A stretch of DNA of 64,000 bases from Diaphorobacter caeni (lineage in GTDB: Bacteria; Pseudomonadota; Gammaproteobacteria; Burkholderiales; Burkholderiaceae_C): assembly GCF_015354245.1 (NCBI RefSeq), contig NZ_JADKYZ010000003.1, positions 1-64,000 of the forward strand, in the 5' to 3' direction. Of the stretch, positions 1 to 64,000 are shown in pieces (within the stretch, counting starts at the first letter, position 1; each line of letters starts with the position of its first letter). The notes under the pieces were generated by a model. It did not search any database. It worked only from the letters and a program-made list of their open reading frames with translations, and was not told the origin of the DNA. Both the position numbers and the translations under genes were made by a program.

Positions 1-139
1 ACGCCACGAATCGCAGATTTGAAAGTGAACAGGAAAGTCAATGAAATCAACGATCTACCAACACCACCTCCGCGCCAGTGCTAGCTTTTCGTACCGTCAC
101 TTATTGCACTGAAAACGAGGAGACCCCTAGGAGCACTTT

Positions 140-418
140 ATGTTCCCCGACCTCATCTCGCCCGCACGCGACTTCGAGCATCAGCTTGGAGCCTGCGTCA
201 ATGCCATGGGCCAGGACGATGCCATCGGCCAGATCCTGGTATTCGAGCGCCTGAGCGGCACGCTGCACATGCGCCATATCGCCAGCGCCGATCTGGCCGA
301 CACCGACATTGATGCCTACGAAATGCTCGTCTTCGACGGCGGCAACACCGGCGGCGACACGTGGAAGCACGTGTTCTTTCCACGTCAGCGTGAACACTAC
401 TTCGTGTACCAAGCCTGA
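140..418 (+). CDS. Small hypothetical ICE protein (92 aa)
   Basis: A 92-residue acidic soluble protein with no signal peptide or membrane segment. The start at 140 follows a good ribosome binding site (AGGAG at 129-133), and the gene is closed by a UUCG-loop terminator at 426-448, so it looks like a real single-gene unit. I recognise no domain. It lies at the start of the block of small ICE maintenance genes with individual leaders, which suggests an accessory role in element maintenance, but no function can be assigned. Confidence 0.6.
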   Translation: MFPDLISPARDFEHQLGACVNAMGQDDAIGQILVFERLSGTLHMRHIASADLADTDIDAYEMLVFDGGNTGGDTWKHVFFPRQREHYFVYQA

Positions 419-425
419 CCACCCA

Positions 426-448
426 GCCCCTTTCGAGGGGCCTTTTCT
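426..448 (+). terminator. Intrinsic terminator with TTCG tetraloop
   Basis: A perfect six-base-pair stem GCCCCT (426-431) / AGGGGC (436-441) encloses the stable TTCG tetraloop and is followed by a T-rich run. It begins eight bases after the stop codon of the 92-aa gene. Confidence 0.8.
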
Positions 449-532
449 TGTCGCGGCGCAGGAAAGCGGGTCCGGCGCGGTGCGGTTTCCTGCGCGCAGG
501 CCACTCACTCCAGGGCCATCCTTGCCTCATGT

Positions 533-695
533 TCGTCGGCGTTGCCGACACATGCCCAGGCAGCCAAGCCCTTCAAGGCTGCAAGCGCGGGAAACCGTGC
601 TGGTTGTTTCTTCCTACGGACGCATCGCGCCCATTCACCCACAAGGGACCTATCCCTTGCGGGCGGGGAATCCCTTGTTCTTCCTCAAGGAGATT
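533..695 (+). promoter_or_regulatory. radC-motif-like structured RNA leader, copy 1
   Basis: Three consecutive hairpins precede the 270-aa gene at 699. P1 pairs GTCGGC (535-540) with GCCGAC (544-549) around a GTT loop. After the linker ACATGCCCAGG, P2 pairs GCAGCC (560-565) with GGCTGC (577-582). P3 pairs AGCGCGG (584-590) with CCGTGCT (595-601) around GAAA. The same architecture with different but compensated bases occurs at 1672-1739 and 33119-33185. A further CAAGGG/CCCTTG hairpin lies just upstream of the ribosome binding site. The layout fits the published radC RNA motif; that assignment is from memory of the family and was not tested against a covariance model. Confidence 0.72.
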
Positions 696-698
696 CAC

Positions 699-1511
699 AT
701 GGATCGCTCTCTCATCAAGACCCTGATGCCTTCGCTGGTCGCAGGCCATGTGCCGCGCAACGTGCGGTCGTTCAAGTACCGCGTGTTCGATGATCAGCCA
801 CAGTCCTCGACACTGGGCTTTGTCATCGATCCCCAGCCCTTCGACGGCAAGGTGGTCGCAGCCAGCGAAGACGCCATCGTCGTCAAGCTCAAGCCCAGCG
901 AGTTCGCGGTACTCGATCCCAACCTGGTGACCACCGTTCCCAGCGAGGGCACCAAGGTGCATGTCCAACCCTATGCCCGTCGTCGTTTCGACGGTCTGCG
1001 TGCGGACACGCCAGAAGAACGCACCGAGATGATGTCCGACGGCACTCCCTACACCGTCAAGACACACATCCTCGGCTCCGCGCCGGCCAAGCTGCCCATT
1101 CCCGAGCCGCAGTGCATGGAACTGGGTCATCTCATCGAGCAGTTGGAGGAAATGCCGGCGCCCGACGGGTTCCGGCGCATCACCCACATGCTGGTCGATG
1201 CGGGCGCCCACGACTTCACCTGGGTCGATCCGAAGCCGTCCAGGATCATCGAAACGCCTCCGGCGATCAGTTTCACGGTTTCGACCGCGAAGTTCGCCGG
1301 CCAGGTGACGATCCTCTACCAGCGCGGCAGCGATACCTATGCGGTGGAGCTGTGCCGCGACGGCGAGTTGGTCGATCGGCACGACGAGGTGTATTTCGAC
1401 ATGCTCGGCGAAGTGCTGGAGCGGCTCATCGACGACGGGCGCTGGCGTCTGATCGAGGTGAGCGTGATCGGCGCGGAGACGTCCCGACGGCGCCGCGCTG
1501 TACCGGCGTGA
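699..1511 (+). CDS. Hypothetical ICE protein (270 aa) under a radC-motif leader
   Basis: The open frame extends upstream to 309, but the start at 699 is chosen because it follows AAGGAG at 687-692, matches the conserved opening of the downstream genes, and leaves the structured RNA at 533-601 untranslated. The 270-aa product is soluble and slightly acidic, ending in an arginine-rich tail (RRRR near the C-terminus). I recognise no domain. Proteins of this type are conserved beside DUF3577 and DUF3275 genes in this ICE class, and the RNA leader it shares with radC suggests a DNA-related role; both points are inference. Confidence 0.7.
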   Translation: MDRSLIKTLMPSLVAGHVPRNVRSFKYRVFDDQPQSSTLGFVIDPQPFDGKVVAASEDAIVVKLKPSEFAVLDPNLVTTVPSEGTKVHVQPYARRRFDGLRADTPEERTEMMSDGTPYTVKTHILGSAPAKLPIPEPQCMELGHLIEQLEEMPAPDGFRRITHMLVDAGAHDFTWVDPKPSRIIETPPAISFTVSTAKFAGQVTILYQRGSDTYAVELCRDGELVDRHDEVYFDMLGEVLERLIDDGRWRLIEVSVIGAETSRRRRAVPA

Positions 1512-1552
1512 CACCACGAAAAGAACTAGGCGACATGCCCCCCACAGGCTCT

Positions 1553-1580
1553 CCCTCCATTCGGAAGGAGGGCCTTTTTT
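1553..1580 (+). terminator. Intrinsic terminator after the 270-aa gene
   Basis: The stem CCCTCC (1553-1558) / GGAGGG (1567-1572) is followed by CC and a run of six T. It separates the 270-aa gene from the next leader. The 379-base interval 1512-1890 holds only this terminator and the second radC-motif-like RNA; I see no additional gene. Confidence 0.75.
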
Positions 1581-1669
1581 CTGCCGCGTGAGATTTCATC
1601 AAAGGGAATCGCCCGGATGCCGATTGATGGCTGTCTCGCGCGCGAGGCCCGGCCATGCTGAGCCCATGC

Positions 1670-1800
1670 TTGCTGACGTTGTCAGCGACATGCCAGGCAA
1701 CCATCGGTCTTCGAGGTTGCGGCGCAGTTCCCACTGCGTGACCGAGCCAGCTCGCACCGCATCCATCCGCGGGCGGCCACCAGTCTCTGGTGGTGGATGC
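1670..1800 (+). promoter_or_regulatory. radC-motif-like structured RNA leader, copy 2
   Basis: Same architecture as the copies at 535 and 33119 with compensatory changes. P1 is GCTGAC (1672-1677) / GTCAGC (1681-1686) around GTT, P2 is GCAACC (1697-1702) / GGTTGC (1715-1720), and P3 is GCGCAGT (1722-1728) / ACTGCGT (1733-1739). A further perfect hairpin CCACCAG (1777-1783) / CTGGTGG (1787-1793) follows, ending in GGTGGTGGATGC, a segment also present near 33237-33249. The element lies in the 5' leader of the STY4534-type gene. Confidence 0.75.
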
Positions 1801-1890
1801 TTTCGCCTTATCAACCCATCGCGGGGTTACGCACCTTTCCCCGCAGCGTGGGGCCGGTGTGTCTCCGCTTCATCCCTATGGAGATTCACC

Positions 1891-2805
1891 ATGAGCACCA
1901 CGTCCAACGAGAAATCGTATTTCGACCTCCACACCTCGGGCATCGGTTACATCCAGCGTGCCCGTGAAGTGCCTGTCCGGGGCGGCCGCCGTGCGCAGCC
2001 CTTCCTGGCATGCACCATCGCCGCGCTGGTCGGTTCCGCAAAGGACCCCAGCTATCGCTATTTCGACGTCAAGGTCTCGGGTGCCGAGGCCAAGAGGCTG
2101 GTCGAGCGCTACATCGGCGTTGACGATCCCAAGCAGCGCCCACTGGTGCGCTTTCGCCTCGGCGACCTGTGGGGCGATGCCTACATCCGCGACAAGGGTG
2201 AGCAGAAAGGCCAAGCCGCCGCGTCCCTCAAGGCGCGACTGCTCAAGGCCGAGCCGCTTGACCGGGCCGAACTGGCTTCGATCAGGCAGCACGAGCTGAT
2301 CACCCGCGGCATCGGCTACCTCAGCCGTCCGAAGGACGTCACGCCCAAAGATGGCGACCCGTTCCTCTCTTGCACCGTCGCCGCGCTGGCCGGGCCTGTC
2401 GATGAACCGGAGTATCGGTACTTCGACACCATCGTTACCACCCCTGAAGCCGAGCATCTGGTTCGCCGGTGCGTGCAGGCCATCGAAGGGGACTGCAAGG
2501 TGCTGATCGCCTTCCGTCTCAACGACATGAAGATCGATCCGTACATCCGCACCAAGGGTGAGCGCGCTGGGGAACCGGCCGCAAGCTTGGAATCGACACT
2601 GATCCACATTGGCCTGATCAAGATCGACGGCAACAAGGTCTATCCGACGAGCCCCGCGCAAGCCGATACGCCGCCGGCCCAGGACGCTCCCGCGCCCGAA
2701 GCCGAGGACGCCGACACCGCTGCAGATCAGCCTACCGAGCCCGCCGAGCGCGAGCCCGAAAGCGAAGTCGAGGAGCAGGAGCCGGCATTGGCTGCTTCGT
2801 TCTGA
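1891..2805 (+). CDS. STY4534-type ICE replication-associated protein (DUF3577), duplicated domain
   Basis: This 304-aa protein belongs to the DUF3577/STY4534 family found in SPI-7, PAGI-2 and related ICEs and thought to assist ICE replication or maintenance. Two copies of the family domain stand in tandem. The first (about residues 8-120) opens with FDLHTSGIGYIQR and contains YRYFDVKVSG and FRLGDLW. The second (about residues 135-250) repeats these as ITRGIGYLSR, YRYFDTIV and FRLNDMK. Most homologues I know carry one copy. The C-terminal 50 residues are a disordered Pro/Glu/Ala tail. The start at 1891 follows GGAG at 1880-1883; an upstream in-frame extension to 1588 would run through the structured RNA and is rejected. 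Confidence 0.88.
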   Translation: MSTTSNEKSYFDLHTSGIGYIQRAREVPVRGGRRAQPFLACTIAALVGSAKDPSYRYFDVKVSGAEAKRLVERYIGVDDPKQRPLVRFRLGDLWGDAYIRDKGEQKGQAAASLKARLLKAEPLDRAELASIRQHELITRGIGYLSRPKDVTPKDGDPFLSCTVAALAGPVDEPEYRYFDTIVTTPEAEHLVRRCVQAIEGDCKVLIAFRLNDMKIDPYIRTKGERAGEPAASLESTLIHIGLIKIDGNKVYPTSPAQADTPPAQDAPAPEAEDADTAADQPTEPAEREPESEVEEQEPALAASF

Positions 2806-2809
2806 TCGG

Positions 2810-2838
2810 CAAGGCCCTCGCGGGCCTTGTCGTTTTCC
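2810..2838 (+). terminator. Intrinsic terminator between DUF3577 and DUF3275 genes
   Basis: A perfect eight-base-pair stem CAAGGCCC (2810-2817) / GGGCCTTG (2822-2829) with a TCGC loop is followed by TCGTTTT. It starts five bases after the DUF3577 stop, and the next ribosome binding site lies only about 15 bases further on, so it could also act as a leader attenuator. Confidence 0.75.
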
Positions 2839-2859
2839 CAATCGCTAAGGAGAACCATC

Positions 2860-3558
2860 ATGGCTGCCACATCGGCATCCGAGAAATCGGTTTCGCCCAT
2901 TATCGTCCCCGGTCAGCTCACGCTGCGCACCATCCGCGGCAAGAACGGCCCCTTCACGGTCGGTCGCCTCGCCACGCACCTCGGTACGTTCGAGGTCAAG
3001 GACCCGGAGTTGGAGCAATACCCCGAAGGCAAGTACGACGGGGAATTCATCATCAGGTACATCTTCCCGAAGTCCTACCCGGTCGGTGGCGGCATGCGCT
3101 TCGAGATCCGCGCCAGCCTGGACGGAATGACGCTCTACGACATCGACAAACTGAGCCGTGACGAGGCGCGCAGCTTCGCCACCCAGGACCTCGATCCACT
3201 TGATGAAGAGCTGGGCGCACAGCCTGCAACAACACCGGCAACACCGGCCAAGCCCAGCAAAACCTCCAGGCCCGCCAAGCCCGCACCCGTACAGGCATCC
3301 ACAGACCCGCTGGTCGATACCACGCCCTTCGGCGTGGATGCGCCGACGCCCGCTGCGGCAACTGCTCCCTGCAGTACCGAAGATGGCGACGCCGCGCTGT
3401 TCAGCTTGCTCTGGCCGCTGGGCGAGTCCGTGAAACTGGATTCGACCATCGACCGCCGCACCCTGCGCGCGCAGATCGTCCGCCTGGGCGAACTGGGCTA
3501 CGCGCTGGACTTCAAGACGCAGGAGTGGAGCAGCCAGGCCGAACTGCAACCTGCGTAG
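2860..3558 (+). CDS. DUF3275 family ICE protein
   Basis: A 232-aa protein recognised as DUF3275 by its N-terminal segment GQLTLRTIRGKNGPF and the downstream YPEGKYDGEF and DGMTLYDID stretches. The C-terminal block contains DTTPFG and the LLWPLGESVKLDSTID region followed by a short helical domain. A proline/threonine-rich linker (about residues 125-165) joins the two. The start at 2860 follows AAGGAGAA. The family is restricted largely to ICEs and their relatives; its biochemical role is unknown. It directly follows the DUF3577 gene, the usual arrangement in this element class. Confidence 0.87.
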   Translation: MAATSASEKSVSPIIVPGQLTLRTIRGKNGPFTVGRLATHLGTFEVKDPELEQYPEGKYDGEFIIRYIFPKSYPVGGGMRFEIRASLDGMTLYDIDKLSRDEARSFATQDLDPLDEELGAQPATTPATPAKPSKTSRPAKPAPVQASTDPLVDTTPFGVDAPTPAAATAPCSTEDGDAALFSLLWPLGESVKLDSTIDRRTLRAQIVRLGELGYALDFKTQEWSSQAELQPA

Positions 3559-3652
3559 TACTGGGCACCGCATCTGCGGTGTGCTTCATCCACCCGCCGG
3601 GGGTCTTCCCCACCGGGGAGGCTTCTGGCTCAATTTTTCCAGGAGGCCTCTC

Positions 3653-4060
3653 ATGGGCTGGTATTTCTCACCCCAATCGCGGTCTGAACTGATCGCGGAG
3701 TTGATCGCACCGCAAGAGACCGAACGCGCCAGCGTGAAGGTCATCGCCCACGCGCTGCGTGGCAACGTCCTCTGGTCTGTTGTGCAAGTGACGGCCAAGG
3801 CCGAAGGCGTACACCGTGATCTCGCACCGGGCCAGTCCCTGTGCACCATCCGCTGCGATCTGCTGGAACGCAGCGGCGGCCAGTGGGGCTATAAGCCACT
3901 GGACGAATCCATGCACCCGTACTACTACTCGTGCCCGCTGTCCTATCTGAACCTCGCACCGGAGCAATCCGCCGACTGGCGTGCAGGCGTTCGCGCCTAC
4001 CACGCGCGGCGGCGCACATCCAAGGAAGCCACAGCTCCAGCTACGGCGCTGACGGTCTGA
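3653..4060 (+). CDS. Conserved hypothetical ICE protein (135 aa)
   Basis: The product opens MGWYFSPQSRSELIAEL, an opening I associate with small plasmid and ICE proteins of unknown function; the DUF6927-type name is uncertain. The start at 3653 follows CAGGAGG at 3640-3646 and is preferred over an in-frame start at 3581, which would include a hairpin leader. The protein is soluble and has no catalytic motif that I can identify. Its position between DUF3275 and the methyltransferase, each with its own leader, fits the maintenance block. Function not assigned. Confidence 0.7.
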   Translation: MGWYFSPQSRSELIAELIAPQETERASVKVIAHALRGNVLWSVVQVTAKAEGVHRDLAPGQSLCTIRCDLLERSGGQWGYKPLDESMHPYYYSCPLSYLNLAPEQSADWRAGVRAYHARRRTSKEATAPATALTV

Positions 4061-4144
4061 GTCAGGGACGCCTTTTTTCCACCCCAAGGGGCAGTGCTTG
4101 CCCCCTGCGGGCGGTGCTGTTCCCGTTCATCCGAGGACACCACC

Positions 4145-4795
4145 ATGCCCGCAAACACTTCTTCCACCACGCTGTACCGCATCGACGAATGCCCGGACGT
4201 GATGGCCGACGCTTGCGTCGGCGATGACCAGGGCAACCTGATCTTCCTGTCGATCTGGGCGCGGGACACCGCCGTCCAGCAGTTCCTGGCTCGCCTGACC
4301 CTCGGGCGCGACGAGCAGGGACTGGAGCAGTTCCACCTCATCACCGACCAGGGTGGCAGCGTTCCGGTGTTCGTCGGCAACGTCGATCGCCTGGAAAAGC
4401 GCATGACCCGCGCCTACCGGCGAACGCTGTTCGGTTCGCTGTCCAACGTGTGGCTGTTCGATCGGCGCTGCGTCAAGCCCGACAAGGCCAACGCCAGCGC
4501 ACTGGGATTGCTGCCCCGCGATAGCGACCACCGATTTGACCGCCTGTGGCCGTTGGTGCAGGACACCTGCCCACTGCCACTGCTCGACCACTGGCGCGAA
4601 ACCGTGCTGGAACTGCTGCAAAGCCGCGAGATGCTGACCCGTTTGCCATTCGCCCTCGGGCCTTTGGTGGGCCATCGGCTCGCCATCGACGTGCCGGCGC
4701 TGACCCAGGCGCTCGGCTCGCTGATCCGCAGTGACGTGCTCACCGCCTACCCATACCCGGCCAAGATTTGGACGCCGGAAACGGTAGCGGCTTGA
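4145..4795 (+). CDS. Conserved hypothetical ICE protein (216 aa)
   Basis: Start at 4145 after CGAGGACACC; an in-frame extension to 4094 is possible but would overlap the GC-rich leader. The 216-aa product has no signal peptide or membrane segment and ends with an aromatic/proline stretch YPYPAKIW. I recognise no domain. It is preceded by a leader with the pattern GGGGC...GCCCCC typical of this block and followed 64 bases later by the methyltransferase gene, so it is most likely an ICE accessory gene. Confidence 0.68.
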   Translation: MPANTSSTTLYRIDECPDVMADACVGDDQGNLIFLSIWARDTAVQQFLARLTLGRDEQGLEQFHLITDQGGSVPVFVGNVDRLEKRMTRAYRRTLFGSLSNVWLFDRRCVKPDKANASALGLLPRDSDHRFDRLWPLVQDTCPLPLLDHWRETVLELLQSREMLTRLPFALGPLVGHRLAIDVPALTQALGSLIRSDVLTAYPYPAKIWTPETVAA

Positions 4796-4859
4796 ACCAC
4801 CTGCGCAGGTACGCCAAGGCCCGCCTGCGCCATTTATCCCCGCCAACCAGGAGACTTCC

Positions 4860-5981
4860 ATGGCTCTCATGTTCCCGCGGCTCGCCCGCAATTTCGTGAA
4901 GAACGGGTACTTCCCGACCGACGAACCGACGCTCGAAAGAGCACTCAATGCACTGATGCCCAGTGCGCCTGAATCCAATGGACCGATGTGCATCCTCGAT
5001 CCCTGCGCCGGCGAAGGCGTGGCGATTGCCGAAGCGGCTCATGCCCTCGGGCGCGAGCAGGCCAAAGCGTTCGCCGTCGAGTTCGACGCAGAGCGGGCGC
5101 GCCATGCCCGCAGCCTGGTCGATCACTGCCTGCACGCGGATCTGATGGACACGATGATTTCCAAGCAGTCCTTCGGGCTGCTCTGGCTCAATCCGCCATA
5201 TGGCGACCTGTCCAAGGACGTCAACGGCAACATTGGCTATCAGGGTCAGGGCCGTGCCCGCCTCGAAAAACTGTTCTACCAGCGCACGCTGCCCATGTTG
5301 CAGTACGGCGGCGTGCTGGTCTTCATCGTTCCCGGCTACGTGCTCGACGCCGAGCTGGTCGGCTGGCTGACGCGCCACTACACCGACCTGCGCATCTACC
5401 GAGCGGTGGAAACGCAGTTCAAGCAGGTGGTGATCTTCGGACGCCGGGTGCGCCAGCGCGAGCAGACGCCCGATGGCGTCAAGGCCGTGCGCAATCTGCT
5501 GCTGCAGGTTGGGCTTGGCGAAGTCGAAGCCGAGGAGCTGCCGAGCGAATGGCCGTTCCTGCCGTACATCGTCCCCACCAGCCCGGCAGAGCCGGGGCAT
5601 TTCTTCCGCGTGACGATGGAGCCGGAGCAGTTCGCCGATGAGGTTGGCAGGCTGCAAGGCCTCTGGCCGTCGCGGGATACGCAGTTGGGAGCCGCGCAGC
5701 AGACGCTGCGTCCTCCGGCGCGAGCCTTGTCCCACTGGCATCTCGCCCTCGCTCTGGCCGCGGGCGCGATCTCGGGAGTCGTGCAATCCAAGACGGGGCG
5801 CGTACTCGTCGTCAAAGGTGACACCCACAAGGACAAGACGCTCCAGCGGGAATTCACCGAACGCGAAGACGGCTCGATTGCCGAGACGCGCATCCTCACC
5901 GACAAGTTCGTTCCCGTCATCCGCGCCTGGGACATGACGCCTGGCTCCCCGACACGGGGCGAGGTGTTGACCATTCGCTGA
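4860..5981 (+). CDS. N6-adenine-type SAM-dependent methyltransferase (DUF6094-like)
   Basis: A 373-aa class I methyltransferase. The SAM-binding motif I is visible as DPCAGEG (residues 47-53), an acidic VEFD follows at about 73-76, and the catalytic motif IV is NPPY (111-114), characteristic of enzymes that methylate exocyclic amino groups such as N6-adenine. The C-terminal third (after about residue 240) is an extra domain lacking known motifs. This matches the DUF6094 proteins commonly found on ICEs of this class. No cognate restriction enzyme is adjacent, so it is probably a solitary methyltransferase that may protect the element from restriction; target specificity cannot be read from the sequence. 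Confidence 0.85.
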   Translation: MALMFPRLARNFVKNGYFPTDEPTLERALNALMPSAPESNGPMCILDPCAGEGVAIAEAAHALGREQAKAFAVEFDAERARHARSLVDHCLHADLMDTMISKQSFGLLWLNPPYGDLSKDVNGNIGYQGQGRARLEKLFYQRTLPMLQYGGVLVFIVPGYVLDAELVGWLTRHYTDLRIYRAVETQFKQVVIFGRRVRQREQTPDGVKAVRNLLLQVGLGEVEAEELPSEWPFLPYIVPTSPAEPGHFFRVTMEPEQFADEVGRLQGLWPSRDTQLGAAQQTLRPPARALSHWHLALALAAGAISGVVQSKTGRVLVVKGDTHKDKTLQREFTEREDGSIAETRILTDKFVPVIRAWDMTPGSPTRGEVLTIR

Positions 5982-5995
5982 TTGTTTTTCACCGC

Positions 5996-6017
5996 CGACG
6001 GTTCACCGTCGATTTTT
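5996..6017 (+). terminator. Intrinsic terminator after the methyltransferase gene
   Basis: Six-base-pair stem CGACGG (5996-6001) / CCGTCG (6006-6011) with a TTCA loop and an immediately following ATTTTT. It starts 14 bases after the methyltransferase stop codon. Confidence 0.8.
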
Positions 6018-6081
6018 CCACCCACCGGGGTCCAGTCGCCCCGATGGGGTGCCGTGGCCCCTCCATATCCAGGAGCCTTCC

Positions 6082-6393
6082 ATGGCAGCCCAAGCACTTT
6101 CCATCAGCCAGACACCGAGCCTGCGCTTCTCGCCAGGCCAGGTGGTCATGACCTGCGGCGTCGATGACCTGCTCCAACAGGGCCAGCTCAACCCGACTCC
6201 CTACCTGCGCCGCCACCTCGGTGGCGACTGGGGCGACCTCGACGACAGTGACAGGCGGCAGAACGATGCCGCGCTGAAGTCCGGTGAGGATCGCCTGTTT
6301 TCTTCTTACCAGGTCGCACCCGGCCTGAAGCTCTGGATCATCACCGAATGGGATCGCAGCGTCACCACGCTGCTGCTGCCCAGCGAGTACTGA
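6082..6393 (+). CDS. Small ICE/plasmid-related protein, paralogue A (103 aa)
   Basis: A 103-aa protein homologous to the one encoded at 6463. Shared features are a leader helix containing DDLLQQG/VERLMNEG, the central GGDWGDL or RGDWGDV motif, a Q/N-rich RRQNDAALKSGE or QQNNAALESGE motif, a WIITEWDRS or RIFTEADRN strand, and the identical ending LLPSEY or VLPSEY. I know this family only as a frequent small plasmid/ICE protein of unknown function. The start at 6082 follows CAGGAG (6070-6075). The upstream leader contains a CCCC-GAT-GGGG hairpin. Confidence 0.75.
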   Translation: MAAQALSISQTPSLRFSPGQVVMTCGVDDLLQQGQLNPTPYLRRHLGGDWGDLDDSDRRQNDAALKSGEDRLFSSYQVAPGLKLWIITEWDRSVTTLLLPSEY

Positions 6394-6462
6394 TCTTCTC
6401 CAACGAGGGGCCACCGACACCCCGCAAGGGTGCTGTAGCCCCTTCACTCTGAAGGAAGCCAC

Positions 6463-6768
6463 ATGACCTCCAACCAACATGACAAGCATCGCCGCAAACG
6501 GCTGTTCGAGATCGGTGCACTGGAGTTCAGCGAAGGCGTCGAACGCCTGATGAACGAAGGCCGGCTCGATCCCATGCCGCTTTTCGAACGCCACATGCGT
6601 GGCGACTGGGGCGACGTCGCGGACTACCAATGGCAGCAGAACAACGCTGCGTTGGAGTCTGGCGAACGCATCGACTCGTTTTACGTCGTCACCCGTGACC
6701 TGAGCATCCGCATCTTCACCGAAGCAGATCGCAACGCGACCCACATCGTGCTGCCGTCCGAGTACTGA
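6463..6768 (+). CDS. Small ICE/plasmid-related protein, paralogue B (101 aa)
   Basis: Tandem paralogue of the gene at 6082, ending in VLPSEY, with the GDWGDV and QQNNAALESGE motifs conserved but a different, basic N-terminus (DKHRRKRL). The start at 6463 follows GAAGGAAG. The intergenic leader of 69 bases has a GGGGC...GCCCC outer stem with an inner CACCC/GGGTG hairpin. The divergence of the two copies outside the shared motifs indicates an old duplication. Function unknown. Confidence 0.75.
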   Translation: MTSNQHDKHRRKRLFEIGALEFSEGVERLMNEGRLDPMPLFERHMRGDWGDVADYQWQQNNAALESGERIDSFYVVTRDLSIRIFTEADRNATHIVLPSEY

Positions 6769-6828
6769 CCCTGAGTTGTCACCGCAGGCCACAAGCGCCT
6801 GCAGGTTCGCCGTCTCTCTTCCCACCAC

Positions 6829-6866
6829 GGGGCATGCCATCGCCCCGCTGGGGTGGTGCATGCCCC
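6829..6866 (+). promoter_or_regulatory. Two-tier hairpin leader of the SF2 helicase gene
   Basis: An outer nine-base-pair stem GGGGCATGC (6829-6837) / GCATGCCCC (6858-6866) encloses an inner hairpin CCCC (6843-6846) / GGGG (6850-6853) with a GCT loop. The sequence ATTTTCTTTGGAG follows, so the structure ends about ten bases before the ribosome binding site. It could be a terminator for the preceding gene or a translational control leader. Confidence 0.55.
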
Positions 6867-6886
6867 ATTTTCTTTGGAGCATCACC

Positions 6887-9166
6887 ATGTCCCTCGATCT
6901 CGAAACCACCGCCGCCGAAGCCACGTCCGTACAGGGCGAACTGCTCGACGCGGAATCTTCCCCTCTGACCCTGAGCCTTCAGGATTTCGTCGGCGAGTTC
7001 GGCGACGAACTGCTCGACTCCCTCAACCGCGCCAACCCGCCGGTCTATGCCGGCCAGCCGCAGGCGCATCGCCAACTCGTCGTCGCCAGCCTCAAGCGCA
7101 AACTGTTCCAGGCCCAGGCCGAAGTCGTCCATGCCGCTGCCGAGCTGCTGGTCGATCGTGGCGAACGCGCCGCGATCGTCAATGGCGAGATGGGCTGCGG
7201 CAAGACGACCGTCGGCATCGCCACGGCCGCCGTCCTCAACGCCGAAGGCTACCGTCGTACCCTGGTTCTCTCGCCGCCGCACCTTGTTTACAAGTGGCGC
7301 CGCGAGATCCAGGAGACGGTGGCGGGCGCCAAAGTGTGGGTGCTCAATGGCCCCGACACCTTGGTCAAGCTCATCAAGCTGCGCGAGCAGTTGGGTGTGC
7401 AGCCCACGGGCCAGGAGTTCTTCGTCCTGGGCCGCGTCAGGATGCGGATGGGGTTCCACTGGAAGCCCGTCTTCACCCAGCGGCGCACCCGCCACGGTGA
7501 CGTGGCAGCGTGCCCGGACTGCGGCACGGTCATCACCGACCTCGACGGCGAGCCGGTCAACCCGGTCGCGCTCGAAGCCGAGGAGTCCCGCCGCAAGTGC
7601 AGCCATTGCGCCGCACCCCTGTGGACGCTGATCCGCCCGCGCAGCCTGTCTGGCAGTGATCAGTCGTCGGCCGTGCTGAAAGCCCTGAAGCGCATCCCCA
7701 CCATCGGGGCAGTCACCGCGCAAAAGCTGATGCAGAAGTTCGGCGATGGCTTCCTGGCCTCGATGCTGGGCGACAACATCCATGAGTTCATCAACCTGAT
7801 GGATGGCAACGGCGAGCTGGTGTTTTCCGACCGTCAGGCCACGCGCATGGAACGTGCGATGGCCAACATGGAGTTCGGCTTTGGCGAGGGCGGCTATCAG
7901 CCGTCCGAGTTCATCAAACGCTACCTGCCGCAAGGCACGTTCGACCTGCTCATCGCCGACGAGGCGCACGAGTACAAGAACGGGGGCAGTGCCCAGGGCC
8001 AGGCCATGGGCGTGTTGGCGGCGAAGGCTCGCAAGACCTTGCTGCTGACCGGCACGTTGATGGGTGGCTACGGCGACGACCTGTTCTACCTGTTGTTCCG
8101 AGCCCTTCCCGGGCGGATGCTCGAAGACGGCTATCGCCCGACCACGAGCGGCAGCATGACGTCGGCCGCGATGGCGTTCATGCGGGACCACGGTGTCCTC
8201 AAGGACATCTACTCCGAGAGCACCGGCACGGCGCACAAGACGGCCAAGGGCACCAAGGTATCGGTGCGCACGGTCAAGGCTCCCGGCTTCGGGCCGAAAG
8301 GGGTCTTGCGGTGCATCCTGCCATTCACCATCTTCCTCAAGCTCAAGGACATTGGCGGCAACGTCCTGCCGCCGTATGACGAGGAGTTTCGTGAAGTCCA
8401 GATGGACGTGGCGCAAGCCGCGGCCTATCGCGACCTGGCGGGCCGGCTGACCGCGGAGCTGAAGCAAGCTCTGGCGCGACGTGATACGACCTTGCTGGGC
8501 GTGGTGCTCAACGTACTGCTGGCCTGGCCGGATTGCTGCTTCCGGTCGGAAACCGTGGTGCATCCGCGCACGCGCAACACCTTGGCGTTCGTCCCGGCTC
8601 AGTTCAACGAGTTCGAGGTGACGCCGAAAGAGCGCGAGCTGATCGACATCTGCAAAGAGGAGAAGGCACAGGGCCGCAAGGTGCTGGCCTACACGGTCTA
8701 TACCGGCACACGCGACACCACGTCGCGTTTGAAGGTGCTGCTGGAGCAGGAAGGCTTCAAGGTGGCGGTGCTGCGCGCAAGCGTGGATGCCAGCCGCCGC
8801 GAAGACTGGATCGCCGAGCAACTGGATCGTGGCATCGACGTGCTCGTCACCAATCCCGAGCTGGTCAAGACGGGATTGGACTTGCTGGAGTTTCCGACGA
8901 TCGTGTTCATGCAGAGTGGCTACAACGTGTATTCGCTCCAGCAGGCGGCACGCCGCTCCTGGCGCATCGGGCAGACGTTGCCGGTGCGCGTGATCTACCT
9001 CGGCTACGCCGGTTCTTCGCAGATGACCTGCTTGGAACTGATGGCCAAGAAGATCATGGTCTCGCAGTCCACCTCGGGCGACGTGCCCGAATCGGGACTG
9101 GATGTCCTGAACCAGGATGGTGATTCCGTCGAGGTCGCACTGGCCCGGCAACTGGTCGCCGCCTGA
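6887..9166 (+). CDS. SF2 (SNF2/DEAD-like) helicase of the ICE maintenance region
   Basis: A 759-aa superfamily 2 ATPase. Walker A is GEMGCGKT (residues 100-107), motif II is DEAH in the stretch LIADEAHEYKN, and a motif III-like LLLTGTLMGG follows; the C-terminal RecA-like domain carries VFMQSGYNVYSLQQAARRSWR, resembling motif VI of SNF2-type proteins. Between the Walker A and B motifs is a zinc-ribbon-like insert with CPDC and CSHC pairs and a helix-hairpin-like KALKRIPTIGAVTA segment. Proteins of this type occur in the same position in PAGI-2-like elements. A role in replication, DNA processing or element maintenance is likely; the exact substrate is unknown. The start at 6887 follows TTTGGAG, and a strong terminator follows the gene. 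Confidence 0.85.
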   Translation: MSLDLETTAAEATSVQGELLDAESSPLTLSLQDFVGEFGDELLDSLNRANPPVYAGQPQAHRQLVVASLKRKLFQAQAEVVHAAAELLVDRGERAAIVNGEMGCGKTTVGIATAAVLNAEGYRRTLVLSPPHLVYKWRREIQETVAGAKVWVLNGPDTLVKLIKLREQLGVQPTGQEFFVLGRVRMRMGFHWKPVFTQRRTRHGDVAACPDCGTVITDLDGEPVNPVALEAEESRRKCSHCAAPLWTLIRPRSLSGSDQSSAVLKALKRIPTIGAVTAQKLMQKFGDGFLASMLGDNIHEFINLMDGNGELVFSDRQATRMERAMANMEFGFGEGGYQPSEFIKRYLPQGTFDLLIADEAHEYKNGGSAQGQAMGVLAAKARKTLLLTGTLMGGYGDDLFYLLFRALPGRMLEDGYRPTTSGSMTSAAMAFMRDHGVLKDIYSESTGTAHKTAKGTKVSVRTVKAPGFGPKGVLRCILPFTIFLKLKDIGGNVLPPYDEEFREVQMDVAQAAAYRDLAGRLTAELKQALARRDTTLLGVVLNVLLAWPDCCFRSETVVHPRTRNTLAFVPAQFNEFEVTPKERELIDICKEEKAQGRKVLAYTVYTGTRDTTSRLKVLLEQEGFKVAVLRASVDASRREDWIAEQLDRGIDVLVTNPELVKTGLDLLEFPTIVFMQSGYNVYSLQQAARRSWRIGQTLPVRVIYLGYAGSSQMTCLELMAKKIMVSQSTSGDVPESGLDVLNQDGDSVEVALARQLVAA

Positions 9167-9181
9167 TTTCCTCCCGCCTTG

Positions 9182-9221
9182 CAGCCATGCCCACGTTTGT
9201 CGTGGGCATGGCTGTGTTTTT
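9182..9221 (+). terminator. Strong intrinsic terminator closing the maintenance block
   Basis: A perfect 13-base-pair stem CAGCCATGCCCAC (9182-9194) / GTGGGCATGGCTG (9202-9214) with a seven-base loop is followed by TGTTTTT. It marks the boundary between the ICE maintenance block and the minus-strand cargo cassette. Confidence 0.92.
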
Positions 9222-9268
9222 ACTAACTAATAACATTTCCACGGAATCCAGCAAGCGCAGAGCAGCTG

Positions 9269-11257
9269 CTATCGGTTGGTTCTGGCAAGCTTTGTAAGAT
9301 CGCTCGGTCTCTTGCGCCGACCTGGAACCTTGACAATTAAGATAAATCGAGATTGATTCTCACCTAGGCGACGGACACTGCGGACCTCAAACAAGCTCGT
9401 CAGATGCGGGGTGCCTTCGCGGTTGGGTGTCGCCAAGTCGAGCACCAACAGCACGCCCAATCGGATGCTGACGTTCTGGTAATCCGCTGTTTGTGCTGCG
9501 TACGAATTGAAAAGCGCATCAAAAGAGCAGTCCCTTTCCTCGCGTTTCACCTCGACAACGAGACGTTCTGGGCCAGATTTCAGGCGTATATCGGCTCTGC
9601 CACTCGCGATGTTTGTCGGTTCGAGGTCGCTCCCTGCAGCAAACGTTGCCACCCAGCGAAAAAAATCCTGCTGTAGTTCGTCCTCGTGAGGCAGTGCGCC
9701 GTCATCGCGTTCGAAGAGATAAGCTCCAGTTGGGTCGTCGCCCTTAGTCAATTCCAAGCGATTGAACATAAAACGGACCAACCAGAGAAGCACAGTATCG
9801 AAGAGACGTGCCCCGTTCGTGTTCGCGCTGTAGTCGTTGTGTCCCCGAACTTCGTTACAGCAGCGTTCGATGACATCGGCTTCGGCACTTGTCATGTTGG
9901 CAAGTTGCAGAGACATGGCGTTTGCGACTACACCGAGAAGGACATTCCTCTGTTCTTCCGGAATGTTGGACCCTGTGATGATGGCGGCGAGCGAGGTCCG
10001 TTCACTCGCCGCCTCAGGAGGGTTTTCCGGACTGCCTGACTGTTCAATGAAAGCATCAATCTGTGCAATCAGATCTTGCGCTTCCGCGGTCCATTCGTGG
10101 GTCGCGTTTTGCTGGAGCCACGTGCGAACTTGATGCGCCTGTCCGGCCCGCGTGGCGACACTTGCGCGTATTCGAGGCCTGACCATCGCTTCGACACCAC
10201 CATGCTGATCTCGACGCAAGATCGATCGACCTGCGCTGTACACAGACAGGAGACTTTCCTCGATGACAACTGCCGGTTCCCACCAACTCGGCTCGTCAAG
10301 TGCGCCTGCCAGTCCCGCAACGGCACTGGCCAACGCGCTCCAACACACCGCCTCGGTCTGTCTGGCCCCCAGCCACGGTGGGCCGGAGCTTCCGGACCAG
10401 GCGTGCAGCTCGAACGCGTGCTCCTGAACGCGGGTGCTCACGGCACTGAGCGATGCGCTTGCGGCACCGCTGTGGAAGCTCAGGAGTAGGTCGAGGCCAT
10501 CGAGGTACAAGCTGGCTTGAGGACGGTAATCAGATACTCCGTCGGACTCACCAAACCAGTCTCTGGCGTCACGGAAGGCCGAGACTGCTGCGTTGCTGTC
10601 CGCTTTATCCATGGCTTCAGCAAGAGCCGCCATCCCCAACTCGAATGCTGCCTCGGGCCGGACCGCTTCGAGTTGAGCCAGTTTGTGCAAAACCTCGACC
10701 AGCTCCTTGTCGCGCCAGTGCGAAAAAGCGACGCCGACAATCTTGGCGGCCCGTCGCAGGAACTCTGTGTCGTCGCCTGGTGCAAGACCAAGGAAGAAGT
10801 CCAGTAAGCGAAGCTGCCAGCGTCTGTTGTCGCCGGCCCAGCGAAACGCACCATCAAGCGCCGCGCCGCGCGATAGCCCAGAGAGCGAATGGTCGTCAGT
10901 TGCTGCCTTTGCCAGGAAGAGCATGAAGCAACACTCATCTCCATCGTCCGGCAGCGGTCGATGATGTTCGAGGATATCGACCGTCTCAAGAAGTACGAAA
11001 TCTGTTGTCGCAACCTCCAGCAGATCGCGCAGGACACCCTTGTGCACGTCTCTATCAGCTGCCTTGGCATCGCTCCACCCTGACAAAAGCGGATGAAGCA
11101 GCTCGGGCATTATGGGCGTACTACCGAGCGATCGTGCAACCGGCGCTAGCTTCGTGATCCCGCCAAGATCTTCCAACTGCCAGTCTCGCCCACTCTTCAC
11201 AACCTCTATGAGTTCGGCTTCGATCGGGTGCATGCGGCGGTTACCATAGGAAGGCAT
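9269..11257 (-). CDS. Candidate effector of an ABC-3C/Lamassu-like system: helical protein with C-terminal PD-(D/E)XK nuclease
   Basis: A 662-aa protein, third gene of a three-gene minus-strand cassette. Most of the length (about residues 1-520) is alpha-helical with no recognised fold. The C-terminal part contains GRADI followed by VVEVKRE about 15 residues later, the D...ExK signature of the restriction-endonuclease-like fold. This is the expected place for a nuclease effector in ABC-three-component defence systems, where SMC-like ATPase activation releases DNA cleavage. The start at 11257 follows GAGG and overlaps the upstream ATPase gene by 17 bases; a GTG at 11272 and an ATG at 11233 are alternatives. 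The nuclease call is moderately firm; the system assignment is inference from gene order. Confidence 0.62.
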   Translation of the reverse strand: MPSYGNRRMHPIEAELIEVVKSGRDWQLEDLGGITKLAPVARSLGSTPIMPELLHPLLSGWSDAKAADRDVHKGVLRDLLEVATTDFVLLETVDILEHHRPLPDDGDECCFMLFLAKAATDDHSLSGLSRGAALDGAFRWAGDNRRWQLRLLDFFLGLAPGDDTEFLRRAAKIVGVAFSHWRDKELVEVLHKLAQLEAVRPEAAFELGMAALAEAMDKADSNAAVSAFRDARDWFGESDGVSDYRPQASLYLDGLDLLLSFHSGAASASLSAVSTRVQEHAFELHAWSGSSGPPWLGARQTEAVCWSALASAVAGLAGALDEPSWWEPAVVIEESLLSVYSAGRSILRRDQHGGVEAMVRPRIRASVATRAGQAHQVRTWLQQNATHEWTAEAQDLIAQIDAFIEQSGSPENPPEAASERTSLAAIITGSNIPEEQRNVLLGVVANAMSLQLANMTSAEADVIERCCNEVRGHNDYSANTNGARLFDTVLLWLVRFMFNRLELTKGDDPTGAYLFERDDGALPHEDELQQDFFRWVATFAAGSDLEPTNIASGRADIRLKSGPERLVVEVKREERDCSFDALFNSYAAQTADYQNVSIRLGVLLVLDLATPNREGTPHLTSLFEVRSVRRLGENQSRFILIVKVPGRRKRPSDLTKLARTNR

Positions 11258-13208
11258 TACCGGCAACCTCACGGCGGTTCGCTTCCGGTATGTGATCGGT
11301 TATCGCCTTGGATGAGATACCGGCAACAAACACCTGAAAATGCGGAAGCTTGGCGGAAACGGTCTGAAGCCCGGAAACAAGGTGATCCACGTCGACGGGG
11401 GATACCTCTTGAGCAGCAGGGGAATCAATCATGAGCAATCCCGGGTGCCGGCCAATACCGCGAGCTTCGGCAATTTCAATCATCGCAAGAACTGCAGCCA
11501 CCTTCAGACGCAGCTTCTCGCCTTCCGTCACCTTGCTGTAGCTCGTGGGCACTCCCCCTTTGACCAACGACAGAGCTGCGTTTCCTTTCAGTGATGCGTC
11601 CGACAAGTTCTCCATCCCGAAGGCCTTGGCATATTCGACCAAGCGTGCAGAAACATCGGTGAGCAATCCGTCACGAACGGCCTTAACACGAGCCTCTGTT
11701 TCCGCCACGACAGCAGACAGAATTTTCAGTTCGTCGCTTCGGTCGTCAGCTTGGGCAACTGGGCTAATTGAGGCCTCTTCCAGCCGACCTTCCAGAGCCG
11801 CCACGGCCATTGCGGCCTCTTGCCGCCGCACTGCGGAACCTAGCTCCTTGGAAGCCGACTCAAGGCGGCTTTGTAGGAGATCAATTTTTCCTCGAAGAGC
11901 GACCAATTCATTTTCCGCTTTTTCCTTCTTGGCCGAAGCGCTAACTACTGCAGCCTCGGATGCCGCAACCCGCTCCTGCAGTTCAGTCTTGATCGCCTCG
12001 CCGTCTTCGGAGTCCGTGATTGATTCACCGCAAACAGAGCATGAGTGGGTGGAGCTTTCAAGCTCCTTCTTCGCCTTGGAAATCGTATGATCGCAGCGAG
12101 GGCAGCACTTCGGCTCCAGGCGACGAAACACTGCCGTCGCGGACATGGCATCCATGTGTGTCTGGAGGTCCCGCCGATCTTCCTGGTAGACGGTGGTTAG
12201 TTGGCGGAGCGAGGCAACGGCGCGTTCCGCATATTCGATCACGGCTCGCTCTTGGCGCCGAACATCAGTCAGTTCGGTCGCATCGGCATCAATAGCGTTG
12301 CGCACGGCCTCATCGCTTGGAATCTTCGCTAGCTCGGCACGCTTCTCTGCCAGTTGGGCGCTAATGCTTGCAATACGCGCTTTGGTCGCTTCATGTCCCT
12401 GTTGATTTTTTTTCGCAGAAATTTGAACAGCTTGTTCAACGATCTGGTGCGCGGTCTTTGCAGCAGCGAGTGTTGAAACCCACGGGACGCCGAGGTACAT
12501 CTGCATCAACCGCGATGTGATGCCCGTAGTGACCGGCATGTCACCAAGGAGTACCTCGTAGTTTGTGCCAATGAACATGGCACCTGAAAACGCTACCCAG
12601 CTATGTGTTACCGACTGACCCTCGTCTTCTTTTCCCTGTCGCCAAGTCGATATCGGATCCATCGCGAACGTGCGCATGAAGAAATCCGCCATGACTGCTT
12701 CGAATTCACCATCGTTGGCAAAGTTGGCAAGAACGGTTCTTCCCGGCTCTCCTCCGTTAGGGTTAGCCGCGCGAATGCGGTACAGACTGCCGATAGGCTC
12801 GCCCTGAGTCTTGGCAACGATCTCGTATTCGTCTGAATCAAGGAAGAATCCCAGCCGTACGGCATGGACCCATCGCCGCACATCATCTTGCAGGTTGCTT
12901 GACGGTCTTCCTCTTATCATCCATCGAACGATTTCGATGATGGTTGATTTGCCCCGCAGGTTGTGCTCAGAAAGCTTGGCCCACAGTCCGTGATCGAGGG
13001 CCGTCCATGAAAACGCGAAGGCGCCAGCATTCGCGACGCCGTCTTTCTCGCCAGAAAACTCGATCTCTCGCAGAACAAGCCTGCGAGGTTGGGCTAGTAC
13101 AGGTGAAGGTTGAATTCGGTGGGCGGAAAGGACACCCTCAACTGCGGCAGTTTCCACTTCTGCTCGAGTTGCTATCGCGTGCAGCCATTCCTCCTTGGGT
13201 TGCGCCAT
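11241..13208 (-). CDS. SMC/Rad50-like ATPase with zinc hook (ABC-3C / LmuB-like)
   Basis: A 655-aa ABC-class ATPase. The N-terminal P-loop is degenerate (NLRGKST, residues 83-89), keeping GKST but lacking the leading glycines of GxxGxGKST. Two coiled-coil arms (about 255-355 and 400-490) flank a zinc-hook-like module with CPRC (369-372) and CSVC (390-393). The C-terminal half-ATPase has the Walker B region LLMIDSPA. The length is short for SMC or Rad50 but usual for ABC-three-component and Lamassu ATPases, which sense phage or plasmid DNA structures. The gene starts 14 bases after the middle-component gene and overlaps the nuclease gene, so the three form one operon. The operon-level function is inferred. 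Confidence 0.72.
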   Translation of the reverse strand: MAQPKEEWLHAIATRAEVETAAVEGVLSAHRIQPSPVLAQPRRLVLREIEFSGEKDGVANAGAFAFSWTALDHGLWAKLSEHNLRGKSTIIEIVRWMIRGRPSSNLQDDVRRWVHAVRLGFFLDSDEYEIVAKTQGEPIGSLYRIRAANPNGGEPGRTVLANFANDGEFEAVMADFFMRTFAMDPISTWRQGKEDEGQSVTHSWVAFSGAMFIGTNYEVLLGDMPVTTGITSRLMQMYLGVPWVSTLAAAKTAHQIVEQAVQISAKKNQQGHEATKARIASISAQLAEKRAELAKIPSDEAVRNAIDADATELTDVRRQERAVIEYAERAVASLRQLTTVYQEDRRDLQTHMDAMSATAVFRRLEPKCCPRCDHTISKAKKELESSTHSCSVCGESITDSEDGEAIKTELQERVAASEAAVVSASAKKEKAENELVALRGKIDLLQSRLESASKELGSAVRRQEAAMAVAALEGRLEEASISPVAQADDRSDELKILSAVVAETEARVKAVRDGLLTDVSARLVEYAKAFGMENLSDASLKGNAALSLVKGGVPTSYSKVTEGEKLRLKVAAVLAMIEIAEARGIGRHPGLLMIDSPAAQEVSPVDVDHLVSGLQTVSAKLPHFQVFVAGISSKAITDHIPEANRREVAGNAFLW

Positions 13209-13222
13209 CTTTTTCCCCCTCG

Positions 13223-13852
13223 CTACACGAACTGCAGCTGTATTAGACGAACTCGTACATCTTCTGTGATGGCCGGAATAACCCCGCCCAACTTGGTTTC
13301 CGCATAGCTCGCACGCTGATATTGTTTTTGTTTCAAAGCTGTTCCGCCCATAGGGCCCGCAACCTTGGCGACCAACGCTGCTCTATCCGCATACCATTGA
13401 AGAATGGGCTCCTGCGACACTGCAGTCGAGCAGGTGTCATAGCCAGCCTTCGTAAGAACAAAGTCTGTCTCCAAGACCTTATTGTTGGCTCCCTTGGTGC
13501 CAGTGATGCGAATGAGATCCCGAGACCTCAGCAGCGAGAGCGCATCATCCAGGCGTTCATAGGCGCCAAAGAAGTAGCGGACCATAGGAACACGGCGAAG
13601 GTCAGGCTCCTCATCGGCCAAGATCGCCTGCGCTGCTTTGTAGTAGCTCTTGTCCTTTGTCTCTGCGAACAAATCGAGCAACTCCGCTGCAAGATAATCT
13701 GGGTTTCGCATCCAAAAGTCGAACGCTTGTAGACGTGCTTCGCCTTTGAAGATGAGAGCATGCTCTGCCGTCGGTGGCTCGACAGGACTACCTCCTGCCC
13801 TTAAGACGAACAAGATTCGCAGTGCATCGCGATGAGGTGACCGAATCGTCAT
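13223..13852 (-). CDS. Candidate middle component of the ABC-3C-like cassette (209 aa)
   Basis: First gene of the minus-strand cassette, 209 aa, soluble, mainly helical, with a probable winged-helix segment around residues 105-155 (LSLLRSRDLIRITGT...FVLTKAGYDT resembles a wHTH recognition helix plus wing). Small wHTH proteins directly upstream of the SMC-like ATPase are the middle components of ABC-three-component systems (the LmuC position in Lamassu). The start at 13852 is preceded by TAGGAG. Sequence similarity to a named middle-component family could not be established here, so the assignment rests on position and the predicted fold. Confidence 0.55.
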   Translation of the reverse strand: MTIRSPHRDALRILFVLRAGGSPVEPPTAEHALIFKGEARLQAFDFWMRNPDYLAAELLDLFAETKDKSYYKAAQAILADEEPDLRRVPMVRYFFGAYERLDDALSLLRSRDLIRITGTKGANNKVLETDFVLTKAGYDTCSTAVSQEPILQWYADRAALVAKVAGPMGGTALKQKQYQRASYAETKLGGVIPAITEDVRVRLIQLQFV

Positions 13853-14181
13853 GCCGGTTTGTTTCTCCTAGAACCTAACTTAGCAGTCGGCCAAACTCCA
13901 TCGACCCACAACAGCAGGCGGGCAGTGGCTCTGTGGGCATATATCCTGACTCTCGATCCTGATCGACTCCATGGCAAAGCAAGGCCAATCAAGATACACA
14001 CCAAGTCAATGTAACACAAAGTAAGTCTGGCCAGGCTTGATGGAGACGCTCTCCGCCTCCGATATGCCGCACCCCGCGCTACCCCGAGGCAAAAAAGGGG
14101 CACCCCCCAGTTCGCATTCCTGACTGACCGCGCAGCCGCGCGCCGCCAAGGTATCGGCATCGCAACAGAAGAGCCGATGCC
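13853..14181. other. 329-base divergent intergenic region between the ABC-3C-like cassette and the transfer operon
   Basis: This interval separates the minus-strand cassette (start 13852) from the plus-strand transfer operon (start 14182) and so must hold divergent promoters. It is AT-richer in the half nearest the cassette and GC-rich near pilL. I do not see a convincing sigma70 pair, tRNA, direct repeat or small gene in it. A minus-strand open frame running through it from pilL is a shadow and is rejected. Confidence 0.5.
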
Positions 14182-14748
14182 ATGCCTGCAATCCATGTAT
14201 CCCGGTGTCTGGTCGGTGCCGGCCTCCTGGCCGCAGCTTTGGCCAGCGGCTGCGCGACCACGCCACCGCCGCTGGCCGACAGCACCGTCGAGGAGGTCCC
14301 ACCCGCGCCCGAGGCTGCAGCGCTCGAGTTCATTCCCGTCGTGCGCTATGGCCGCTACACCCTGGTGGAGCTGGCGCCGATGGCGGCGCAGCGCGATCTG
14401 CTGGTGCAGACCATCGACGTGTCCATGCCCGAGGAGGTCCGCGCCACGGTCGGCGACGGGCTGCGGCATGTGCTCAAACGCAGCGGCTACCAGCTTTGCG
14501 AGACCGCGCATGCGGTGATCGAGCTGTACGCGCTGCCGCTGCCGGCGGCGCACTTGCATCTCGGCCCCATGACCTTGCGCGATGCGCTGCTCACCCTGGC
14601 CGGTCCGGCCTGGGAACTGCACGCCGATGACCGGACGCGGCAGATCTGCTTCGAGCGCCCTGGTCGCGACAGCAGTGCCAAGCCGGTGCCCGAACCGCCT
14701 GCTGCCGAGTCCGTGCAGACGTTCCCGCTTGCGGGAGGCCAGCCATGA
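14182..14748 (+). CDS. PilL N-terminal-type lipoprotein (TIGR03748 family)
   Basis: A 188-aa lipoprotein: signal sequence with lipobox LASGC, lipid-modified Cys24. After a Pro-rich linker comes a domain with VRYGRYTLVELAP, MPEEVRATVGDGLRHVL and a final LHLGPMTLRDALLTLAG segment, characteristic of the PilL N-terminal family (TIGR03748) encoded in PFGI-1-class elements. In those elements it is linked to the type IV pilus used in mating-pair stabilisation; here no other pil gene is in the window. First gene of a tightly packed operon through 20183, overlapping the next gene by four bases. Confidence 0.83.
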   Translation: MPAIHVSRCLVGAGLLAAALASGCATTPPPLADSTVEEVPPAPEAAALEFIPVVRYGRYTLVELAPMAAQRDLLVQTIDVSMPEEVRATVGDGLRHVLKRSGYQLCETAHAVIELYALPLPAAHLHLGPMTLRDALLTLAGPAWELHADDRTRQICFERPGRDSSAKPVPEPPAAESVQTFPLAGGQP

Positions 14749-15386
14749 ACGCTGCGCCATCTCCCCGTCGCCCGACCGCCGCCGTGGTGTTGCAAAGCCT
14801 GCTCTGGCTTTGGCTGCTGGGTCTCAGTGTCTTCGCGATCCTGGGCCACCAGACGATGACCGATCAGGCCGACCAGCAGCAGCTCGATGTCCGGTTGCAG
14901 CGCCTCGAAGCCCAGGTGACCGGGCTGGCCGAGACCACGCGGGCCTTGCAGCAGCCCGCAGCCGCCACCGCCGCAGGCCTGCAAGACGCTCGGCAGGCAC
15001 TGGAGGCACGCATCGTTCAAGCCGAACAGGCGCTGGGTGGCTATGCCACCGCCGAGGACGTTCAGGCGCTGCGTACCGAAGTCGAGCAGATCAAGGTGCG
15101 CCAAGCGACTGCGCGTGCAGCGGCGCCTACCCAGCGGCGCACCCCGAGCCAACCGGCCACCGCCAAGTCCGAACCGCCGCCGCTGCCATTTCGTGTCGTC
15201 GGCGCTGAGCTGCGCGCGGGTCAGCGCAGCGTGTCCGTCGCCCCGAGTACCGGAGATTTCACGCCCGATCAGCTCCAGGTACTGCTGCCGGGTGATGCGC
15301 TGGGTCCGTGGCGCCTGCAGGCGATCGAGGGCAATGCCGCGGTGTTCCAGGCCGGCGACCAAACCCGTCGCGTGGCGATTCCTTGA
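14745..15386 (+). CDS. Single-pass inner-membrane protein of the ICE transfer operon
   Basis: A 213-aa protein with one transmembrane helix near residues 13-35 (VVLQSLLWLWLLGLSVFAIL), a coiled coil (about 40-125) and a compact C-terminal domain after a Pro/Thr linker. The four-base overlap with the PilL gene (ATGA) and conserved location before the PFL_4693 gene show it belongs to the transfer operon. Coiled-coil similarity often leads to misleading chemotaxis annotations for such proteins. Its specific function is unknown; a structural role in the envelope-spanning apparatus is plausible. Confidence 0.68.
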   Translation: MNAAPSPRRPTAAVVLQSLLWLWLLGLSVFAILGHQTMTDQADQQQLDVRLQRLEAQVTGLAETTRALQQPAAATAAGLQDARQALEARIVQAEQALGGYATAEDVQALRTEVEQIKVRQATARAAAPTQRRTPSQPATAKSEPPPLPFRVVGAELRAGQRSVSVAPSTGDFTPDQLQVLLPGDALGPWRLQAIEGNAAVFQAGDQTRRVAIP

Positions 15387-15400
15387 CCGGAGCCCACCAC

Positions 15401-16126
15401 ATGAAGCCGTCAATCATCCTGTACGCGTTCCTGCTGGGCTCCATGCAGTTGCCCGCCTGGGCACAACAGCCCGCCACAACCACCGCCCGCAACGCGCAGA
15501 GCCAGGAGCGCCCGCTGGCCGCCCGCATCCTGGACGACCGGGTGGCAGGCGAATGGGGCCTGCAACCGCAGGAATGGGCGCGCTATCGCGAACTGATGGA
15601 CGGGCCGCTGGGCATCTACTCGCCCAATCTGGACCCGCTGTCCGCCCTGGGCATCGAGGCGCGCACTGTAGAAGAGCGGCGGCGCTACGCAGAGCTGCAG
15701 GTGCAAGTCGAAGCGCGCCGCGTGGAAAAGCTGCTCGCGTACCAGCGCGCCTACGACGAGGCCTGGCAGCGCCTGAACCCCGGCATGCAGCGGGTGAACC
15801 TGCCTGACGACAGGCCAGGCGCCACCGCTGCGCGGGGCAGCGGTCGCACGGCGGTGTTCATCAAGGACGGCTGCGCGGCTTGCGGGCAACTCGTCCAACG
15901 CCTGCAATCCTCGGGTGCCGAGTTCGACCTGTACATGGTCGGCAGCCGCCAGGACGATGCGCGCATCCGCGACTGGGCCAAGCGCGCCCAGATCGACCCG
16001 GCCCGGGTGCGCAGCGGCGGCATCACGCTCAACCACGACGGCGGCCGCTGGCTGTCGTTGAGCCTGCCCGGCGATTTGCCTGCGGTTGTGCGCGAAGTGA
16101 ACGGCCAATGGCAACGCCAGCCGTAG
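15401..16126 (+). CDS. Integrating conjugative element protein, PFL_4693 family (TIGR03759)
   Basis: A 241-aa exported protein with a signal peptide ending at AWA (about residue 21). The family signature WGLQPQEWARYRELMDGPLG and LDPLSALGIEARTVEERRRYAEL is present, followed by a thioredoxin-like C-terminal half carrying the CAAC motif in KDGCAACGQ, which resembles a redox-active CxxC. The start at 15401 is chosen over an in-frame extension because it gives the signal peptide. A periplasmic role in the assembly of the transfer apparatus, perhaps disulfide handling, is inferred. Confidence 0.88.
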   Translation: MKPSIILYAFLLGSMQLPAWAQQPATTTARNAQSQERPLAARILDDRVAGEWGLQPQEWARYRELMDGPLGIYSPNLDPLSALGIEARTVEERRRYAELQVQVEARRVEKLLAYQRAYDEAWQRLNPGMQRVNLPDDRPGATAARGSGRTAVFIKDGCAACGQLVQRLQSSGAEFDLYMVGSRQDDARIRDWAKRAQIDPARVRSGGITLNHDGGRWLSLSLPGDLPAVVREVNGQWQRQP

Positions 16127-16698
16127 CGGCGCTGCTGCGCACACTGGCGCTCACTGCGGGCCTGCTCGCCTGCGCCGCCCATGCCCAAGAGGTTCCGCCA
16201 CCGGCCTACCAGCTTGCCGCACAGCGCGCAGGCATTCCCTCGACGGTGCTCTACGCCGTGGCCTTGCAGGAGAGCGGCATGCGACGCAATGGACGCATCG
16301 TCCCATGGCCGTGGACCCTGAATGTCGCCGGCCAGTCGCGGCGCTTCGCCACCCGTGCCGATGCCTGCGCCGGCTTGCAGCAGGCGATGCGCTCCACGCC
16401 GCACACGCGCATCGACGCGGGCCTGGGCCAGATCAACCTGGGCTATCACCCGCACCGCTACACCCATGCCTGCGACTTGTTGGACCCGTACCGCAACCTC
16501 GCCATCGCCGCCGAGATCCTCAAGGAGCAGTACACCCCCGGTGAAGACTGGCTGCTGGCCATGGGCCGCTACCACCGGCCCGCGGGCGGTGAGCCCGCCG
16601 CCCGCTATCGACGCAGCGTATCCCGACACCTCGCCCGCGTGCAGGGCACGCACTCAATCGCCACGGCGCGTGCCGTGCGTCAGGAGACGACCCCATGA
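16108..16698 (+). CDS. Lytic transglycosylase of the ICE transfer system
   Basis: A 196-aa exported SLT-type lytic transglycosylase. The signal peptide ends near AHA (residue 26); the catalytic glutamate is E55 in VALQESGM, and the substrate-binding GLGQIN motif is at 105-110, followed by LAIAAEILKEQY. Such enzymes open peptidoglycan locally so that the conjugation channel can be assembled. The start at 16108 gives a 19-base overlap with the previous gene, and the end overlaps the PFL_4695 gene by four bases, so all are cotranscribed. Confidence 0.9.
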   Translation: MATPAVAALLRTLALTAGLLACAAHAQEVPPPAYQLAAQRAGIPSTVLYAVALQESGMRRNGRIVPWPWTLNVAGQSRRFATRADACAGLQQAMRSTPHTRIDAGLGQINLGYHPHRYTHACDLLDPYRNLAIAAEILKEQYTPGEDWLLAMGRYHRPAGGEPAARYRRSVSRHLARVQGTHSIATARAVRQETTP

Positions 16699-17234
16699 CG
16701 AAACCGCTCTGGACCCTGCGGGGCCTGCTTGTGGTGCTGACGGCGCTGCCATGGATTGCGCATGCCACCCAATCGCTGATCGTGGTCGAGGAGCGCGGCG
16801 GTGCCTCGGCGCTGCCGTACTACGAGGCGCTTAACCTGCAGCCACGCGCCCACAGCGCGTTGCGGCCTCCCATTCCGATGCCGCAGATTCCCGCCACCCC
16901 CGCTGACGAGGCAGCGATGCTGCCGGTGCGCAGCGCGAAGCTCACGCCCGGCACCGTCGCCCGGCGGGTGATCGAAGCACCGGGCCTGCGGCCCTTCGTG
17001 GTCGTCGGCGACGATGAGGCATCGCAAGCCTGGCTGCGCCGCCATGCGGCCTCGCTGCGCGAGCGCGGCGCGGTCGGCCTGGTGGTCAACGTCGAGACCG
17101 TGCAGGCCCTGGCGCGGCTGCGCGTCCTGGTTCCGGGCGTGCCCCTCGCGCCCGTCGCCGGCGATGACCTGGCCGAGCGCCTGGGCCTGCGGCACTACCC
17201 GGCGCTGATCACGGCGACCGGCATCGAGCAATGA
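16695..17234 (+). CDS. Integrating conjugative element protein, PFL_4695 family (TIGR03765)
   Basis: A 179-aa periplasmic protein with a signal peptide ending at AHA. The family block LPVRSAKLTPGTVARRVIEAPGLRPF and the C-terminal GAVGLVVNVETVQAL...GDDLAERLGLRHYPALI are clear, the latter resembling a thioredoxin-fold fragment as seen in TrbC/TraF-type proteins. It overlaps the transglycosylase gene and lies four bases before traD, the standard order. Its role in transfer is known only by association with the operon. Confidence 0.88.
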   Translation: MTKPLWTLRGLLVVLTALPWIAHATQSLIVVEERGGASALPYYEALNLQPRAHSALRPPIPMPQIPATPADEAAMLPVRSAKLTPGTVARRVIEAPGLRPFVVVGDDEASQAWLRRHAASLRERGAVGLVVNVETVQALARLRVLVPGVPLAPVAGDDLAERLGLRHYPALITATGIEQ

Positions 17235-17238
17235 AACC

Positions 17239-19425
17239 ATGTCGGGGAAACAGCCCGTCGAAGTCCTGCTGCGCCCAGCGGTGGAGCTATACACCGTCGC
17301 GGCATGTGCGGGCGCCGCGTTCCTGTCCCTGGTGGCCCCGTGGTCGCTCGCGCTGAGCCCGGCCATGGGCGTCGGTGCCGCACTGGCGTTCGGCGCCTAT
17401 GGCGCGATCCGCTATCGCGATGCGCGGGTGATCCTGCGCTACCGCCGCAACATCCGGCGCCTGCCGCGCTACGTGATGACGAGCAGGGACGTGCCGGTCA
17501 GCCAGCAGCGCCTGTTCGTGGGGCGCGGTTTCCTGTGGGAGCAGAAGCACACCCACAGGCTGATGCAGACGTACCGGCCGGAGTTTCGCCGCTACGTCGA
17601 GCCGACACCGGCATACCGGCTGGCGCGACGCCTGGAGGAGCGGCTGGAGTTCGCACCGTTTCCACTGTCTCGCCTCGTACGGCTCACGGGCTGGGATGTG
17701 TCATTGAACCCCGTGCGGCCACTGCCACCGGTAGGCGGCCTGCCGCGATTGCACGGCATCGAACCCGACGAGGTCGACGTCAGCCTGCCACTGGGTGAGC
17801 GCGTCGGCCATTCGCTGGTGCTGGGCACCACGCGCGTGGGGAAGACGCGGCTGGCCGAGTTGTTCGTCACCCAGGACATCCGTCGCACGAATGCAGACGG
17901 CGAGCATGAGGTTGTGATCGTCATCGACCCCAAGGGCGACGCGGATCTCTTGAAACGCATGTACGTCGAAGCCAAGCGCGCAGGTCGCGAGGGCGAGTTC
18001 TACGTCTTTCACCTCGGCTGGCCCGAGTTCTCTGCACGCTACAACGCGGTGGGGCGCTTCGGGCGCATCAGTGAAGTCGCCACGCGCATTGCCGGGCAAC
18101 TCTCCGGCGAGGGCAACAGTGCGGCGTTCCGCGAGTTCGCATGGCGCTTCGTCAACATCATTGCGCGCGCATTGGTGGAACTGGGGCAGCGCCCGGACTA
18201 CATGCTGATCCAGCGGCACGTCATCAACATCGACGCGCTGTTCATGGAGTACGCCCAGCACTACTTCGCCAAGACCGAGCCCAAGGCCTGGGAGGTGATC
18301 GTCCAGATCGAGGCCAAGCTCAACGAGAAGAACATCCCCAGGAACATGATCGGGCGCGAGAAGCGCGTGATCGCGCTGGAGCAGTACCTTTCCCAAGCGC
18401 GCAACTACGACCCGGTGCTCGATGGCCTGCGATCGGCGGTACGCTACGACAAGACCTACTTCGACAAGATCGTTGCCAGCCTCTTGCCATTGCTGGAGAA
18501 GCTCACCAGCGGCAAGATCGCCCAACTCCTGGCGCCGAATTACTCCGACCTGTCGGACGCGCGCCCGATCTTCGACTGGATGCAAGTCATCAGGAAGCGC
18601 GCCGTGGTCTATGTCGGCCTGGATGCGCTGTCGGATGCTGAAGTCGCCGCGGCGGTCGGCAACTCCATGTTCTCCGACCTGGTGTCGGTAGCCGGGCACA
18701 TCTACAAGCACGGGATCGACGACGGCCTGCCGGGGGCTTCGGCTGGCACGCGCATTCCCATCAACGTCCATGCCGACGAGTTCAACGAACTGATGGGCGA
18801 CGAGTTCATCCCCCTCATCAACAAGGGCGGCGGTGCCGGGCTGCAGGTGACCGCGTACACGCAGACGCTCTCGGACATCGAGGCTCGCATCGGCAATCGC
18901 GCGAAGGCCGGCCAGGTGATCGGCAACTTCAACAACCTGTTCATGCTGCGGGTTCGGGAAACCGCCACCGCGGAACTGCTGACCCGTCAATTGCCCAAGG
19001 TCGAGGTCTATACCACCACCATCGTCTCCGGCGCGACCGATGCCTCGGACATCCGCGGGACGACGGACTTCACCAGCAACACGCAAGACCGCATCAGCAT
19101 GTCGAGCGTACCGATGATCGAGCCGTCCCACGTCGTCGGCCTGCCCAAAGGCCAATGCTTCGCGCTGCTGCAGGGCGGTCAGCTCTGGAAGGTCCGGATG
19201 CCACTGCCAGCGCCTGATCCCGACGAAGCGATGCCGCAGGATCTGCAACAGCTCGCTGGTTACATGCGCCAGAGCTACAGCGAGGCCACGCAATGGTGGG
19301 AGTTCACCAGTTCCCCAGCCTTGCAGGAGGCGGCCTTGCCCGAGGACCTGCTCGATGAGGTCGTCGCCGCCGGCGCTCCCGACAACGGCACGGATGACGT
19401 GGCCGGAGACGAGGCCGTACCATGA
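17239..19425 (+). CDS. traD: TraD-type conjugative coupling ATPase
   Basis: A 728-aa type IV coupling protein that links the relaxosome to the mating pore and pumps DNA. Two N-terminal transmembrane helices lie at about residues 15-55. Walker A is GTTRVGKT (196-203), Walker B includes VVIVIDPKGD (about 225-234), and the C-terminal RecA-like domain has NVHADEFNELMGDEFIPLINKGGGAG. The tail is acidic and disordered, as expected for relaxase contact. The sequence matches the TraD subfamily of PFGI-1/SXT-type ICEs. It starts four bases after the PFL_4695 gene and overlaps the PFL_4697 gene by four. Confidence 0.95.
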   Translation: MSGKQPVEVLLRPAVELYTVAACAGAAFLSLVAPWSLALSPAMGVGAALAFGAYGAIRYRDARVILRYRRNIRRLPRYVMTSRDVPVSQQRLFVGRGFLWEQKHTHRLMQTYRPEFRRYVEPTPAYRLARRLEERLEFAPFPLSRLVRLTGWDVSLNPVRPLPPVGGLPRLHGIEPDEVDVSLPLGERVGHSLVLGTTRVGKTRLAELFVTQDIRRTNADGEHEVVIVIDPKGDADLLKRMYVEAKRAGREGEFYVFHLGWPEFSARYNAVGRFGRISEVATRIAGQLSGEGNSAAFREFAWRFVNIIARALVELGQRPDYMLIQRHVINIDALFMEYAQHYFAKTEPKAWEVIVQIEAKLNEKNIPRNMIGREKRVIALEQYLSQARNYDPVLDGLRSAVRYDKTYFDKIVASLLPLLEKLTSGKIAQLLAPNYSDLSDARPIFDWMQVIRKRAVVYVGLDALSDAEVAAAVGNSMFSDLVSVAGHIYKHGIDDGLPGASAGTRIPINVHADEFNELMGDEFIPLINKGGGAGLQVTAYTQTLSDIEARIGNRAKAGQVIGNFNNLFMLRVRETATAELLTRQLPKVEVYTTTIVSGATDASDIRGTTDFTSNTQDRISMSSVPMIEPSHVVGLPKGQCFALLQGGQLWKVRMPLPAPDPDEAMPQDLQQLAGYMRQSYSEATQWWEFTSSPALQEAALPEDLLDEVVAAGAPDNGTDDVAGDEAVP

Positions 19426-20183
19426 GCGATGCCGCCGCCGCCACGAGAAGGGAGCAAGGTCGCCGCCAGGGTCTGATCATCGGCACGGTCACGCTGCCCC
19501 TTCGCCTGCTCGGGGTACTGATCGTCTCGCTGCTGTTCTCGATCCTCATGGAATGTGTCGGCATGCATTTGTTCTGGAAAGATCAAAGCTGGCGGCATTC
19601 CCAGCAGATGCTGCAGTACGAGCTGGGGCACCTGTCCAACCACTTCACCCGCAGTGTGGTCGTGCAGGAGCCAGGGCGCACGGCACACCAGTTGGTGGAT
19701 ACCGGCTATGAATGGGTGTTCGTGCGATCGGGACTGTTGGAACGCATGAGCCAGACTGCCGAACGCGCCCGTATGCCCAGTCAGGGGGAGAGCCATGGCG
19801 GGGTGCGGAACTTCCGCTACTTCATCAGCCAGGTCTATGTTTGGAGCGAGAGCTACCTGATCACCGCAGCATTCACGACGCTGACGTTCCTCGTTCGACT
19901 ACTGGTGCTGCTGCTCACGCTACCGCTGATCTTCACGGCGGCATTCGTCGGCTTGATCGACGGCCTGGTGCGGCGGGATGTGCGCCGATTCGGCGCAGGC
20001 CGCGAGTCCGGCTTCATCTACCACCGCGCAAAGGCGAGCCTGATGCCGCTGGCCGTGCTGCCCTGGATCACCTACCTGGCGCTGCCGATCTCGGTGCATC
20101 CGTTGCTGATCCTGCTGCCGAGCGCCGCCCTGCTGGGAATGGCTGTGAGCCTGACTGCGGGCAGCTTCAAGAAGTACCTCTAA
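19422..20183 (+). CDS. ICE membrane protein, PFL_4697 family (TIGR03747)
   Basis: A 253-aa inner-membrane protein with about four hydrophobic segments: residues 23-45, 140-180 (two), and 205-240. The central SGFIYHRAKASLMPLAVLPWITYLALP region and the N-terminal LIIGTVTLPLRLLGVLIVSLLFS are typical of the TIGR03747 family that always follows traD. The four-base overlap with traD implies translational coupling. It probably anchors or stabilises the coupling protein; this is inference. After this gene the backbone is interrupted by a minus-strand cargo pair. Confidence 0.88.
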   Translation: MSDAAAATRREQGRRQGLIIGTVTLPLRLLGVLIVSLLFSILMECVGMHLFWKDQSWRHSQQMLQYELGHLSNHFTRSVVVQEPGRTAHQLVDTGYEWVFVRSGLLERMSQTAERARMPSQGESHGGVRNFRYFISQVYVWSESYLITAAFTTLTFLVRLLVLLLTLPLIFTAAFVGLIDGLVRRDVRRFGAGRESGFIYHRAKASLMPLAVLPWITYLALPISVHPLLILLPSAALLGMAVSLTAGSFKKYL

Positions 20184-20254
20184 ACCTTGACCTCCAGTTC
20201 GTAACAATCACGGAACGGCGGATTTCGTCCCCCGCATGAAAGCATCGATCTCCG

Positions 20255-23200
20255 CTAAGCTCCGTCGTACTCCTCTGTATTCCGTTTGACTCGCTCAAAC
20301 AGCTCCTGCCAAGTCTCTCCAGGCACCTTTAGGTCCATCCACCAGTCCATCTCGTCCCACTGACGATGGATGCGAATGCGCGATGCGGTCTTGCCTCGAA
20401 CCTTCGCCAACGCAAGCTTCTCAACTGTGTCGTACCCCTCGCGAACACAGTTTCCAAGCTTTTCGAGTTCGACCGAGACAAGCTCACCAATCTCCAAAGA
20501 TAATTCTTCCTCCGTCAAGTATCGGCGAACGAGCTCTGGAAGAGAGAAGATATAGGCGAGTTCCGGAAGTACCCGCAGGACGAACCGTCGAGCATGCTCG
20601 CAGTGCTTCCGCTGTTGGGTCGTGGGCTTCAGCTGCTGAATTTCTGCCAGCGTCCGCCCGGCAACCCAAGCCTTTAGCGCTTCAAGCACAACGTCTACGG
20701 CGAGCTTGCCTCGCTCCTCATCGCCTTCTATCGACTTGAACGGTTCGCCCATATAACCATCCAAGCTCTCGCGCCTAGTCATCTGTGCGATGAGGGTGGG
20801 GCGTTCGGTCAACCATGTTGCAGTCCACGTGAACCAGTCCAGCGTCGTTCGACCAAAAGGAGGCGACTTCTCAAGCCGAACCTTGAGTTCGCGCAATACG
20901 TCCGATGGTGCGCCATAGTTGGCGGCCATCTTATCGGCCCAGTCGGGCTCTTCATCCAGCTCTTGAAGCTTCCTGCGCGCGCGCAGTGCATGATTGATAC
21001 GATCGTTCAGCAGATTCTCTCGCGCTTGCTTCCTTAGCTTGAAGGCCGCGAATGACTTGCTTAGAAGCGTCTTGGCAGGGCCATCGACGTCTGCGGCCTG
21101 TGTTGAGATAGGGAGCCGACGTAGAAGGTAGTCCGCATCGCCTCCGGCATGCTCGCCAAGCTCCTGGATACGGTCGAGGATGGCATCCAGCGGGTCTTCG
21201 ATGGCCAAGCATTGATCGCTCTGCGAGAAGATGCCTTGAAGATCCCTCCAATGTTTGCCAACCCGATTATTCGAGTCATCGATTTCTATGACTCTACTGG
21301 GAATAACTAGCACGAGACCATACGAACTCTGACCTGCCCGCCCAGCCCTGCCGGCGGCGTTGAGCAGGTCATGCGCCTTCATCTGCGCCAACTGCTTGTT
21401 CTCCTCATCAAACTTGCTGTCACCTGCGATGATGACAACGTGGCTTGGAAGGTTCATTCCCTGCGCCAGGGTGGATGTAGCAACGAGCACGGACACGCCG
21501 TCCGGACGCTTGAAGAGAGACTCATGTAACTGCCGCTCAGTCGGCAGCAGAAGTCCGTGATGACAGAGGCTTGCCCACCGCACGCGCGTGCCTTCGACAA
21601 CGTCGATGTAGAGCGCCGAGTCGTCGCCCAACTCATCCCGCGTCAGGTCGTACAGATGTTGCTCTTCTTCCGTGAAGGCAATATTTGCTTCTCCGAGATG
21701 CTGGCCTGCTATCTCCTGAGCGCTCATAGCGTATGGTACTGTCTGGGCGAAGATCAGCGCTTTGCTGCCCTCACTGCGGGATGAGAGCGCAGCAAGCTCA
21801 GCGGCCACTCTATTCACATTCGGAGTGAGCCTCCAAGTTGTTGGGCTGACCGAAAGTAGCATTTCGTGGTCTGAGAGTGGAAGCAACGTGTAGTCGTCTC
21901 GACGCATCGAATCCCATCGAAATCTCAGTCCAATAAACCCCAGCGGTCGAGCTTTGAGTTCGCGCTTTAGCGCAGCTGGCGGTCCGGACTTGCGCTTGCC
22001 TGCCGCCACCAATTCACGGCGCTTTGCCGACAGCCTGTTGTGTAAATTAGTGATTTGGTCGCTCGGAAAAACCACTGAGCCACGCACTTGTCGCGTCGGC
22101 TTCCATGCCATGTTCAGCGATAGACATTGCCGACCGGTGAGCTCCGTCAACCAAGCTGCCACCTCCTCAGCGTTGCTCATCATGGCCGAAAGCAATAGGT
22201 AGTCCGCATCCGGAGCGTGCGTAGAGAGGTTCAAAATGCATAGCATCGCATCAACGGCACGCCGGCTACGGTCGTTCACGCCCGCGTGTAGCAGGTGACA
22301 CTCGTCAAACACGAGCAAGCCAACATTCTGGAAAAGTTCCTCTTGAAACCCCATCAACGCCAAGCAGCGCTCTGGCGTCATCACCGATATCGGCGGAAGA
22401 CGATCGCTTACGTCAAAGTCGAAGGGGTTGTCATTCCCCCGCTCACGGCTCAGCCGCGCGTCAGGAAAGGTCTTCTGGAGTGCGCGCGCGGTCTGGTCAA
22501 CTAGCGCCAATGTCGGCGCCAGAAAGATAGTGTCCTTCCCTTGACATAGGTTCGAGAGAATCTTGAGCTCGGATAGTGTGGATTTCCCGGCCCCCGTGGG
22601 AAAGCTGATAGCAGCCGAAACACCAGGGGTGAGATACCCCTGCGCAACAGCGCTCCGGTGATTTATCCAAAGATACGGCCGGGTATTAGCAATGAGTGTT
22701 AAGCCCGAAATCCAAAGAGAGGCGCTGACGTCAGGCGGCGCCGGCAGACGGGCCAAACTGTCGGCTGGAAGCTCACGACCTACGGCCCTCAACAAAGACG
22801 CCAAGTGGCGAGGACCAGGGAATCCGCTATTGCCAAGTCGATCTTGGAACTGCACAACCGGCTGCGTGCAGATGGCTTCAACACGCTCAAGCTCGGGTAG
22901 TGACGGCTGATATCCGGGTCGTCCGAGCACCTCAGCCGCGATGCTCTGAACGCACCGCTGCAACATTAGGTAAAGCGCACTCGCTCCAACCTCGGCCATC
23001 GTCAAATGACTATCCAAGGATGGCGGTTCAGGAACGTTCGAGTCTGCAAGCAGTGCGGCAAGATCGCCCGTTGCAAGCCGTTTGATGTCCTGCAAGAGCC
23101 TCCGCTCGACTTGCGGCAAGCCATCAGGAAGATGAATTTGGAGCGACATCTCGGCGGCGTCCGGACTAGCGCCGGCAGCAAGGAATAGAAGCGTCGCTGA

Positions 23201-23581
23201 GACCTCCGGCGCAATTCCGCCGACCGTAAGCGGACCATAATCGTCTCGCTCATCCGGGGCCGCCAGCCGCTGCGCTTGCAGGGTCACATAATGCGCCGTC
23301 GCTGCCAAAAAGGCCGCACCACGTCGTTGAGATCCTTCAGGATTTACGGAAGCGATGGCTTCTTGGGTAAATGCAATCTTCCGGAGCCGCTCAAGCTCAG
23401 GTCGTAGCGCCTCCAGCAGATCAGCGGCGTTGGACGCCCCGTTCGCCATCTTTCGGAGGCGCAGCCGTACTGCAACGATTTCGGCGAAGGCCTTGGTAAG
23501 AGCCTTGGGCAATGAGTCGGGATCTAAGCCAGACAGTTCTGGGGCAGATCGGATGAGCTCGGAGGTGGGGTCATCAAACAC
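20255..23581 (-). CDS. SF2 helicase of a helicase-nuclease defence pair (Hachiman HamB / AbpB-like)
   Basis: A 1108-aa Ski2-like superfamily 2 helicase. Walker A is PTGAGKST (residues 328-335), motif II is DECH (426-429), motif III-like LLSAMMSN follows, and the C-terminal RecA domain contains [15 protein letters not shown] and the motif [11 protein letters not shown] 300-residue helical region precedes the helicase core. It lies nine bases downstream of a small PD-(D/E)XK protein, the gene pair arrangement of Hachiman (HamA-HamB) and AbpAB, in which the helicase senses invading DNA and licenses the nuclease. The start is GTG at 23581. The helicase fold is certain; the named system is an inference. 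Confidence 0.72.
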
Positions 23582-23590
23582 GCGTCGCTC

Positions 23591-24364
23591 TCAGTCAGTA
23601 GTTGCCAAAGACTCAGCCTTCTTAATGGCCACCTTCGCCAAGTCATCCATCCATTTGCGAAGGCCCATCACTTCAAAAACTTCAGCGCGCCGCCGCTCCA
23701 CCCCGCCAGGAACATTTTTCTCGTACCCCTTGAACAGCTTGGCCTGTGACTGATCCGTACTCTGCCCGTCCGTGATGCTCAAGCGGTAGCGACGGGCCTG
23801 CTTCCACATAATGTCAGCTACCGCATGCTGGGGGTCAGAGTGCCCAGAGCTCTTGAGGAGCAGAGTCACCTCGGCAGCAACAAGGTGCTCGTTTTCGCCA
23901 GTTTCGAACTCCATGAATTCAGGCCACACCTTGCTGGTCACCATAGACCGAGGGTTTTCCGTCGCCTTATCCTCGAAGAGTACGACGGCAGTGACCTTCT
24001 CGGCTCCGTCGATGGACACCTGCAACCCATCCAAGCCCTTGTGGGCATGAATCATGTGAGGGGTGTTCATCAGCGCACCCGGGGTGCGCAACTGGGCAGC
24101 AAGCCAGGACATGACCTGGAACATCCAGCCATCCCGGTGCGCGATATTGCCAGATGAGGTAAGGAGCTTGATCGCCCCCTTGACCGCGCCTTTGGTGGTG
24201 GGTTTTGCAGCCAAGCCTGCAGCGTGCAAGATGTTAGCGACATGAAGGGCTTGGCCTACCGCGATAATGGCGATGGCGTTTGCAAGCTCGTCAACGGAGG
24301 GCACGCTCCACGTACAGCCCTCCCATTCTTTCTGAACAGTAAATGCTGTCAGAGTAATCGGCAT
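23591..24364 (-). CDS. PD-(D/E)XK nuclease-like partner of the helicase (HamA/AbpA-like)
   Basis: A 257-aa protein with a restriction-endonuclease-like core: D112 in KGLDGLQV, then FEDKA at 130-134, giving the D-x18-ExK arrangement (E131, K133). An N-terminal helical region (about 25-100) precedes it. Small nucleases directly upstream of a large SF2 helicase are the hallmark of Hachiman and AbpAB. I could not confirm DUF1837 similarity by eye, so the family name is tentative while the nuclease-like motif is directly visible. The gene is the first of the minus-strand pair and has a palindromic leader. Confidence 0.65.
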   Translation of the reverse strand: MPITLTAFTVQKEWEGCTWSVPSVDELANAIAIIAVGQALHVANILHAAGLAAKPTTKGAVKGAIKLLTSSGNIAHRDGWMFQVMSWLAAQLRTPGALMNTPHMIHAHKGLDGLQVSIDGAEKVTAVVLFEDKATENPRSMVTSKVWPEFMEFETGENEHLVAAEVTLLLKSSGHSDPQHAVADIMWKQARRYRLSITDGQSTDQSQAKLFKGYEKNVPGGVERRRAEVFEVMGLRKWMDDLAKVAIKKAESLATTD

Positions 24365-24377
24365 ATGTCCCCCTTTA

Positions 24378-24392
24378 CGGCACTACGTGCCG
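24378..24392 (-). promoter_or_regulatory. Inverted repeat in the leader of the helicase-nuclease operon
   Basis: A perfect 6+6 inverted repeat CGGCAC (24378-24383) / GTGCCG (24387-24392) with a three-base centre lies 13 bases upstream of the ATG of the nuclease gene, next to its GGGGG ribosome binding site. It could be a repressor operator or an RNA hairpin limiting translation. The same 240-base interval (24365-24604) holds no gene that I can see and must also carry the plus-strand leader of the RAQPRD operon. Confidence 0.45.
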
Positions 24393-24604
24393 CTCTGACG
24401 TTTTCCTTGAAAATTGTAACCCGCAGAAACAATCTAGGTAGTGCTCTATCAAGCGCTACACGCAAGATCTTTGGACACATCGAAAGTGCCGTGTGAAGCT
24501 ATTTAACGTATGAATCCGGTGATGCTTGGATTCCTATTGTTTGCGGCCTGAAGTCGCCCTGATGTCCACGATCAAGCCATTGCTGATCACACAGGAATGG
24601 CGCG

Positions 24605-24991
24605 ATGGTGGCTTCGATCTGGCTGCGCGCCGCGCATCGCGGCGTGCCCCTTCTTCCCCTTGTTCTGGTGACGGCCCTCCTGCTGGGCCAGTCGCCGATG
24701 GCCCGTGCCGAAACGCCGGTACAGCGGCAGGAATTGACTGCGGCGCTGCGCCAGCTCGACGCGCTGGAGCGCAGCGTCGCGCACAGCGCCGCGCATGCCC
24801 CCATCACACCGGTCGAGCGCTACCACTTCGACTACCCGAGGCTTCTGGCTGATCTGGCGCGCGTGCGCGCCGGCATCCAGGGCCATCTCACGCCGTCGCG
24901 CGCCCAGCCGCGCGACCCCTCCGAACTGGCCGGCGACTACCGCACCGAGCGGGTCGCCGAGCCGACGACGACCACGGAGGGCAAGCCATGA
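24605..24991 (+). CDS. ICE protein, RAQPRD family (TIGR01690)
   Basis: A 128-aa exported protein with a signal peptide (cleavage near ARA, about residue 35) and the family-defining sequence RAQPRD visible at about residues 99-104, within SRAQPRDPSELAGDYR. The mature part is helical (QRQELTAALRQLDALERSVAHSA). The family is a marker of this ICE class; its function is unknown beyond involvement in the transfer region. It resumes the backbone after the helicase-nuclease cargo and overlaps the next gene by four bases. Confidence 0.92.
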   Translation: MVASIWLRAAHRGVPLLPLVLVTALLLGQSPMARAETPVQRQELTAALRQLDALERSVAHSAAHAPITPVERYHFDYPRLLADLARVRAGIQGHLTPSRAQPRDPSELAGDYRTERVAEPTTTTEGKP

Positions 24992-25221
24992 ACGGCGCGC
25001 AGCTCTCCGCATTCCAGGCCAACAGCGGCGTCTCGCCCAGCGCGATGGCGGTCGTGCTGGTCGGCACCGTCTTCGCCGTCCTGCTCGTGTGGGGCGTGTG
25101 GGCCATCCGCACAGCGTATGTCGGCTGGACGGAGAACCGCCTCAACCAGCGCCAGTTCCTCGGCGTCTGCATCCGCTTCGTCGCGATGTACCTCGTGCTG
25201 AGTTTCTTCCTCCTCTCCTGA
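24988..25221 (+). CDS. Small ICE membrane protein, PFL_4701 family (TIGR03758)
   Basis: A 77-aa protein with two transmembrane helices (about residues 18-42 and 57-76) and the family signature FQANSGVSP near the N-terminus and LVLSFFLLS at the C-terminus. It is probably a pilin-like or VirB2/VirB3-like subunit of the mating apparatus. The start overlaps the RAQPRD stop (ATGA), and the next gene follows after 16 bases. Confidence 0.87.
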   Translation: MNGAQLSAFQANSGVSPSAMAVVLVGTVFAVLLVWGVWAIRTAYVGWTENRLNQRQFLGVCIRFVAMYLVLSFFLLS

Positions 25222-25237
25222 TCTGAAAGGACTGACC

Positions 25238-25597
25238 ATGCAACATCGTATCCTCACCTCCCGCCTTGCCCAGCGTGCCACCGTGGCCCTGGGTGCCGCC
25301 ATGCTGCCCGCGCTCTCGTTCGCGCAGGGTCTGCCGACGATCGAGAACCCGACCCGCGGCACCGGCAGCGGCATCATGGAGACGATCCGCAACTACGGCT
25401 ACGACATCATCATGCTCGTGGCCCTGCTGGTGGTGGCCTCCATGTTCATCGGTGTCTGCTACCACGCCTATGGGACCTACGCGGAAATCCACACCGGCCG
25501 CAAGACCTGGGGACAGTTCGGCCTCACCGTTGCCATCGGCGCCGTGCTGCTCGTGATCGGCATCTGGCTGCTCACCGAAGCCACCGGCATCCTGTAA
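25238..25597 (+). CDS. ICE membrane protein, PFL_4702 family (TIGR03745), pilin-like
   Basis: A 119-aa protein with a cleavable signal (ALSFA, about residue 28) and two membrane helices at about 45-70 and 88-115, the topology of VirB2/TraA conjugative pilins. The motif IMETIRNYGYDIIMLVALLVVASMF is characteristic of the family. It lies between the PFL_4701 and TIGR03750 genes, as in other PFGI-1-type elements. Assignment as the major pilin is inference from topology and gene order. Confidence 0.88.
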   Translation: MQHRILTSRLAQRATVALGAAMLPALSFAQGLPTIENPTRGTGSGIMETIRNYGYDIIMLVALLVVASMFIGVCYHAYGTYAEIHTGRKTWGQFGLTVAIGAVLLVIGIWLLTEATGIL

Positions 25598-25610
25598 GCA
25601 GGTGCTGGCC

Positions 25611-26009
25611 ATGTCCGAGCACCAGCACATCCGTGCGGACGGTACGGTCACGTTCCTGCCGCACCGGCTCAACCGCCACCCGGTGGTCGTGCGCGGCCTC
25701 ACGGCGGACGAGCTGTGGGTCTGCTGCGGCCTGTCCGGCAGCGCCGGCCTGCTGGTCGGCGCGCCGCTGTCATGGGTGTTCCGCACGATTGCGATCGCGC
25801 CTACGTTCGTTGTCCTGGGCGTGGCCTTCGGCGTGTTCGTAGGCGGCGGCATTCTGCGCCGGCTCAAGCGCGGTCGCCCCGATACTTGGCTGTATCGCCA
25901 GCTTCAGTGGCGCATCGCGACACGCCATCCGCTGATGGCGGGCTGGGTGGGCGGCCATGTGCTGATTTCGCGCTCGGGCTTCTGGACCACACGCAGGGGC
26001 ACCCGATGA
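25611..26009 (+). CDS. Conjugative transfer membrane protein (TIGR03750 family, TraL/VirB3-like)
   Basis: A 132-aa protein beginning MSEHQHIRADGTVTFLPHRLN, with two adjacent membrane helices (about residues 38-85) and the RRGRPDTW-type cytoplasmic segment (RLKRGRPDTWLYRQLQ), the organisation of TraL/VirB3 proteins. The start at 25611 follows CAGG; a GTG at 25602 in the same frame is less likely. It overlaps the next gene by four bases. Role: inner-membrane component of the transfer machine. Confidence 0.87.
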   Translation: MSEHQHIRADGTVTFLPHRLNRHPVVVRGLTADELWVCCGLSGSAGLLVGAPLSWVFRTIAIAPTFVVLGVAFGVFVGGGILRRLKRGRPDTWLYRQLQWRIATRHPLMAGWVGGHVLISRSGFWTTRRGTR

Positions 26010-26695
26010 GCCGTTTCAAGAACGAGATCACCCACCTGCAGGCGCACATCAAGACCTTGCGCCTGGGCGCTGGCGCTCTGGTCATCGTCGCGCTGGTGAT
26101 GGGCGGTGGCTGGTGGAGCGCGCCTCGCGACCTGACGGTCCACGTCCCGCCGGATCTGCGCTCCGGCAGTACCCGCAAGTGGTGGGAGGTACCGCCCGAA
26201 TCGGTCTATGCCTTCACTTTCTATGTGTTCCAGCAACTCAACCGCTGGCCGACGAATGGCGAGGAGGACTACCCGCGCAACCTGTACGCGCTGTCGGCCT
26301 ACCTCACGCCGTCCTGCCAAGCCTTCCTGCGGGCTGACTACGACTATCGGCGCAGCACGGGCGAGCTGCGGCAGCGCGTGCGCGGCATCTACGAGATCCC
26401 CGGCCGCGGCTACGGTGATGACCCCACCGCGCGCGTGCGTGTGGTGTCCGATCGCGACTGGGTGGTGACGCTGGACATCAGCGCCGATGAGTACTACGGC
26501 GCGGAGCAGGTCAAGCGCGCCCTGGTGCGTTACCCAATCAAGGTCACGCGCGTGGACATCGATCCCGCCCGCAACCCGTTCGGCTTGCTGCTGGACTGCT
26601 ATGAGGGCGCGCCACAGCGCATCGGCTCGCCGGAACCGACACGCCCGGCACCCGGTGGTCTGGCGCCGCAAGCGCCCCAAGGAGAAACCCCATGA
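26006..26695 (+). CDS. ICE protein, PFL_4703 family (TIGR03746, TraE/VirB5-8-like)
   Basis: A 229-aa inner-membrane protein with one N-terminal helix (about residues 19-38) followed by a periplasmic domain containing GGWWSAPRDLTVHVPPDLRSG, the EVPPESVYAFTFYVFQQLNRWP block and RYPIKVTRVDIDPARNPFGLLLDCY, all typical of TIGR03746. The topology matches TraE/VirB8-like scaffold proteins. The ATGA overlaps at both ends show strict coupling in the operon. Confidence 0.9.
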   Translation: MSRFKNEITHLQAHIKTLRLGAGALVIVALVMGGGWWSAPRDLTVHVPPDLRSGSTRKWWEVPPESVYAFTFYVFQQLNRWPTNGEEDYPRNLYALSAYLTPSCQAFLRADYDYRRSTGELRQRVRGIYEIPGRGYGDDPTARVRVVSDRDWVVTLDISADEYYGAEQVKRALVRYPIKVTRVDIDPARNPFGLLLDCYEGAPQRIGSPEPTRPAPGGLAPQAPQGETP

Positions 26696-27624
26696 AGCAC
26701 CCTGTACTCGCATTGCTGGGGCTGCTGGTCGTGGTCACAGCACCTGTTGCCCATGCGGTGGAGGTCCTGCGCTGGGAACGCATGCCGCTAGCGGTGCCGC
26801 TGAAGGTGGGCCAGGAACGCATCGTGTTCATCGACCGGAACGTCCGCGTGGGCGTGCCTGCCGGCGTGGGCGAACGCCTGCGCGTGCAGAGCGCGGGCGG
26901 CGCGGTGTACCTGCGAGCCAGTGAGCCGATCGAACCCACGCGACTGCAACTGCAAGACGCCGACACGGGCGCATTGATCCTGCTGGACATCGCCGCCGAG
27001 CCGGCCAGGGACGGCGAAGTCGAGCTGGAGCCGGTGCGTATCGTCGAGGGCAATCGCACCTCGGCACGCTATGGGGATCGGCCGGAAGGTGCCGATGCGG
27101 CCCCGACGCGCACCCAGGGGCAGGCGAACGCGCGGGCAGCGCGGCGTGAAACCCCGGTGCCGGTCGTGCTGACGCGCTTCGCCGCGCAGAATCTCTACGC
27201 ACCGCTGCGCACGGTCGATCCGCTGCCGGGCGTCATGCGGGTCAATCTGCGCCGCGACCTGGACTTGGGCACACTGATGCCGACACTGCCGGTGCGTGCG
27301 GTCGCGCTCGCATCGTGGCGGCTGGAAGACCAGTGGGTCACCGCCGTGTGTCTCACCAACGGCAGCAGCGGCTGGATCACCCTCGATCCCCGCGTGCTGC
27401 AAGGCGAATTCCTCACGGCCACCTTCCAGCACGAGGCCCTCGGCCCGCGCGGCACGCCCGAGGACACCACTGTCCTGTACCTGGTGACGCGCGGGCGCGG
27501 ACTCGCACAGTCGCTGCTGCCGGCCATCCACCGCTTCGATCCGGCTGTGCATCTGCCGCATGCGCAATTCGATGTACGGGACAGCGAGGCGGTGGATGGC
27601 AAGGAGGCTCGCCATGCGCAGTAA
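26692..27624 (+). CDS. ICE protein, PFL_4704 family (TIGR03749, TraK/VirB9-like)
   Basis: A 310-aa periplasmic protein with a signal peptide ending at AHA (about residue 22). The mature N-terminus VEVLRWERMPLAVPLKVGQERIVF and GERLRVQSAGGAVYLRASEPI are family hallmarks and resemble the beta-rich TraK/VirB9 outer-ring proteins. It overlaps the previous gene by four and the next by 11 bases. It presumably forms the outer-membrane core ring together with the TIGR03752 and TIGR03751 proteins. Confidence 0.9.
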   Translation: MKHPVLALLGLLVVVTAPVAHAVEVLRWERMPLAVPLKVGQERIVFIDRNVRVGVPAGVGERLRVQSAGGAVYLRASEPIEPTRLQLQDADTGALILLDIAAEPARDGEVELEPVRIVEGNRTSARYGDRPEGADAAPTRTQGQANARAARRETPVPVVLTRFAAQNLYAPLRTVDPLPGVMRVNLRRDLDLGTLMPTLPVRAVALASWRLEDQWVTAVCLTNGSSGWITLDPRVLQGEFLTATFQHEALGPRGTPEDTTVLYLVTRGRGLAQSLLPAIHRFDPAVHLPHAQFDVRDSEAVDGKEARHAQ

Positions 27625-29041
27625 CGGACTCCTGAAGTGGCTGATGATCCCCGTGGCCCTGCTGGTGCTGTTCGTCGCCATCCGGCTGTTCTCAGGTGGC
27701 AGCACCTCGGCACCACCCGCCGCCGATGCCGGTGCCCAGCTCACGCCCGAGGAGATGAAGGCGCTGGGCATCGAGGGCGATACCCCCCGGGACACGGTGG
27801 CGACCCTGGTGGCGCAGGTGAAGCAGTTGCGCACCGAGCTTCAGACCGCGCTCTCGGACAACCGGTCCCAGCGCGAAGAGAACCAGCGCCTGCGCCAGCG
27901 CGAGAACGCCATCGACCAGCGCATCAGTTCAGCGCTGGAGTCCGAACGCTCCAACCTGCGCCGCGACCAGCAGCACGTGGCCAGCGAGCGCCAGCAGACC
28001 GAAGGGCTGCTGGCCGACCTGCAGCGGCGCCTTGACGGCATCGGCGGTCGCGGCGGCCATGCCGACTTGCCCGTGGGTCTGGGCCTGCGCGACGGCGACG
28101 AGGCCGGGATGGAGGGCGGCACGCGTTGGGTCGAGCCGGACGACGCGAAGCCGTCCGATGGGCGCAATGGCAGTCGCGGCACAGGCAGCGGGATGAACTT
28201 TCCGACGAGCTTCGGTCCCGCGCAGAGCGCGCTGGAAGCGACGGTGGAAACCGTGGCGAGCACCGGCTCTCGCGCCGCTGGTGTCAAGAGCGCCAAGGCC
28301 GTCTATACCGTACCGACCAACTCGACGCTGATGGGGTCGGTCGCGATGACGGCGCTGATCGGCCGCGTGCCGATCGACGGCACGGTGAATGACCCGTATC
28401 CGTTTAAGGTGCTGGTCGGCCCCGACAACCTCACCGCGAATGGCATCGACATTCCCGACGTGGCCGGCGCCGTGTTCTCCGGCACCGCCTCGGGCGACTG
28501 GACGCTCTCGTGCGTGCGCGGCCAGGTGCGCAGCATCACCTTCGTCTTTCACGACGGCACGATCCGCACCATCCCCGAGGACAGCGAAGGCAACCAGCAG
28601 AACAGCCAGCAGCAGAACTCGCACAGTGGGGGCCTGGGCTGGATCAGCGATCCTTACGGCATTCCATGCGTCAGCGGCGAGCGGCGCAGCAATGCCCAGC
28701 AGTACCTCGGCTCGCAGGCCCTGATTACGGCGGCCGGTGCCGGTGTGGCATCGCTCATCGAAAGCGACAGCGGGCGCATGTCCTATGTCGGCTCGGACGG
28801 CACCATCGGCACCGTGGGCATCAGCGGCCAGGAAGCGGTCGGCCAGATTCTGGCGGGGGGCGTCCGGGACATGTCGAACTGGGTCAACAAGCTCTACGGC
28901 CAGGCCTTCGCCGCGGTCTATGTCCAGCCCGGCGCGAAGATCGCCGTCCACCTCGAAAAGCCGCTCGCCATCGACTTCGATCCCGAAGGCCGCAAGGTCG
29001 ATCACCGCGCAGGAGAAAGCCATGCTCTCGAACTTGACTAA
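27614..29041 (+). CDS. ICE protein, PFL_4705 family (TIGR03752, TraB/VirB10-like)
   Basis: A 475-aa protein: short cytoplasmic tail, one membrane helix (about residues 8-28), a coiled coil (about 65-145, rich in Gln/Arg/Glu), a Gly-rich linker and a C-terminal beta domain containing YTVPTNSTLMGSVAMTALIGRVPIDG, as in TraB/VirB10 proteins that bridge inner and outer membranes. The start at 27614 follows AAGGAGG; an in-frame extension to 27560 is rejected because it lies inside the previous gene. It overlaps the lipoprotein gene by 20 bases. Confidence 0.9.
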   Translation: MRSNGLLKWLMIPVALLVLFVAIRLFSGGSTSAPPAADAGAQLTPEEMKALGIEGDTPRDTVATLVAQVKQLRTELQTALSDNRSQREENQRLRQRENAIDQRISSALESERSNLRRDQQHVASERQQTEGLLADLQRRLDGIGGRGGHADLPVGLGLRDGDEAGMEGGTRWVEPDDAKPSDGRNGSRGTGSGMNFPTSFGPAQSALEATVETVASTGSRAAGVKSAKAVYTVPTNSTLMGSVAMTALIGRVPIDGTVNDPYPFKVLVGPDNLTANGIDIPDVAGAVFSGTASGDWTLSCVRGQVRSITFVFHDGTIRTIPEDSEGNQQNSQQQNSHSGGLGWISDPYGIPCVSGERRSNAQQYLGSQALITAAGAGVASLIESDSGRMSYVGSDGTIGTVGISGQEAVGQILAGGVRDMSNWVNKLYGQAFAAVYVQPGAKIAVHLEKPLAIDFDPEGRKVDHRAGESHALELD

Positions 29042-29471
29042 CCTGGCCCGTGGCCTGGCGCTGGCCCTCTCCGTCGCGGTGCTTGGCGGCTGCGCCACCA
29101 GCAAGGAAAAGCTGCTGACCCACGGGGACCGCACGATGATGGACATCTGGCAGCAGGAGGCCGGCGACGGCGGTGGCGCAGCCGGACGGAATGCCGGCCG
29201 CCAACTGCTCGATGCGCGCCAGAGCCTGCGTCGGCCGCTGACCGATGTGGACGTGCAGGCCGCGCCGGCCGAGCAGATGCGCTACACGCGCACCGCCCGC
29301 AACGAGGTCCATCGCCAGTTCCAGCGCCTGCCCAATCCCGATCTCGTGATGTACGTGTACCCGCACCTGGCCGGCACCGATCCCGTGCCGGTGCCGGGCT
29401 ATACGACGGTCTTCCCGCTGTACCAGCGCGTGCAGTACGCGATGCCGGGCGAGCGCGTGGAGGACTACTGA
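29022..29471 (+). CDS. Conjugative transfer lipoprotein (TIGR03751, TraV/VirB7-like)
   Basis: A 149-aa lipoprotein with lipobox LGGC (Cys24) after a 23-residue signal sequence. The mature region has YTRTARNEVHRQFQRLPNPDLVMYVYPHLAG, the recognisable family block. Outer-membrane lipoproteins in this position anchor the TraK/TraB-like core complex. It starts inside the previous gene, 20 bases before its stop, and its stop overlaps the ATPase start codon by one base. Confidence 0.9.
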   Translation: MLSNLTNLARGLALALSVAVLGGCATSKEKLLTHGDRTMMDIWQQEAGDGGGAAGRNAGRQLLDARQSLRRPLTDVDVQAAPAEQMRYTRTARNEVHRQFQRLPNPDLVMYVYPHLAGTDPVPVPGYTTVFPLYQRVQYAMPGERVEDY

Positions 29472-32347
29472 TGCGGTGGAAACTTCCCTGGCCGAAGCTG
29501 GCCGCATCCGGCGCTGGTGATGATGAGCAGCCGGACGGCTGGCAACGCCACGTCGAGGCCTTGCAGCAGGTCGGCATCCCCGAACCCGGCGCCGCGGTCC
29601 AGGGCCGCAGGCCGGCGACCGTGGCCGACGAGCAGGCGCTGTACGACGTCGCCCCGTCCTTCGTGGAACTGCTGCCCTGGGTGGAGTTCATGCCCGAGTC
29701 GAAATCGATGCTCCTGGAGGACGGCCAATCGGTGGCGGCGTTCTACGAGCTGGTGCCGCTGGGCACCGAGGGCCGGGAGCCTGGCTGGCTCGCCCATGCC
29801 CGCGACGCCCTGGAAAACGCGCTTCAGGACAGTTTCGATGAACTGGATGAGAACCCGTGGGTGCTCCAGCTCTATGCCCAGGACGAACCGAGCTTCGACC
29901 AGTACATGCAGACGCTGCGCGACTACGTGCAGCCACGTGCGCGCGGCTCGGCGTTCACCGAGTTTTACCTGCGCTTCTTCGGCCACCACCTGCGCGCTGT
30001 GGCCAAGCCCGGTGGCCTGTTCGAGGACACGGTGGTCACGCGGCTGCGCTGGCGCGGCCAGACGCGGCGCGTGCGCATGGTGGTGTACCGCCGCGCGAGC
30101 GGTCAGGGACAGGCAAACCGCCGAGGCCAGACACCCGAGCAGATGCTGGGCATCGTTTGCGATCGCCTGTGCGGCGGGCTGGCGAATGCCGGCATCCAGG
30201 CCCGGCGCATGGTTGCAGCGGACGTTCACGACTGGCTGCTGCGATGGTTCAACCCGCGCCCCACACTGCTCGGTCCTGGGGCGGAGGACCGGGAGCGATT
30301 TTACTCGCTGGCGCGCTACCCGGACGAGAATGAGGCCGGCGAGATCGAGTTGGCGAGCGGGCGGGATTTCAGCCAGCGGCTATTCTTCGGCCAGCCGCGC
30401 TCCGACGTAGCGCAAGGGGCCTGGTACTTCGACGGCATGCCGCATCGCGTGCTGATCACCGACCGGCTGCGCATGCCGCCCGGCACCGGGCATCTGACCG
30501 GCGAGACCCGCAAGGGCGACGCGATCAACACGCTGTTCGACCAGATGCCCGAGGACACGCTGATGTGCCTCACGATGGTCGCCACGCCGCAGGACGTCCT
30601 CGAATCGGACCTCAATCACCTGGCGAGGAAAGCAGTGGGCGAGACGCTGGCGTCGGAGCAGACGCTCAAGGACGTGCACGAGGCGCGCTCGCTGATCGGC
30701 AGCGCACACAAGCTCTATCGGGGCACGCTGGCGTTCTACCTGCGCGGGCGCGACGAGGCGGAGCTGGACCGGCGCGGGCTGGATCTCGCGAACGTGATGC
30801 TCAACGCCGGGCTGCAGCCGGTGCGCGAGGACGACGAGGTTGCACCGCTCAACAGCTACCTGCGCTGGCTGCCGTGCTGCTACAACCCCGGCAAGGACCG
30901 GCGCCGCTGGTACACGCAACTGATGTTCGCCCAGCACGCGGCGAACCTGTCGCCGGTGTGGGGCCGCGCCCAGGGCACGGGGCACCCGGGCATCACGATG
31001 TTCAATCGCGGAGGCGGGCCGATCACCTTCGACCCGTTGAACCGGTTGGACAGGCAGATGAATGCCCACCTGTTCCTGTTCGGCCCCACCGGGTCGGGCA
31101 AGAGCGCCACGCTCAACAATCTGCTGAACCAGGTCATGGCGATCTACCGACCACGTCTGTTCATCGTGGAGGCAGGCAACAGCTTCGGCTTGTTCAGCGA
31201 TTTCGCGAAGCGCTTGGGCCTGACCGTGAACCGCGTGAAGCTGGCGCCCGGCTCGGGCGTGACCCTGGCACCGTTCGCCGACGCGCGCAGGCTGATCGAA
31301 ACGCCGAGCGATGTACAGACGCTCGACGCCGATGCGCTCGACGAAGACCTACCGCCGGATGTCGCAGCTATGGAAGCGGACGAGCAGCGCGACGTGTTGG
31401 GCGAACTGGAGATCACCGCGCGACTGATGATCACCGGCGGCGAGGACAAGGAGGAAGCAAGGATGACGCGAGCGGATCGCTCGCTGATCCGCCAGTGCAT
31501 CCTGGATGCCGCCGAGCACTGCGTGGCCGAGAAGCGCACCGTGCTCACGCGCGATGTGCGCAATGCATTGCGCGCGCGCGGGCAGGACTCGACGCTGCCC
31601 GAGATGCGCCGCGTGCGCCTGATGGAGATGGGGGACGCGATGGATATGTTCTGCCAGGGCAGCGATGGCGAGATGTTCGATCGCGACGGCACACCGTGGC
31701 CCGAGGCCGACATCACCCTGGTCGATCTGGCGACCTATGCCCGCGAGGGCTACAACGCGCAGCTCTCCATCGCCTACATCAGCCTCATCAGCACGGTGAA
31801 CAACATCGCCGAACGCGACCAGTACCTGGGCCGTCCGATCATCAACGTGACCGACGAAGGTCACATCATCACCAAGAACCCACTGCTCGCTCCCTATGTC
31901 GTGAAAATTACCAAAATGTGGCGCAAATTGGGCGCCTGGTTCTGGCTCGCCACGCAAAACATTGACGATCTGCCGCGCGCCGCGGAGCCCATGCTCAACA
32001 TGATCGAGTGGTGGATCTGCCTGTCGATGCCGCCGGACGAGGTGGAGAAGATCGCGCGGTTCCGCGAACTCTCGCCTGCGCAGAAGGCGCTGATGCTGTC
32101 CGCGCGCAAAGAGGCAGGGAAGTTCACCGAGGGCGTGATTCTGTCCAAGAGCATGGAGGTGCTGTTCCGTGCCGTGCCGCCCAGCCTGTATCTCGCGCTG
32201 GCGCAAACCGAGCCCGAGGAGAAGGCTGAGCGCTACCAGCTCATGCAGCAGTTCGGCGTCGGTGAGCTGGAGGCGGCGTTCAAGGTCGCACAAAAGATTG
32301 ATCAGGCACGGGGCATCGAGTCCCCGGCCCTAGACCTGCCGCAGTAG
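29471..32347 (+). CDS. VirB4/TraC-like conjugative transfer ATPase (PFL_4706 family, TIGR03744)
   Basis: A 958-aa cytoplasmic ATPase that energises pilus assembly and substrate transfer. The Walker A motif GPTGSGKS is at residues 538-545; the second half holds a Walker B-type stretch IINVTDEGHIITKNPL and the Arg-rich NIDDLPRAAEPMLNMIEWWI segment typical of VirB4 proteins. The N-terminal 400 residues form the usual VirB4 N-domain. Its length agrees with TIGR03744. It directly follows the lipoprotein gene and precedes the DsbA-like gene by 15 bases. Confidence 0.94.
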   Translation: MRWKLPWPKLAASGAGDDEQPDGWQRHVEALQQVGIPEPGAAVQGRRPATVADEQALYDVAPSFVELLPWVEFMPESKSMLLEDGQSVAAFYELVPLGTEGREPGWLAHARDALENALQDSFDELDENPWVLQLYAQDEPSFDQYMQTLRDYVQPRARGSAFTEFYLRFFGHHLRAVAKPGGLFEDTVVTRLRWRGQTRRVRMVVYRRASGQGQANRRGQTPEQMLGIVCDRLCGGLANAGIQARRMVAADVHDWLLRWFNPRPTLLGPGAEDRERFYSLARYPDENEAGEIELASGRDFSQRLFFGQPRSDVAQGAWYFDGMPHRVLITDRLRMPPGTGHLTGETRKGDAINTLFDQMPEDTLMCLTMVATPQDVLESDLNHLARKAVGETLASEQTLKDVHEARSLIGSAHKLYRGTLAFYLRGRDEAELDRRGLDLANVMLNAGLQPVREDDEVAPLNSYLRWLPCCYNPGKDRRRWYTQLMFAQHAANLSPVWGRAQGTGHPGITMFNRGGGPITFDPLNRLDRQMNAHLFLFGPTGSGKSATLNNLLNQVMAIYRPRLFIVEAGNSFGLFSDFAKRLGLTVNRVKLAPGSGVTLAPFADARRLIETPSDVQTLDADALDEDLPPDVAAMEADEQRDVLGELEITARLMITGGEDKEEARMTRADRSLIRQCILDAAEHCVAEKRTVLTRDVRNALRARGQDSTLPEMRRVRLMEMGDAMDMFCQGSDGEMFDRDGTPWPEADITLVDLATYAREGYNAQLSIAYISLISTVNNIAERDQYLGRPIINVTDEGHIITKNPLLAPYVVKITKMWRKLGAWFWLATQNIDDLPRAAEPMLNMIEWWICLSMPPDEVEKIARFRELSPAQKALMLSARKEAGKFTEGVILSKSMEVLFRAVPPSLYLALAQTEPEEKAERYQLMQQFGVGELEAAFKVAQKIDQARGIESPALDLPQ

Positions 32348-32362
32348 CAGCCGGAGAACGCC

Positions 32363-33148
32363 ATGGAACAGAAACGTCCCGCCATTCCCATGCAGGTGCA
32401 GGCGTTCCGCCGCAAGCGCTCGCGGCCTCTGTGGCCCTGGGTACTGGCCGCTGCGCTGGTTGTGCTGCTGTTGGTTTGGCTCGTGTCGCGCTCGCCCGGA
32501 GAGTCGCCGTCGAAGTCTCCCGCACCGGTCAGCATGGCTGAGGTGGCCGGGCCGCCCTGGCAGATGGGCAACCCGGAGAGCCGTTTCGTGCTGACGTTCT
32601 ACGCGGACCTCGAATGTCCGTTTTGCCGGGACTACTTTCCGCTGCTCAAGCGCTGGGTGGGCGACAACACGGACGTGGCGATGCAATGGCACCACCAGCC
32701 GCTGGCCGCGCACGAACCGGCTGCGTCAGCCGGGGCTCGCCTGGCGGAATGCGTCGCCGAAGCAGGCGGGCATGCCGCGTTCTGGCAGTCCATTGAATGG
32801 GTCTATGCGCACACGCGCAGCGGAGGCCAGGGCGTGCCCGATGGCCTGCGCTATCCCGGCGCCACGTCAGCCATCGAACAGTGCATCGAGAGCGAGCGGC
32901 CGGATGCGTTCGTCCGTGCACAGGCCACAGAAGCCACGAACAGCGGCGTGACCGCCACACCATCGCTGCGTCTGCAGGATCGGCAGACAGGCCGGGCGAT
33001 CCTGCTGCAGGGGCCGATCGAGGGCGATGCCTTTCTGTCGGCCATGGACATGCTGGCTGCCGAGGAAACGGCCAGCGACGCGGCCATCACGCCCGCCACT
33101 CCCACATCCGAAATGCCTGCCGACGTTGTCGGCGACATGCCCAGGTAG
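32363..33148 (+). CDS. Membrane-anchored DsbA-like thiol-disulfide protein of the transfer operon
   Basis: A 261-aa protein with one N-terminal membrane helix (about residues 24-42) and a periplasmic thioredoxin-fold domain with the active-site motif CPFC (residues 85-88) in YADLECPFCRDYFPLL, plus the cis-Pro loop region VTATPSLRL. This is the DsbA/DsbG-like oxidoreductase encoded in many ICE transfer operons to oxidise TraU- and TraG-type proteins, which are cysteine-rich here. The last ten codons are also the first hairpin of the radC-motif-like RNA, so the 3' end of the gene is under dual constraint. Confidence 0.9.
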   Translation: MEQKRPAIPMQVQAFRRKRSRPLWPWVLAAALVVLLLVWLVSRSPGESPSKSPAPVSMAEVAGPPWQMGNPESRFVLTFYADLECPFCRDYFPLLKRWVGDNTDVAMQWHHQPLAAHEPAASAGARLAECVAEAGGHAAFWQSIEWVYAHTRSGGQGVPDGLRYPGATSAIEQCIESERPDAFVRAQATEATNSGVTATPSLRLQDRQTGRAILLQGPIEGDAFLSAMDMLAAEETASDAAITPATPTSEMPADVVGDMPR

Positions 33149-33250
33149 CCCTCGGTCTTGGAGGCTACGGCGCGGCTTGCCGCGCTGACCGCTACCCGTT
33201 CGCTTCGCATCCCGGCGGCGAACAACCATCGCTGCGCGGTGGTGGATGCA
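33117..33250 (+). promoter_or_regulatory. radC-motif-like structured RNA leader upstream of radC, copy 3
   Basis: P1 GCCGAC (33119-33124) / GTCGGC (33128-33133) with a GTT loop, linker ACATGCCCAG, P2 GTAGCC (33145-33150) / GGCTAC (33163-33168), P3 GCGCGG (33170-33175) / CCGCGC (33180-33185). A GTTCGC/GCGAAC pairing and the GGTGGTGGATGC segment follow. Every stem differs from copies 1 and 2 by paired substitutions. The radC RNA motif is known to lie upstream of radC and other DNA-related genes; this copy precedes radC by about 80 bases and overlaps the end of the DsbA-like coding sequence. Confidence 0.82.
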
Positions 33251-33329
33251 ACTTGTTCCGCTGTTTCCATTCGCAGGAGGGCTTGCCCTCCCTGGGTGGC
33301 GTCCTCCGTTCACATTTTGGAGGTTCGCC

Positions 33330-33824
33330 ATGTCTCTCATCGTCAATGACTCCTGCGTGGAGCCACATTTTTCCCCATCGTCCCAATCTGATGATTGGAT
33401 CATCCGGCAAGCCATCGCGCTGCTGGAGCAACGTGTTTTCAAGGCTGGACCGCTTCTTGACCAGCCTCAGGCGGTGAAGGACTACCTCCGCCTGAAACTC
33501 GTCGCCGAGCCAAACGAAGTGTTCGCCATTGTGTTCATGGACAGCCAGCACCGGGCCCTGGCCTACGAGCCGATGTTCAAAGGCACGCTCGATTCGACTG
33601 CGGTTTATCCGCGTGTTGTCGTGCAGCGGGCATTGGAGTTGAATGCGGGCGCGGTGATTCTTTCGCACCAACACCCCTCGGGATGCACTGAACCGTCGAG
33701 CGCAGATCGCGTTCTGACAGACCGACTGAAGGCAGCGTTGGCGCTCATCGACGTACGCGTGTTGGACCACATCATCGTCGGTCAAGGTACGCCGTACTCG
33801 TTCGCGGAGTCCGGCGTGCTGTAG
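33330..33824 (+). CDS. radC: RadC-family JAB/MPN domain protein
   Basis: A 164-aa RadC family protein. The JAMM metal site is complete: HQHPSG with H113 and H115 and the aspartate D126 in SSADRVLT. The N-terminal helix-hairpin-helix region of chromosomal RadC is absent, as usual for mobile-element RadC proteins. The start at 33330 follows TTGGAGG. RadC proteins are common in genomic islands and conjugative elements; recent work relates them to DNA processing or element fitness, but the exact reaction is not settled. The gene is set between the DsbA-like and PFL_4709 genes with its own RNA leader and terminator. Confidence 0.93.
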   Translation: MSLIVNDSCVEPHFSPSSQSDDWIIRQAIALLEQRVFKAGPLLDQPQAVKDYLRLKLVAEPNEVFAIVFMDSQHRALAYEPMFKGTLDSTAVYPRVVVQRALELNAGAVILSHQHPSGCTEPSSADRVLTDRLKAALALIDVRVLDHIIVGQGTPYSFAESGVL

Positions 33825-33849
33825 CGACGGCATCGGCTCCTTGATCCAC

Positions 33850-33874
33850 GCGGAGGCTTCGACCTCCGCTTTTT
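33850..33874 (+). terminator. Intrinsic terminator after radC
   Basis: Seven-base-pair stem GCGGAGG (33850-33856) / CCTCCGC (33863-33869) with a six-base loop and a following run of five T. It isolates radC from the downstream transfer genes, which start at 33987. Confidence 0.88.
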
Positions 33875-33986
33875 CATGAGGGTGAGACAAGCAGGTATGC
33901 GGGCAGTCCACGATGCGCATTGTTTGTTGGAATCGCATCGGCTTCGCGTTTGACTATGACCCTGATCCACTTCCGGGGCGCACGTC

Positions 33987-34433
33987 ATGCCAGCATCTTT
34001 CTCCAGGTTCGCGTCGGGCTGGCGAACCCTTGGCCTTGCCGTTGCGCTGCTGGCGGCCCTGGCTGTTTTCAGTCCATCCACTTTTGCCGCCGACGTGGTT
34101 GTGGTCACCGACAGCCACCATCCGGTCAAGACCATGGGTGGCGAGCGGCTGATCGAGCTGGACGAAGCGCCCCGGCTTGAAGCGGACCTATCTGCGCAAC
34201 TGCCGGCTGATCCCGAGCAGGCAGCAGCCATCGTCAAGCGCCGGATCAACGACGGCGGCGCGGGTCTACAGCGTCGCATCGCTTCTGCCTACCAGGGTGT
34301 CACCGACGCATGGAGTCTGGGGATCACCAGCATCCCGGCGGTCGTGGTGGATCAGCGCTACGTGGTCTATGGCGAGCCGGACGTGGCCCGCGCTGTCGCG
34401 CGCATCGAGCAGCATCGGAGGAATCAGCCGTGA
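33987..34433 (+). CDS. ICE protein, PFL_4709 family (TIGR03757, TrbC/TraW-like)
   Basis: A 148-aa exported protein with a signal peptide ending near FAA (about residue 35). The family signature ADVVVVTDSHHPV, RLIELDEAPRLEADLSAQLPADP and the thioredoxin-fold-like end GITSIPAVVVDQRYVVYGEPDVARA are present; the cis-Pro motif TSIPAVV suggests a thioredoxin fold without catalytic cysteines. It overlaps the next start codon (GTGA). First of a second transfer operon running to 38671. Confidence 0.9.
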   Translation: MPASFSRFASGWRTLGLAVALLAALAVFSPSTFAADVVVVTDSHHPVKTMGGERLIELDEAPRLEADLSAQLPADPEQAAAIVKRRINDGGAGLQRRIASAYQGVTDAWSLGITSIPAVVVDQRYVVYGEPDVARAVARIEQHRRNQP

Positions 34434-35377
34434 CCCGTCCCTTCGATCTGATGCGCCGCCTGCGCGTCGCGGTGGCCTCGCTGCTGCTCTTCAGCGCCAC
34501 AGGAAGTTACGCCATCAATACCGCAACCATTGTCGGCTCGGTGGCGTCGCCCGATTGCCTGGAGTATCGGGTGGTCGGCATCTGCTACTGGCTCTACTGC
34601 ACCTGGACAGGCTGCACCGTGCGTACATCCGTCAAGGTGCGGCACTACGTACCCGATGCGGTCGTCTCCAGCTACAGCAACACGGGCGAGAACCCGTGGC
34701 TGGAAGTGCGTGCCATGAGCATGCCCAACCCATCGGCCCAAGCCGGTGGCGATGGCACCACCAACGAAGACCACGAGAACAATCTCGCCAAGTTCAAGAA
34801 CGCGGACGTCATCGGCCATCCCGGTGGCGAGGTGTTCAACCAGTTTGCGTCGTCATCGGGCTACTTCTGCGAGGGTGCGGGAACGGCGTTCATGCCGTAT
34901 CTGCTCAGCACCCTGGATACGCTGGCCTGGCGCTACAACGTGCCCGAGATGGTCTACCCGGAGGCCTTGATCCCCGGCCTGCGCGAGATCGGTGCGCGCA
35001 CCAGGCTCAACCTGTGGGGGAACGTCTATCCGCGCGGCGGCTTCCTGCACCAGGTTGACGACCACAAGGCTGGCGCGGTCGTGGCACAGCGCGCGGGCGA
35101 TGTCGTCACGCGACGCGGGCAGATCCATGTCTACCAGCCGCTGCTGGCGAACTCGCGGCCCGGCTACTGGCCTGCCGGTGCGCTGATGGAGGGCGATGCC
35201 TCGACCGGCAAGTGGCAAGAACTCACGCCCGTCCTGTCCTCGTCCTGCACGGTATTCCCACGCAGTGGCTTCCTGACGCAGGCCCAGCAAGGCGACTACG
35301 CCTGGGCGTTGTGGCGGCCCTATGCGTGTTGCCAACGCCGCGGTCAGGTGTTCCTCGGCAGCGTCGATTTCCAATAG
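34430..35377 (+). CDS. ICE protein, PFL_4710 family (TIGR03756, TraU-like)
   Basis: A 315-aa exported cysteine-rich protein (signal sequence to about residue 27, ending near SYA) with the TraU-like block CLEYRVVGICYWLYCTWTGCTV and many further cysteines expected to form disulfides. The GTG start at 34430 overlaps the previous stop codon and follows CGGAGGAA, which decides it over an in-frame extension to 34310. TraU is needed for DNA transfer rather than pilus assembly in F-like systems; the role here is by homology of position and fold. Confidence 0.89.
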   Translation: MTRPFDLMRRLRVAVASLLLFSATGSYAINTATIVGSVASPDCLEYRVVGICYWLYCTWTGCTVRTSVKVRHYVPDAVVSSYSNTGENPWLEVRAMSMPNPSAQAGGDGTTNEDHENNLAKFKNADVIGHPGGEVFNQFASSSGYFCEGAGTAFMPYLLSTLDTLAWRYNVPEMVYPEALIPGLREIGARTRLNLWGNVYPRGGFLHQVDDHKAGAVVAQRAGDVVTRRGQIHVYQPLLANSRPGYWPAGALMEGDASTGKWQELTPVLSSSCTVFPRSGFLTQAQQGDYAWALWRPYACCQRRGQVFLGSVDFQ

Positions 35378-35387
35378 GGGTACAGCG

Positions 35388-36782
35388 ATGAAGCGTCCCG
35401 AACTGATGAACCTTCCCAGCAAGGCATGCCGCCTGCTGCGCCCCTCGGTGATGGCCGTCGCGCTTGCTCTGAGCAGCGGGCTTGTGTGGGCACAGCCCAG
35501 CTACCAGACCAGCGGCACAGTCCTCGGCGATGAGGTCATGTACTCCATTGGTGGAGGCAGTGCGGTGTCCATGGGGCGTGCGGCCGGCATGCACTCGATT
35601 GGTGTCGGCGTAGGCTGGAACAGCAATCTGATCTGCGGCGACATGAGTATCCAGACGACGCTGCGCAACCAGCTCAACGGCATCACGAATGGCTTCCAGC
35701 AGATCATGAGCAACGTGATCCAGAGTGCCACCAGTGCCGTGGCGTCGCTGCCTGCGCTGATCATCCAGCGCGCTGATCCGGGCCTGTACAACCTGCTGAC
35801 CAATGGTGTGCTGCAGGCGCGGCTGGACTTTGATCGCTCGAAGCTAACATGCCGCGCGATGGCCGAAAAGATGGCCGACACGGCGGGTGGCCAGCTTGGC
35901 TGGAGCCAGGTGGCCGAAGGCATGGCGCTGCGCGATGCGGTGTTGAGCACGGATGCCGTCTCTGCGATCGAACAGGCCGAAACGCGCCGCGGCAACGACG
36001 GCGTGCCCTGGGTGGGCGGCAGCAATGCCGGTGGCGCGGGACAGCCTGCCGTCCGGGTGGTTGGCGACGTGACCCGCGCGGGCTACAACCTGGTCAACGG
36101 CCGCGGCGTGACCGACACGTCCGCCATCTCGCCCAACAGTTGCGCGAGCCTGTCCTGCCAGACCTGGACGTCGCCGCAGCAGGCCACTGAATGGGCGACA
36201 CGGGTGCTTGGGGAACAGGTGCAGCGCACCTGCGATGCCTGCACCAAGACCGAGACGGTGCCCGGCGTCGGACTGACGCCGCTGATCCAGGAAGAGTACG
36301 AGACCAAGCTGGAAGCCCTGCAGGAACTGGTTTCGGGGGCGCGCAACACGACGTTCGAGCACTTGCGTGCGGCCGGCAGCACCTCGCTGCCCATCACGCG
36401 GGGCGTGATCGAGGCGCTGCGTGACGAACCGGACAAGGAGCTGCTGGCGCGGCGCCTGGCATCGGAGGTGGCGCTGTCGTCGGTGTTGGAGAAGGCGTTG
36501 CTGCTCCAGCGCACGCTGCTGACCGGCAAGAAGGAACCCAACGTGGCGGCGAACCAGCTGGCGGTCGCGGCGGTGAACCACGAAAGCGACACGCTCGACC
36601 AGGAGATCCGCAACCTCAAGACCGAACTGGAACTGCGCCGCGAGCTGGCGAACAACTCGCCGATGGCCATCATCCAGCGCCACGGCACGCGTGCGGCCGG
36701 CTCGCGCGGAATCTACGAAGGTGATCCGGTGCCCGATCGCCTCGACCGGCTCCAGAAGGGCAATCCCGGAGGCACGCCATGA
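35388..36782 (+). CDS. ICE protein, PFL_4711 family (TIGR03755)
   Basis: A 464-aa exported protein with a signal peptide ending at VWA (about residue 35). The mature N-terminus SYQTSGTVLGDEVMYSIGGGSAV and SNLICGDMSIQTTLRNQLNGITNGFQ are family hallmarks, and the C-terminal third is helical. It resembles TraH-type assembly proteins that work with TraU and TraG in mating-pore stabilisation. It ends with an ATGA overlap to the next gene. Confidence 0.9.
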   Translation: MKRPELMNLPSKACRLLRPSVMAVALALSSGLVWAQPSYQTSGTVLGDEVMYSIGGGSAVSMGRAAGMHSIGVGVGWNSNLICGDMSIQTTLRNQLNGITNGFQQIMSNVIQSATSAVASLPALIIQRADPGLYNLLTNGVLQARLDFDRSKLTCRAMAEKMADTAGGQLGWSQVAEGMALRDAVLSTDAVSAIEQAETRRGNDGVPWVGGSNAGGAGQPAVRVVGDVTRAGYNLVNGRGVTDTSAISPNSCASLSCQTWTSPQQATEWATRVLGEQVQRTCDACTKTETVPGVGLTPLIQEEYETKLEALQELVSGARNTTFEHLRAAGSTSLPITRGVIEALRDEPDKELLARRLASEVALSSVLEKALLLQRTLLTGKKEPNVAANQLAVAAVNHESDTLDQEIRNLKTELELRRELANNSPMAIIQRHGTRAAGSRGIYEGDPVPDRLDRLQKGNPGGTP

Positions 36783-37147
36783 GCCCGATGCGCGCAACCT
36801 GGCTGCGTCAGCACGGGTTGTTCAGCCGCCGCGCGGTGAAGGCGCTGCTGTGGACGGTGGCGATCGTCGCTGCGGCCCTGGGTGCCAACATCGCCGGGAT
36901 CTATCTCGTCGGCAGCGTTGGCGGCTGGGAGCGGTGGCTGATGGCGGCCGCGGGCTACTTTCTGGTGTGGCGGTTGTGCCTGTACGGCGCGACGGCCTAT
37001 GGCTGGGTCTGGATGCGGCGTCGGCTGCTGGCGCGCGAGGCGCAAAACGGAACAGAGGTTCAGGCACGACGCCGCCTGCTGCGCAGCGAGATCGCCGGCG
37101 TCGTCGCCATCGTGGCGCTGGAAGCCAGCCTGCTGATGCAGGGCTGA
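36779..37147 (+). CDS. Small ICE inner-membrane protein (122 aa)
   Basis: A 122-aa protein with three hydrophobic segments (about residues 20-45, 52-75 and 100-120) separated by an Arg-rich cytoplasmic loop. It is wedged between the PFL_4711 and TraG-N genes and coupled to the former by ATGA, a place where PFGI-1-class elements carry a small membrane protein. No domain is recognised. Likely an accessory component of the transfer apparatus. Confidence 0.75.
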   Translation: MSPMRATWLRQHGLFSRRAVKALLWTVAIVAAALGANIAGIYLVGSVGGWERWLMAAAGYFLVWRLCLYGATAYGWVWMRRRLLAREAQNGTEVQARRRLLRSEIAGVVAIVALEASLLMQG

Positions 37148-37162
37148 GGGGAGATTCGGGCC

Positions 37163-38671
37163 ATGACTCTTTTCACCACTGACTACCTGGAGTACTACCT
37201 CACCCTCGTGTCCTGGATCGTCCATAACGGCATCTGGGCGGTGCTGGTGTCCAGCGGCGTCTTCGCGCTGCCGTTTGTGGCGATCATCGTGCAGGAATGG
37301 CTGAAGGCGCGCGCGGAAGGCGCCGACGAAGGCAACAAGGGCGTGCTCTCGGCAGCGCGCATCGAGAACCGGGTGTTCGTCGCCATCGTGGTGGTGATGT
37401 TCGCCGGCATCCCGTTCATCGACGTGGATCTCAACACCATCCGGTACGACAACTCGCGTTCGGCCCAGTGCCAGGTCAGCGTGCCGCAGCCCACGGACAC
37501 CGGCTGGTCGCAGTCCTTCAGCACCATCAACAACCAGAGTGCCAAGGTGCCGGTCTGGTGGGGTTTCATGCATGCGCTCTCGCGCGCCGTCACGGGGGCC
37601 TCGGTGGCCGCGATCCCGTGCGGCACCGACCTGCGGCAGATGCGCATGGAGATCGACGCCACGCGCATCGACGATCCGGTGCTGGCTCAGGATGTGGCGG
37701 ATTTCTCGCGCGACTGCTACGGGCCGGCGCGCGCCAAACTGTTCATGCAGCGCCCGGACCTCGATGAGACGCAGATGCACGACGTGACCTGGATCGGTTC
37801 GCGCTTCTTCACGGACACGGGCGGTTACTACGACACCTACCGCTCCAGCACGCCGCGCGACGACTGGCCCTACGACAGCACCCGCGATGCGGGGCTTGCG
37901 CAGGTGGCCAGCGGTGGCGGCTACCCTAACTGCAGGCAGTGGTGGGCCGATGGCAGCAACGGCCTGCGCGCGCGGCTGCTGGGGCAGGTGGACCCGAGCC
38001 TGTTGAATCGGCTGGCGGGCTGGGCCGGGTTCCTGAGCCGCGCCGAAGTGGACGATTCCGTGATCCGCGCGATTGCCTCGCCGCGGCAGCAGAAGCTCAA
38101 CCAGGGTGCGGTCTATACCGACTACGGCGGCCAGATCGACAAGACCTTGCCGAACATCGTGACGCGCGCGGCAGGCGATGTCGGGATGGCCGTGGGGGCG
38201 ATCGCCGCGTTCCCCGCCATGGACGTCGTGCGCCAGGCGTTGCCCATGGTGCTGGCCTTGCTCAAGATGGCGCTGGTCATCTGCATCCCGCTGGTGCTGG
38301 TCGTGGGCACCTATGACCTGAAGACGGTCATCACCGTGAGCGTCGTGCAGTTCGCGCTGTTCTTCGTGGATTTCTGGTTCCAGCTCGCTCGCTGGGTCGA
38401 CAGCACCATCCTCGATGCGCTCTATGGCTGGGGGTTCGGCTGGAACCGGCCGCACAGCAACTTCGACCCGCTGGTGGGACTGAACAATGCCTTCGGCGAC
38501 ATGCTCCTGAATTTCGTGATGGGGACGATGTTCCTGGTTTTGCCGACGTTTTGGGTCGCAGCCCTGGGATGGGCAGGCGTAAGAGCCGGTGCGCTGGCAC
38601 AGAATCTGGCGACGGGATCAAAAGAAGCGAAGGACGGTACTTCGTCGGGAGTCAACAAGGTAACGCGGTGA
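37163..38671 (+). CDS. TraG N-terminal domain protein (mating-pair stabilisation)
   Basis: A 502-aa polytopic inner-membrane protein with hydrophobic segments near residues 15-40, 70-90, and four toward the C-terminus (about 350-480). It has the TraG-N type opening LEYYLTLVSWIVHNGIWAVLVSSG and a periplasmic cysteine-containing loop. Only the N-terminal TraG part is present; the long C-terminal entry-exclusion domain of F TraG is missing, as is usual for this ICE class. It is the last gene of the second transfer operon, and AT-rich cargo starts immediately after it. Confidence 0.9.
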   Translation: MTLFTTDYLEYYLTLVSWIVHNGIWAVLVSSGVFALPFVAIIVQEWLKARAEGADEGNKGVLSAARIENRVFVAIVVVMFAGIPFIDVDLNTIRYDNSRSAQCQVSVPQPTDTGWSQSFSTINNQSAKVPVWWGFMHALSRAVTGASVAAIPCGTDLRQMRMEIDATRIDDPVLAQDVADFSRDCYGPARAKLFMQRPDLDETQMHDVTWIGSRFFTDTGGYYDTYRSSTPRDDWPYDSTRDAGLAQVASGGGYPNCRQWWADGSNGLRARLLGQVDPSLLNRLAGWAGFLSRAEVDDSVIRAIASPRQQKLNQGAVYTDYGGQIDKTLPNIVTRAAGDVGMAVGAIAAFPAMDVVRQALPMVLALLKMALVICIPLVLVVGTYDLKTVITVSVVQFALFFVDFWFQLARWVDSTILDALYGWGFGWNRPHSNFDPLVGLNNAFGDMLLNFVMGTMFLVLPTFWVAALGWAGVRAGALAQNLATGSKEAKDGTSSGVNKVTR

Positions 38672-38712
38672 CAAGCTCTATGACCGTGGCGGGGGACTGC
38701 TCCACCATAAAA

Positions 38713-38741
38713 TCGACAAAACCCCGTAATTTTGATACAAA
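38713..38741 (+). promoter_or_regulatory. Sigma70-like promoter candidate for the peptide operon
   Basis: A -35-like TCGACA (38713-38718) and a -10-like TACAAA (38736-38741) are separated by 17 bases, in an AT-rich interval immediately following the GC-rich TraG-N gene. This would give a leader of about 75 bases before the peptide start at 38823. Recognised by eye only. Confidence 0.45.
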
Positions 38742-38822
38742 CTCTTGCAGAGATGCCGCAACTGCCTTGTTGGCACTACTACGTGCGCAGGGCTGTCAAT
38801 AATCAATACGAAGGAAATGACC

Positions 38823-38996
38823 ATGCAATTGATTGAGCTGAATAACAATGTAATGCCGAACGGCGCTTCTAATGAAAATGTCTTGCGTCGGGAGGTTTTG
38901 AAACTGAGTGATCTGGATGCTGAAGCGGTGTCCGATCTGTCAGGCATGTTCGGCATGTGGAAAGAGGCCGACCACTGCGACAAGGACTTTAGCTGA
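38823..38996 (+). CDS. Candidate RiPP precursor peptide (57 aa)
   Basis: A 57-residue peptide preceded by AAGGA seven bases upstream of its start codon. A nearer ATG at 38817 is too close to the Shine-Dalgarno. The first 40 residues are leader-like: an acidic amphipathic helix with LKLSDLDAEAVSDLSG, similar in style to leader peptides that end in a double-glycine-type site, here SG at 40-41. The remaining 16 residues, MFGMWKEADHCDKDFS, hold the only Trp (46), His (51) and Cys (52), along with Phe43 and Phe56. The next three genes are an LRR protein, a JmjC-type oxygenase and a SPASM radical SAM enzyme, tightly coupled. Precursor status is inferred from size, leader character and neighbours. 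Confidence 0.6.
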   Translation: MQLIELNNNVMPNGASNENVLRREVLKLSDLDAEAVSDLSGMFGMWKEADHCDKDFS

Positions 38997-39016
38997 TCTG
39001 CTGCTCGCAATTTCGC

Positions 39017-40228
39017 ATGGATGAATCCCTGCTGCTCGTCTCGGGGCTGCCCAGGGAGACCGAGGGGGAAGCTTTACTCGTCGAGGCCCTGAGCGCTCAG
39101 GGCGTCAAGCCTCATCTTAGTCGACTGTCCGATCACGAGCTTGCAACGCGCGATGGTGCTAGCTATCCGGTTGTTGTGCTGCTGTTGCCGATTTTTGGCG
39201 ACAACGATCTTACGGACAAAGTACACATTCACCTCGCCCGCCTAGCGTCGTGCGATAGTTATCGTGAATGCGCCATTGTGGTGGTCGCGCATGGCGATCG
39301 TCATGCATCAGACGAATTCGTCACTCCCGAAACGCCATTCAGCATCAAAGTCAGTCGTCTTTTCAGTGGTGTCGGCATCTTTGAGATGCTGGAGATCAAG
39401 CTCGATCGGTTCACCGCTGTCGCCCTGGCTAGCGAGATTTTGAATCTAGCCGATGCGACGAGCTTTAGCGATGTATTCGAATTGAACTGCATTGCCCGCC
39501 TCTTGCCGCGAGCGCCCCAGTGGAATGCGCGCAAGCGTATGCTTGACTTCTACGACTCCTGCGCCGGAATCAGCCTTTTGAAGCCTGCCGAGCGTGCAAT
39601 TCGGAAGCGTATCGCAAGCCATATTCAAGTAATCTCTCCACGCATCCTGAAGATGACTCACGCCGGTCTCGGTGACGACGCGCTAGATGATCTGGGGGAT
39701 ACGCTTCATGCTGAAGTAATCGATCTTGGCAGTAATGCTTTTTCATGGGATGGACTTGTGTCGAAGTTGGACACTTGTCGGTGGCTTGGCTTGGCGGCAA
39801 ACGGCATCAAGCAGATGCCCCTCACGCAGCTGCCGCGAGGACTAGAGTATCTCTATCTGCAAAAAAATGATCTTCATGAATTTGCAGCGATGCCTGTGGA
39901 AGTGGCACGAATTAAGTCGCTCAGCCTTTATCGCAATCGACTGACTACCTTTGATTGGCCCGCAGGGCACTCGGCCCTTTCTCGACTCAACCTTGGTGCG
40001 AATCCGCTCGTATCCCTGCCCGAAACGCTAAGTGAGTGTGCCGCACTGGAGTCTCTTGGCTTGGCCAGAACGCAGATCTCGTGTTTGCCTGAGTGGGTCT
40101 TTTCCATTCAGAATCTGCGCGAACTAGATATCAGCTACATCGAAGACCGGATTCCGCCAACACAGATCGCGCATCTGCGCGCACGACGTGTATCGTTAAT
40201 TACACGGCCCGGTTTGGTAATGCCATGA
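39017..40228 (+). CDS. Leucine-rich-repeat protein of the candidate RiPP operon
   Basis: A 403-aa protein. The C-terminal half (about residues 235-390) is a solenoid of LRRs with repeats such as LEYLYLQKNDLHEF, LKSLSLYRNRLTTF-like, LSRLNLGANPLVSL and LESLGLARTQISCL, ending LRELDISYIEDRIPPTQ. The N-terminal 150 residues look like an alpha/beta Rossmannoid domain (LLLVSGLPRE, PVVVLLLPIF, ECAIVVVAHGD) that I cannot name. It starts 20 bases after the peptide gene and overlaps the oxygenase start codon (ATGA). A role in recognising the precursor or scaffolding the two enzymes is inference; an immunity or target-binding role is an alternative. Confidence 0.7.
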   Translation: MDESLLLVSGLPRETEGEALLVEALSAQGVKPHLSRLSDHELATRDGASYPVVVLLLPIFGDNDLTDKVHIHLARLASCDSYRECAIVVVAHGDRHASDEFVTPETPFSIKVSRLFSGVGIFEMLEIKLDRFTAVALASEILNLADATSFSDVFELNCIARLLPRAPQWNARKRMLDFYDSCAGISLLKPAERAIRKRIASHIQVISPRILKMTHAGLGDDALDDLGDTLHAEVIDLGSNAFSWDGLVSKLDTCRWLGLAANGIKQMPLTQLPRGLEYLYLQKNDLHEFAAMPVEVARIKSLSLYRNRLTTFDWPAGHSALSRLNLGANPLVSLPETLSECAALESLGLARTQISCLPEWVFSIQNLRELDISYIEDRIPPTQIAHLRARRVSLITRPGLVMP

Positions 40229-41130
40229 GTGAAGAAACCAATTCCCTCCTTCAGTTCCTGCTGGGCGATATGCCAACGCCACGCTTTTTTAGCGAGGCCT
40301 ATGGTAAGCGCCCGCTGCATATCACTGGTTCGCCAGACAAGTTTGCGCATCTCTTTGCGCTGAGCGATCTCAATGCCATCCTCAACTTTTCGTCGCTACT
40401 GTACCCCCGCGTCCGAGTCACCGATCATCGCAACACGCTCCACAAATATGATCTGATCGACGACAAGGATCGGTACAGCAATAACCTCAACAACGAACTG
40501 AATCGGAAGAAGATTCTGCTGGCCATCGCCCGTGGCGGCACCCTCGTATACGATCGCATCCAGGAGTGTCACCCGCCGCTTGAGTCATTTGTCGACCAGC
40601 TCAGTGAAGAGACTCAAACCCGCGTAAGCGTCAACGGTTACTACACTGCTCGGCGTACGCAGGGGGTTAACGTTCATTTCGACCGGCACGATGTTTTTGC
40701 CATCCAGATCCATGGCAGCAAGCGTTGGTTTTATCGCGAGGACTCGCATGTGCTGTCTCGCTCGATGCGCCACCAGTCTGTACCGCCGGTGGATGAAAAT
40801 TTCACTGGCTGGCAGTCCGTGCTCTTGAAGCAGGGCGACGTGTTCTATTGCCCGCGGGGGATCTGGCACTTTACGCAGACAGAGGAAAATCATTCCGCCC
40901 ATCTGGCGCTCGGTTGGTATCCGTTGACGCTCGGGGATTGGATCAAGAAATTAGAGTCGTATCCGGAGATTGGGGAGCTGCTGGAGGAGTATGTGCAGCA
41001 ACCATGCATGAAAGGCACTTCAATGCAAAACACCACCGCGCTCGACAACCTGATTAATGCGTTGCGTAACGAGGCCAGTCGCCCCTTTCCCCCGCTCACG
41101 CGGCCACGACCATATCTCGAGCTGGAATGA
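40225..41130 (+). CDS. JmjC/cupin-type 2-oxoglutarate Fe(II) oxygenase, peptide-modifying candidate
   Basis: A 301-aa protein of the ribosomal-oxygenase-like JmjC family (compare YcfD/RoxA). The iron-binding HxD is HFD at 151-153 in VNVHFDRHDVFAIQIHGSKRW, and the distal histidine is H215 in CPRGIWHFTQ, completing the HxD...H triad. YcfD-type enzymes hydroxylate arginine or histidine side chains of ribosomal proteins; here the obvious substrate is the adjacent 57-aa peptide, which carries single His and Cys residues and several Asp. The start at 40225 overlaps the LRR stop; an upstream in-frame extension lies inside the LRR gene and is rejected. Confidence 0.8.
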   Translation: MSEETNSLLQFLLGDMPTPRFFSEAYGKRPLHITGSPDKFAHLFALSDLNAILNFSSLLYPRVRVTDHRNTLHKYDLIDDKDRYSNNLNNELNRKKILLAIARGGTLVYDRIQECHPPLESFVDQLSEETQTRVSVNGYYTARRTQGVNVHFDRHDVFAIQIHGSKRWFYREDSHVLSRSMRHQSVPPVDENFTGWQSVLLKQGDVFYCPRGIWHFTQTEENHSAHLALGWYPLTLGDWIKKLESYPEIGELLEEYVQQPCMKGTSMQNTTALDNLINALRNEASRPFPPLTRPRPYLELE

Positions 41131-42161
41131 TGGAGCAGTTCTATTTCGTTATCACGGAACGCTGCAACCTAACGTGTTCGCATTGCATTCGCGACTCATC
41201 TCCTTACCGCGACGAAACTGCGGAAACTGGCATGATCAAAAATGCGTTAACGCAGATTGCGCGCAGCCATCCAGAAAGCCTGGTGTTGCTGAGCGGCGGA
41301 GAGCCGACGCTGCATCGTCGTTTCCGGGAGCTACTTGATTTCGGGCTGCAACTCGGACTGTCCATTACCATCAATACGAATGGAGTGACCTCGTTCTTCA
41401 ACGAGCGGACGCTGAAGGAGCTGCCACGACATGCACGTCTATCCGTGCAAGTATCGTTGGATGGCGACGAGGCGATGCATGACGCAATTCGCGGCCCTGA
41501 CTCCTACCGTAAGGCCGTGCGAACTCTACGAAGACTCGTAGAACATGGCATTCGCTGCAGCGTCTCAACCACGGTCGTGGATGTCGACTTCATGGCACGT
41601 GCTGATGCTTTCATCGCCTCGTTGGACGTGCTCGGATTGGCCCATATTGCCATCAAACGGGCGACTTATGCGGGCAGGGCTGCGAGCGGTGTACACATAG
41701 ATGGGAGAAAGTGGAACGAACATGTCTACCGTTTGCGAGCGCTACCGACGAAGACGCGCCTGAAAATGATGCCAATGTACGACTTTGATCGACTCGATGA
41801 GCTTTCAGATGATGTACTGGCCGCGCTTGAATTGCCCCCGTCGGCAACAAATTGCGGGGCAGGTACGGCGAAGGTCTATATCTATACCAACGGAGACGTG
41901 TGCTCGTGTACCTGCTTCAAGGATCGGCCGATGGGAAATCTGTATCGATCAGACCTCGACGTAATTCTCACTAAGCCGTCGAGCATTCAGGTCAAGCATC
42001 CCGCTTGCAACACTTGTCGCTATTTCAGGCTGTGCCGCGGTGGCTGCTTAGGCAGCGGCTATCAAACTACGGGGATAATCGGAATGCCCGACCCGCGCTG
42101 CCCCAAGGTCGCCAGCCCAGACGGGCGTCGCGAAAAAATCATAAATTTACAGCACCTTTAA
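41127..42161 (+). CDS. SPASM-domain radical SAM peptide-modifying enzyme
   Basis: A 344-aa radical SAM protein. The [4Fe-4S] motif CNLTCSHC (Cys13, 17, 20) is followed by the GGEP motif in LLSGGEPTLH and by TNGVTS. The C-terminal SPASM region has clustered cysteines: NCGAGTAKVYIYTNGDVCSCTCF, CNTCRYFRLCRGGC and DPRCP, sufficient for auxiliary iron-sulfur clusters. SPASM radical SAM proteins beside a small peptide gene usually install sactionine or ether/cyclophane cross-links. It overlaps the oxygenase gene by four bases. The natural substrate is predicted to be the peptide at 38823. Confidence 0.87.
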   Translation: MMEQFYFVITERCNLTCSHCIRDSSPYRDETAETGMIKNALTQIARSHPESLVLLSGGEPTLHRRFRELLDFGLQLGLSITINTNGVTSFFNERTLKELPRHARLSVQVSLDGDEAMHDAIRGPDSYRKAVRTLRRLVEHGIRCSVSTTVVDVDFMARADAFIASLDVLGLAHIAIKRATYAGRAASGVHIDGRKWNEHVYRLRALPTKTRLKMMPMYDFDRLDELSDDVLAALELPPSATNCGAGTAKVYIYTNGDVCSCTCFKDRPMGNLYRSDLDVILTKPSSIQVKHPACNTCRYFRLCRGGCLGSGYQTTGIIGMPDPRCPKVASPDGRREKIINLQHL

Positions 42162-42260
42162 CCAGAACGGGAGCCCACATGTGTTTACTGAAATAGCGCT
42201 TAGCTGCAAGGATTTATATGAAACATGTGAGCCAGAGTTGGAGCTCACCGGCGAAATCAA

Positions 42261-42845
42261 TTAGCGCACAACCCTTTCTGGCCACCCATTTATAAACACC
42301 GACCCATCTGTTTTCAGGCGAATCTCAAGCACTCGCTCGACTTTGTCGTTGGATTCAATTCGCACATCATAACGCTCCGTCAAATAATGAAATTGTTGAT
42401 TGGTAGAGCCAACCCAGCGGCGATTCCGATCTGGTAAATCCGCCTCATACGGGCCATCCACTAGCACATCCGTATAGCGAAGAAGTTGATCAACGCCAGG
42501 TAGTCGCATCGCATCAAGCTCATTTTTTGTATACCCACTGAATACCATCACCGATAGCCCCAGTGACTGGACTCCTTGAGCAACGACAGCCAAACCTTGT
42601 GCTTGCAACATGGGCTCGCCACCGAGAAAGGTCACCCCTTCAAGATCGTGCGCATGATGCGCATTCCTCAGCCAGTCGAGAACCGATGAAGCCGAAACAA
42701 GCTCACGCTCAGCCAGCTGCAGATACGCCGGGTTGCAGCAGCCATGACAACGTTTGTTGCAACCTTGCACCCACAATGCAGCTCTTCGCCCCGGCCCTTC
42801 GGCTTCGGTGCAAGGTAGGCGAGATGCCATGTTTAACCAATGCAC
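42261..42845 (-). CDS. Short activase-type radical SAM protein of the five-gene operon
   Basis: A 194-aa radical SAM protein of the activating-enzyme size class (NrdG/PFL-AE-like). The cluster motif is CNKRCHGC (Cys29, 33, 36), preceded by EAEGPGRRAALWVQG and followed by VTFLGGEPMLQ. The GTG start at 42845 lies four bases after the Clp-like stop codon and follows GGAG; an ATG at 42830 is the alternative. Activases normally create a glycyl radical in a partner enzyme, but no glycyl radical protein, nrdD or pflB is in the window. The last gene of the operon; its activity may be directed at another protein of the set. It converges with the SPASM gene, leaving 99 bases between them. Confidence 0.78.
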   Translation of the reverse strand: MHWLNMASRLPCTEAEGPGRRAALWVQGCNKRCHGCCNPAYLQLAERELVSASSVLDWLRNAHHAHDLEGVTFLGGEPMLQAQGLAVVAQGVQSLGLSVMVFSGYTKNELDAMRLPGVDQLLRYTDVLVDGPYEADLPDRNRRWVGSTNQQFHYLTERYDVRIESNDKVERVLEIRLKTDGSVFINGWPERVVR

Positions 42846-42849
42846 AATT

Positions 42850-44712
42850 TCACTCCAGCTCAAATAGCAATTTGCCACCTGCAATATGAATTTCAATTGC
42901 TTTCCCCCGAATCTGATCAGGGGTGGCCATTTGTGCAAACAGAAAATCGGCCAGTGGATCAATTAGCTTATTGGTAAGCGCATTGGGGACGCCGCGACCA
43001 CCCGCTCCCCGATCCACTTCTCTGATCAGTAAAGCTAGTATCTCGGCCTCCTTGACCAGTCTCAGTTCAGAAACACCCCATTTATCCTTCAGCCCTTTGC
43101 GTAGCGGCTCCAACTTGGCACGGGCAATGTCAATCAAAAAGCCATCGTCACGCATGAAGTTGAATGGAATAATGTTGGCCTCACCAATTCGCCCTAACAA
43201 TTCTGGGCGCTTCAGCTCGTGTACGAAGTGATGCCGAACCTTTTGGATGAATTCATTGCGCACATCCTGACTTTCATAACTGACCTCGGCTGCGCCAATG
43301 TTCGAGGTGAAGACGATGACAGTATCCGAAAACATCACCGTTTCGCCCTTGCCATCCGTCAAGCGCCCGTCTTCTAGAATTTGCAAAAACTTGTCGAGAA
43401 TGCGGGGATGTGCCTTCTCAATTTCATCAAACAATAACAGAGAAAACGGTCTTTTTTTGACCGAATTGGTCAACTGCCCACCAGCCTCGTAACCCACGTA
43501 ACCTGGCGGTGCACCCACCAATCGCTGGTCAGCATGCTCGTGATTGAACTCTGACATGTCGAAGCGAAGGCAGGCCTCTTCGTCGCCGAAGAGAAACTCG
43601 GCAATTGATTTCGCCAATTCAGTTTTACCGACGCCCGTTGGGCCGACAAAAAACAACACCCCCTTTGGAGTGCGTTGCCTGTATGAGTGTTGAAGCCCCG
43701 ATAGTCCCGTGAAGGCGCGCACGAGAATGCGGCGCACCGACTCAATGGCTTCCCCTTGACCTTTGACGCGCCGCCCCAGCGTTTCGACAATGGTCTGAAG
43801 TTTTTTGTGATCCAGTTGCTCCCAAGGACTGTGCCTGCGGCCATGGCGATACAAATTGAGTAGAGACAGCGCACTTGAGACTTCGGTCTCTTGTCGTGAA
43901 AGTCGTGCGAGATTGTGAATGTCGCGAATACTCTGTCCCTCCAGTCCATCAACGAAGTCAGCCAACTCACGCCCGCCTTGCTGCAAAAGGGGCTGTAGTC
44001 GAAACACTTCTTTCAATCCCAGTACAGCAGACTCGCGAATTTGCCTGGTCGGCAAGGGAATTGCTATTTCCCCAAATAGTGGATTGTTCAAGTAGAGCGA
44101 TGGTGGCAACACATTCAAGCCCCCACACAACAGCACCAGCAGTGATTGAGGCTGCCCAATGTTTTCAACATTTCTAACCACAGCAGCATCACGGGTAGCC
44201 TGCCCTAGGCGCAGCAACCATCCGCGCTCATTCTCACTCAACGAGTTGGCGCTACCAAACAAGTATTGCGTCCAATCCAGCACAAAAGCGACTGGCTTTT
44301 CGGCACGAGGTTGTCGTAGCCATTGCGCAGCAACAGCCAGAAAGTCATCCGCGCTTGCCGAAATGCCGCTGGATGCGGGGCTCGGCACAGATGTAGGAGG
44401 CAATTCGCCCATGTCATAGGCGCTCCCCTCGGACGTGCTGCCTCTCACTGCATGTGGCGTAACGGAGCTTTGCAATTCTCCCCAAGTCCTCGCATCAATG
44501 CCACTGACACCATTGATGCGGTTCCAGAAAACCACATGCTGGTACCCGCGCTGACCCAGTAGGCTCTTCAACGCGGTCGGCAAAGCAATCCATTGCCCTG
44601 GCGCTTCGGGATCAGATGTCAAATCACCCGTGTTGCCATGCAATATCACACCGCGCCGTATGCCGCATTCGCGACGAAAGTCTTCCTGCCACGGCAACAA
44701 AACTGAACTCAT
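42850..44712 (-). CDS. Clp-like AAA+ ATPase with an inactive N-terminal AAA-like domain
   Basis: A 620-aa protein. The C-terminal half (about 310-600) is a ClpB/ClpA D2-type AAA+ domain: Walker A GPTGVGKTE (357-365), Walker B LLLFDEIEKAHP, sensor 1 FTSNIG and arginine finger region ELLGRIGE. The N-terminal half lacks a P-loop (RRGVILHGNTGDL is its only resemblance) but retains VAFVLDWTQYL, so it looks like a degenerate AAA module, instead of the Clp N-domain and D1. No ClpP-binding loop is evident. It overlaps the upstream coiled-coil gene by four bases. Expected role: ATP-driven remodelling of partner proteins. Confidence 0.82.
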   Translation of the reverse strand: MSSVLLPWQEDFRRECGIRRGVILHGNTGDLTSDPEAPGQWIALPTALKSLLGQRGYQHVVFWNRINGVSGIDARTWGELQSSVTPHAVRGSTSEGSAYDMGELPPTSVPSPASSGISASADDFLAVAAQWLRQPRAEKPVAFVLDWTQYLFGSANSLSENERGWLLRLGQATRDAAVVRNVENIGQPQSLLVLLCGGLNVLPPSLYLNNPLFGEIAIPLPTRQIRESAVLGLKEVFRLQPLLQQGGRELADFVDGLEGQSIRDIHNLARLSRQETEVSSALSLLNLYRHGRRHSPWEQLDHKKLQTIVETLGRRVKGQGEAIESVRRILVRAFTGLSGLQHSYRQRTPKGVLFFVGPTGVGKTELAKSIAEFLFGDEEACLRFDMSEFNHEHADQRLVGAPPGYVGYEAGGQLTNSVKKRPFSLLLFDEIEKAHPRILDKFLQILEDGRLTDGKGETVMFSDTVIVFTSNIGAAEVSYESQDVRNEFIQKVRHHFVHELKRPELLGRIGEANIIPFNFMRDDGFLIDIARAKLEPLRKGLKDKWGVSELRLVKEAEILALLIREVDRGAGGRGVPNALTNKLIDPLADFLFAQMATPDQIRGKAIEIHIAGGKLLFELE

Positions 44713-45854
44713 TTACTTCTCTCCTGTGTCGCATCAGGGTAAGGGCGAGCATCCTGATCCAGATCATCGGGGTTGACCCATATCACGCGCTTGTCGCTCA
44801 GGCTAATCCCGTAAGCATCTTGTAGCGTTGCCATGACAGGGGCGACATCTTTCTCGCACGTTTTGCCTTTGTACTGATGAAACTTGTAGCTGAGATGGCC
44901 GCTCAGGTTGACGCGGAAATCCGCCTGCGCGCCAGCAGGACGACGGGCGCGAATCAGTACTTCATCTTGCCCTTGTGATGTGAGATGTTCGGGGCCATCC
45001 ACGACAAAGCCAGCTTGTTGCAGAGACTGATACACCGCCCGCACAACTTCACGACGCTGGCTTTCGCCCACGGCTGCTTCATCCTGTTCTTGCGCCAGTT
45101 GGTTCAAAGCTTCGGCCTGTTCTTCAGGAGCCAGTCCTGTCGCATGAGCCAACGCCTCGCGCAGCTTTGCGGCACGTTCGCCACCGCCCATATTCGCTTC
45201 ATGTTCCAACTGCTGTCTTTGCAGCGTTAGCACATCGGTCACGGCATCTCGCTGCGCACGCTTTTTCATTTCCAATAACTGGCATTCAGCGTCCTCTTCA
45301 TACCGTTGCTGAACTTCGCGCAAAGCGGATGAAATTTGCGCCGGGGTCATGTTATTGCCAGCATTGCCAAGTAGTCGCCCGCGTAGTTGCTGCAACTCAC
45401 CGAACGCAGCATTGAGTGCGACTGGTGTGCTCCAACCGCTCAAGCCTTCGCGCCAGGCCGCCTCAAGTTCTGCCTTCAGCTGCAACTGTCGTTCGGCCTC
45501 AACTTGCTGCGCTTTGCGGAATGCCTCGACTGCGGCCAGCTCCGCTTCATGACGGGAACGGCGCTGCTCGCGCGCAAGCCGTGGGAACCCATGAAATCGA
45601 CCACCCAGGGAACGACTCATATCTCTGGCGGCAAACGGGTCGGAATCCAGCAAAGCCTCCATGCGCCTGAGTTCAGAGCTCAGCTCACGAAACTCTGCTG
45701 GAATAACGTCGCTCAGCCCTTGACTAACGACATCATTCAAGATGCTCCGATAGCGCTCCACAAAAGGGCGTGTTGTTTCTCGCACACGCTGCCGATCAAG
45801 CTCTTGTTTACGCTGTCGTTCAATTCGATAGCGGTACTCATCAGCTCGGCTCAT
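44709..45854 (-). CDS. Coiled-coil protein of the five-gene operon
   Basis: A 381-aa soluble protein, very rich in Gln, Glu, Arg and Ala. Long heptad-like stretches cover residues 1-60 and 90-270 (QRRSRHEAELAAVEAFRKAQQVEAERQLQLKAELEAA region). The C-terminal 100 residues form a globular domain (VVRAVYQSLQQAGFVVDG...VNLSGHLSYKFHQYKGKTCEKD). No named domain is recognised. The start follows AAGGAG, five bases after the PIN gene stop, and the end overlaps the Clp-like start codon (ATGA). It may act as adaptor or filament scaffold for the AAA+ ATPase. Confidence 0.65.
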   Translation of the reverse strand: MSRADEYRYRIERQRKQELDRQRVRETTRPFVERYRSILNDVVSQGLSDVIPAEFRELSSELRRMEALLDSDPFAARDMSRSLGGRFHGFPRLAREQRRSRHEAELAAVEAFRKAQQVEAERQLQLKAELEAAWREGLSGWSTPVALNAAFGELQQLRGRLLGNAGNNMTPAQISSALREVQQRYEEDAECQLLEMKKRAQRDAVTDVLTLQRQQLEHEANMGGGERAAKLREALAHATGLAPEEQAEALNQLAQEQDEAAVGESQRREVVRAVYQSLQQAGFVVDGPEHLTSQGQDEVLIRARRPAGAQADFRVNLSGHLSYKFHQYKGKTCEKDVAPVMATLQDAYGISLSDKRVIWVNPDDLDQDARPYPDATQERSK

Positions 45855-45858
45855 ACTT

Positions 45859-48258
45859 TTATCTCCTTTTATTCTTTTGTTTGTTTTTCATCTGAACGTG
45901 CGCTTCCGAAGCAGCAGCTGGAGCAATGCGCGAAGACGCATATGACCTGGAATCTTGCGTATTCAAACCAAGAGACTTCGCTTTGTTGCGTAGGTTGATG
46001 TCATTACTCACAAACAAAACTTCATTCAGCCGGAAGAACAACGCAGTTGAAAGAATGGCATGATCGGGTTGCTTGGCATCCCACTCTGCGGGCAGCAAGG
46101 CCGTATATTCTTTTTCATGGCGGATGCGATATGAGGTCGCATCCAACTGGCGAATGGCTGCGCGCGCCTTGACCGCACGAGCATCATCTTCACTAGTCTT
46201 CAAGCCATCCAGCTCGCTCAGAACGCGATGAGGGACAAGCGGAATATCTTCGGAAGGAAGATCCTGTAAAAGCTCAGGACTTTCCATCAGAGCGCTGGTG
46301 TCGAACACCACAACGCGGTGCCCAATCTCAACCGGGGCCAGCTTGTCCTGAGCCAGAAAATTCCAGCTTTCCACTGCTTTATTCAACGCATCCCAGAGGG
46401 GCGATGATGTGTTTAAAGCGTGAAAATGCTCAGTCGCTTTACGCCAAGCGCGCACGGCATTCAATGCACCTGGGGTCAGGGTGCGTACATCCATTTGGCC
46501 ATTACCAGCCGCTTTCAACGCCTGGTCGCCAATACTCCGGTAAATATCCTGGACGGCTCTCTCAATAACTTGCATTGGTTGCTGTACGGCGTGTGGGCCA
46601 TACAGCTTCAAATCTTTGCGCTGCAATGCGTGCTCCAGCCACACTTGCCGCAACTCGCTGGAAAGCAATTCTTCTGGAATTTCAGTGGATGAAGGCAAAG
46701 CTGATCGCAGCTTCGCCAATGAGTCCAAGGCAAGAATGGGGGCCGCATGAGGCAGCAACGCAGCTTGCAACGACGCTGCCTTGTCGGCAGACAAGACCTG
46801 AGCTATCTGGATTAATAGAGATACGACATCATCAGGATCAAGCTGATTGGGCGTATGTCGCAACGACTCATCCATAGCTTTCGACAGAACCTCTTCCCAA
46901 GCAGATTTCCAGTCTTTCCTATCTGGCCGCCACAATCCAATTGCTTGTGTAGCGGGCTCGATCAACGCCACCAGATCATCCAGAGGCCGTTCGGCACGCG
47001 CGGCAAGCCACGGCCACACCGTTTCTCCGATTGCATCGACATCCCGCCATGCGACGGGCATGAGGGCAATACGTGGATCATCGGAGTGCTCGCAAGCCCC
47101 CTCCAAATCTCTGCGCAGCTTGGCCCAAAGCACGGTTGCAGCATGGTCACTCAATGTCACCGCTAGGCCACACAGGCGCGGCTGTCCAGCCCAATAGAGG
47201 CGGAGGTTCCCGGCTACTTCTACTTGAGCGTTCGCTACGCCGCTCTGTGGCAGAGACAAGCTACGAAATCCCGTCATAATTTCTGCTGGGGTGGGCACGA
47301 GCAGTGTGAGCACGGTCGGCTGTTTGCCACTGGCAACCAGTTCTGGTGCGTTCACTTCAGACGATAAAACGATGGTGGGTGTTGCCGCATCCGCCGCAAC
47401 GCCTTGCGTAACGATGCACAACCGCGCTCTGACTGCACCCCTATTAGTTGCTGTAATGGGACGGGCAGTACGGGCATCGCGTAAAACAGAAGAGCCAATG
47501 ACGGGCAGAGAAGCATTCGGTTCGCTTGTCAGTGCGCCAGCAAGCAGAATTTCCCATGCCAGTTCGGATTGTGCTTGCTCCAGCCAGCGCTGCAATGCGG
47601 CATCACGCGGAGCACTCGCGGACAGCACACCATCCTCGCTGCACGAGATTTCGAGCCTGCGCTCTCCCCATCCAGATAGCTGAACCACGGGCGCAATGCG
47701 GTCTACAACTGTCGCAGGGTTTTTCCAGTCATAAGTTTCCTGCGCTATGGCGCGTTCGACTTGCGGCAACGGATTTTGCGGCCTCAAAGCGTTGTCGACG
47801 AAGCTCATGCGGCTCATGTTGCCTTGGCTCTGCAGCCCACCATCCCTCTTGGCCGGTTTGATCTCATCACCGATAGGATCGTAGTGATGACTGACTTTGA
47901 TCGTGCGCGAGCGCACCGGCAGGCTGTCGCTGCGCAAGAATTGCAAGCCATCGGCAGTCAATTCAAGCTCAGTTAGACGCACCTCGAGCATATCAAGGGC
48001 GTAACGCTTGGGCAGAGCACCCAAAGCGGAAAGTTCAGATACGCAGCCCTCCAGCAGTTCACGCACATCGCCTGCGCCCAATTGATCCCGGAAAACACCA
48101 AGTAAGGACAGGCTCTGTTTATCAGGTAAATGGAGCCCAGGATCACACAGTCGCAATACCATCCGTTCAAACACCGTGGGTTTGCGCTCGGTGTGATAGG
48201 TCACCTCGGATTCAATGCGATACAAGGGCAAGGGAACGGAAATTTCTGCCAGCTTCAT
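45859..48258 (-). CDS. Large protein with a C-terminal PIN nuclease domain
   Basis: A 799-aa protein. The last 150 residues are a PIN domain with the four acidic positions in place: D653 (VVVFDTSALM), E682 (VLSELDGLK), D732 (PDHAILSTA) and D753 (SNDINLRNKA), so a metal-dependent RNase or DNase activity is likely. The first about 640 residues are unrecognised; the extreme N-terminus may hold a winged helix. The C-terminus is Lys-rich. It overlaps the helicase gene by four bases (ATGA). This is the presumptive effector of the operon. Confidence 0.75.
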   Translation of the reverse strand: MKLAEISVPLPLYRIESEVTYHTERKPTVFERMVLRLCDPGLHLPDKQSLSLLGVFRDQLGAGDVRELLEGCVSELSALGALPKRYALDMLEVRLTELELTADGLQFLRSDSLPVRSRTIKVSHHYDPIGDEIKPAKRDGGLQSQGNMSRMSFVDNALRPQNPLPQVERAIAQETYDWKNPATVVDRIAPVVQLSGWGERRLEISCSEDGVLSASAPRDAALQRWLEQAQSELAWEILLAGALTSEPNASLPVIGSSVLRDARTARPITATNRGAVRARLCIVTQGVAADAATPTIVLSSEVNAPELVASGKQPTVLTLLVPTPAEIMTGFRSLSLPQSGVANAQVEVAGNLRLYWAGQPRLCGLAVTLSDHAATVLWAKLRRDLEGACEHSDDPRIALMPVAWRDVDAIGETVWPWLAARAERPLDDLVALIEPATQAIGLWRPDRKDWKSAWEEVLSKAMDESLRHTPNQLDPDDVVSLLIQIAQVLSADKAASLQAALLPHAAPILALDSLAKLRSALPSSTEIPEELLSSELRQVWLEHALQRKDLKLYGPHAVQQPMQVIERAVQDIYRSIGDQALKAAGNGQMDVRTLTPGALNAVRAWRKATEHFHALNTSSPLWDALNKAVESWNFLAQDKLAPVEIGHRVVVFDTSALMESPELLQDLPSEDIPLVPHRVLSELDGLKTSEDDARAVKARAAIRQLDATSYRIRHEKEYTALLPAEWDAKQPDHAILSTALFFRLNEVLFVSNDINLRNKAKSLGLNTQDSRSYASSRIAPAAASEAHVQMKNKQKNKRR

Positions 48259-51200
48259 GCGCGCGCCCCCCGATTACCGCCCTTGTCGCCCAGGGGCGTA
48301 GCCGCTCGGTTGGGTGGGGCATTGAACCTGCCACGTTGCTGTTGTGGCTGCTGGGGCAGCATATCCGGTGACATCAACTGCCTTGCCGGAACTAGCCGTG
48401 CATCGCGCTCCAGTTGATCCAGAATGTCCTTGTAAACGGCTCGCTTCACGCTGCCTGCGCTGTCCATACGCGGCAAATCCACCTCGTAGGACGCATACAT
48501 GCTTTTCGCGCCGAAGACGACCAGCAGCGCCTGCGCGCGCGAAAAAGCCACATTGATAAATTCAAATCGAGCGACATTGGCCTTGCTGGAGCGACGCCGA
48601 GGCTGATTGCCCGAGCGCAAAGGATCGTACCCATCGTGGCGCACCATGCTGACCAGCACGATTGACTTTTCCTTTCCCTGATAGCGAATCACGGTATTGA
48701 CCTCAACATCGAGGCATTCGAATCGACCGTTGGAACCCTGTGGACGGCGGCGACGGATGGCGGCACGAATTTCTCGGCATTGGTTGGCATAGAAAGACAC
48801 CACGCCGACTTTGCGTTTGTTTGTACGTGAGTAGCCTTGCGCAGCGGATTGCTGTTCGATTTTCTCTAGCGTTTCGGCAATCAACTCCGCTTCCAGCTTA
48901 TTGGTGCGCCGTGGCTGGTTGCCGTCCATGTCTTCACGGTGAATCTGGTTGTGCAGGTTGTAGGTTGTGTCCACCCACAACGCATGGTCATCCGGGGTGA
49001 GTAAAGGTGAGCCGCCGTCCACATTCCTCAATGTCAGTCCGTGAACACGGCGAAGCTTCTGGTCTGGATCATCGTCAGGTCGAAGGAGGCCGCATTCCAA
49101 CTGCCCTTCGTAAAAGTGGTTCACCATCGCCATGATTTGCGGGTGCATGCGGAACTGCACATTGAGGCGTGCGCGGATGGCATCGTCCGCCATCTCGAAA
49201 TGCGACTTGAACAACGAGGCTGTAACCATCTTCTCAAAGCGGCGCAGGTTGTCGCGGGTCAGCAAGGTTTGCGCGTCGGCAAGCTTGCCAACGCTGTTTT
49301 CCTCTGCGTTGGCCGCTTCGCTTTCTTCTACTTCATCCATGAAGCTACGAGCTTCGTCGCCCTCCTGAAACAGCGGCGGCAACTGGCGGTGGTCGCCGAC
49401 CAACACAGCGCGGCGCGCACGCATCAAGGGCATCAGCAATTCAAGCGGCGTGGCCTTGCTCACCTCATCAATGATGGCAACATCAAAACTCGCCTGCCCA
49501 GCATCGTCCAACGTGCGTTCGTTTTCATTGCAGCTAATGGCCACCACATTGCAGCTCGCCAGAAAATCCGCGCCCAGATGCTGCCAGTCCTCTGCTGAAG
49601 CGTTGTTGCGGCTCAAATCACTTTTCCAATCATCCAGCAACGGCCCCCATGTCTGGCGTTGGTATTGCTGGCTGGCCTGACGTTGCTCCAAGACTTTGAT
49701 GATTTGGGCGACGGTTTCGATGCGCTGCGACAAAGTCGCAGCAGGCTCCAGCGGCAAGCGATTGCCTTGCGTGATCGCCTCATCTTGCAACAAGGCCTGA
49801 ACCTTCTGCTCATGCTGCCTGTGCTGCTCGACCCAGCCATCGATCTTGCTTTGGGCGTTGCGCTCTTGGTTTCGCGCGGCTCGCACAAGGCCATCGTTCG
49901 GGGCTTCAGGTGTGGGCTGAGACAATTGAGCCTGCGTGGATTGCTTCACGATTTCGATGGCCTGATCGATGACCGTCCGCGTCCTCTCCAATGCTGTTAG
50001 GCTGACATCCATTTCGTCTGCCAGTTGAGTCGCGTTCTTAATCGGAGCGCACCATTCGGACGCTTGGCGAAACAGGCCGTCATAACGGCTGCGCTCCAAG
50101 CCCACGCCAGCCTGCTCCAAATCTTTGAGCTCCTTGCGCGCGGCTCTCCAAGCATTTACGTAAGCGTCGTCCTTCTCCATCTGCTCCTCCAAGGCTTTGA
50201 CCTCACTTCGGAGCGATTCAATACGTAACCGGGTGCTGGCATCCTGAATCGGGCCGCCCGCTGCTTCGCGCAGGCGACGAATGTCCGCATCAATAGCTTC
50301 TCGCTCATTCGTGAAACGCCGCCACGCAGCCAGCATATGCGCCAGCATTGCGCCCCGACTGCCTGGATGGGCCAGCCAATCGTCCATCGAAAATTTCACG
50401 AGCAATCCTGCAGCCTCGCAGGAAGCAAGGCCTTGCGCCAGATTTCTGGCAGGCTCATCCACATACCGCAAGTCGCCATGCAACGTTTCGGCTTTGCCAT
50501 GCAGCAAGGCCTGAATGCTGTGCAGGCGCTGACGTTTGGCCTTGTCCTCATCCAGCATCGCACAGGCAGCGTCATACGCCTGCTGCGTCTGCGTTGTCTG
50601 GCTGCGGGCCGATGCAAAGTCCGTTTCAAGCTGCCCACGTCTGGCGCTCAACTCCTTCTCGTCGTGCAACACAAAAGCCGCGCGCTCATGCCACTCCAGC
50701 AAGAGACGCAAGTCTTCGTCACCGCGCTTCCACACTGCAAGACGGTCTTCGGTTTGCCCGGCCAAGGCCTTGTAGTAACGCTGCAAGGCTGCCTGCCCCG
50801 CGAAGGCCGCTCCATCCTCTGTCACCTTGCGTTCATTCCGCGCCAACCGCACTACGCGCAAAGAACCGTCATGCCCCAACCTGTCCAGCGCATTGTCCAC
50901 TGCGGTATGCGCCTGGGATGCTAGCAGCACCCGCTGCCCGCGCCGCGCCAATTGGACGATGGCTTCCGCGATCACAGTGGTCTTGCCCGTGCCCGGCGGC
51001 CCTTGAACCAAGCACAAATCCGGTGCAGACAGAATCTTGACCACGGCTTCTTTCTGGGCCGGATTGAGCTTGTCATTGGCCCACTGGGTCACCGGCTCCA
51101 GACGTTGCGGTACGGAAACCTGTGCAGCCTCGAACAGATAATCAGTTAAATACGGCGCATAGCCACCCTGTTCTTGCAACTGTCGCAACGCCTGTTGATG

Positions 51201-52214
51201 GCGCTTGATCAGACTCATGTCGCCTGCCGTTGAAATGGACAGAAAACCGGACTCCGGGATTTGACTCAAGATGCGCTGGCGCAGGGCATCCGGCTCCTCG
51301 GCATTGGCGAGGTCATTCGCGTCGTCTTCGGTCAGTGAGACGGTCAGCTCGGCAAATACGGGCGCAGGCCAAGGACACTCCGGCAAGTTGCCGTCCTTGG
51401 GTAATTGCCTGTCTTTCGGCAACGATGCAGGCTCTGAGAGTTTGCCAGCCTGCCCTAGCCGAGGAAGGCGGCGCTCCTCCCTTTCAGGCAATCCGAACAC
51501 CCACGGTTCTTTGGATTGACCAACCTGAAACGCCACCAGATCATCCCGCCCCAAAGCCTTGCGGTCTTTTTGCAAAGCCTGTGCGCTCTGCGCGACCAAG
51601 GAAAAAACCAACTGCTCGTCACGCCATTCACGGCTGATGTAGCGCAAGCCGCGCGCCTTGTGGCGGATGAGGCTTTCTTTCCATCGAAGAAACTCAGTCC
51701 ACTCGGTCAACTGCTTTTCGGTTTGCTGCGTGATTGGCGGCAAGTCGGCCAACAGTTGCGGCGTGAGCAGGTTATTGACGCGCTGAATGCGCCGCTGACC
51801 GGGCGCGGATTGCAAGCTGTCATGCACGGCAAATGCAGTGACTTCGCGCTCGAAAGATCGCACAGGTAGGTCGGCAGTCTCGATGAAACCATTGATGAGA
51901 AAGAGCGGTGAAGAAGATTCGGTGGGCCAGCTTCCCGTGGCGATGAAGGCGCATCCGTCTGGGAAAGGCCAATCCCGCCCAGCGGCGTTTACCCGAATCG
52001 CCATCTGTGCGTATCGTGGATTCTGCTTGTCCCGCTGCCGATTGGAAACATAGCCCGTGATTGGCATATTGTTTGGGAAGAGCAGCTCATATAAAACTTC
52101 CATCCCTTCACGGCCGTTGCACCAGTTTTTGAATGTCTGATGGCGGCGCTGAATATCAGCGATAGCTCGATTAAGTCCTCTGTTGCCTAGGTCAAGCGCA
52201 ATATACAAATTCAT
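48255..52214 (-). CDS. Large SF1 helicase (Upf1/IGHMBP2-type AAA_11/AAA_12)
   Basis: A 1319-aa superfamily 1 helicase. Walker A is GPPGTGKTT at about residue 405, followed by LLASQAHTAVDNALDRL (motif Ia), VAIIDEVSKATPLELL (motif II), VLVGDHRQLPP (motif III) and VNTVIRYQGKEKSIVLVSMV plus FINVAFSRAQALLVVFG (motifs V/VI). A 400-residue helical insert with coiled coil separates the Walker A and II regions, and about 380 residues of unknown fold precede the core. The ATG at 52214 is preferred to a TTG at 52217. First gene of the five-gene set, 18 bases after the DUF3742 gene on the same strand. Confidence 0.85.
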   Translation of the reverse strand: MNLYIALDLGNRGLNRAIADIQRRHQTFKNWCNGREGMEVLYELLFPNNMPITGYVSNRQRDKQNPRYAQMAIRVNAAGRDWPFPDGCAFIATGSWPTESSSPLFLINGFIETADLPVRSFEREVTAFAVHDSLQSAPGQRRIQRVNNLLTPQLLADLPPITQQTEKQLTEWTEFLRWKESLIRHKARGLRYISREWRDEQLVFSLVAQSAQALQKDRKALGRDDLVAFQVGQSKEPWVFGLPEREERRLPRLGQAGKLSEPASLPKDRQLPKDGNLPECPWPAPVFAELTVSLTEDDANDLANAEEPDALRQRILSQIPESGFLSISTAGDMSLIKRHQQALRQLQEQGGYAPYLTDYLFEAAQVSVPQRLEPVTQWANDKLNPAQKEAVVKILSAPDLCLVQGPPGTGKTTVIAEAIVQLARRGQRVLLASQAHTAVDNALDRLGHDGSLRVVRLARNERKVTEDGAAFAGQAALQRYYKALAGQTEDRLAVWKRGDEDLRLLLEWHERAAFVLHDEKELSARRGQLETDFASARSQTTQTQQAYDAACAMLDEDKAKRQRLHSIQALLHGKAETLHGDLRYVDEPARNLAQGLASCEAAGLLVKFSMDDWLAHPGSRGAMLAHMLAAWRRFTNEREAIDADIRRLREAAGGPIQDASTRLRIESLRSEVKALEEQMEKDDAYVNAWRAARKELKDLEQAGVGLERSRYDGLFRQASEWCAPIKNATQLADEMDVSLTALERTRTVIDQAIEIVKQSTQAQLSQPTPEAPNDGLVRAARNQERNAQSKIDGWVEQHRQHEQKVQALLQDEAITQGNRLPLEPAATLSQRIETVAQIIKVLEQRQASQQYQRQTWGPLLDDWKSDLSRNNASAEDWQHLGADFLASCNVVAISCNENERTLDDAGQASFDVAIIDEVSKATPLELLMPLMRARRAVLVGDHRQLPPLFQEGDEARSFMDEVEESEAANAEENSVGKLADAQTLLTRDNLRRFEKMVTASLFKSHFEMADDAIRARLNVQFRMHPQIMAMVNHFYEGQLECGLLRPDDDPDQKLRRVHGLTLRNVDGGSPLLTPDDHALWVDTTYNLHNQIHREDMDGNQPRRTNKLEAELIAETLEKIEQQSAAQGYSRTNKRKVGVVSFYANQCREIRAAIRRRRPQGSNGRFECLDVEVNTVIRYQGKEKSIVLVSMVRHDGYDPLRSGNQPRRRSSKANVARFEFINVAFSRAQALLVVFGAKSMYASYEVDLPRMDSAGSVKRAVYKDILDQLERDARLVPARQLMSPDMLPQQPQQQRGRFNAPPNRAATPLGDKGGNRGARA

Positions 52215-52232
52215 CAAAAAAACATAGCCTTG

Positions 52233-52604
52233 TTAGTCGTCATACGGATTGTTGGGGTCATGCGGGTCGAGGCGATACCCGTCCGACGAGTACAAGCCGA
52301 ATCCTGCTTCACCATGGCGCAGTTCGTCGCGTGGTTGCGAAAAATCATCACTGCTTCCGCGAAAACCGTGAGAGACAAGTAGCAAGCCCACCAGCAGCAG
52401 CGTCATCCAGAAAGCCACATAAAACAGCAATCCCAGCACCACTAGCTTAATCGCCCACACGAACACAGAGGCACCCGCTTGCGGCACTCTCTTCGATACC
52501 AACCAGTTTGACGCCCGCCGTTCGCCACGCACATAGGCGCGCCATCCACGGCCAAGAGTGCGTCCGAGGCGTTCTGCGGTGCTGATGCGAGCTGTCGTGT
52601 TCAT
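52233..52604 (-). CDS. DUF3742 family ICE membrane protein
   Basis: A 123-aa protein recognised as DUF3742 by its opening NTTARISTAERLGRTLGRGWRAYVRGERRASNWLVSKRVP and the following hydrophobic segment (about residues 47-78). The family is backbone of PAGI-2-class ICEs, normally encoded near traI. Its presence 15 bases before the large helicase shows that the five-gene cargo was inserted directly after this backbone gene, and the two may be cotranscribed. Function unknown. Confidence 0.88.
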   Translation of the reverse strand: MNTTARISTAERLGRTLGRGWRAYVRGERRASNWLVSKRVPQAGASVFVWAIKLVVLGLLFYVAFWMTLLLVGLLLVSHGFRGSSDDFSQPRDELRHGEAGFGLYSSDGYRLDPHDPNNPYDD

Positions 52605-52630
52605 GATCGTCTGCTGCTACAGCGGCATAC

Positions 52631-53089
52631 CTATTCCAGTTTGCTCCAATCCTGCTTGCTTGCCTGTACCAAGGCGTTCCAGTCGTCTGGCGGGTTTCCG
52701 CGTCCAAGCATCTTCTCGAACACGGCATACGGGTCGGACTTGCTGCCCGAAGACCGTAGGGTCTGCTCGTCGTTAACCCAGGCGTACACGATGACCTTCG
52801 CCTTCGAGTCGTACCGGAAGAACAGCCGGTAACGCCTTCCGAGCTTGGCCCGCCGCCAGTGGCGATAGGCCGACCCCATGGTGTTGCCTTGACGGTACTC
52901 GTCGCGTGCCGGATCACTCGGCACCACGTCTTGTATCAACTGGACCAAGGCTCGGAAGAACTTGACGTTGGCGTTGGACACGAACCCTTGCGGGTCGTTC
53001 TCTTGGGCACGCAGCACAGCTGCGCGCAGCTTCATCATCTGCTCGATCAGGTTGTCGTGGAACAGCAGTGTCCAGCCATGCTGTTGCAT
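52631..53089 (-). CDS. yhaV: YhaV-type type II toxin (RelE-like ribonuclease)
   Basis: A 152-aa toxin of the YhaV family, an mRNA interferase. Recognisable features are the opening GWTLLFHDNLIEQ, the RRAKLGRRYRLFFRYDSKAKVIVYAWVNDE core and the C-terminal AYAVFEKMLGRGNPPDDW-like block (PYAVFEKMLGRGNPPDDW). Length agrees with the family. Its start codon overlaps the prlF stop by one base, the usual translationally coupled arrangement. It promotes stable inheritance of the element or growth arrest on antitoxin loss. Confidence 0.9.
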   Translation of the reverse strand: MQQHGWTLLFHDNLIEQMMKLRAAVLRAQENDPQGFVSNANVKFFRALVQLIQDVVPSDPARDEYRQGNTMGSAYRHWRRAKLGRRYRLFFRYDSKAKVIVYAWVNDEQTLRSSGSKSDPYAVFEKMLGRGNPPDDWNALVQASKQDWSKLE

Positions 53090-53406
53090 CAGATTTCCAC
53101 GTCCTCAGCGAAATCATCGCCCAGGTCCACCTTGTGGCCCGCGTGCTCCAGCATCGTGCGAGCCAGATCCTCGGGCAGACCGCGAACATTCCGGCCTGCT
53201 TCAATGTCGCGCGCCAGCAGGGCCAGGAACGCGGCAATGGCCGGGTCCTCGTGCTCCGCATCGGCACGGGTCACGACCACTTCACCGCCGCGAAGCTCGA
53301 ACGCGAGCTTGCTGCCGGTATCGGCACCAAGCGCCTGGCGGATGGACTTGGGCAGCGTGATCTGCCCCTTGGATGTCAGCGTGGCAACTTCGTGAATGGC
53401 AGGCAT
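53089..53406 (-). CDS. prlF: PrlF-type antitoxin (AbrB/SpoVT swapped-hairpin)
   Basis: A 105-aa antitoxin: the AbrB-type DNA-binding N-terminus (residues 5-45) has TLTSKGQITLPKSIRQALG; the C-terminal tail, rich in acidic residues, neutralises the toxin. The ATG at 53406 follows AGGAG; an in-frame extension to 53496 would run through the palindrome at 53437-53454 and is rejected. PrlF represses its own operon together with YhaV, which agrees with the palindrome upstream. Confidence 0.92.
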   Translation of the reverse strand: MPAIHEVATLTSKGQITLPKSIRQALGADTGSKLAFELRGGEVVVTRADAEHEDPAIAAFLALLARDIEAGRNVRGLPEDLARTMLEHAGHKVDLGDDFAEDVEI

Positions 53407-53436
53407 GGCGGCTCTCCTGATAGCAATGCCTGCATT

Positions 53437-53454
53437 GTAAGGATTATTCCTTAC
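53437..53454 (-). promoter_or_regulatory. Palindromic operator candidate of prlF-yhaV
   Basis: GTAAGGATTATTCCTTAC is a perfect 7+7 inverted repeat with a four-base centre, lying 31 bases upstream of the prlF start. Reading the minus strand, its end overlaps a TACAAT -10-like hexamer (53432-53437 region), so a protein bound here would cover the promoter. Autoregulation by the PrlF-YhaV complex through a palindromic operator is expected for this family. Confidence 0.68.
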
Positions 53455-53665
53455 CAAATCAATGCAAGGTTTCATGATGTTCTCCGCATTCAACATTGAA
53501 CCTCATCGTAGGGAGGGAACAGTGAGCCTTCCCGCATCAATCCGGCCTTGGTGAACCCCGCATTGATGCTGGACGGTCAATGCTCGCTGCCCTATACCCA
53601 AGGGATGTAACGGCCAAAGAGCCAAAAGGGCAAGGGAACGGGGGACAAGGGGAAAGGCTCTACCT

Positions 53666-53689
53666 CGAAAAGGCGAAAAGGCGAAAAGG
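53666..53689 (+). repeat. Triple 8-base tandem repeat in the traI leader
   Basis: Three perfect copies of CGAAAAGG (53666-53673, 53674-53681, 53682-53689) lie 32 bases before traI, in a purine-rich leader. Such iterons upstream of a relaxase gene may be part of the regulatory region or an origin-of-transfer element. No nic-like signature or flanking inverted repeat that I can recognise supports oriT firmly. The interval 53497-53721 contains no gene. Confidence 0.5.
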
Positions 53690-53721
53690 CCTCCCGGTAA
53701 GCCCACCACCAGGACACCCGG

Positions 53722-55572
53722 ATGCTCTCTCTGTTCCAACGAAAACGGGCCTCGGGGGCAGTCGCTCCGTTGCCAGCACCCGCTACCGATCTCCCGAAAG
53801 GGCTGATGCGGCCGCAGTCGGCCGCATCGCTGCTGGCCACGCCGCGGCGACAGATACTGCTGGAACACATTTGGCAGAGAACCTCGCTGTCTCGCCGTCA
53901 GTTCGCCACGCTGTACTTGGCGCCATTGCACCGCTATGCCGAGCTGGTCCAGGCTTTCCCGGCATCCGAAGCGCATCACCATGCCTACCCAGGCGGCATG
54001 CTCGACCACGGCCTGGAAATCGTCGCCTACGCGCTCAAGCTGCGGCAGTCCCATCTGCTTCCCATCGGCGCCAGCCCCGAAGACCAGGCAGCGCAAGCCG
54101 AAGCCTGGACCGCCGCCGTTGCCTATGCCGCACTGCTGCACGACATCGGCAAGATCGCCGTCGATCTGCACATCGAACTGGCCGACGGCAGCATCTGGCA
54201 CCCGTGGCACGGCCCGCTGCTGCACCAGCCATACCGCTTCCGCTACCGCGATGATCGCGAGTACCGGCTCCACAGCGCCGCGACAGGCTTGCTCTACCGG
54301 CAACTGCTCGACCGCGAAATCCTGGACTGGCTCAGCGGCTATCCGTCCCTGTGGGCGCCGCTGCTCTACGTCTTGGCCGGGCAGTACGAGCACGCCGGGG
54401 TGCTGGGCGAACTGGTCGTGCAGGCAGACCGTGCCTCCGTCGCTCAGGAGCTGGGCGGCGATCCCACACGCGCGATGGCCGCGCCCAAGCACGCACTGCA
54501 ACGCAAGCTGCTCGATGGGCTGCGCTACCTGCTCAAGGAAGAGCTGAAACTGAACCAGCCCGAAGCCTCCGACGGCTGGCTCACCGAGGATGCGCTATGG
54601 CTGGTGAGCAAGACAGTCTCGGACAAGCTGCGAGCGCATCTGCTGTCCCAGGGCATCGACGGCATCCCGGCGAACAACACCGCCGTGTTCAACGTGCTGC
54701 AGGACCACGGTATGTTGCAGCCGACGCCCGATGGTAAAGCGATCTGGCGCGCGAGCGTGACCAGTTCAACCGGCTGGTCCCATTCGTTCACCCTGTTGCG
54801 GCTTGCACCTGCGCTGATTTGGGAGCCTGGAGAGCGGCCGGCGTCGTTCGCTGGGTCGGTGGCGATCGACACGACACCGGTCGACAAAGATGCAGATGCC
54901 TCGGGGCAAACGCCGGCAATCGCGGCAATGCCTCCTGCCGAAGATCGGCAGTCCGCTTCGTGGAAGGACGTCGGCGGCGGCTCTGCCACGCTTCAACAGC
55001 CCGTTGCCCAAGCAGTGCCAGATGTCATGGAAGACATGCTCGCGATGGTGGGAATGGGGGATTTGCCTACCCTCCGGAAGGATGCAGAAGCCGCCTCGGT
55101 CGAAGTGCCTGCTGCAGGCCGTTCAACGCCTGCACCGCACCTGGCGGAGCCTTTGCCTCTTTCACCAGCGCCCGCGTACACGGCCGCGCAGCCATCCGGT
55201 GAGCACTTCGTGGCATGGCTGCAACAGGGCATCGCCTCACGGCGGCTCATCATCAACGATGCAAAAGCGCTGGTGCATTCCGTCAGCGATACCGCGTACC
55301 TGGTCAGTCCTGGTGTGTTTCAGCGCTACGCACAAGAGCATCCCCAGGTAGGCAGGCTGGCCAAACAGGAAAGCCAGCAGGATTGGCAATGGGTGCAAAA
55401 GCGCTTTGAACGGCTGCAACTGCATCGCAAGCAGCCCAACGGGCTGAACATCTGGACCTGCGAAGTCACAGGGCCTCGCAAGTCGCGGAGGCTGCATGGA
55501 TATCTGTTGCTTGAACCTCGTTCGATATTCAATGATCAGCCGCCAAACAACCCATTCTTGAAGTTGGCATAG
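53722..55572 (+). CDS. traI: TraI relaxase, MOBH family (TIGR03760)
   Basis: A 616-aa relaxase that nicks the element at oriT for transfer. The N-terminal TraI_2/HD-type domain shows the three-histidine motif HHHAYPGGMLDHGLE (H85-H87, H96) and HDIGK (140-144), the MOBH hallmark, with the remaining metal ligands following. The C-terminal third carries the DUF1528-type helical domain (EHFVAWLQQGIASRRLIINDAKALVHSV). The opening MLSLFQRKRA is conventional for the family. Its strand is opposite to its neighbours, and the stop codon faces the convergent BREX operon 33 bases away. Confidence 0.94.
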   Translation: MLSLFQRKRASGAVAPLPAPATDLPKGLMRPQSAASLLATPRRQILLEHIWQRTSLSRRQFATLYLAPLHRYAELVQAFPASEAHHHAYPGGMLDHGLEIVAYALKLRQSHLLPIGASPEDQAAQAEAWTAAVAYAALLHDIGKIAVDLHIELADGSIWHPWHGPLLHQPYRFRYRDDREYRLHSAATGLLYRQLLDREILDWLSGYPSLWAPLLYVLAGQYEHAGVLGELVVQADRASVAQELGGDPTRAMAAPKHALQRKLLDGLRYLLKEELKLNQPEASDGWLTEDALWLVSKTVSDKLRAHLLSQGIDGIPANNTAVFNVLQDHGMLQPTPDGKAIWRASVTSSTGWSHSFTLLRLAPALIWEPGERPASFAGSVAIDTTPVDKDADASGQTPAIAAMPPAEDRQSASWKDVGGGSATLQQPVAQAVPDVMEDMLAMVGMGDLPTLRKDAEAASVEVPAAGRSTPAPHLAEPLPLSPAPAYTAAQPSGEHFVAWLQQGIASRRLIINDAKALVHSVSDTAYLVSPGVFQRYAQEHPQVGRLAKQESQQDWQWVQKRFERLQLHRKQPNGLNIWTCEVTGPRKSRRLHGYLLLEPRSIFNDQPPNNPFLKLA

Positions 55573-55604
55573 TCAACCAAGAAAGGCAGATTGCAGCCAA
55601 TAAT

Positions 55605-56699
55605 CTACTGCTGTGCAGCACTGCTGTCCGTAGCCCCTTGAGAAGATGTAGCGCCTTCTGCCTTCTTGGCGGTGGCGTCGCGTTGAGCGGCTTCCAGATC
55701 AGCGATGCGCGCCCCAAGGACGTGTACTTGTTCTCGAAGTATTTCGTTCTCATGTTCCGCTACAGAACGCTGCTGATTACCTTGCTCGACGGCGGTCAGT
55801 AGCTTCACTTGCCACTGATCCTCGGAGGAACTGCTGTCCCGGTCTTGGACGTAAGCGAAACCAGAGACGATCAAGGCAAACAAGGCCAAAACCGCCGAGA
55901 TGCCAACCGACCACACCGCGATGGTGATCTGCGTGCGCGTGGACTGATCGGTTCTTCGGTCGCGCTCGTCCATCTGCTCCATCAGGGTCGTCGCTGCTTC
56001 CGCCAAGTCCTTGAGCGTCTTGGCCGACTCTGCAGTCATCTGTCCGGTGAGGCGCGTCAACTCCATTTCTTCGGCGCGCTCTTTCACGCGCTCGTGCGCT
56101 TGCTGCACCATCTGCCTGTTCAAAGCATCGAAGTGATCCGTGCGAATCGGCTGGATTTCCAATGGCGCTGGCTTTGAAAATTTTGTCAATTCCTCGTAGG
56201 CACTCAAGGTTGATCCCAAGACCGACGTGCTCTTACGGACTTGATCAAAAAGGCCACGATTGGAACCGAGCAACGACTCGTGCATTCGCTTCGCACTCTG
56301 GCGATAGTCATCGACTTCCGCCTTGAGTAGTCGCACCAGATAGGCCGACGCCGTTTCACGCGTTTCTCGCACGGCAGGTTTCCGCTCTTGCGAGTTTTCG
56401 CGAGTAGTCAGCAATGCTGACGACTGCGCATAGGCATCAGCAATCCGCTCGATCTCGTCGTTCGAGAGACCTGCAACAATCGCGGCATCAAGAGGGACGC
56501 GCTCCGGGGCCTCGTCGGATTCAACGGCCAAGCTGCCAATGCTCGGCAAGAAAGCCCTGATCTGGCTGACCACATCGCCAGGTTCGAGCTTCCCGAAATC
56601 GGTAATGTCGCGCACACGCAGCGGATACAAATAGATTCTTCCTGCTGATGTTTCGATATCGGTGACTGGCTTTGATCGAAGTAAATCTTTTATCTCCAT
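55605..56699 (-). CDS. Membrane-anchored coiled-coil protein at the distal end of the BREX operon
   Basis: A 364-aa protein: globular N-terminal domain (about 1-100), helical region with two coiled-coil stretches (about 105-255), one membrane helix (about 265-290) in ITIAVWSVGISAVLALFALIVSGFAYV, and a second coiled coil plus a low-complexity tail. I recognise no domain. ATG at 56699 or GTG at 56702 may start it; both overlap the BrxA-like stop codon, so it is cotranscribed with the BREX genes. It could be an accessory, perhaps an abortive-infection-type membrane effector; this is inference. Confidence 0.62.
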   Translation of the reverse strand: MEIKDLLRSKPVTDIETSAGRIYLYPLRVRDITDFGKLEPGDVVSQIRAFLPSIGSLAVESDEAPERVPLDAAIVAGLSNDEIERIADAYAQSSALLTTRENSQERKPAVRETRETASAYLVRLLKAEVDDYRQSAKRMHESLLGSNRGLFDQVRKSTSVLGSTLSAYEELTKFSKPAPLEIQPIRTDHFDALNRQMVQQAHERVKERAEEMELTRLTGQMTAESAKTLKDLAEAATTLMEQMDERDRRTDQSTRTQITIAVWSVGISAVLALFALIVSGFAYVQDRDSSSSEDQWQVKLLTAVEQGNQQRSVAEHENEILREQVHVLGARIADLEAAQRDATAKKAEGATSSQGATDSSAAQQ

Positions 56700-57418
56700 C
56701 ACATGCTCCGTAGCGCGACGAACTGGTTACTCGGTCCTTCCGCACGAAGACTCAGGCTCGCACTGTTCGACACCACGTAGCCCAGTGGCTGCGTCAGGGT
56801 GAACGGGAACAGCACTGGCAGCGACTGCAGGCTGGGCACTGAAACGGGCTTGCCAGCGTGGCGCACGGCGGCCTCGATCAACCAGGCTGTGAGTTCGTCA
56901 TCATCAATCAACACCGCTTGACGTTTGATGACACGCTTAGCCGTCTCATCTCGTGTTAATACTTGCCAGCTTTCCTGAGTCTGAAGCACTCTAGCTACCG
57001 CCCTCTCGATCCCACTGCGATCGCCGTACTGCTCTGCCATACGGCGCTGAAGCTCTTTGATCGAACAATCTCCTTGCAACGCAAGCAGTCGGCCTGTTGT
57101 TTCAGAGGTTTTCCCGAAGAATGGATAGCTGGCTATGGAAGCGCCCCAGACCAGCGGCAGCACAACGTATTGCCCCTGCCTCTTGTAGATAGCAATCCCT
57201 CTGCTGATGAAATCAGCCAAGTGCTCAAAGGGCTTGGTGCTCAAACGCTTGAGAACATCCAGTGTTTTTCGCTGGGACTCGATGCCCGGCAGCATTGTGG
57301 CAACCTGATCCCTGACAACTTCGATAGAGCTTTGGGTCGCGGCTGCATCAAGTGCTATTCGACACCATTCAATGTCTACATACCGATCAAAGCCAATAAG
57401 TGGCACCTTTGTGGTCAT
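56699..57418 (-). CDS. BrxA-like (DUF1819-like) BREX component
   Basis: A 239-aa soluble helical protein. The central block DCSIKELQRRMAEQYGDRSGIERAVARVLQTQESWQVLTRDE closely recalls the helix-turn-helix region of BrxA/DUF1819 proteins, where a GDRS-type motif precedes VLRTL. In type 3 BREX the last core gene after pglZ is brxA, which is exactly this position. It overlaps pglZ by four bases (ATGA). BrxA binds DNA in type 1 systems. The identification is by partial motif and position, so moderate. Confidence 0.55.
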   Translation of the reverse strand: MTTKVPLIGFDRYVDIEWCRIALDAAATQSSIEVVRDQVATMLPGIESQRKTLDVLKRLSTKPFEHLADFISRGIAIYKRQGQYVVLPLVWGASIASYPFFGKTSETTGRLLALQGDCSIKELQRRMAEQYGDRSGIERAVARVLQTQESWQVLTRDETAKRVIKRQAVLIDDDELTAWLIEAAVRHAGKPVSVPSLQSLPVLFPFTLTQPLGYVVSNSASLSLRAEGPSNQFVALRSM

Positions 57419-59430
57419 GCCACATCTCCTGAATAATTGACTTTCACAAAGGGCACGATCAACTCTTCGACCGACACCCCGCCGTGGACGACCACTTGGT
57501 CGCCCTCCGGCACAAAGGCTGTTCGCCCGCCTGCAAATAGCGGCATGAAGTTCGCGGGTAGTCCTGCGATGTCCAGACTGAGCGTGCCGGGATAAGCCGT
57601 GGCTGAATCGGCGCGTAAGGCTTCGCTTCGATACACCCTTACGCGCTCACCGCGCGTTTCGGCTATGACGCCCTGGTTGGGCCTGCCAACGCCAGTGGCC
57701 TCAACGTTCCCGTGATCCGCCGTGAGGTAGATGTGGTAGCCCTTGTCGAGCAGCATCGAAAACAGCCGGTCAACAAAACCGGTCGTCAGCCAGTTGCCGA
57801 TCCACATCGCCACGTCTTTCTTGGACCGCTCCTTGTGAAGCCGCTCATCCACCTCATCGATGACCAGGCCTACCACCTTCGGATGACGGTCGTTCAAATC
57901 CGCCTCAAGCGTGTCCAGTTGATCAATCTGGCGTAGCGCACGGCGGTACATCACCTCATTAGAGTTGACACCCTCGTTCTGCCAGAACATCTTCCACAAG
58001 GATTCCTCTTTGTCCGTTCGGTCGATGGAATCCTCGAACTCGCGCGGCTTCAGGCCAGAGAACAATGCCTGGCGTGATACCGATGTCACTGCCGGCAACC
58101 ATGCAAACGCAGCGCCCTCGTCAAATGCGAATCGCTTTGCGTTGGCGCTTAGGTGCTCGCGAATCTGCACCCACTGGTCAAAGGCCAACCCGTCAAAAAC
58201 CAGCAAAGCCAGCTTGGTTTCCCCGGCGGATCGCCGATGACGCAAAAAGCGCGGTACGTGATGCACCATCGCCGGGCCTTTGGTCACTGGTTGCAGAATC
58301 AGGTCGGCGTAATGCTTGGCTGCCACCCAGGCTTGCAGATGGTCGTCTGACTGCGCCTGCAGGGTCTTAATGCGATTTCGAATTGCCGTGAGATGCTCGC
58401 TGACTTCCTTGCCTGGCAGACCGTGCGTACGGGCAAGGATCTCACCGTAGCGCTTGGCGAATTCGCTCCAATCTTTGTGCGAAGAGGCTGCCGTTGGCGT
58501 TGTCTCGATCAGGCCGTTGATGCCTTTGAGCATCAATGCCTGCAATGCCGTCGGGTCCTGGATGACCCCAGCCTTGACCCAACTCGGCATCCCTGCGGGA
58601 ACGCTGTGAACCGCCAGCGGATGCAAGCTGCCATCGAGAAACATGGAGTCGACCAGCACCTGCACATCAGAGTGGTCGAACGGAATCTCGATCCTGGCCA
58701 CATAGTCAGGTGGTGGCGGCTCCCCTATACGGGTGCCATCCAACCCCAATTTCGACAGGTAGCGATACCACGCGTCCTGCACTACGCGCAGCAGCGCACT
58801 CTTGGACGTCAGCCATGTGGCAACGGGAAAATCCGCGAACAAGCCCTTGCCCTGAATGATGCTTGCCGCGTGCTGGGCGAACATGGGTGGCAAAGAACGG
58901 TTGGCGAAGTGCATTCGCAGCAGCTCGCGCCAAAAGTCCACCGGGTTACGGATGGATCGGGGCGCAAGCTGGTAGACGTGTTCAAGGATGAAGTCCTTCG
59001 ACTCGCTTTCACCCCGAGCCGACTGCAACTCAGTCTGATGAGCATGAAACAGCTCGGCAAAACGCTCTGGCTCGACTTGCTGTACCGCGCTGTACGCCAG
59101 CTTGGGAAATAGATCAGCAAGGCTGAGCCGAACCACACGCCCGTGATGCACGATGTCCCAGGGCAAGGCATTCGCGTCCGCGCTGCGCAGATGCAAAACC
59201 AGCGATGGTGCAGGCCCTGGCTCACCCCGATCCCATGCTGCGCGATAGCGCTCTTCGTACTCCGCACGGAAGGCGAACGGGTCTTCGTACAGCATCAGCT
59301 CAAAGCCCCGGCTGCGCAGCTCGGACAGCAGCTTTTCGTCCAGCAATACATCGTCAGGGTCACACGCCACCCACAGCCGGGTGAGGTCGGCGGTGAAATG
59401 ACTCAGGATGCGTTCCGTCCACAGGCTCAT
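57415..59430 (-). CDS. pglZ: PglZ phosphatase-like protein of a type 3 BREX system
   Basis: A 671-aa protein of the alkaline-phosphatase superfamily PglZ. The metal-binding aspartate region LLVFDGLAFDQW (about residue 408) and the LTADHGNVEATG motif (about 575) are intact, and the N-terminal 350 residues match the type 3 form opening MSLWTERILSHF. PglZ is essential for BREX activity, which blocks replication of unmethylated phage DNA. The gene lies between BrxHII and the BrxA-like gene and overlaps both by four bases, the order brxHII-pglZ-brxA of type 3 BREX. Confidence 0.9.
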   Translation of the reverse strand: MSLWTERILSHFTADLTRLWVACDPDDVLLDEKLLSELRSRGFELMLYEDPFAFRAEYEERYRAAWDRGEPGPAPSLVLHLRSADANALPWDIVHHGRVVRLSLADLFPKLAYSAVQQVEPERFAELFHAHQTELQSARGESESKDFILEHVYQLAPRSIRNPVDFWRELLRMHFANRSLPPMFAQHAASIIQGKGLFADFPVATWLTSKSALLRVVQDAWYRYLSKLGLDGTRIGEPPPPDYVARIEIPFDHSDVQVLVDSMFLDGSLHPLAVHSVPAGMPSWVKAGVIQDPTALQALMLKGINGLIETTPTAASSHKDWSEFAKRYGEILARTHGLPGKEVSEHLTAIRNRIKTLQAQSDDHLQAWVAAKHYADLILQPVTKGPAMVHHVPRFLRHRRSAGETKLALLVFDGLAFDQWVQIREHLSANAKRFAFDEGAAFAWLPAVTSVSRQALFSGLKPREFEDSIDRTDKEESLWKMFWQNEGVNSNEVMYRRALRQIDQLDTLEADLNDRHPKVVGLVIDEVDERLHKERSKKDVAMWIGNWLTTGFVDRLFSMLLDKGYHIYLTADHGNVEATGVGRPNQGVIAETRGERVRVYRSEALRADSATAYPGTLSLDIAGLPANFMPLFAGGRTAFVPEGDQVVVHGGVSVEELIVPFVKVNYSGDVA

Positions 59431-62240
59431 GCCTCACCTCCAACGCGCACCATCATCACGGCATTCAAATCCGGCACGCTGGCCTCCATGTCGTCCAAGG
59501 TGGCCATGCGGGCCTCGTGTTCCTGTTGCAGCCGCTTGCGGCGGTGTTCCCGCACGGCAGGTAAGCCGATTCGCCCAATGGCTTGGCCTCGTGCCTCGAA
59601 CGCATACACAGCACGTTCCCGCTCTTCCTTCAAGCGGGCGCGGTGTTCGGTCAGCAATTCGGTGAAGATCCGTTCCCCCTGGACATTGGCCGCCGCATGG
59701 GATGCCTCAAACCACTTCGCCGACGCCTCGGTGCCGGTCACCGCATGCACGTCCACCGTTTCAGTCAGCAGCAAATCCCACACGCGCTTGGCGGTCGGCA
59801 CAAAAGAACGGCCGTCCTCATTGATGAACACGGGCAAAAAGCGCTTGCGGCTCAAACCCTCAGCCGCCAGGCTGATCTCCCACAGCGACCAGATGCCGCG
59901 CACCGAATCCGGCAAGCCGGTGACGCGGATCATCGGCAACGGCTGCCCGGCGACAAAGCGTGGCAACTCGCTGATCACCGCCCGAGCGCGCGGGTCTTCC
60001 ATGGTGATCCATTCCAGCTCCGGGCTCTCATCCGCTGTGCGGGCGTCAAAACAGGCTTGTGCTGACTCACTGCCGTCCGTCCATTTCACCCGCCACGCCT
60101 TGCCGGCCTTCGTTGCCGAGCCACCGCGCACGGCCAGCCCACTGGTGATGGCGCGCTCCAGCCAGAACTGCGCCGGGTGGTCGCGCCATTTGCGGGCATC
60201 GTCGGCGTCCAGGTCGTGTTCGGTGGTGAGCAGGTCGGAGGACTTCTTTGAATCCGCCAACGTAGATCGCAACTGAGACACCGCGTCATCGCACTCCTGC
60301 TCGATGGCGTCCGGGTTCTGCAAGCCGCGCACGAACAGTTCGTCGAAGATCGGGTCGGCCTCGACTGAATCCATCACATCGGCTGCCTTATCGACGCCGA
60401 ACTCCTGCGCGATGACTTCCAGCTTTTCCTCCAGAACCTGACGCACGCGATGCTCGACGGTGTCTTCAAGCACGAAGTTGATGGCGCGCACCACATGCTT
60501 CTGGCCGATACGATCCACCCGGCCAATGCGCTGCTCGATCCGCATGGGGTTCCACGGCATGTCGAAGTTGACGATGACATGGCAAAACTGCAGGTTCAGG
60601 CCTTCGCCACCCGCATCCGTCGAAATCAGCACGCGCACATCCTTGGAGAACGCCTGCTGTGCACGGGTGCGGGTTTCCAGATCCATACTGCCGTTGAGCG
60701 TCGTCACCGAGAAGCCACGGCTATCCAGGAAAACGGCCAGCATCGCTTGCGTGGGTACGAACTCAGTGAAGATCAGCACCTTCAGCGCCGGGTCGCCTTC
60801 TTCCTGCTGCAACTTGTAGATCAGCTCCAGCAGCGCCTCAGCCTTTGCATCGGTACCGGCGGCCTCGGTTTCCCGCGCCAGTTCCAGCAACATCTCGACT
60901 TCAGACTTTTCCATCTCCCAACCGCTGGACTGCATGGCCAGATCCACCTGTGACTGGCCATCCAGGTCCGCCCATTCGTCGGTACTGGTGTTCTCGAACA
61001 GATTTGCCTGGGGCTGCGGCGCATCAAGCAGCGCTTGGCGCTTTTCCAGTGTGGTACGAATGGCCGCCGTACTGGATGTGACCAGCCGCTGCATCAGTAT
61101 CATCAAGAAACCGATGTGGCGTTGCTTTGCGGCCAATGCTTGGTTGTAGCCGTGGCGTACGTAGTCGGTCACTGCCTCGTATAGGCGCTGCTGTGCACCG
61201 TGGCGCGCCTGCCAGGCCACCGCCTGCAGGCGGGTCACACGTGGCTTGAACAGCGGCTGGCCCTCGGCGTTGATCGATGCACGCTTTTCGGTGCGGATCA
61301 CGAAAGGTCGCACGCGCTCACGATTGACGCTGCCTTCGTCTGGAAAGGCTTCCCGGTCCAGCAACTGCATCAGCCGCATGAACTGATCGGTCTTACCCTG
61401 GTGCGGCGTGGCCGAAAGCAGCAAGAGATAGGGCGATGCCTCGGCCAGCGCCGCGCCCAGCTTGTAGCGGGCTACCTGCTCGGTGCTACCGCCCATGCGG
61501 TGGGCTTCGTCGATGATGACCAGGTCCCACGACGCCGAGATCAGCTCCTCGAAGCGCTCACGGTTGTAGGTGTTCAGTTGCTCCAGGCTCCAGCCACGTC
61601 GGCTTTCCATGGGCTTCACGGAATCCAGCGAGCAGATCACCTGGTCGTGCATGCGCCACAGGTTCTCTTCCTCGCCCGCGCCGCCGCTGCGCCACTGGCG
61701 GAAAGCCGCCAGCTCGGACGGCTCGATGAACTGAAAAGTTTCACCAAAGTGCAGGCGCATTTCCGCCTGCCACTGGCGCACCAGTCCCTTGGGCGCCACC
61801 ACCAGAATGCGCCTCACCCGGCCACGCAGCTTCAATTCGCGCAGCACCAAGCCGGCCTCGATAGTCTTGCCCAGGCCCACCTCATCAGCCAGCAGGTAGC
61901 GGATGCGATCACGGCTGATGGCGCGGTTCAGCGCATAGAGCTGATGCGGCAACGGCACCACGCTGGACTGGATGGGCGCCAGCAGCAGGTTGTCTTCCAG
62001 TGCGTCCAGCAGTTTGGCGGCCGCCGTGCTGTGCAGAATCTGCTCCACACTCGGCCGCACGCTTTCCAGCGAGGCCAAGTCCAACGTTCGGGCACGCACC
62101 ACCGCGTCCTTGGCGGGCAACCACACGCGGTAGGCCACCTCGCCCCACACATCCTGCCGCTCAATCACACGGCACGGCGACGCCTGCCGAGTGAACCAGC
62201 ACCAATCGCCAATAGAAAAACTGCGCTCGGTTTGCGTCAT
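59427..62240 (-). CDS. brxHII: BrxHII SNF2-type helicase of type 3 BREX
   Basis: A 937-aa SNF2/HepA-like ATPase. The Walker A motif is DEVGLGKT (119-126), motif II DEAH in LVIIDEAHRMGG (about 235), motif III LLLSATPHQGK, and the C-terminal RecA domain has LISTDAGGEGLNLQFCHVIVNFDMPWNPMRIEQRIGRVDRIGQ. Type 3 BREX replaces brxL with such a helicase immediately upstream of pglZ. A similar protein exists in DISARM (DrmD), but the PglZ partner here favours BREX. The start overlaps the upstream AlbA_2 gene stop by four bases. Confidence 0.87.
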   Translation of the reverse strand: MTQTERSFSIGDWCWFTRQASPCRVIERQDVWGEVAYRVWLPAKDAVVRARTLDLASLESVRPSVEQILHSTAAAKLLDALEDNLLLAPIQSSVVPLPHQLYALNRAISRDRIRYLLADEVGLGKTIEAGLVLRELKLRGRVRRILVVAPKGLVRQWQAEMRLHFGETFQFIEPSELAAFRQWRSGGAGEEENLWRMHDQVICSLDSVKPMESRRGWSLEQLNTYNRERFEELISASWDLVIIDEAHRMGGSTEQVARYKLGAALAEASPYLLLLSATPHQGKTDQFMRLMQLLDREAFPDEGSVNRERVRPFVIRTEKRASINAEGQPLFKPRVTRLQAVAWQARHGAQQRLYEAVTDYVRHGYNQALAAKQRHIGFLMILMQRLVTSSTAAIRTTLEKRQALLDAPQPQANLFENTSTDEWADLDGQSQVDLAMQSSGWEMEKSEVEMLLELARETEAAGTDAKAEALLELIYKLQQEEGDPALKVLIFTEFVPTQAMLAVFLDSRGFSVTTLNGSMDLETRTRAQQAFSKDVRVLISTDAGGEGLNLQFCHVIVNFDMPWNPMRIEQRIGRVDRIGQKHVVRAINFVLEDTVEHRVRQVLEEKLEVIAQEFGVDKAADVMDSVEADPIFDELFVRGLQNPDAIEQECDDAVSQLRSTLADSKKSSDLLTTEHDLDADDARKWRDHPAQFWLERAITSGLAVRGGSATKAGKAWRVKWTDGSESAQACFDARTADESPELEWITMEDPRARAVISELPRFVAGQPLPMIRVTGLPDSVRGIWSLWEISLAAEGLSRKRFLPVFINEDGRSFVPTAKRVWDLLLTETVDVHAVTGTEASAKWFEASHAAANVQGERIFTELLTEHRARLKEERERAVYAFEARGQAIGRIGLPAVREHRRKRLQQEHEARMATLDDMEASVPDLNAVMMVRVGGEA

Positions 62241-64000
62241 TGGCCCACCTCGCCGCGCAGCGCTCTGCCTTGTACAGTCAGGCGATAGCGCTGTTTGCTG
62301 CTGTTGGGCTTGTCAGGGATGGTCATTTCGACGAGTGCCAATGCCAGCAACGGCGTCAACACCACCTCCCGAAACTTGCTCCTGTTGCTGCGGCCAACCC
62401 ACTGCATCAAGGTGGCAACATCATGTTCATCGGTCATCTGAGCCAACAACGCTTGCTGCTCGGCACTGAGTCCCGACTTAGGCCCGACTTGGTCCCGACT
62501 TGGTCCCGACTTGGCCCCCGCTGGGTCCCCGGCCTGCGCTTGCGCCTCTTGGGCAAAGCGCTGACGAATCGCCTCGCGGGCCTGAAACTGGGTCTCGCTG
62601 AGCGGGTCGAGCAACTGCTGCCGCACCAGATGGTCAGCCACTGCGCGGGCCTGCTGGGTGGTACTGATACCCAGACCGCGGATCGCCGTGAGAGTGAGCG
62701 GCTCGTTATCGGGCAGCGACAGCGCCAACGCCAGCACACCCGCCTGCTCGGGCGTCAGGTTCGCCCCCAGCGTTTGGCGCAAGCGCTGCATGGCTTCGGT
62801 GACCAGGGGCTTGTTGATCAGCACCAGCTCAAAATCCTTGCGCGCCTTGTCGTTCTTCAACTGGGGCGGGGTGCGCCCCAGCTCGTGCCAGTTGCGGAAA
62901 ATGGCGCGAATGCCGGTGCCCGCCTGATCCGACAAACCAATGCGGCGAAACGCTTTCACAATGGCCGGGTTGCGCACTTCCTTTTCGGTGGGATCCAGCA
63001 GCTCAGCTTCGGTCGCGAAGGCATCGCCGGGGTTCCAGAACACCGTGCGGTCGGTAAACAACTTGATGGAGGCCTTGCGCCCGTGGTCACCATAGTCCTG
63101 GTGGATCAGCAGGTTGATAGCTGCCTCACGGAAGGCAACATAGTCCGGCGGATCATCATTGCGGCGCAGCGTCGTCGGGTCGAGCGAGAACGGATGCTCG
63201 GCAATGCGCATGTAGCGCGCCACCAGGCCCTGCCAGGTCTGAAAAATGTTCTCCTCAAACACATAGCGGTCATGCCAGCGCTGTTCAGCAGACCATTGGT
63301 CAAAAGCCGTGTCGATACGCTGATAGTCCAGCACCGGCCTAGGCAGAATCTGGCGGACAAAACGGCCCGTGCCAAACAGCAGCACACCCGCGCGGGTGGG
63401 GTGCAGCTTGCCGCCTTGCTCGACCACGAAGTTCCAGTTCAGCAGGAAGGCGATCGGGTCGGTGATCTCGGCATGTTCAGGGTTCCGCCGGGCAAACTGG
63501 GCCTGATACCACTTGACGGTATCCAGATCGAAGCAGGCATCTGCAGCAAGCTCGGTCAGCACCGTGCCGTCATACCGCTCTTGCGCCGCGTCACGTAAAA
63601 AACGCTCCAGTTCACTTTGGGTGAACTGTTCATCGCCCGCACCACGTCGCAAATAACTCTGGCGCGGGTCGCCCTTGAGGTAAACCGGCTTCTCCAGGCG
63701 CGGCATTTCCGGGATGTGGAAGGCAAACACATGCTTGCCGTCCAGTTCAAAGCGATGGGGCGTAACCCTGATCACCCGATTGAGTTTCTGCCCACCACGC
63801 AGCACCGCCAGAAAATCATTCTGAACTTTGTCCGGCTCTTCAACGCCGGTTACTTCCAACCGGCCATTGGCCTCGCTGACACCAAACACCAGCCAGCCGC
63901 CTGCCGTATTGGCAAAGGCCGAAACGGTTTTGTAGGCATCTTCCGGCACGGCGCGCTGCGCCTTTTTGCACTCGAAATCGTTCCATTCGATGCCGTTGAG
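62237..64000 (-). CDS. AlbA_2 / Schlafen-like ATP-binding protein (5' end outside the window)
   Basis: The frame is open to the right edge, so the gene is partial; at least 587 residues are visible. The residues after the edge read LNGIEWNDFECKKAQRAV, then AFANTAGGWLVFGVSE, the AlbA_2 (Schlafen-AlbA) domain. LRRGAGDEQFTQSELERFLRD and a GHKL-like C-terminal ATPase region (EAAINLLIHQDYGDHGRKASIKLF, then DQAGTGIRAIFRNW) follow, as in the RecG-like AlbA_2 regulators. It overlaps brxHII by four bases and lies inside the BREX operon, not a core type 3 gene. Roles in transcriptional control or tRNA/RNA-targeting immunity have been suggested for relatives; here unknown. Confidence 0.83.
   Translation of the reverse strand, partial: LNGIEWNDFECKKAQRAVPEDAYKTVSAFANTAGGWLVFGVSEANGRLEVTGVEEPDKVQNDFLAVLRGGQKLNRVIRVTPHRFELDGKHVFAFHIPEMPRLEKPVYLKGDPRQSYLRRGAGDEQFTQSELERFLRDAAQERYDGTVLTELAADACFDLDTVKWYQAQFARRNPEHAEITDPIAFLLNWNFVVEQGGKLHPTRAGVLLFGTGRFVRQILPRPVLDYQRIDTAFDQWSAEQRWHDRYVFEENIFQTWQGLVARYMRIAEHPFSLDPTTLRRNDDPPDYVAFREAAINLLIHQDYGDHGRKASIKLFTDRTVFWNPGDAFATEAELLDPTEKEVRNPAIVKAFRRIGLSDQAGTGIRAIFRNWHELGRTPPQLKNDKARKDFELVLINKPLVTEAMQRLRQTLGANLTPEQAGVLALALSLPDNEPLTLTAIRGLGISTTQQARAVADHLVRQQLLDPLSETQFQAREAIRQRFAQEAQAQAGDPAGAKSGPSRDQVGPKSGLSAEQQALLAQMTDEHDVATLMQWVGRSNRSKFREVVLTPLLALALVEMTIPDKPNSSKQRYRLTVQGRALRGEVGQ
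62471..62514 (-). repeat. Four tandem 11-base repeats within the AlbA_2 gene
   Basis: On the plus strand, TCCCGACTTAG, GCCCGACTTGG, TCCCGACTTGG and TCCCGACTTGG lie head to tail. Because 11 is not a multiple of three, gain or loss of one unit would shift the reading frame, while three units encode 11 residues. The repeat codes for the KSGPSRDQVGPKSGLS-like linker of the protein before its C-terminal winged-helix region. Confidence 0.75.

What the first reader, a model, noticed from the sequence alone, without database searches (positions are those of the whole stretch)
42261..52214. Unnamed five-gene conflict-type operon: SF1 helicase, PIN protein, coiled coil, Clp-like ATPase and activase-type radical SAM
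The genes are coupled by ATGA or gaps of 4-5 bases and sit as cargo between TraG-N and DUF3742. The combination gives a nucleic-acid motor, a nuclease with intact PIN acids (D653, E682, D732, D753), a coiled-coil protein, a protein-remodelling AAA+ ATPase with a dead N-terminal module, and a small radical SAM protein with CNKRCHGC. I know no described defence system with these five parts, though sensor-effector logic resembles other defence islands. A radical SAM activase without a glycyl radical enzyme is especially odd.
Basis: partly seen in the sequence, partly recalled or inferred. Interest (0 to 1): 0.9.

Follow-up and report, generated by a model that had tools for sequence, protein, structure and literature searches.

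The report
Mobile helicase–nuclease–radical-SAM conflict system
A mobile five-gene unit, found in the same order in distant bacteria, pairs an RNA-helicase-like motor and a nuclease with an unfolding machine and a radical enzyme; it matches no named defence system searched here and looks like an undescribed, probably RNA-targeting, immune system.

Summary
The five genes are real and tightly coupled. The same order occurs in 43 of 92 loci examined (37 of 79 from genome contigs), from proteobacteria to Paenibacillus, Brachyspira and Synergistales, and on plasmids; the genes co-diverge. No PADLOC or NCBIfam model names it. g1 is a UPF1/SMUBP2-type helicase (strongest PADLOC hit MkoA, no kinase partner). 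g2 carries an intact PIN nuclease closest to human SMG6. g3-g4-g5 recur with other partners (vWA/PP2C/kinase-like genes, a kinase-helicase-nuclease fusion). New here: g4's dead N-domain resembles that of AAA proteins encoded with DUF1257/DUF2997, g3 ends in a DUF2997-like domain with an invariant Cys, and g5 relatives sit in such arrays, so the 'orphan activase' has a candidate partner; 14 of 23 hosts tested, the window's included, show no glycyl radical enzyme. A second radical-SAM gene recurs beside the operon. BREX genes start 4.5 kb away. Best reading: a mobile conflict system cutting RNA, gated by an unfoldase-adaptor-radical-SAM triad. Helicase-PIN effectors in conflict systems have a published precedent; the triad has none that I found. 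Defence activity and the radical-SAM substrate are unproven; Mycoplasma relatives keep the Cys without a nearby g5.

The parts
48255..52214 (-). g1: UPF1/SMUBP2-type SF1 helicase (motifs GPPGTGKT, DEVSK, GDHRQLPP, RMHP, QGKE, SRA) with a long insert between motifs I and II
   Evidence: strongest PADLOC model MkoA, 340 bits
45859..48258 (-). g2: about 645-residue N-terminal region without a Pfam match over cut-off, plus C-terminal PIN nuclease
45949..46311 (-). PIN domain of g2, closest to the human SMG6 PIN (VIA-align Z 15.8, rmsd 3.0, 129 aligned, 26% identity)
44709..45854 (-). g3: helical/coiled-coil protein with a C-terminal alpha-beta domain
44757..45002 (-). DUF2997-like C-terminal domain of g3 (YxGxxC; C333 in 57 of 57 non-gap rows of 64)
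42850..44712 (-). g4: Clp-type AAA+ with intact Walker A/B, pore-loop Tyr, Arg finger and sensor 2
43849..44712 (-). g4 pseudo-AAA N-domain, no Walker A by sequence; resembles the N-domain of AAA proteins encoded with DUF1257/DUF2997
42261..42845 (-). g5: NrdG-like radical SAM protein, 194 aa, GTG start
41127..42161 (+). satellite: radical SAM/SPASM protein, convergent to the operon; relatives lie beside the operon in 8 of 58 loci (this one included)
40225..41130 (+). satellite: cupin/JmjC-like protein (label by eye, HxD...H; no NCBIfam or PADLOC match, Pfam not run); in 5 loci
39017..40228 (+). satellite: LRR protein, found again only in L031

Best explanation
A horizontally mobile conflict system, most likely anti-phage or anti-plasmid, that acts on RNA. 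SHOWN: the five genes form one co-inherited unit; g1 is a UPF1/SMUBP2-family helicase with intact motifs; g2 has a PIN active site of SMG6 type; g4 has an intact Clp-type motor (Walker A/B, pore-loop Tyr, Arg finger) behind a pseudo-AAA domain; g3 ends in a DUF2997-like domain with an invariant Cys; g5 keeps its cluster cysteines and SAM motif. INFERRED: g1 loads on foreign or ribosome-bound RNA and g2 cuts it, as UPF1 and SMG6 do in nonsense-mediated decay. The g3-g4-g5 triad is the control unit: g4 threads or remodels a protein (g3, the helicase-nuclease, or an invader protein) with g3 as adaptor; g5 makes a radical-chemistry modification, or charges a radical, on the triad, most likely on the DUF2997-like domain of g3, thereby licensing or resetting it. 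Related control units are wired to other partners in other lineages.
For: Five-gene order in 43 of 92 loci, and in the five plasmid regions opened; pairwise distances of the five proteins correlate, r 0.805-0.951 over 819 pairs from 41 loci. In plasmids, g1 at E <= 1e-60 and g3 each find the same ten records, g2 nine of them. Helicase: SMUBP-2, DNA2, UPF1 are the nearest solved sequences. PIN: SMG6 Z 15.8, Nmd4 bound to Upf1 Z 14.4. g3 C-terminus vs DUF2997: P 2.2e-5, score 29.6 vs maximum 15.8 in 100 column shuffles; g4 N-domain vs N-domain of DUF2997-linked AAA: P 5.4e-8, 58.8 vs maximum 18.1 in 60 shuffles. g5 relatives sit in AAA/DUF2997/radical-SAM arrays in five plasmid loci. No PF01228 or NRDD hit in 14 of 23 hosts. 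Other partners: vWA x2, PP2C, kinase-like gene (L057), kinase-DUF4011-helicase-REase fusion (L094), Ppx/GppA (L072). BREX genes nearby.
Against: No functional data of any kind. The RNA target and the order of events are inferred from homologues; SMUBP2/DNA2-type helicases also act on DNA (recalled). In three of three Mycoplasmataceae loci (L076, L078, L080) no g5 is found nearby although the g3-like protein keeps YxGxxC, so the Cys has a role that does not need a local g5. Pfam's own DUF2997 model is matched by only 4 of 32 g3 members, best E 0.014. The C-terminal domain of twelve deep-branch upstream proteins, picked by eye from 18, matches g3 (32.0 vs maximum 20.7 in 100 shuffles) but not DUF2997 directly (11 of 100 shuffles score as high), and the aligned stretch does not reach the Cys. 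'Full order' means profile hits in order, not intact genes: g1 or g2 or g4 is split in L047, L059, L062, L069, L079, L105. Flanking defence genes were not tested for enrichment.
Confidence: 0.45

Rival explanations
1. Addiction or stabilisation cassette of the integrative element: the PIN protein is a toxin and one or more partners (g3/g4) restrain it, so loss of the element kills the cell; phage protection is absent or incidental.
For: PIN domains are common toxins (recalled); the operon is mobile and rare; a YhaV/PrlF pair lies next door.
Against: About 10 kb and five large proteins with a UPF1-like helicase and a Clp motor are unlike known addiction pairs (recalled); related control units occur with non-PIN partners.
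Confidence: 0.15
2. Stress or RNA quality-control cargo rather than immunity: the helicase-PIN pair clears damaged or stalled RNA and the triad senses redox or metal stress, comparable to Ter-type systems.
For: L057 carries g3-g4-g5 with two vWA genes, PP2C and a kinase-like gene (below Pfam cut-off), a TerY-P-like set; AAA/DUF1257/DUF2997 arrays occur beside ordinary genes on three cyanobacterial plasmids.
Against: Patchy distribution: apart from the window's own genome no g3 was found in 397 phylum-wide and 368 class-wide genomes, and one of 149 other genomes of the order (G130) carries the unit; carriage by conjugative plasmids; BREX nearby.
Confidence: 0.2
3. g5 is a sensor, not a modifier: its Fe-S/SAM site reports oxygen or SAM level (for instance SAM loss caused by phage enzymes) to g4 and g3.
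For: Small NrdG-like enzyme coupled to a AAA+ motor; no substrate is proven; Mycoplasma relatives persist without a nearby g5.
Against: Cluster cysteines and GGEP are kept in 81 of 82 rows, one gap, as expected for catalysis, although a sensor could need them too.
Confidence: 0.15
4. g5 activates a host glycyl radical enzyme, as NrdG or PFL activase does.
For: NrdG is the best NCBIfam hit, 89.7 bits, below its cut-off of 126.1; 9 of 23 hosts do have such an enzyme family.
Against: Neither PF01228 nor NRDD is found in 14 of 23 host genomes including the window's (many are draft assemblies).
Confidence: 0.03

Closest known systems
NTP-dependent conflict systems with interchangeable effectors (Kaur et al. 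2020, PMC7159879, passages only)
   Same: That paper reports an SF1 helicase module typically accompanying a PIN domain among effectors, and a radical SAM domain in FtsH ternary systems; same logic of an NTPase core with swappable effectors
   Different: Those cores are vWA-MoxR and similar; the passages seen describe no Clp-type pseudo-AAA protein, DUF2997-like adaptor or NrdG-like radical SAM with the helicase-PIN pair
Mokosh (MkoA helicase)
   Same: g1's strongest PADLOC matches are MkoA models (340 and 285 bits)
   Different: No MkoB-type kinase in the window operon; instead PIN, coiled coil, Clp motor and radical SAM
Eukaryotic UPF1 with SMG6/Nmd4 PIN (nonsense-mediated decay)
   Same: UPF1-family helicase encoded next to a SMG6-like PIN with intact acids
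   Different: No evidence of a shared pathway or common origin of the pairing; control triad has no counterpart; 14-3-3 and CH domains not looked for
AAA / DUF1257 (Ycf35) / DUF2997 (/ radical SAM) arrays
   Same: Related AAA N-domain, DUF2997 and, in five plasmid loci, a g5-like radical SAM in one array
   Different: Classical AAA core (PF00004) instead of the Clp type, separate small proteins, no helicase-PIN arm; function unknown to me
TerY-P triad (vWA, PP2C, kinase; recalled)
   Same: Such genes lie with g3-g4-g5 and a MkoA-like helicase in L057
   Different: Absent from the window operon
NrdG / PFL activases
   Same: Small radical SAM protein with CxxxCxxC and GGEP
   Different: No glycyl radical enzyme in the operon or in 14 of 23 hosts tested

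Membership tests
Mokosh type I | MkoA-type SF1 helicase | tested here: met
   PADLOC MkoA 340.4 bits, E 7e-102
Mokosh type I | MkoB serine/threonine kinase partner (recalled) | tested here: not met
   No kinase domain in any of the five proteins at E <= 0.1
Any PADLOC 2.0.0 system | model matches to most genes | tested here: not met
   g2 and g3 match nothing; g4 only shares the AAA core with PDC-M37B (100 bits) and DolB (69 bits); g5 25 bits to viperin
Viperin (pVip) | full-length viperin match | tested here: not met
   g5: 25 bits over 77 residues; NrdG-like instead
NrdG / glycyl radical activase | CxxxCxxC and GGEP motifs | tested here: met
   81 of 82 rows, one gap
NrdG / glycyl radical activase | a glycyl radical enzyme substrate in the host | tested here: not met
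   PF01228 or NRDD in 9 of 23 hosts, not in the window's genome
Clp/Hsp100 (ClpB type) | intact C-terminal AAA+ motor with pore-loop Tyr and Arg finger | tested here: met
Clp/Hsp100 (ClpB type) | two active AAA modules | tested here: not met
   N-module lacks Walker A by sequence and resembles the N-domain of DUF2997-linked AAA proteins
DUF2997 (PF11211) | clear Pfam match of g3 | tested here: not met
   4 of 32 members, best E 0.014; the window's g3 itself not matched
DUF2997 (PF11211) | profile-profile similarity above shuffled controls | tested here: met
   29.6 vs maximum 15.8 of 100 shuffles
DUF1257 (Ycf35) | DUF1257-like region in g3 | tested here: not met
   P 0.73, P 0.37
UPF1-SMG6 type RNA decay | UPF1-family helicase plus active-site-intact SMG6-like PIN | tested here: met
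UPF1-SMG6 type RNA decay | RNA cleavage coupled to translation | not testable with these tools
   needs biochemistry
vWA-MoxR ternary conflict systems | vWA and MoxR genes | tested here: not met
   neither domain among the five window proteins in Pfam
Anti-phage defence system | protection against phage or plasmid | not testable with these tools

The most novel reading that the evidence does not exclude
A radical-licensed prokaryotic RNA-surveillance immune machine: a radical SAM enzyme installs a radical or radical-derived bond on the DUF2997-like adaptor domain (YxGxxC) so that a Clp-type unfoldase can switch a UPF1/SMG6-like helicase-endonuclease on invader RNA; the same chemistry would operate in the AAA/DUF1257/DUF2997/radical-SAM arrays, giving a first function to the DUF2997 family found with Ycf35 in cyanobacteria.
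Probability: 0.2. Interest if true: 0.95.

Novelty: new variant of a known kind. Interest (0 to 1): 0.76.

Why it matters
If it is a defence system, it adds a new architecture: an RNA-cutting arm that looks like the helicase-endonuclease pair of eukaryotic mRNA surveillance, controlled by an unfoldase, an adaptor and a radical enzyme. It would bear on the proposal that nonsense-mediated decay grew out of a bacterial conflict system, and it links a radical SAM 'orphan activase' to the uncharacterised DUF2997 family, making both directly testable. Related control units beside kinases, phosphatases, vWA genes and an REase fusion suggest a reusable immune control module.

Tried and rejected
Viral origin: no relative of g4 in IMG/VR (68 pattern matches, none confirmed) and none of g3 in phage records. 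No near match of the operon in E. coli complete genomes (megablast only). A viral scan with the g2 alignment could not be built.

GRE activation: rejected as a general role. DUF1257 inside g3: not found. Direct homology of the deep-branch g3-like proteins to DUF2997: not supported. A simple 'g5 acts on the g3 Cys' model is weakened by the Mycoplasmataceae; two of the g5-like proteins in one of those genomes (G317) lie beside NRDD genes and look like ordinary NrdG. A comparison of the g4 N-domain using five sequences on each side gave P 0.056; with the wide g4 set P was 2e-4 and with more AAA sequences 5.4e-8. Fold search of the whole g3 model gave no hit at E <= 0.001; the VIA list for its C-terminal domain (spermine synthase N-domain, KA1/AMPK-type folds, RnlA; best Z 9.3) may be only a common arrangement and shows no function. 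The N-terminal part of g2 was barely tested by the fold search.

Passages of PMC7159879 already report SF1 helicase modules accompanying PIN domains as effectors of conflict systems, and a radical SAM domain in another; so I now file it as a new variant of a known kind. The control triad has no counterpart in the passages seen.

Literature: ten searches of open-licence PMC papers found no description of the operon. Seen as passages only: PMC10853773, PMC7159879, PMC4284462, PMC10952713, PMC5031192, PMC11463774; others in search listings only. Subscription papers and bioRxiv were not searchable, so a description may exist there.

Of the 79, 55 are close relatives (37 full; 9 cut by contig ends; L058 with g4-g5 only; 5 partner variants; 3 Mycoplasmataceae), 20 belong to a deeper branch, 4 (L101-L104) hold only a Clp-type core. 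L029, a Lentisphaerae MAG at 94% g4 identity, may be a binning error. The scan kept the best 80 of 93 confirmed matches. The host-genome test used 23 genomes (the window's and 22 of the full-order loci; L053 was not held). Of 683 plasmid records matching the Paenibacillus AAA protein I opened five; of 21 records matching g5 I opened the regions of eight other than Moellerella and the three named earlier, two of which (L122, L123) carry no annotation.
Full report
OBSERVATION. The five genes are present at 42261-52214 on the minus strand, joined by two ATGA overlaps and two 4-base gaps. Pfam gives AAA_11/AAA_12 for g1, PIN_4 for g2 (E 1.2e-20), nothing for g3, AAA_2 for g4 and Fer4_12/Radical_SAM for g5. 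g5 most likely starts at GTG 42845 (194 aa). DUF3742, YhaV and PrlF lie upstream of g1 and TraI_2 beyond. In L027, a Pseudomonas MAG, DUF3742 and part of TraI_2 sit at the same place beside g1, so the cassette occupies the same slot there. The window is the first 64 kb of a 682 kb contig of a 5.99 Mb genome.

IT IS ONE UNIT. tblastn of g2 found nine plasmid records, of g3 ten, of g1 at E <= 1e-60 the same ten. The five regions opened (Moellerella, Polaromonas, Photobacterium, Acinetobacter, Leisingera) all show helicase-PIN-hypothetical-AAA-4Fe-4S in this order; identity to the window falls to 23% (g2), 37% (g3) and 38% (g1) in the first four. A scan of genome contigs with the g4 alignment gave 79 loci. 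With profile HMMs the complete order occurs in 42 of 92 loci (36 of 79), and L042 is a 43rd (37 of 79) once its over-extended ORF is resolved. This counts profile hits in order, not intact genes: one gene is split in L047, L062, L069 and L105 and more than one in L059 (Helicobacter suis) and L079 (Fervidicella). Hosts include beta-, gamma- and alphaproteobacteria, Paenibacillus, Brachyspira and Synergistales. Pairwise distances of the five proteins correlate at r 0.805-0.951 over 819 pairs from 41 loci. The unit is rare: besides the window's genome no g3 was found in 397 phylum-wide and 368 class-wide genomes, while one of 149 other genomes of the order (G130, locus L105) carries it. No relative was found in viral contigs with g4 or in phage records with g3.

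THE PARTS. g1: nearest solved sequences are SMUBP-2, DNA2 and UPF1/Nam7; the helicase motifs looked for are intact. g2: an AlphaFold model (mean pLDDT 86.3) whose PIN domain matches human SMG6 best (Z 15.8, rmsd 3.0, 129 aligned), then yeast Nmd4 alone and bound to Upf1 (Z 14.4); the four acids are kept in 26-28 of 28. Passages of PMC11463774 say that Nmd4 binds Upf1 through its arm and that its PIN is probably inactive; here the acids are intact. g4: of 113 aligned rows, Walker A Lys in 95 of 95 non-gap rows, pore-loop Tyr 91 of 91, Arg finger 92 of 92; no Walker A in about the first 290 residues. g5: the three cysteines and GGEP in 81 of 82 rows, the other row being a gap.

THE ODD ACTIVASE HAS RELATIVES. 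g5 relatives on other plasmids lie in arrays of a AAA ATPase, a DUF1257 protein (L115) or an unnamed protein in its place, DUF2997 and a radical SAM protein (Paenibacillus, Paenarthrobacter x2, Rhodococcus, Arthrobacter; Pfam run on L113 and L115 only; in Arthrobacter the small proteins are annotated as hypothetical). Other g5 relatives lie elsewhere (Calothrix L114, Treponema L117). Five further plasmids, opened out of 683 records matching the Paenibacillus AAA protein, have it beside DUF1257 and DUF2997. Profile comparison links the two systems: g3 C-terminus against ten DUF2997 sequences scores 29.6 (P 2.2e-5) versus at most 15.8 in 100 column shuffles; the g4 N-domain against the N-domains of nine such AAA proteins scores 58.8 (P 5.4e-8) versus at most 18.1 in 60 shuffles (earlier, with five sequences, 0 of 200 shuffles reached the observed scores). 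Pfam alone is weaker: DUF2997 is the family matched by most g3 members, but only 4 of 32, best E 0.014, the window's g3 not among the matches. The invariant Cys of g3 (57 of 57 non-gap rows of 64) aligns with the Cys of GxxC in DUF2997. A passage of PMC4284462 lists DUF2997-ycf35-fed7 as a cyanobacterial gene cluster and gives no function for DUF2997.

VARIANTS. L054, L055 and L057 carry g3-g4-g5 followed by other genes and a g1-family helicase. In L057, where these were searched, they are two vWA proteins, PP2C, a kinase-like protein below the Pfam cut-off and a MkoA-like helicase of 309 bits; in L054 and L055 only the last gene was searched. L072 has a Ppx/GppA-domain protein in place of the PIN protein. 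In Mycoplasmataceae (L076, L078) the gene upstream of the g3-like gene weakly resembles HEPN/DUF4145 (best E 0.0002 and 0.006, below cut-offs). A deeper branch (20 of the 79 loci plus 7 unnamed-genome regions) has a g5-family hit in the locus in 17 of 20 and 6 of 7, in L082 upstream of g4; partners searched include a kinase-DUF4011-helicase-REase fusion matching PDC-S37 with 442 bits, kinases, PP2C and FHA. Of 18 proteins found upstream of g4 in that branch I aligned the C-termini of twelve that looked alike by eye; they match g3 (32.0 versus maximum 20.7 in 100 shuffles) but not DUF2997 directly, and their shared Cys (twelve of twelve) lies outside the aligned stretch. The common denominator is therefore probably a triad: adaptor, pseudo-AAA/Clp motor, radical SAM.

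A SATELLITE. The + strand genes 39017-42161 (LRR, cupin-like, radical SAM/SPASM) are not random neighbours: relatives of the SPASM protein lie beside the operon in 8 of 58 loci (window, L024 twice, L029, L031, L043, L044, L046, L047; downstream of g5 except in L024 and L043), the cupin-like protein in 5, the LRR protein in 2 (a partial cupin hit in L029). Many of the 58 have short flanks. None of 31 control loci (deep branch and other Clp loci, 471,018 bases) has any. It may be an accessory maturation cassette.

CONTEXT. From 56699 on, 4.5 kb from g1, the same strand carries BrxA, PglZ and BrxHI, and beyond the window PglX, PD-T7-3-like, HEC-01A-like and BrxC genes. I did not test enrichment.

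MECHANISM. Shown: unit, motifs, homologies. Inferred: g1 and g2 act together on RNA, in the manner of UPF1 and SMG6; g4 remodels a protein; g3 is its adaptor; g5 modifies or charges the triad. That g5 serves a glycyl radical enzyme is unlikely: PF01228 is found in 5 and NRDD in 8 of 23 host genomes, together 9; the other 14, the window's included, have neither. Against a strict g5-on-Cys model, Mycoplasmataceae keep YxGxxC without a nearby g5.

COMPARISON. It works like a helicase-nuclease conflict system with an AAA control unit. It is not Mokosh (no kinase in the window operon), not viperin, and no PADLOC or NCBIfam model names the set. Passages of PMC7159879 report SF1 helicase modules typically accompanying PIN domains among effectors of NTP-dependent conflict systems and a radical SAM domain in FtsH ternary systems: the effector pair thus has a precedent, the triad none that I saw. 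A link between PIN nucleases of bacterial conflict systems and nonsense-mediated decay has been proposed before (passages of PMC5031192, citing Anantharaman and Aravind 2003, itself not held). Ten literature searches found no description of this operon.

VERDICT. A real, apparently undescribed and widely distributed mobile system with a new control triad; defence role likely but unproven.

Noticed in passing
window 56699-62240 and L129 (G000:C23:62000-80000): BREX genes BrxA, PglZ, BrxHI in the window and PglX, BrxC beyond it, with a PD-T7-3-like and a HEC-01A-like gene between.
   Followed up: partly
window 62237-63949: Schlafen/AlbA_2 protein with Fic-like C-terminal domain inside the BREX stretch.
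   Followed up: no
window 39017-42161: LRR, cupin-like and radical SAM/SPASM genes convergent to the operon; SPASM relatives beside the operon in 8 of 58 loci.
   Followed up: yes
window 52631-53496: YhaV/PrlF toxin-antitoxin pair between the operon and TraI_2.
   Followed up: no
window 20255-23581: 1108 aa protein with best PADLOC matches to Hachiman HamB helicases, about 118 bits.
   Followed up: no
L117 8899-11054: Treponema plasmid: g5-like radical SAM beside a AAA ATPase among genes annotated as contractile injection system and phage baseplate proteins.
   Followed up: no
L114 3424-14123: Calothrix plasmid: Hsp70, TPR protein, g5-like radical SAM, AAA ATPase in one stretch.
   Followed up: no
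L076, L078, L080: Mycoplasmataceae keep g4 and a g3-like protein with YxGxxC but no nearby g5; the upstream gene in L076 and L078 is weakly HEPN/DUF4145-like.
   Followed up: partly
L094 5546-11863: 2106 aa kinase-DUF4011-SF1 helicase-MTES REase fusion matching PADLOC PDC-S37, next to g4 and g5 relatives.
   Followed up: partly
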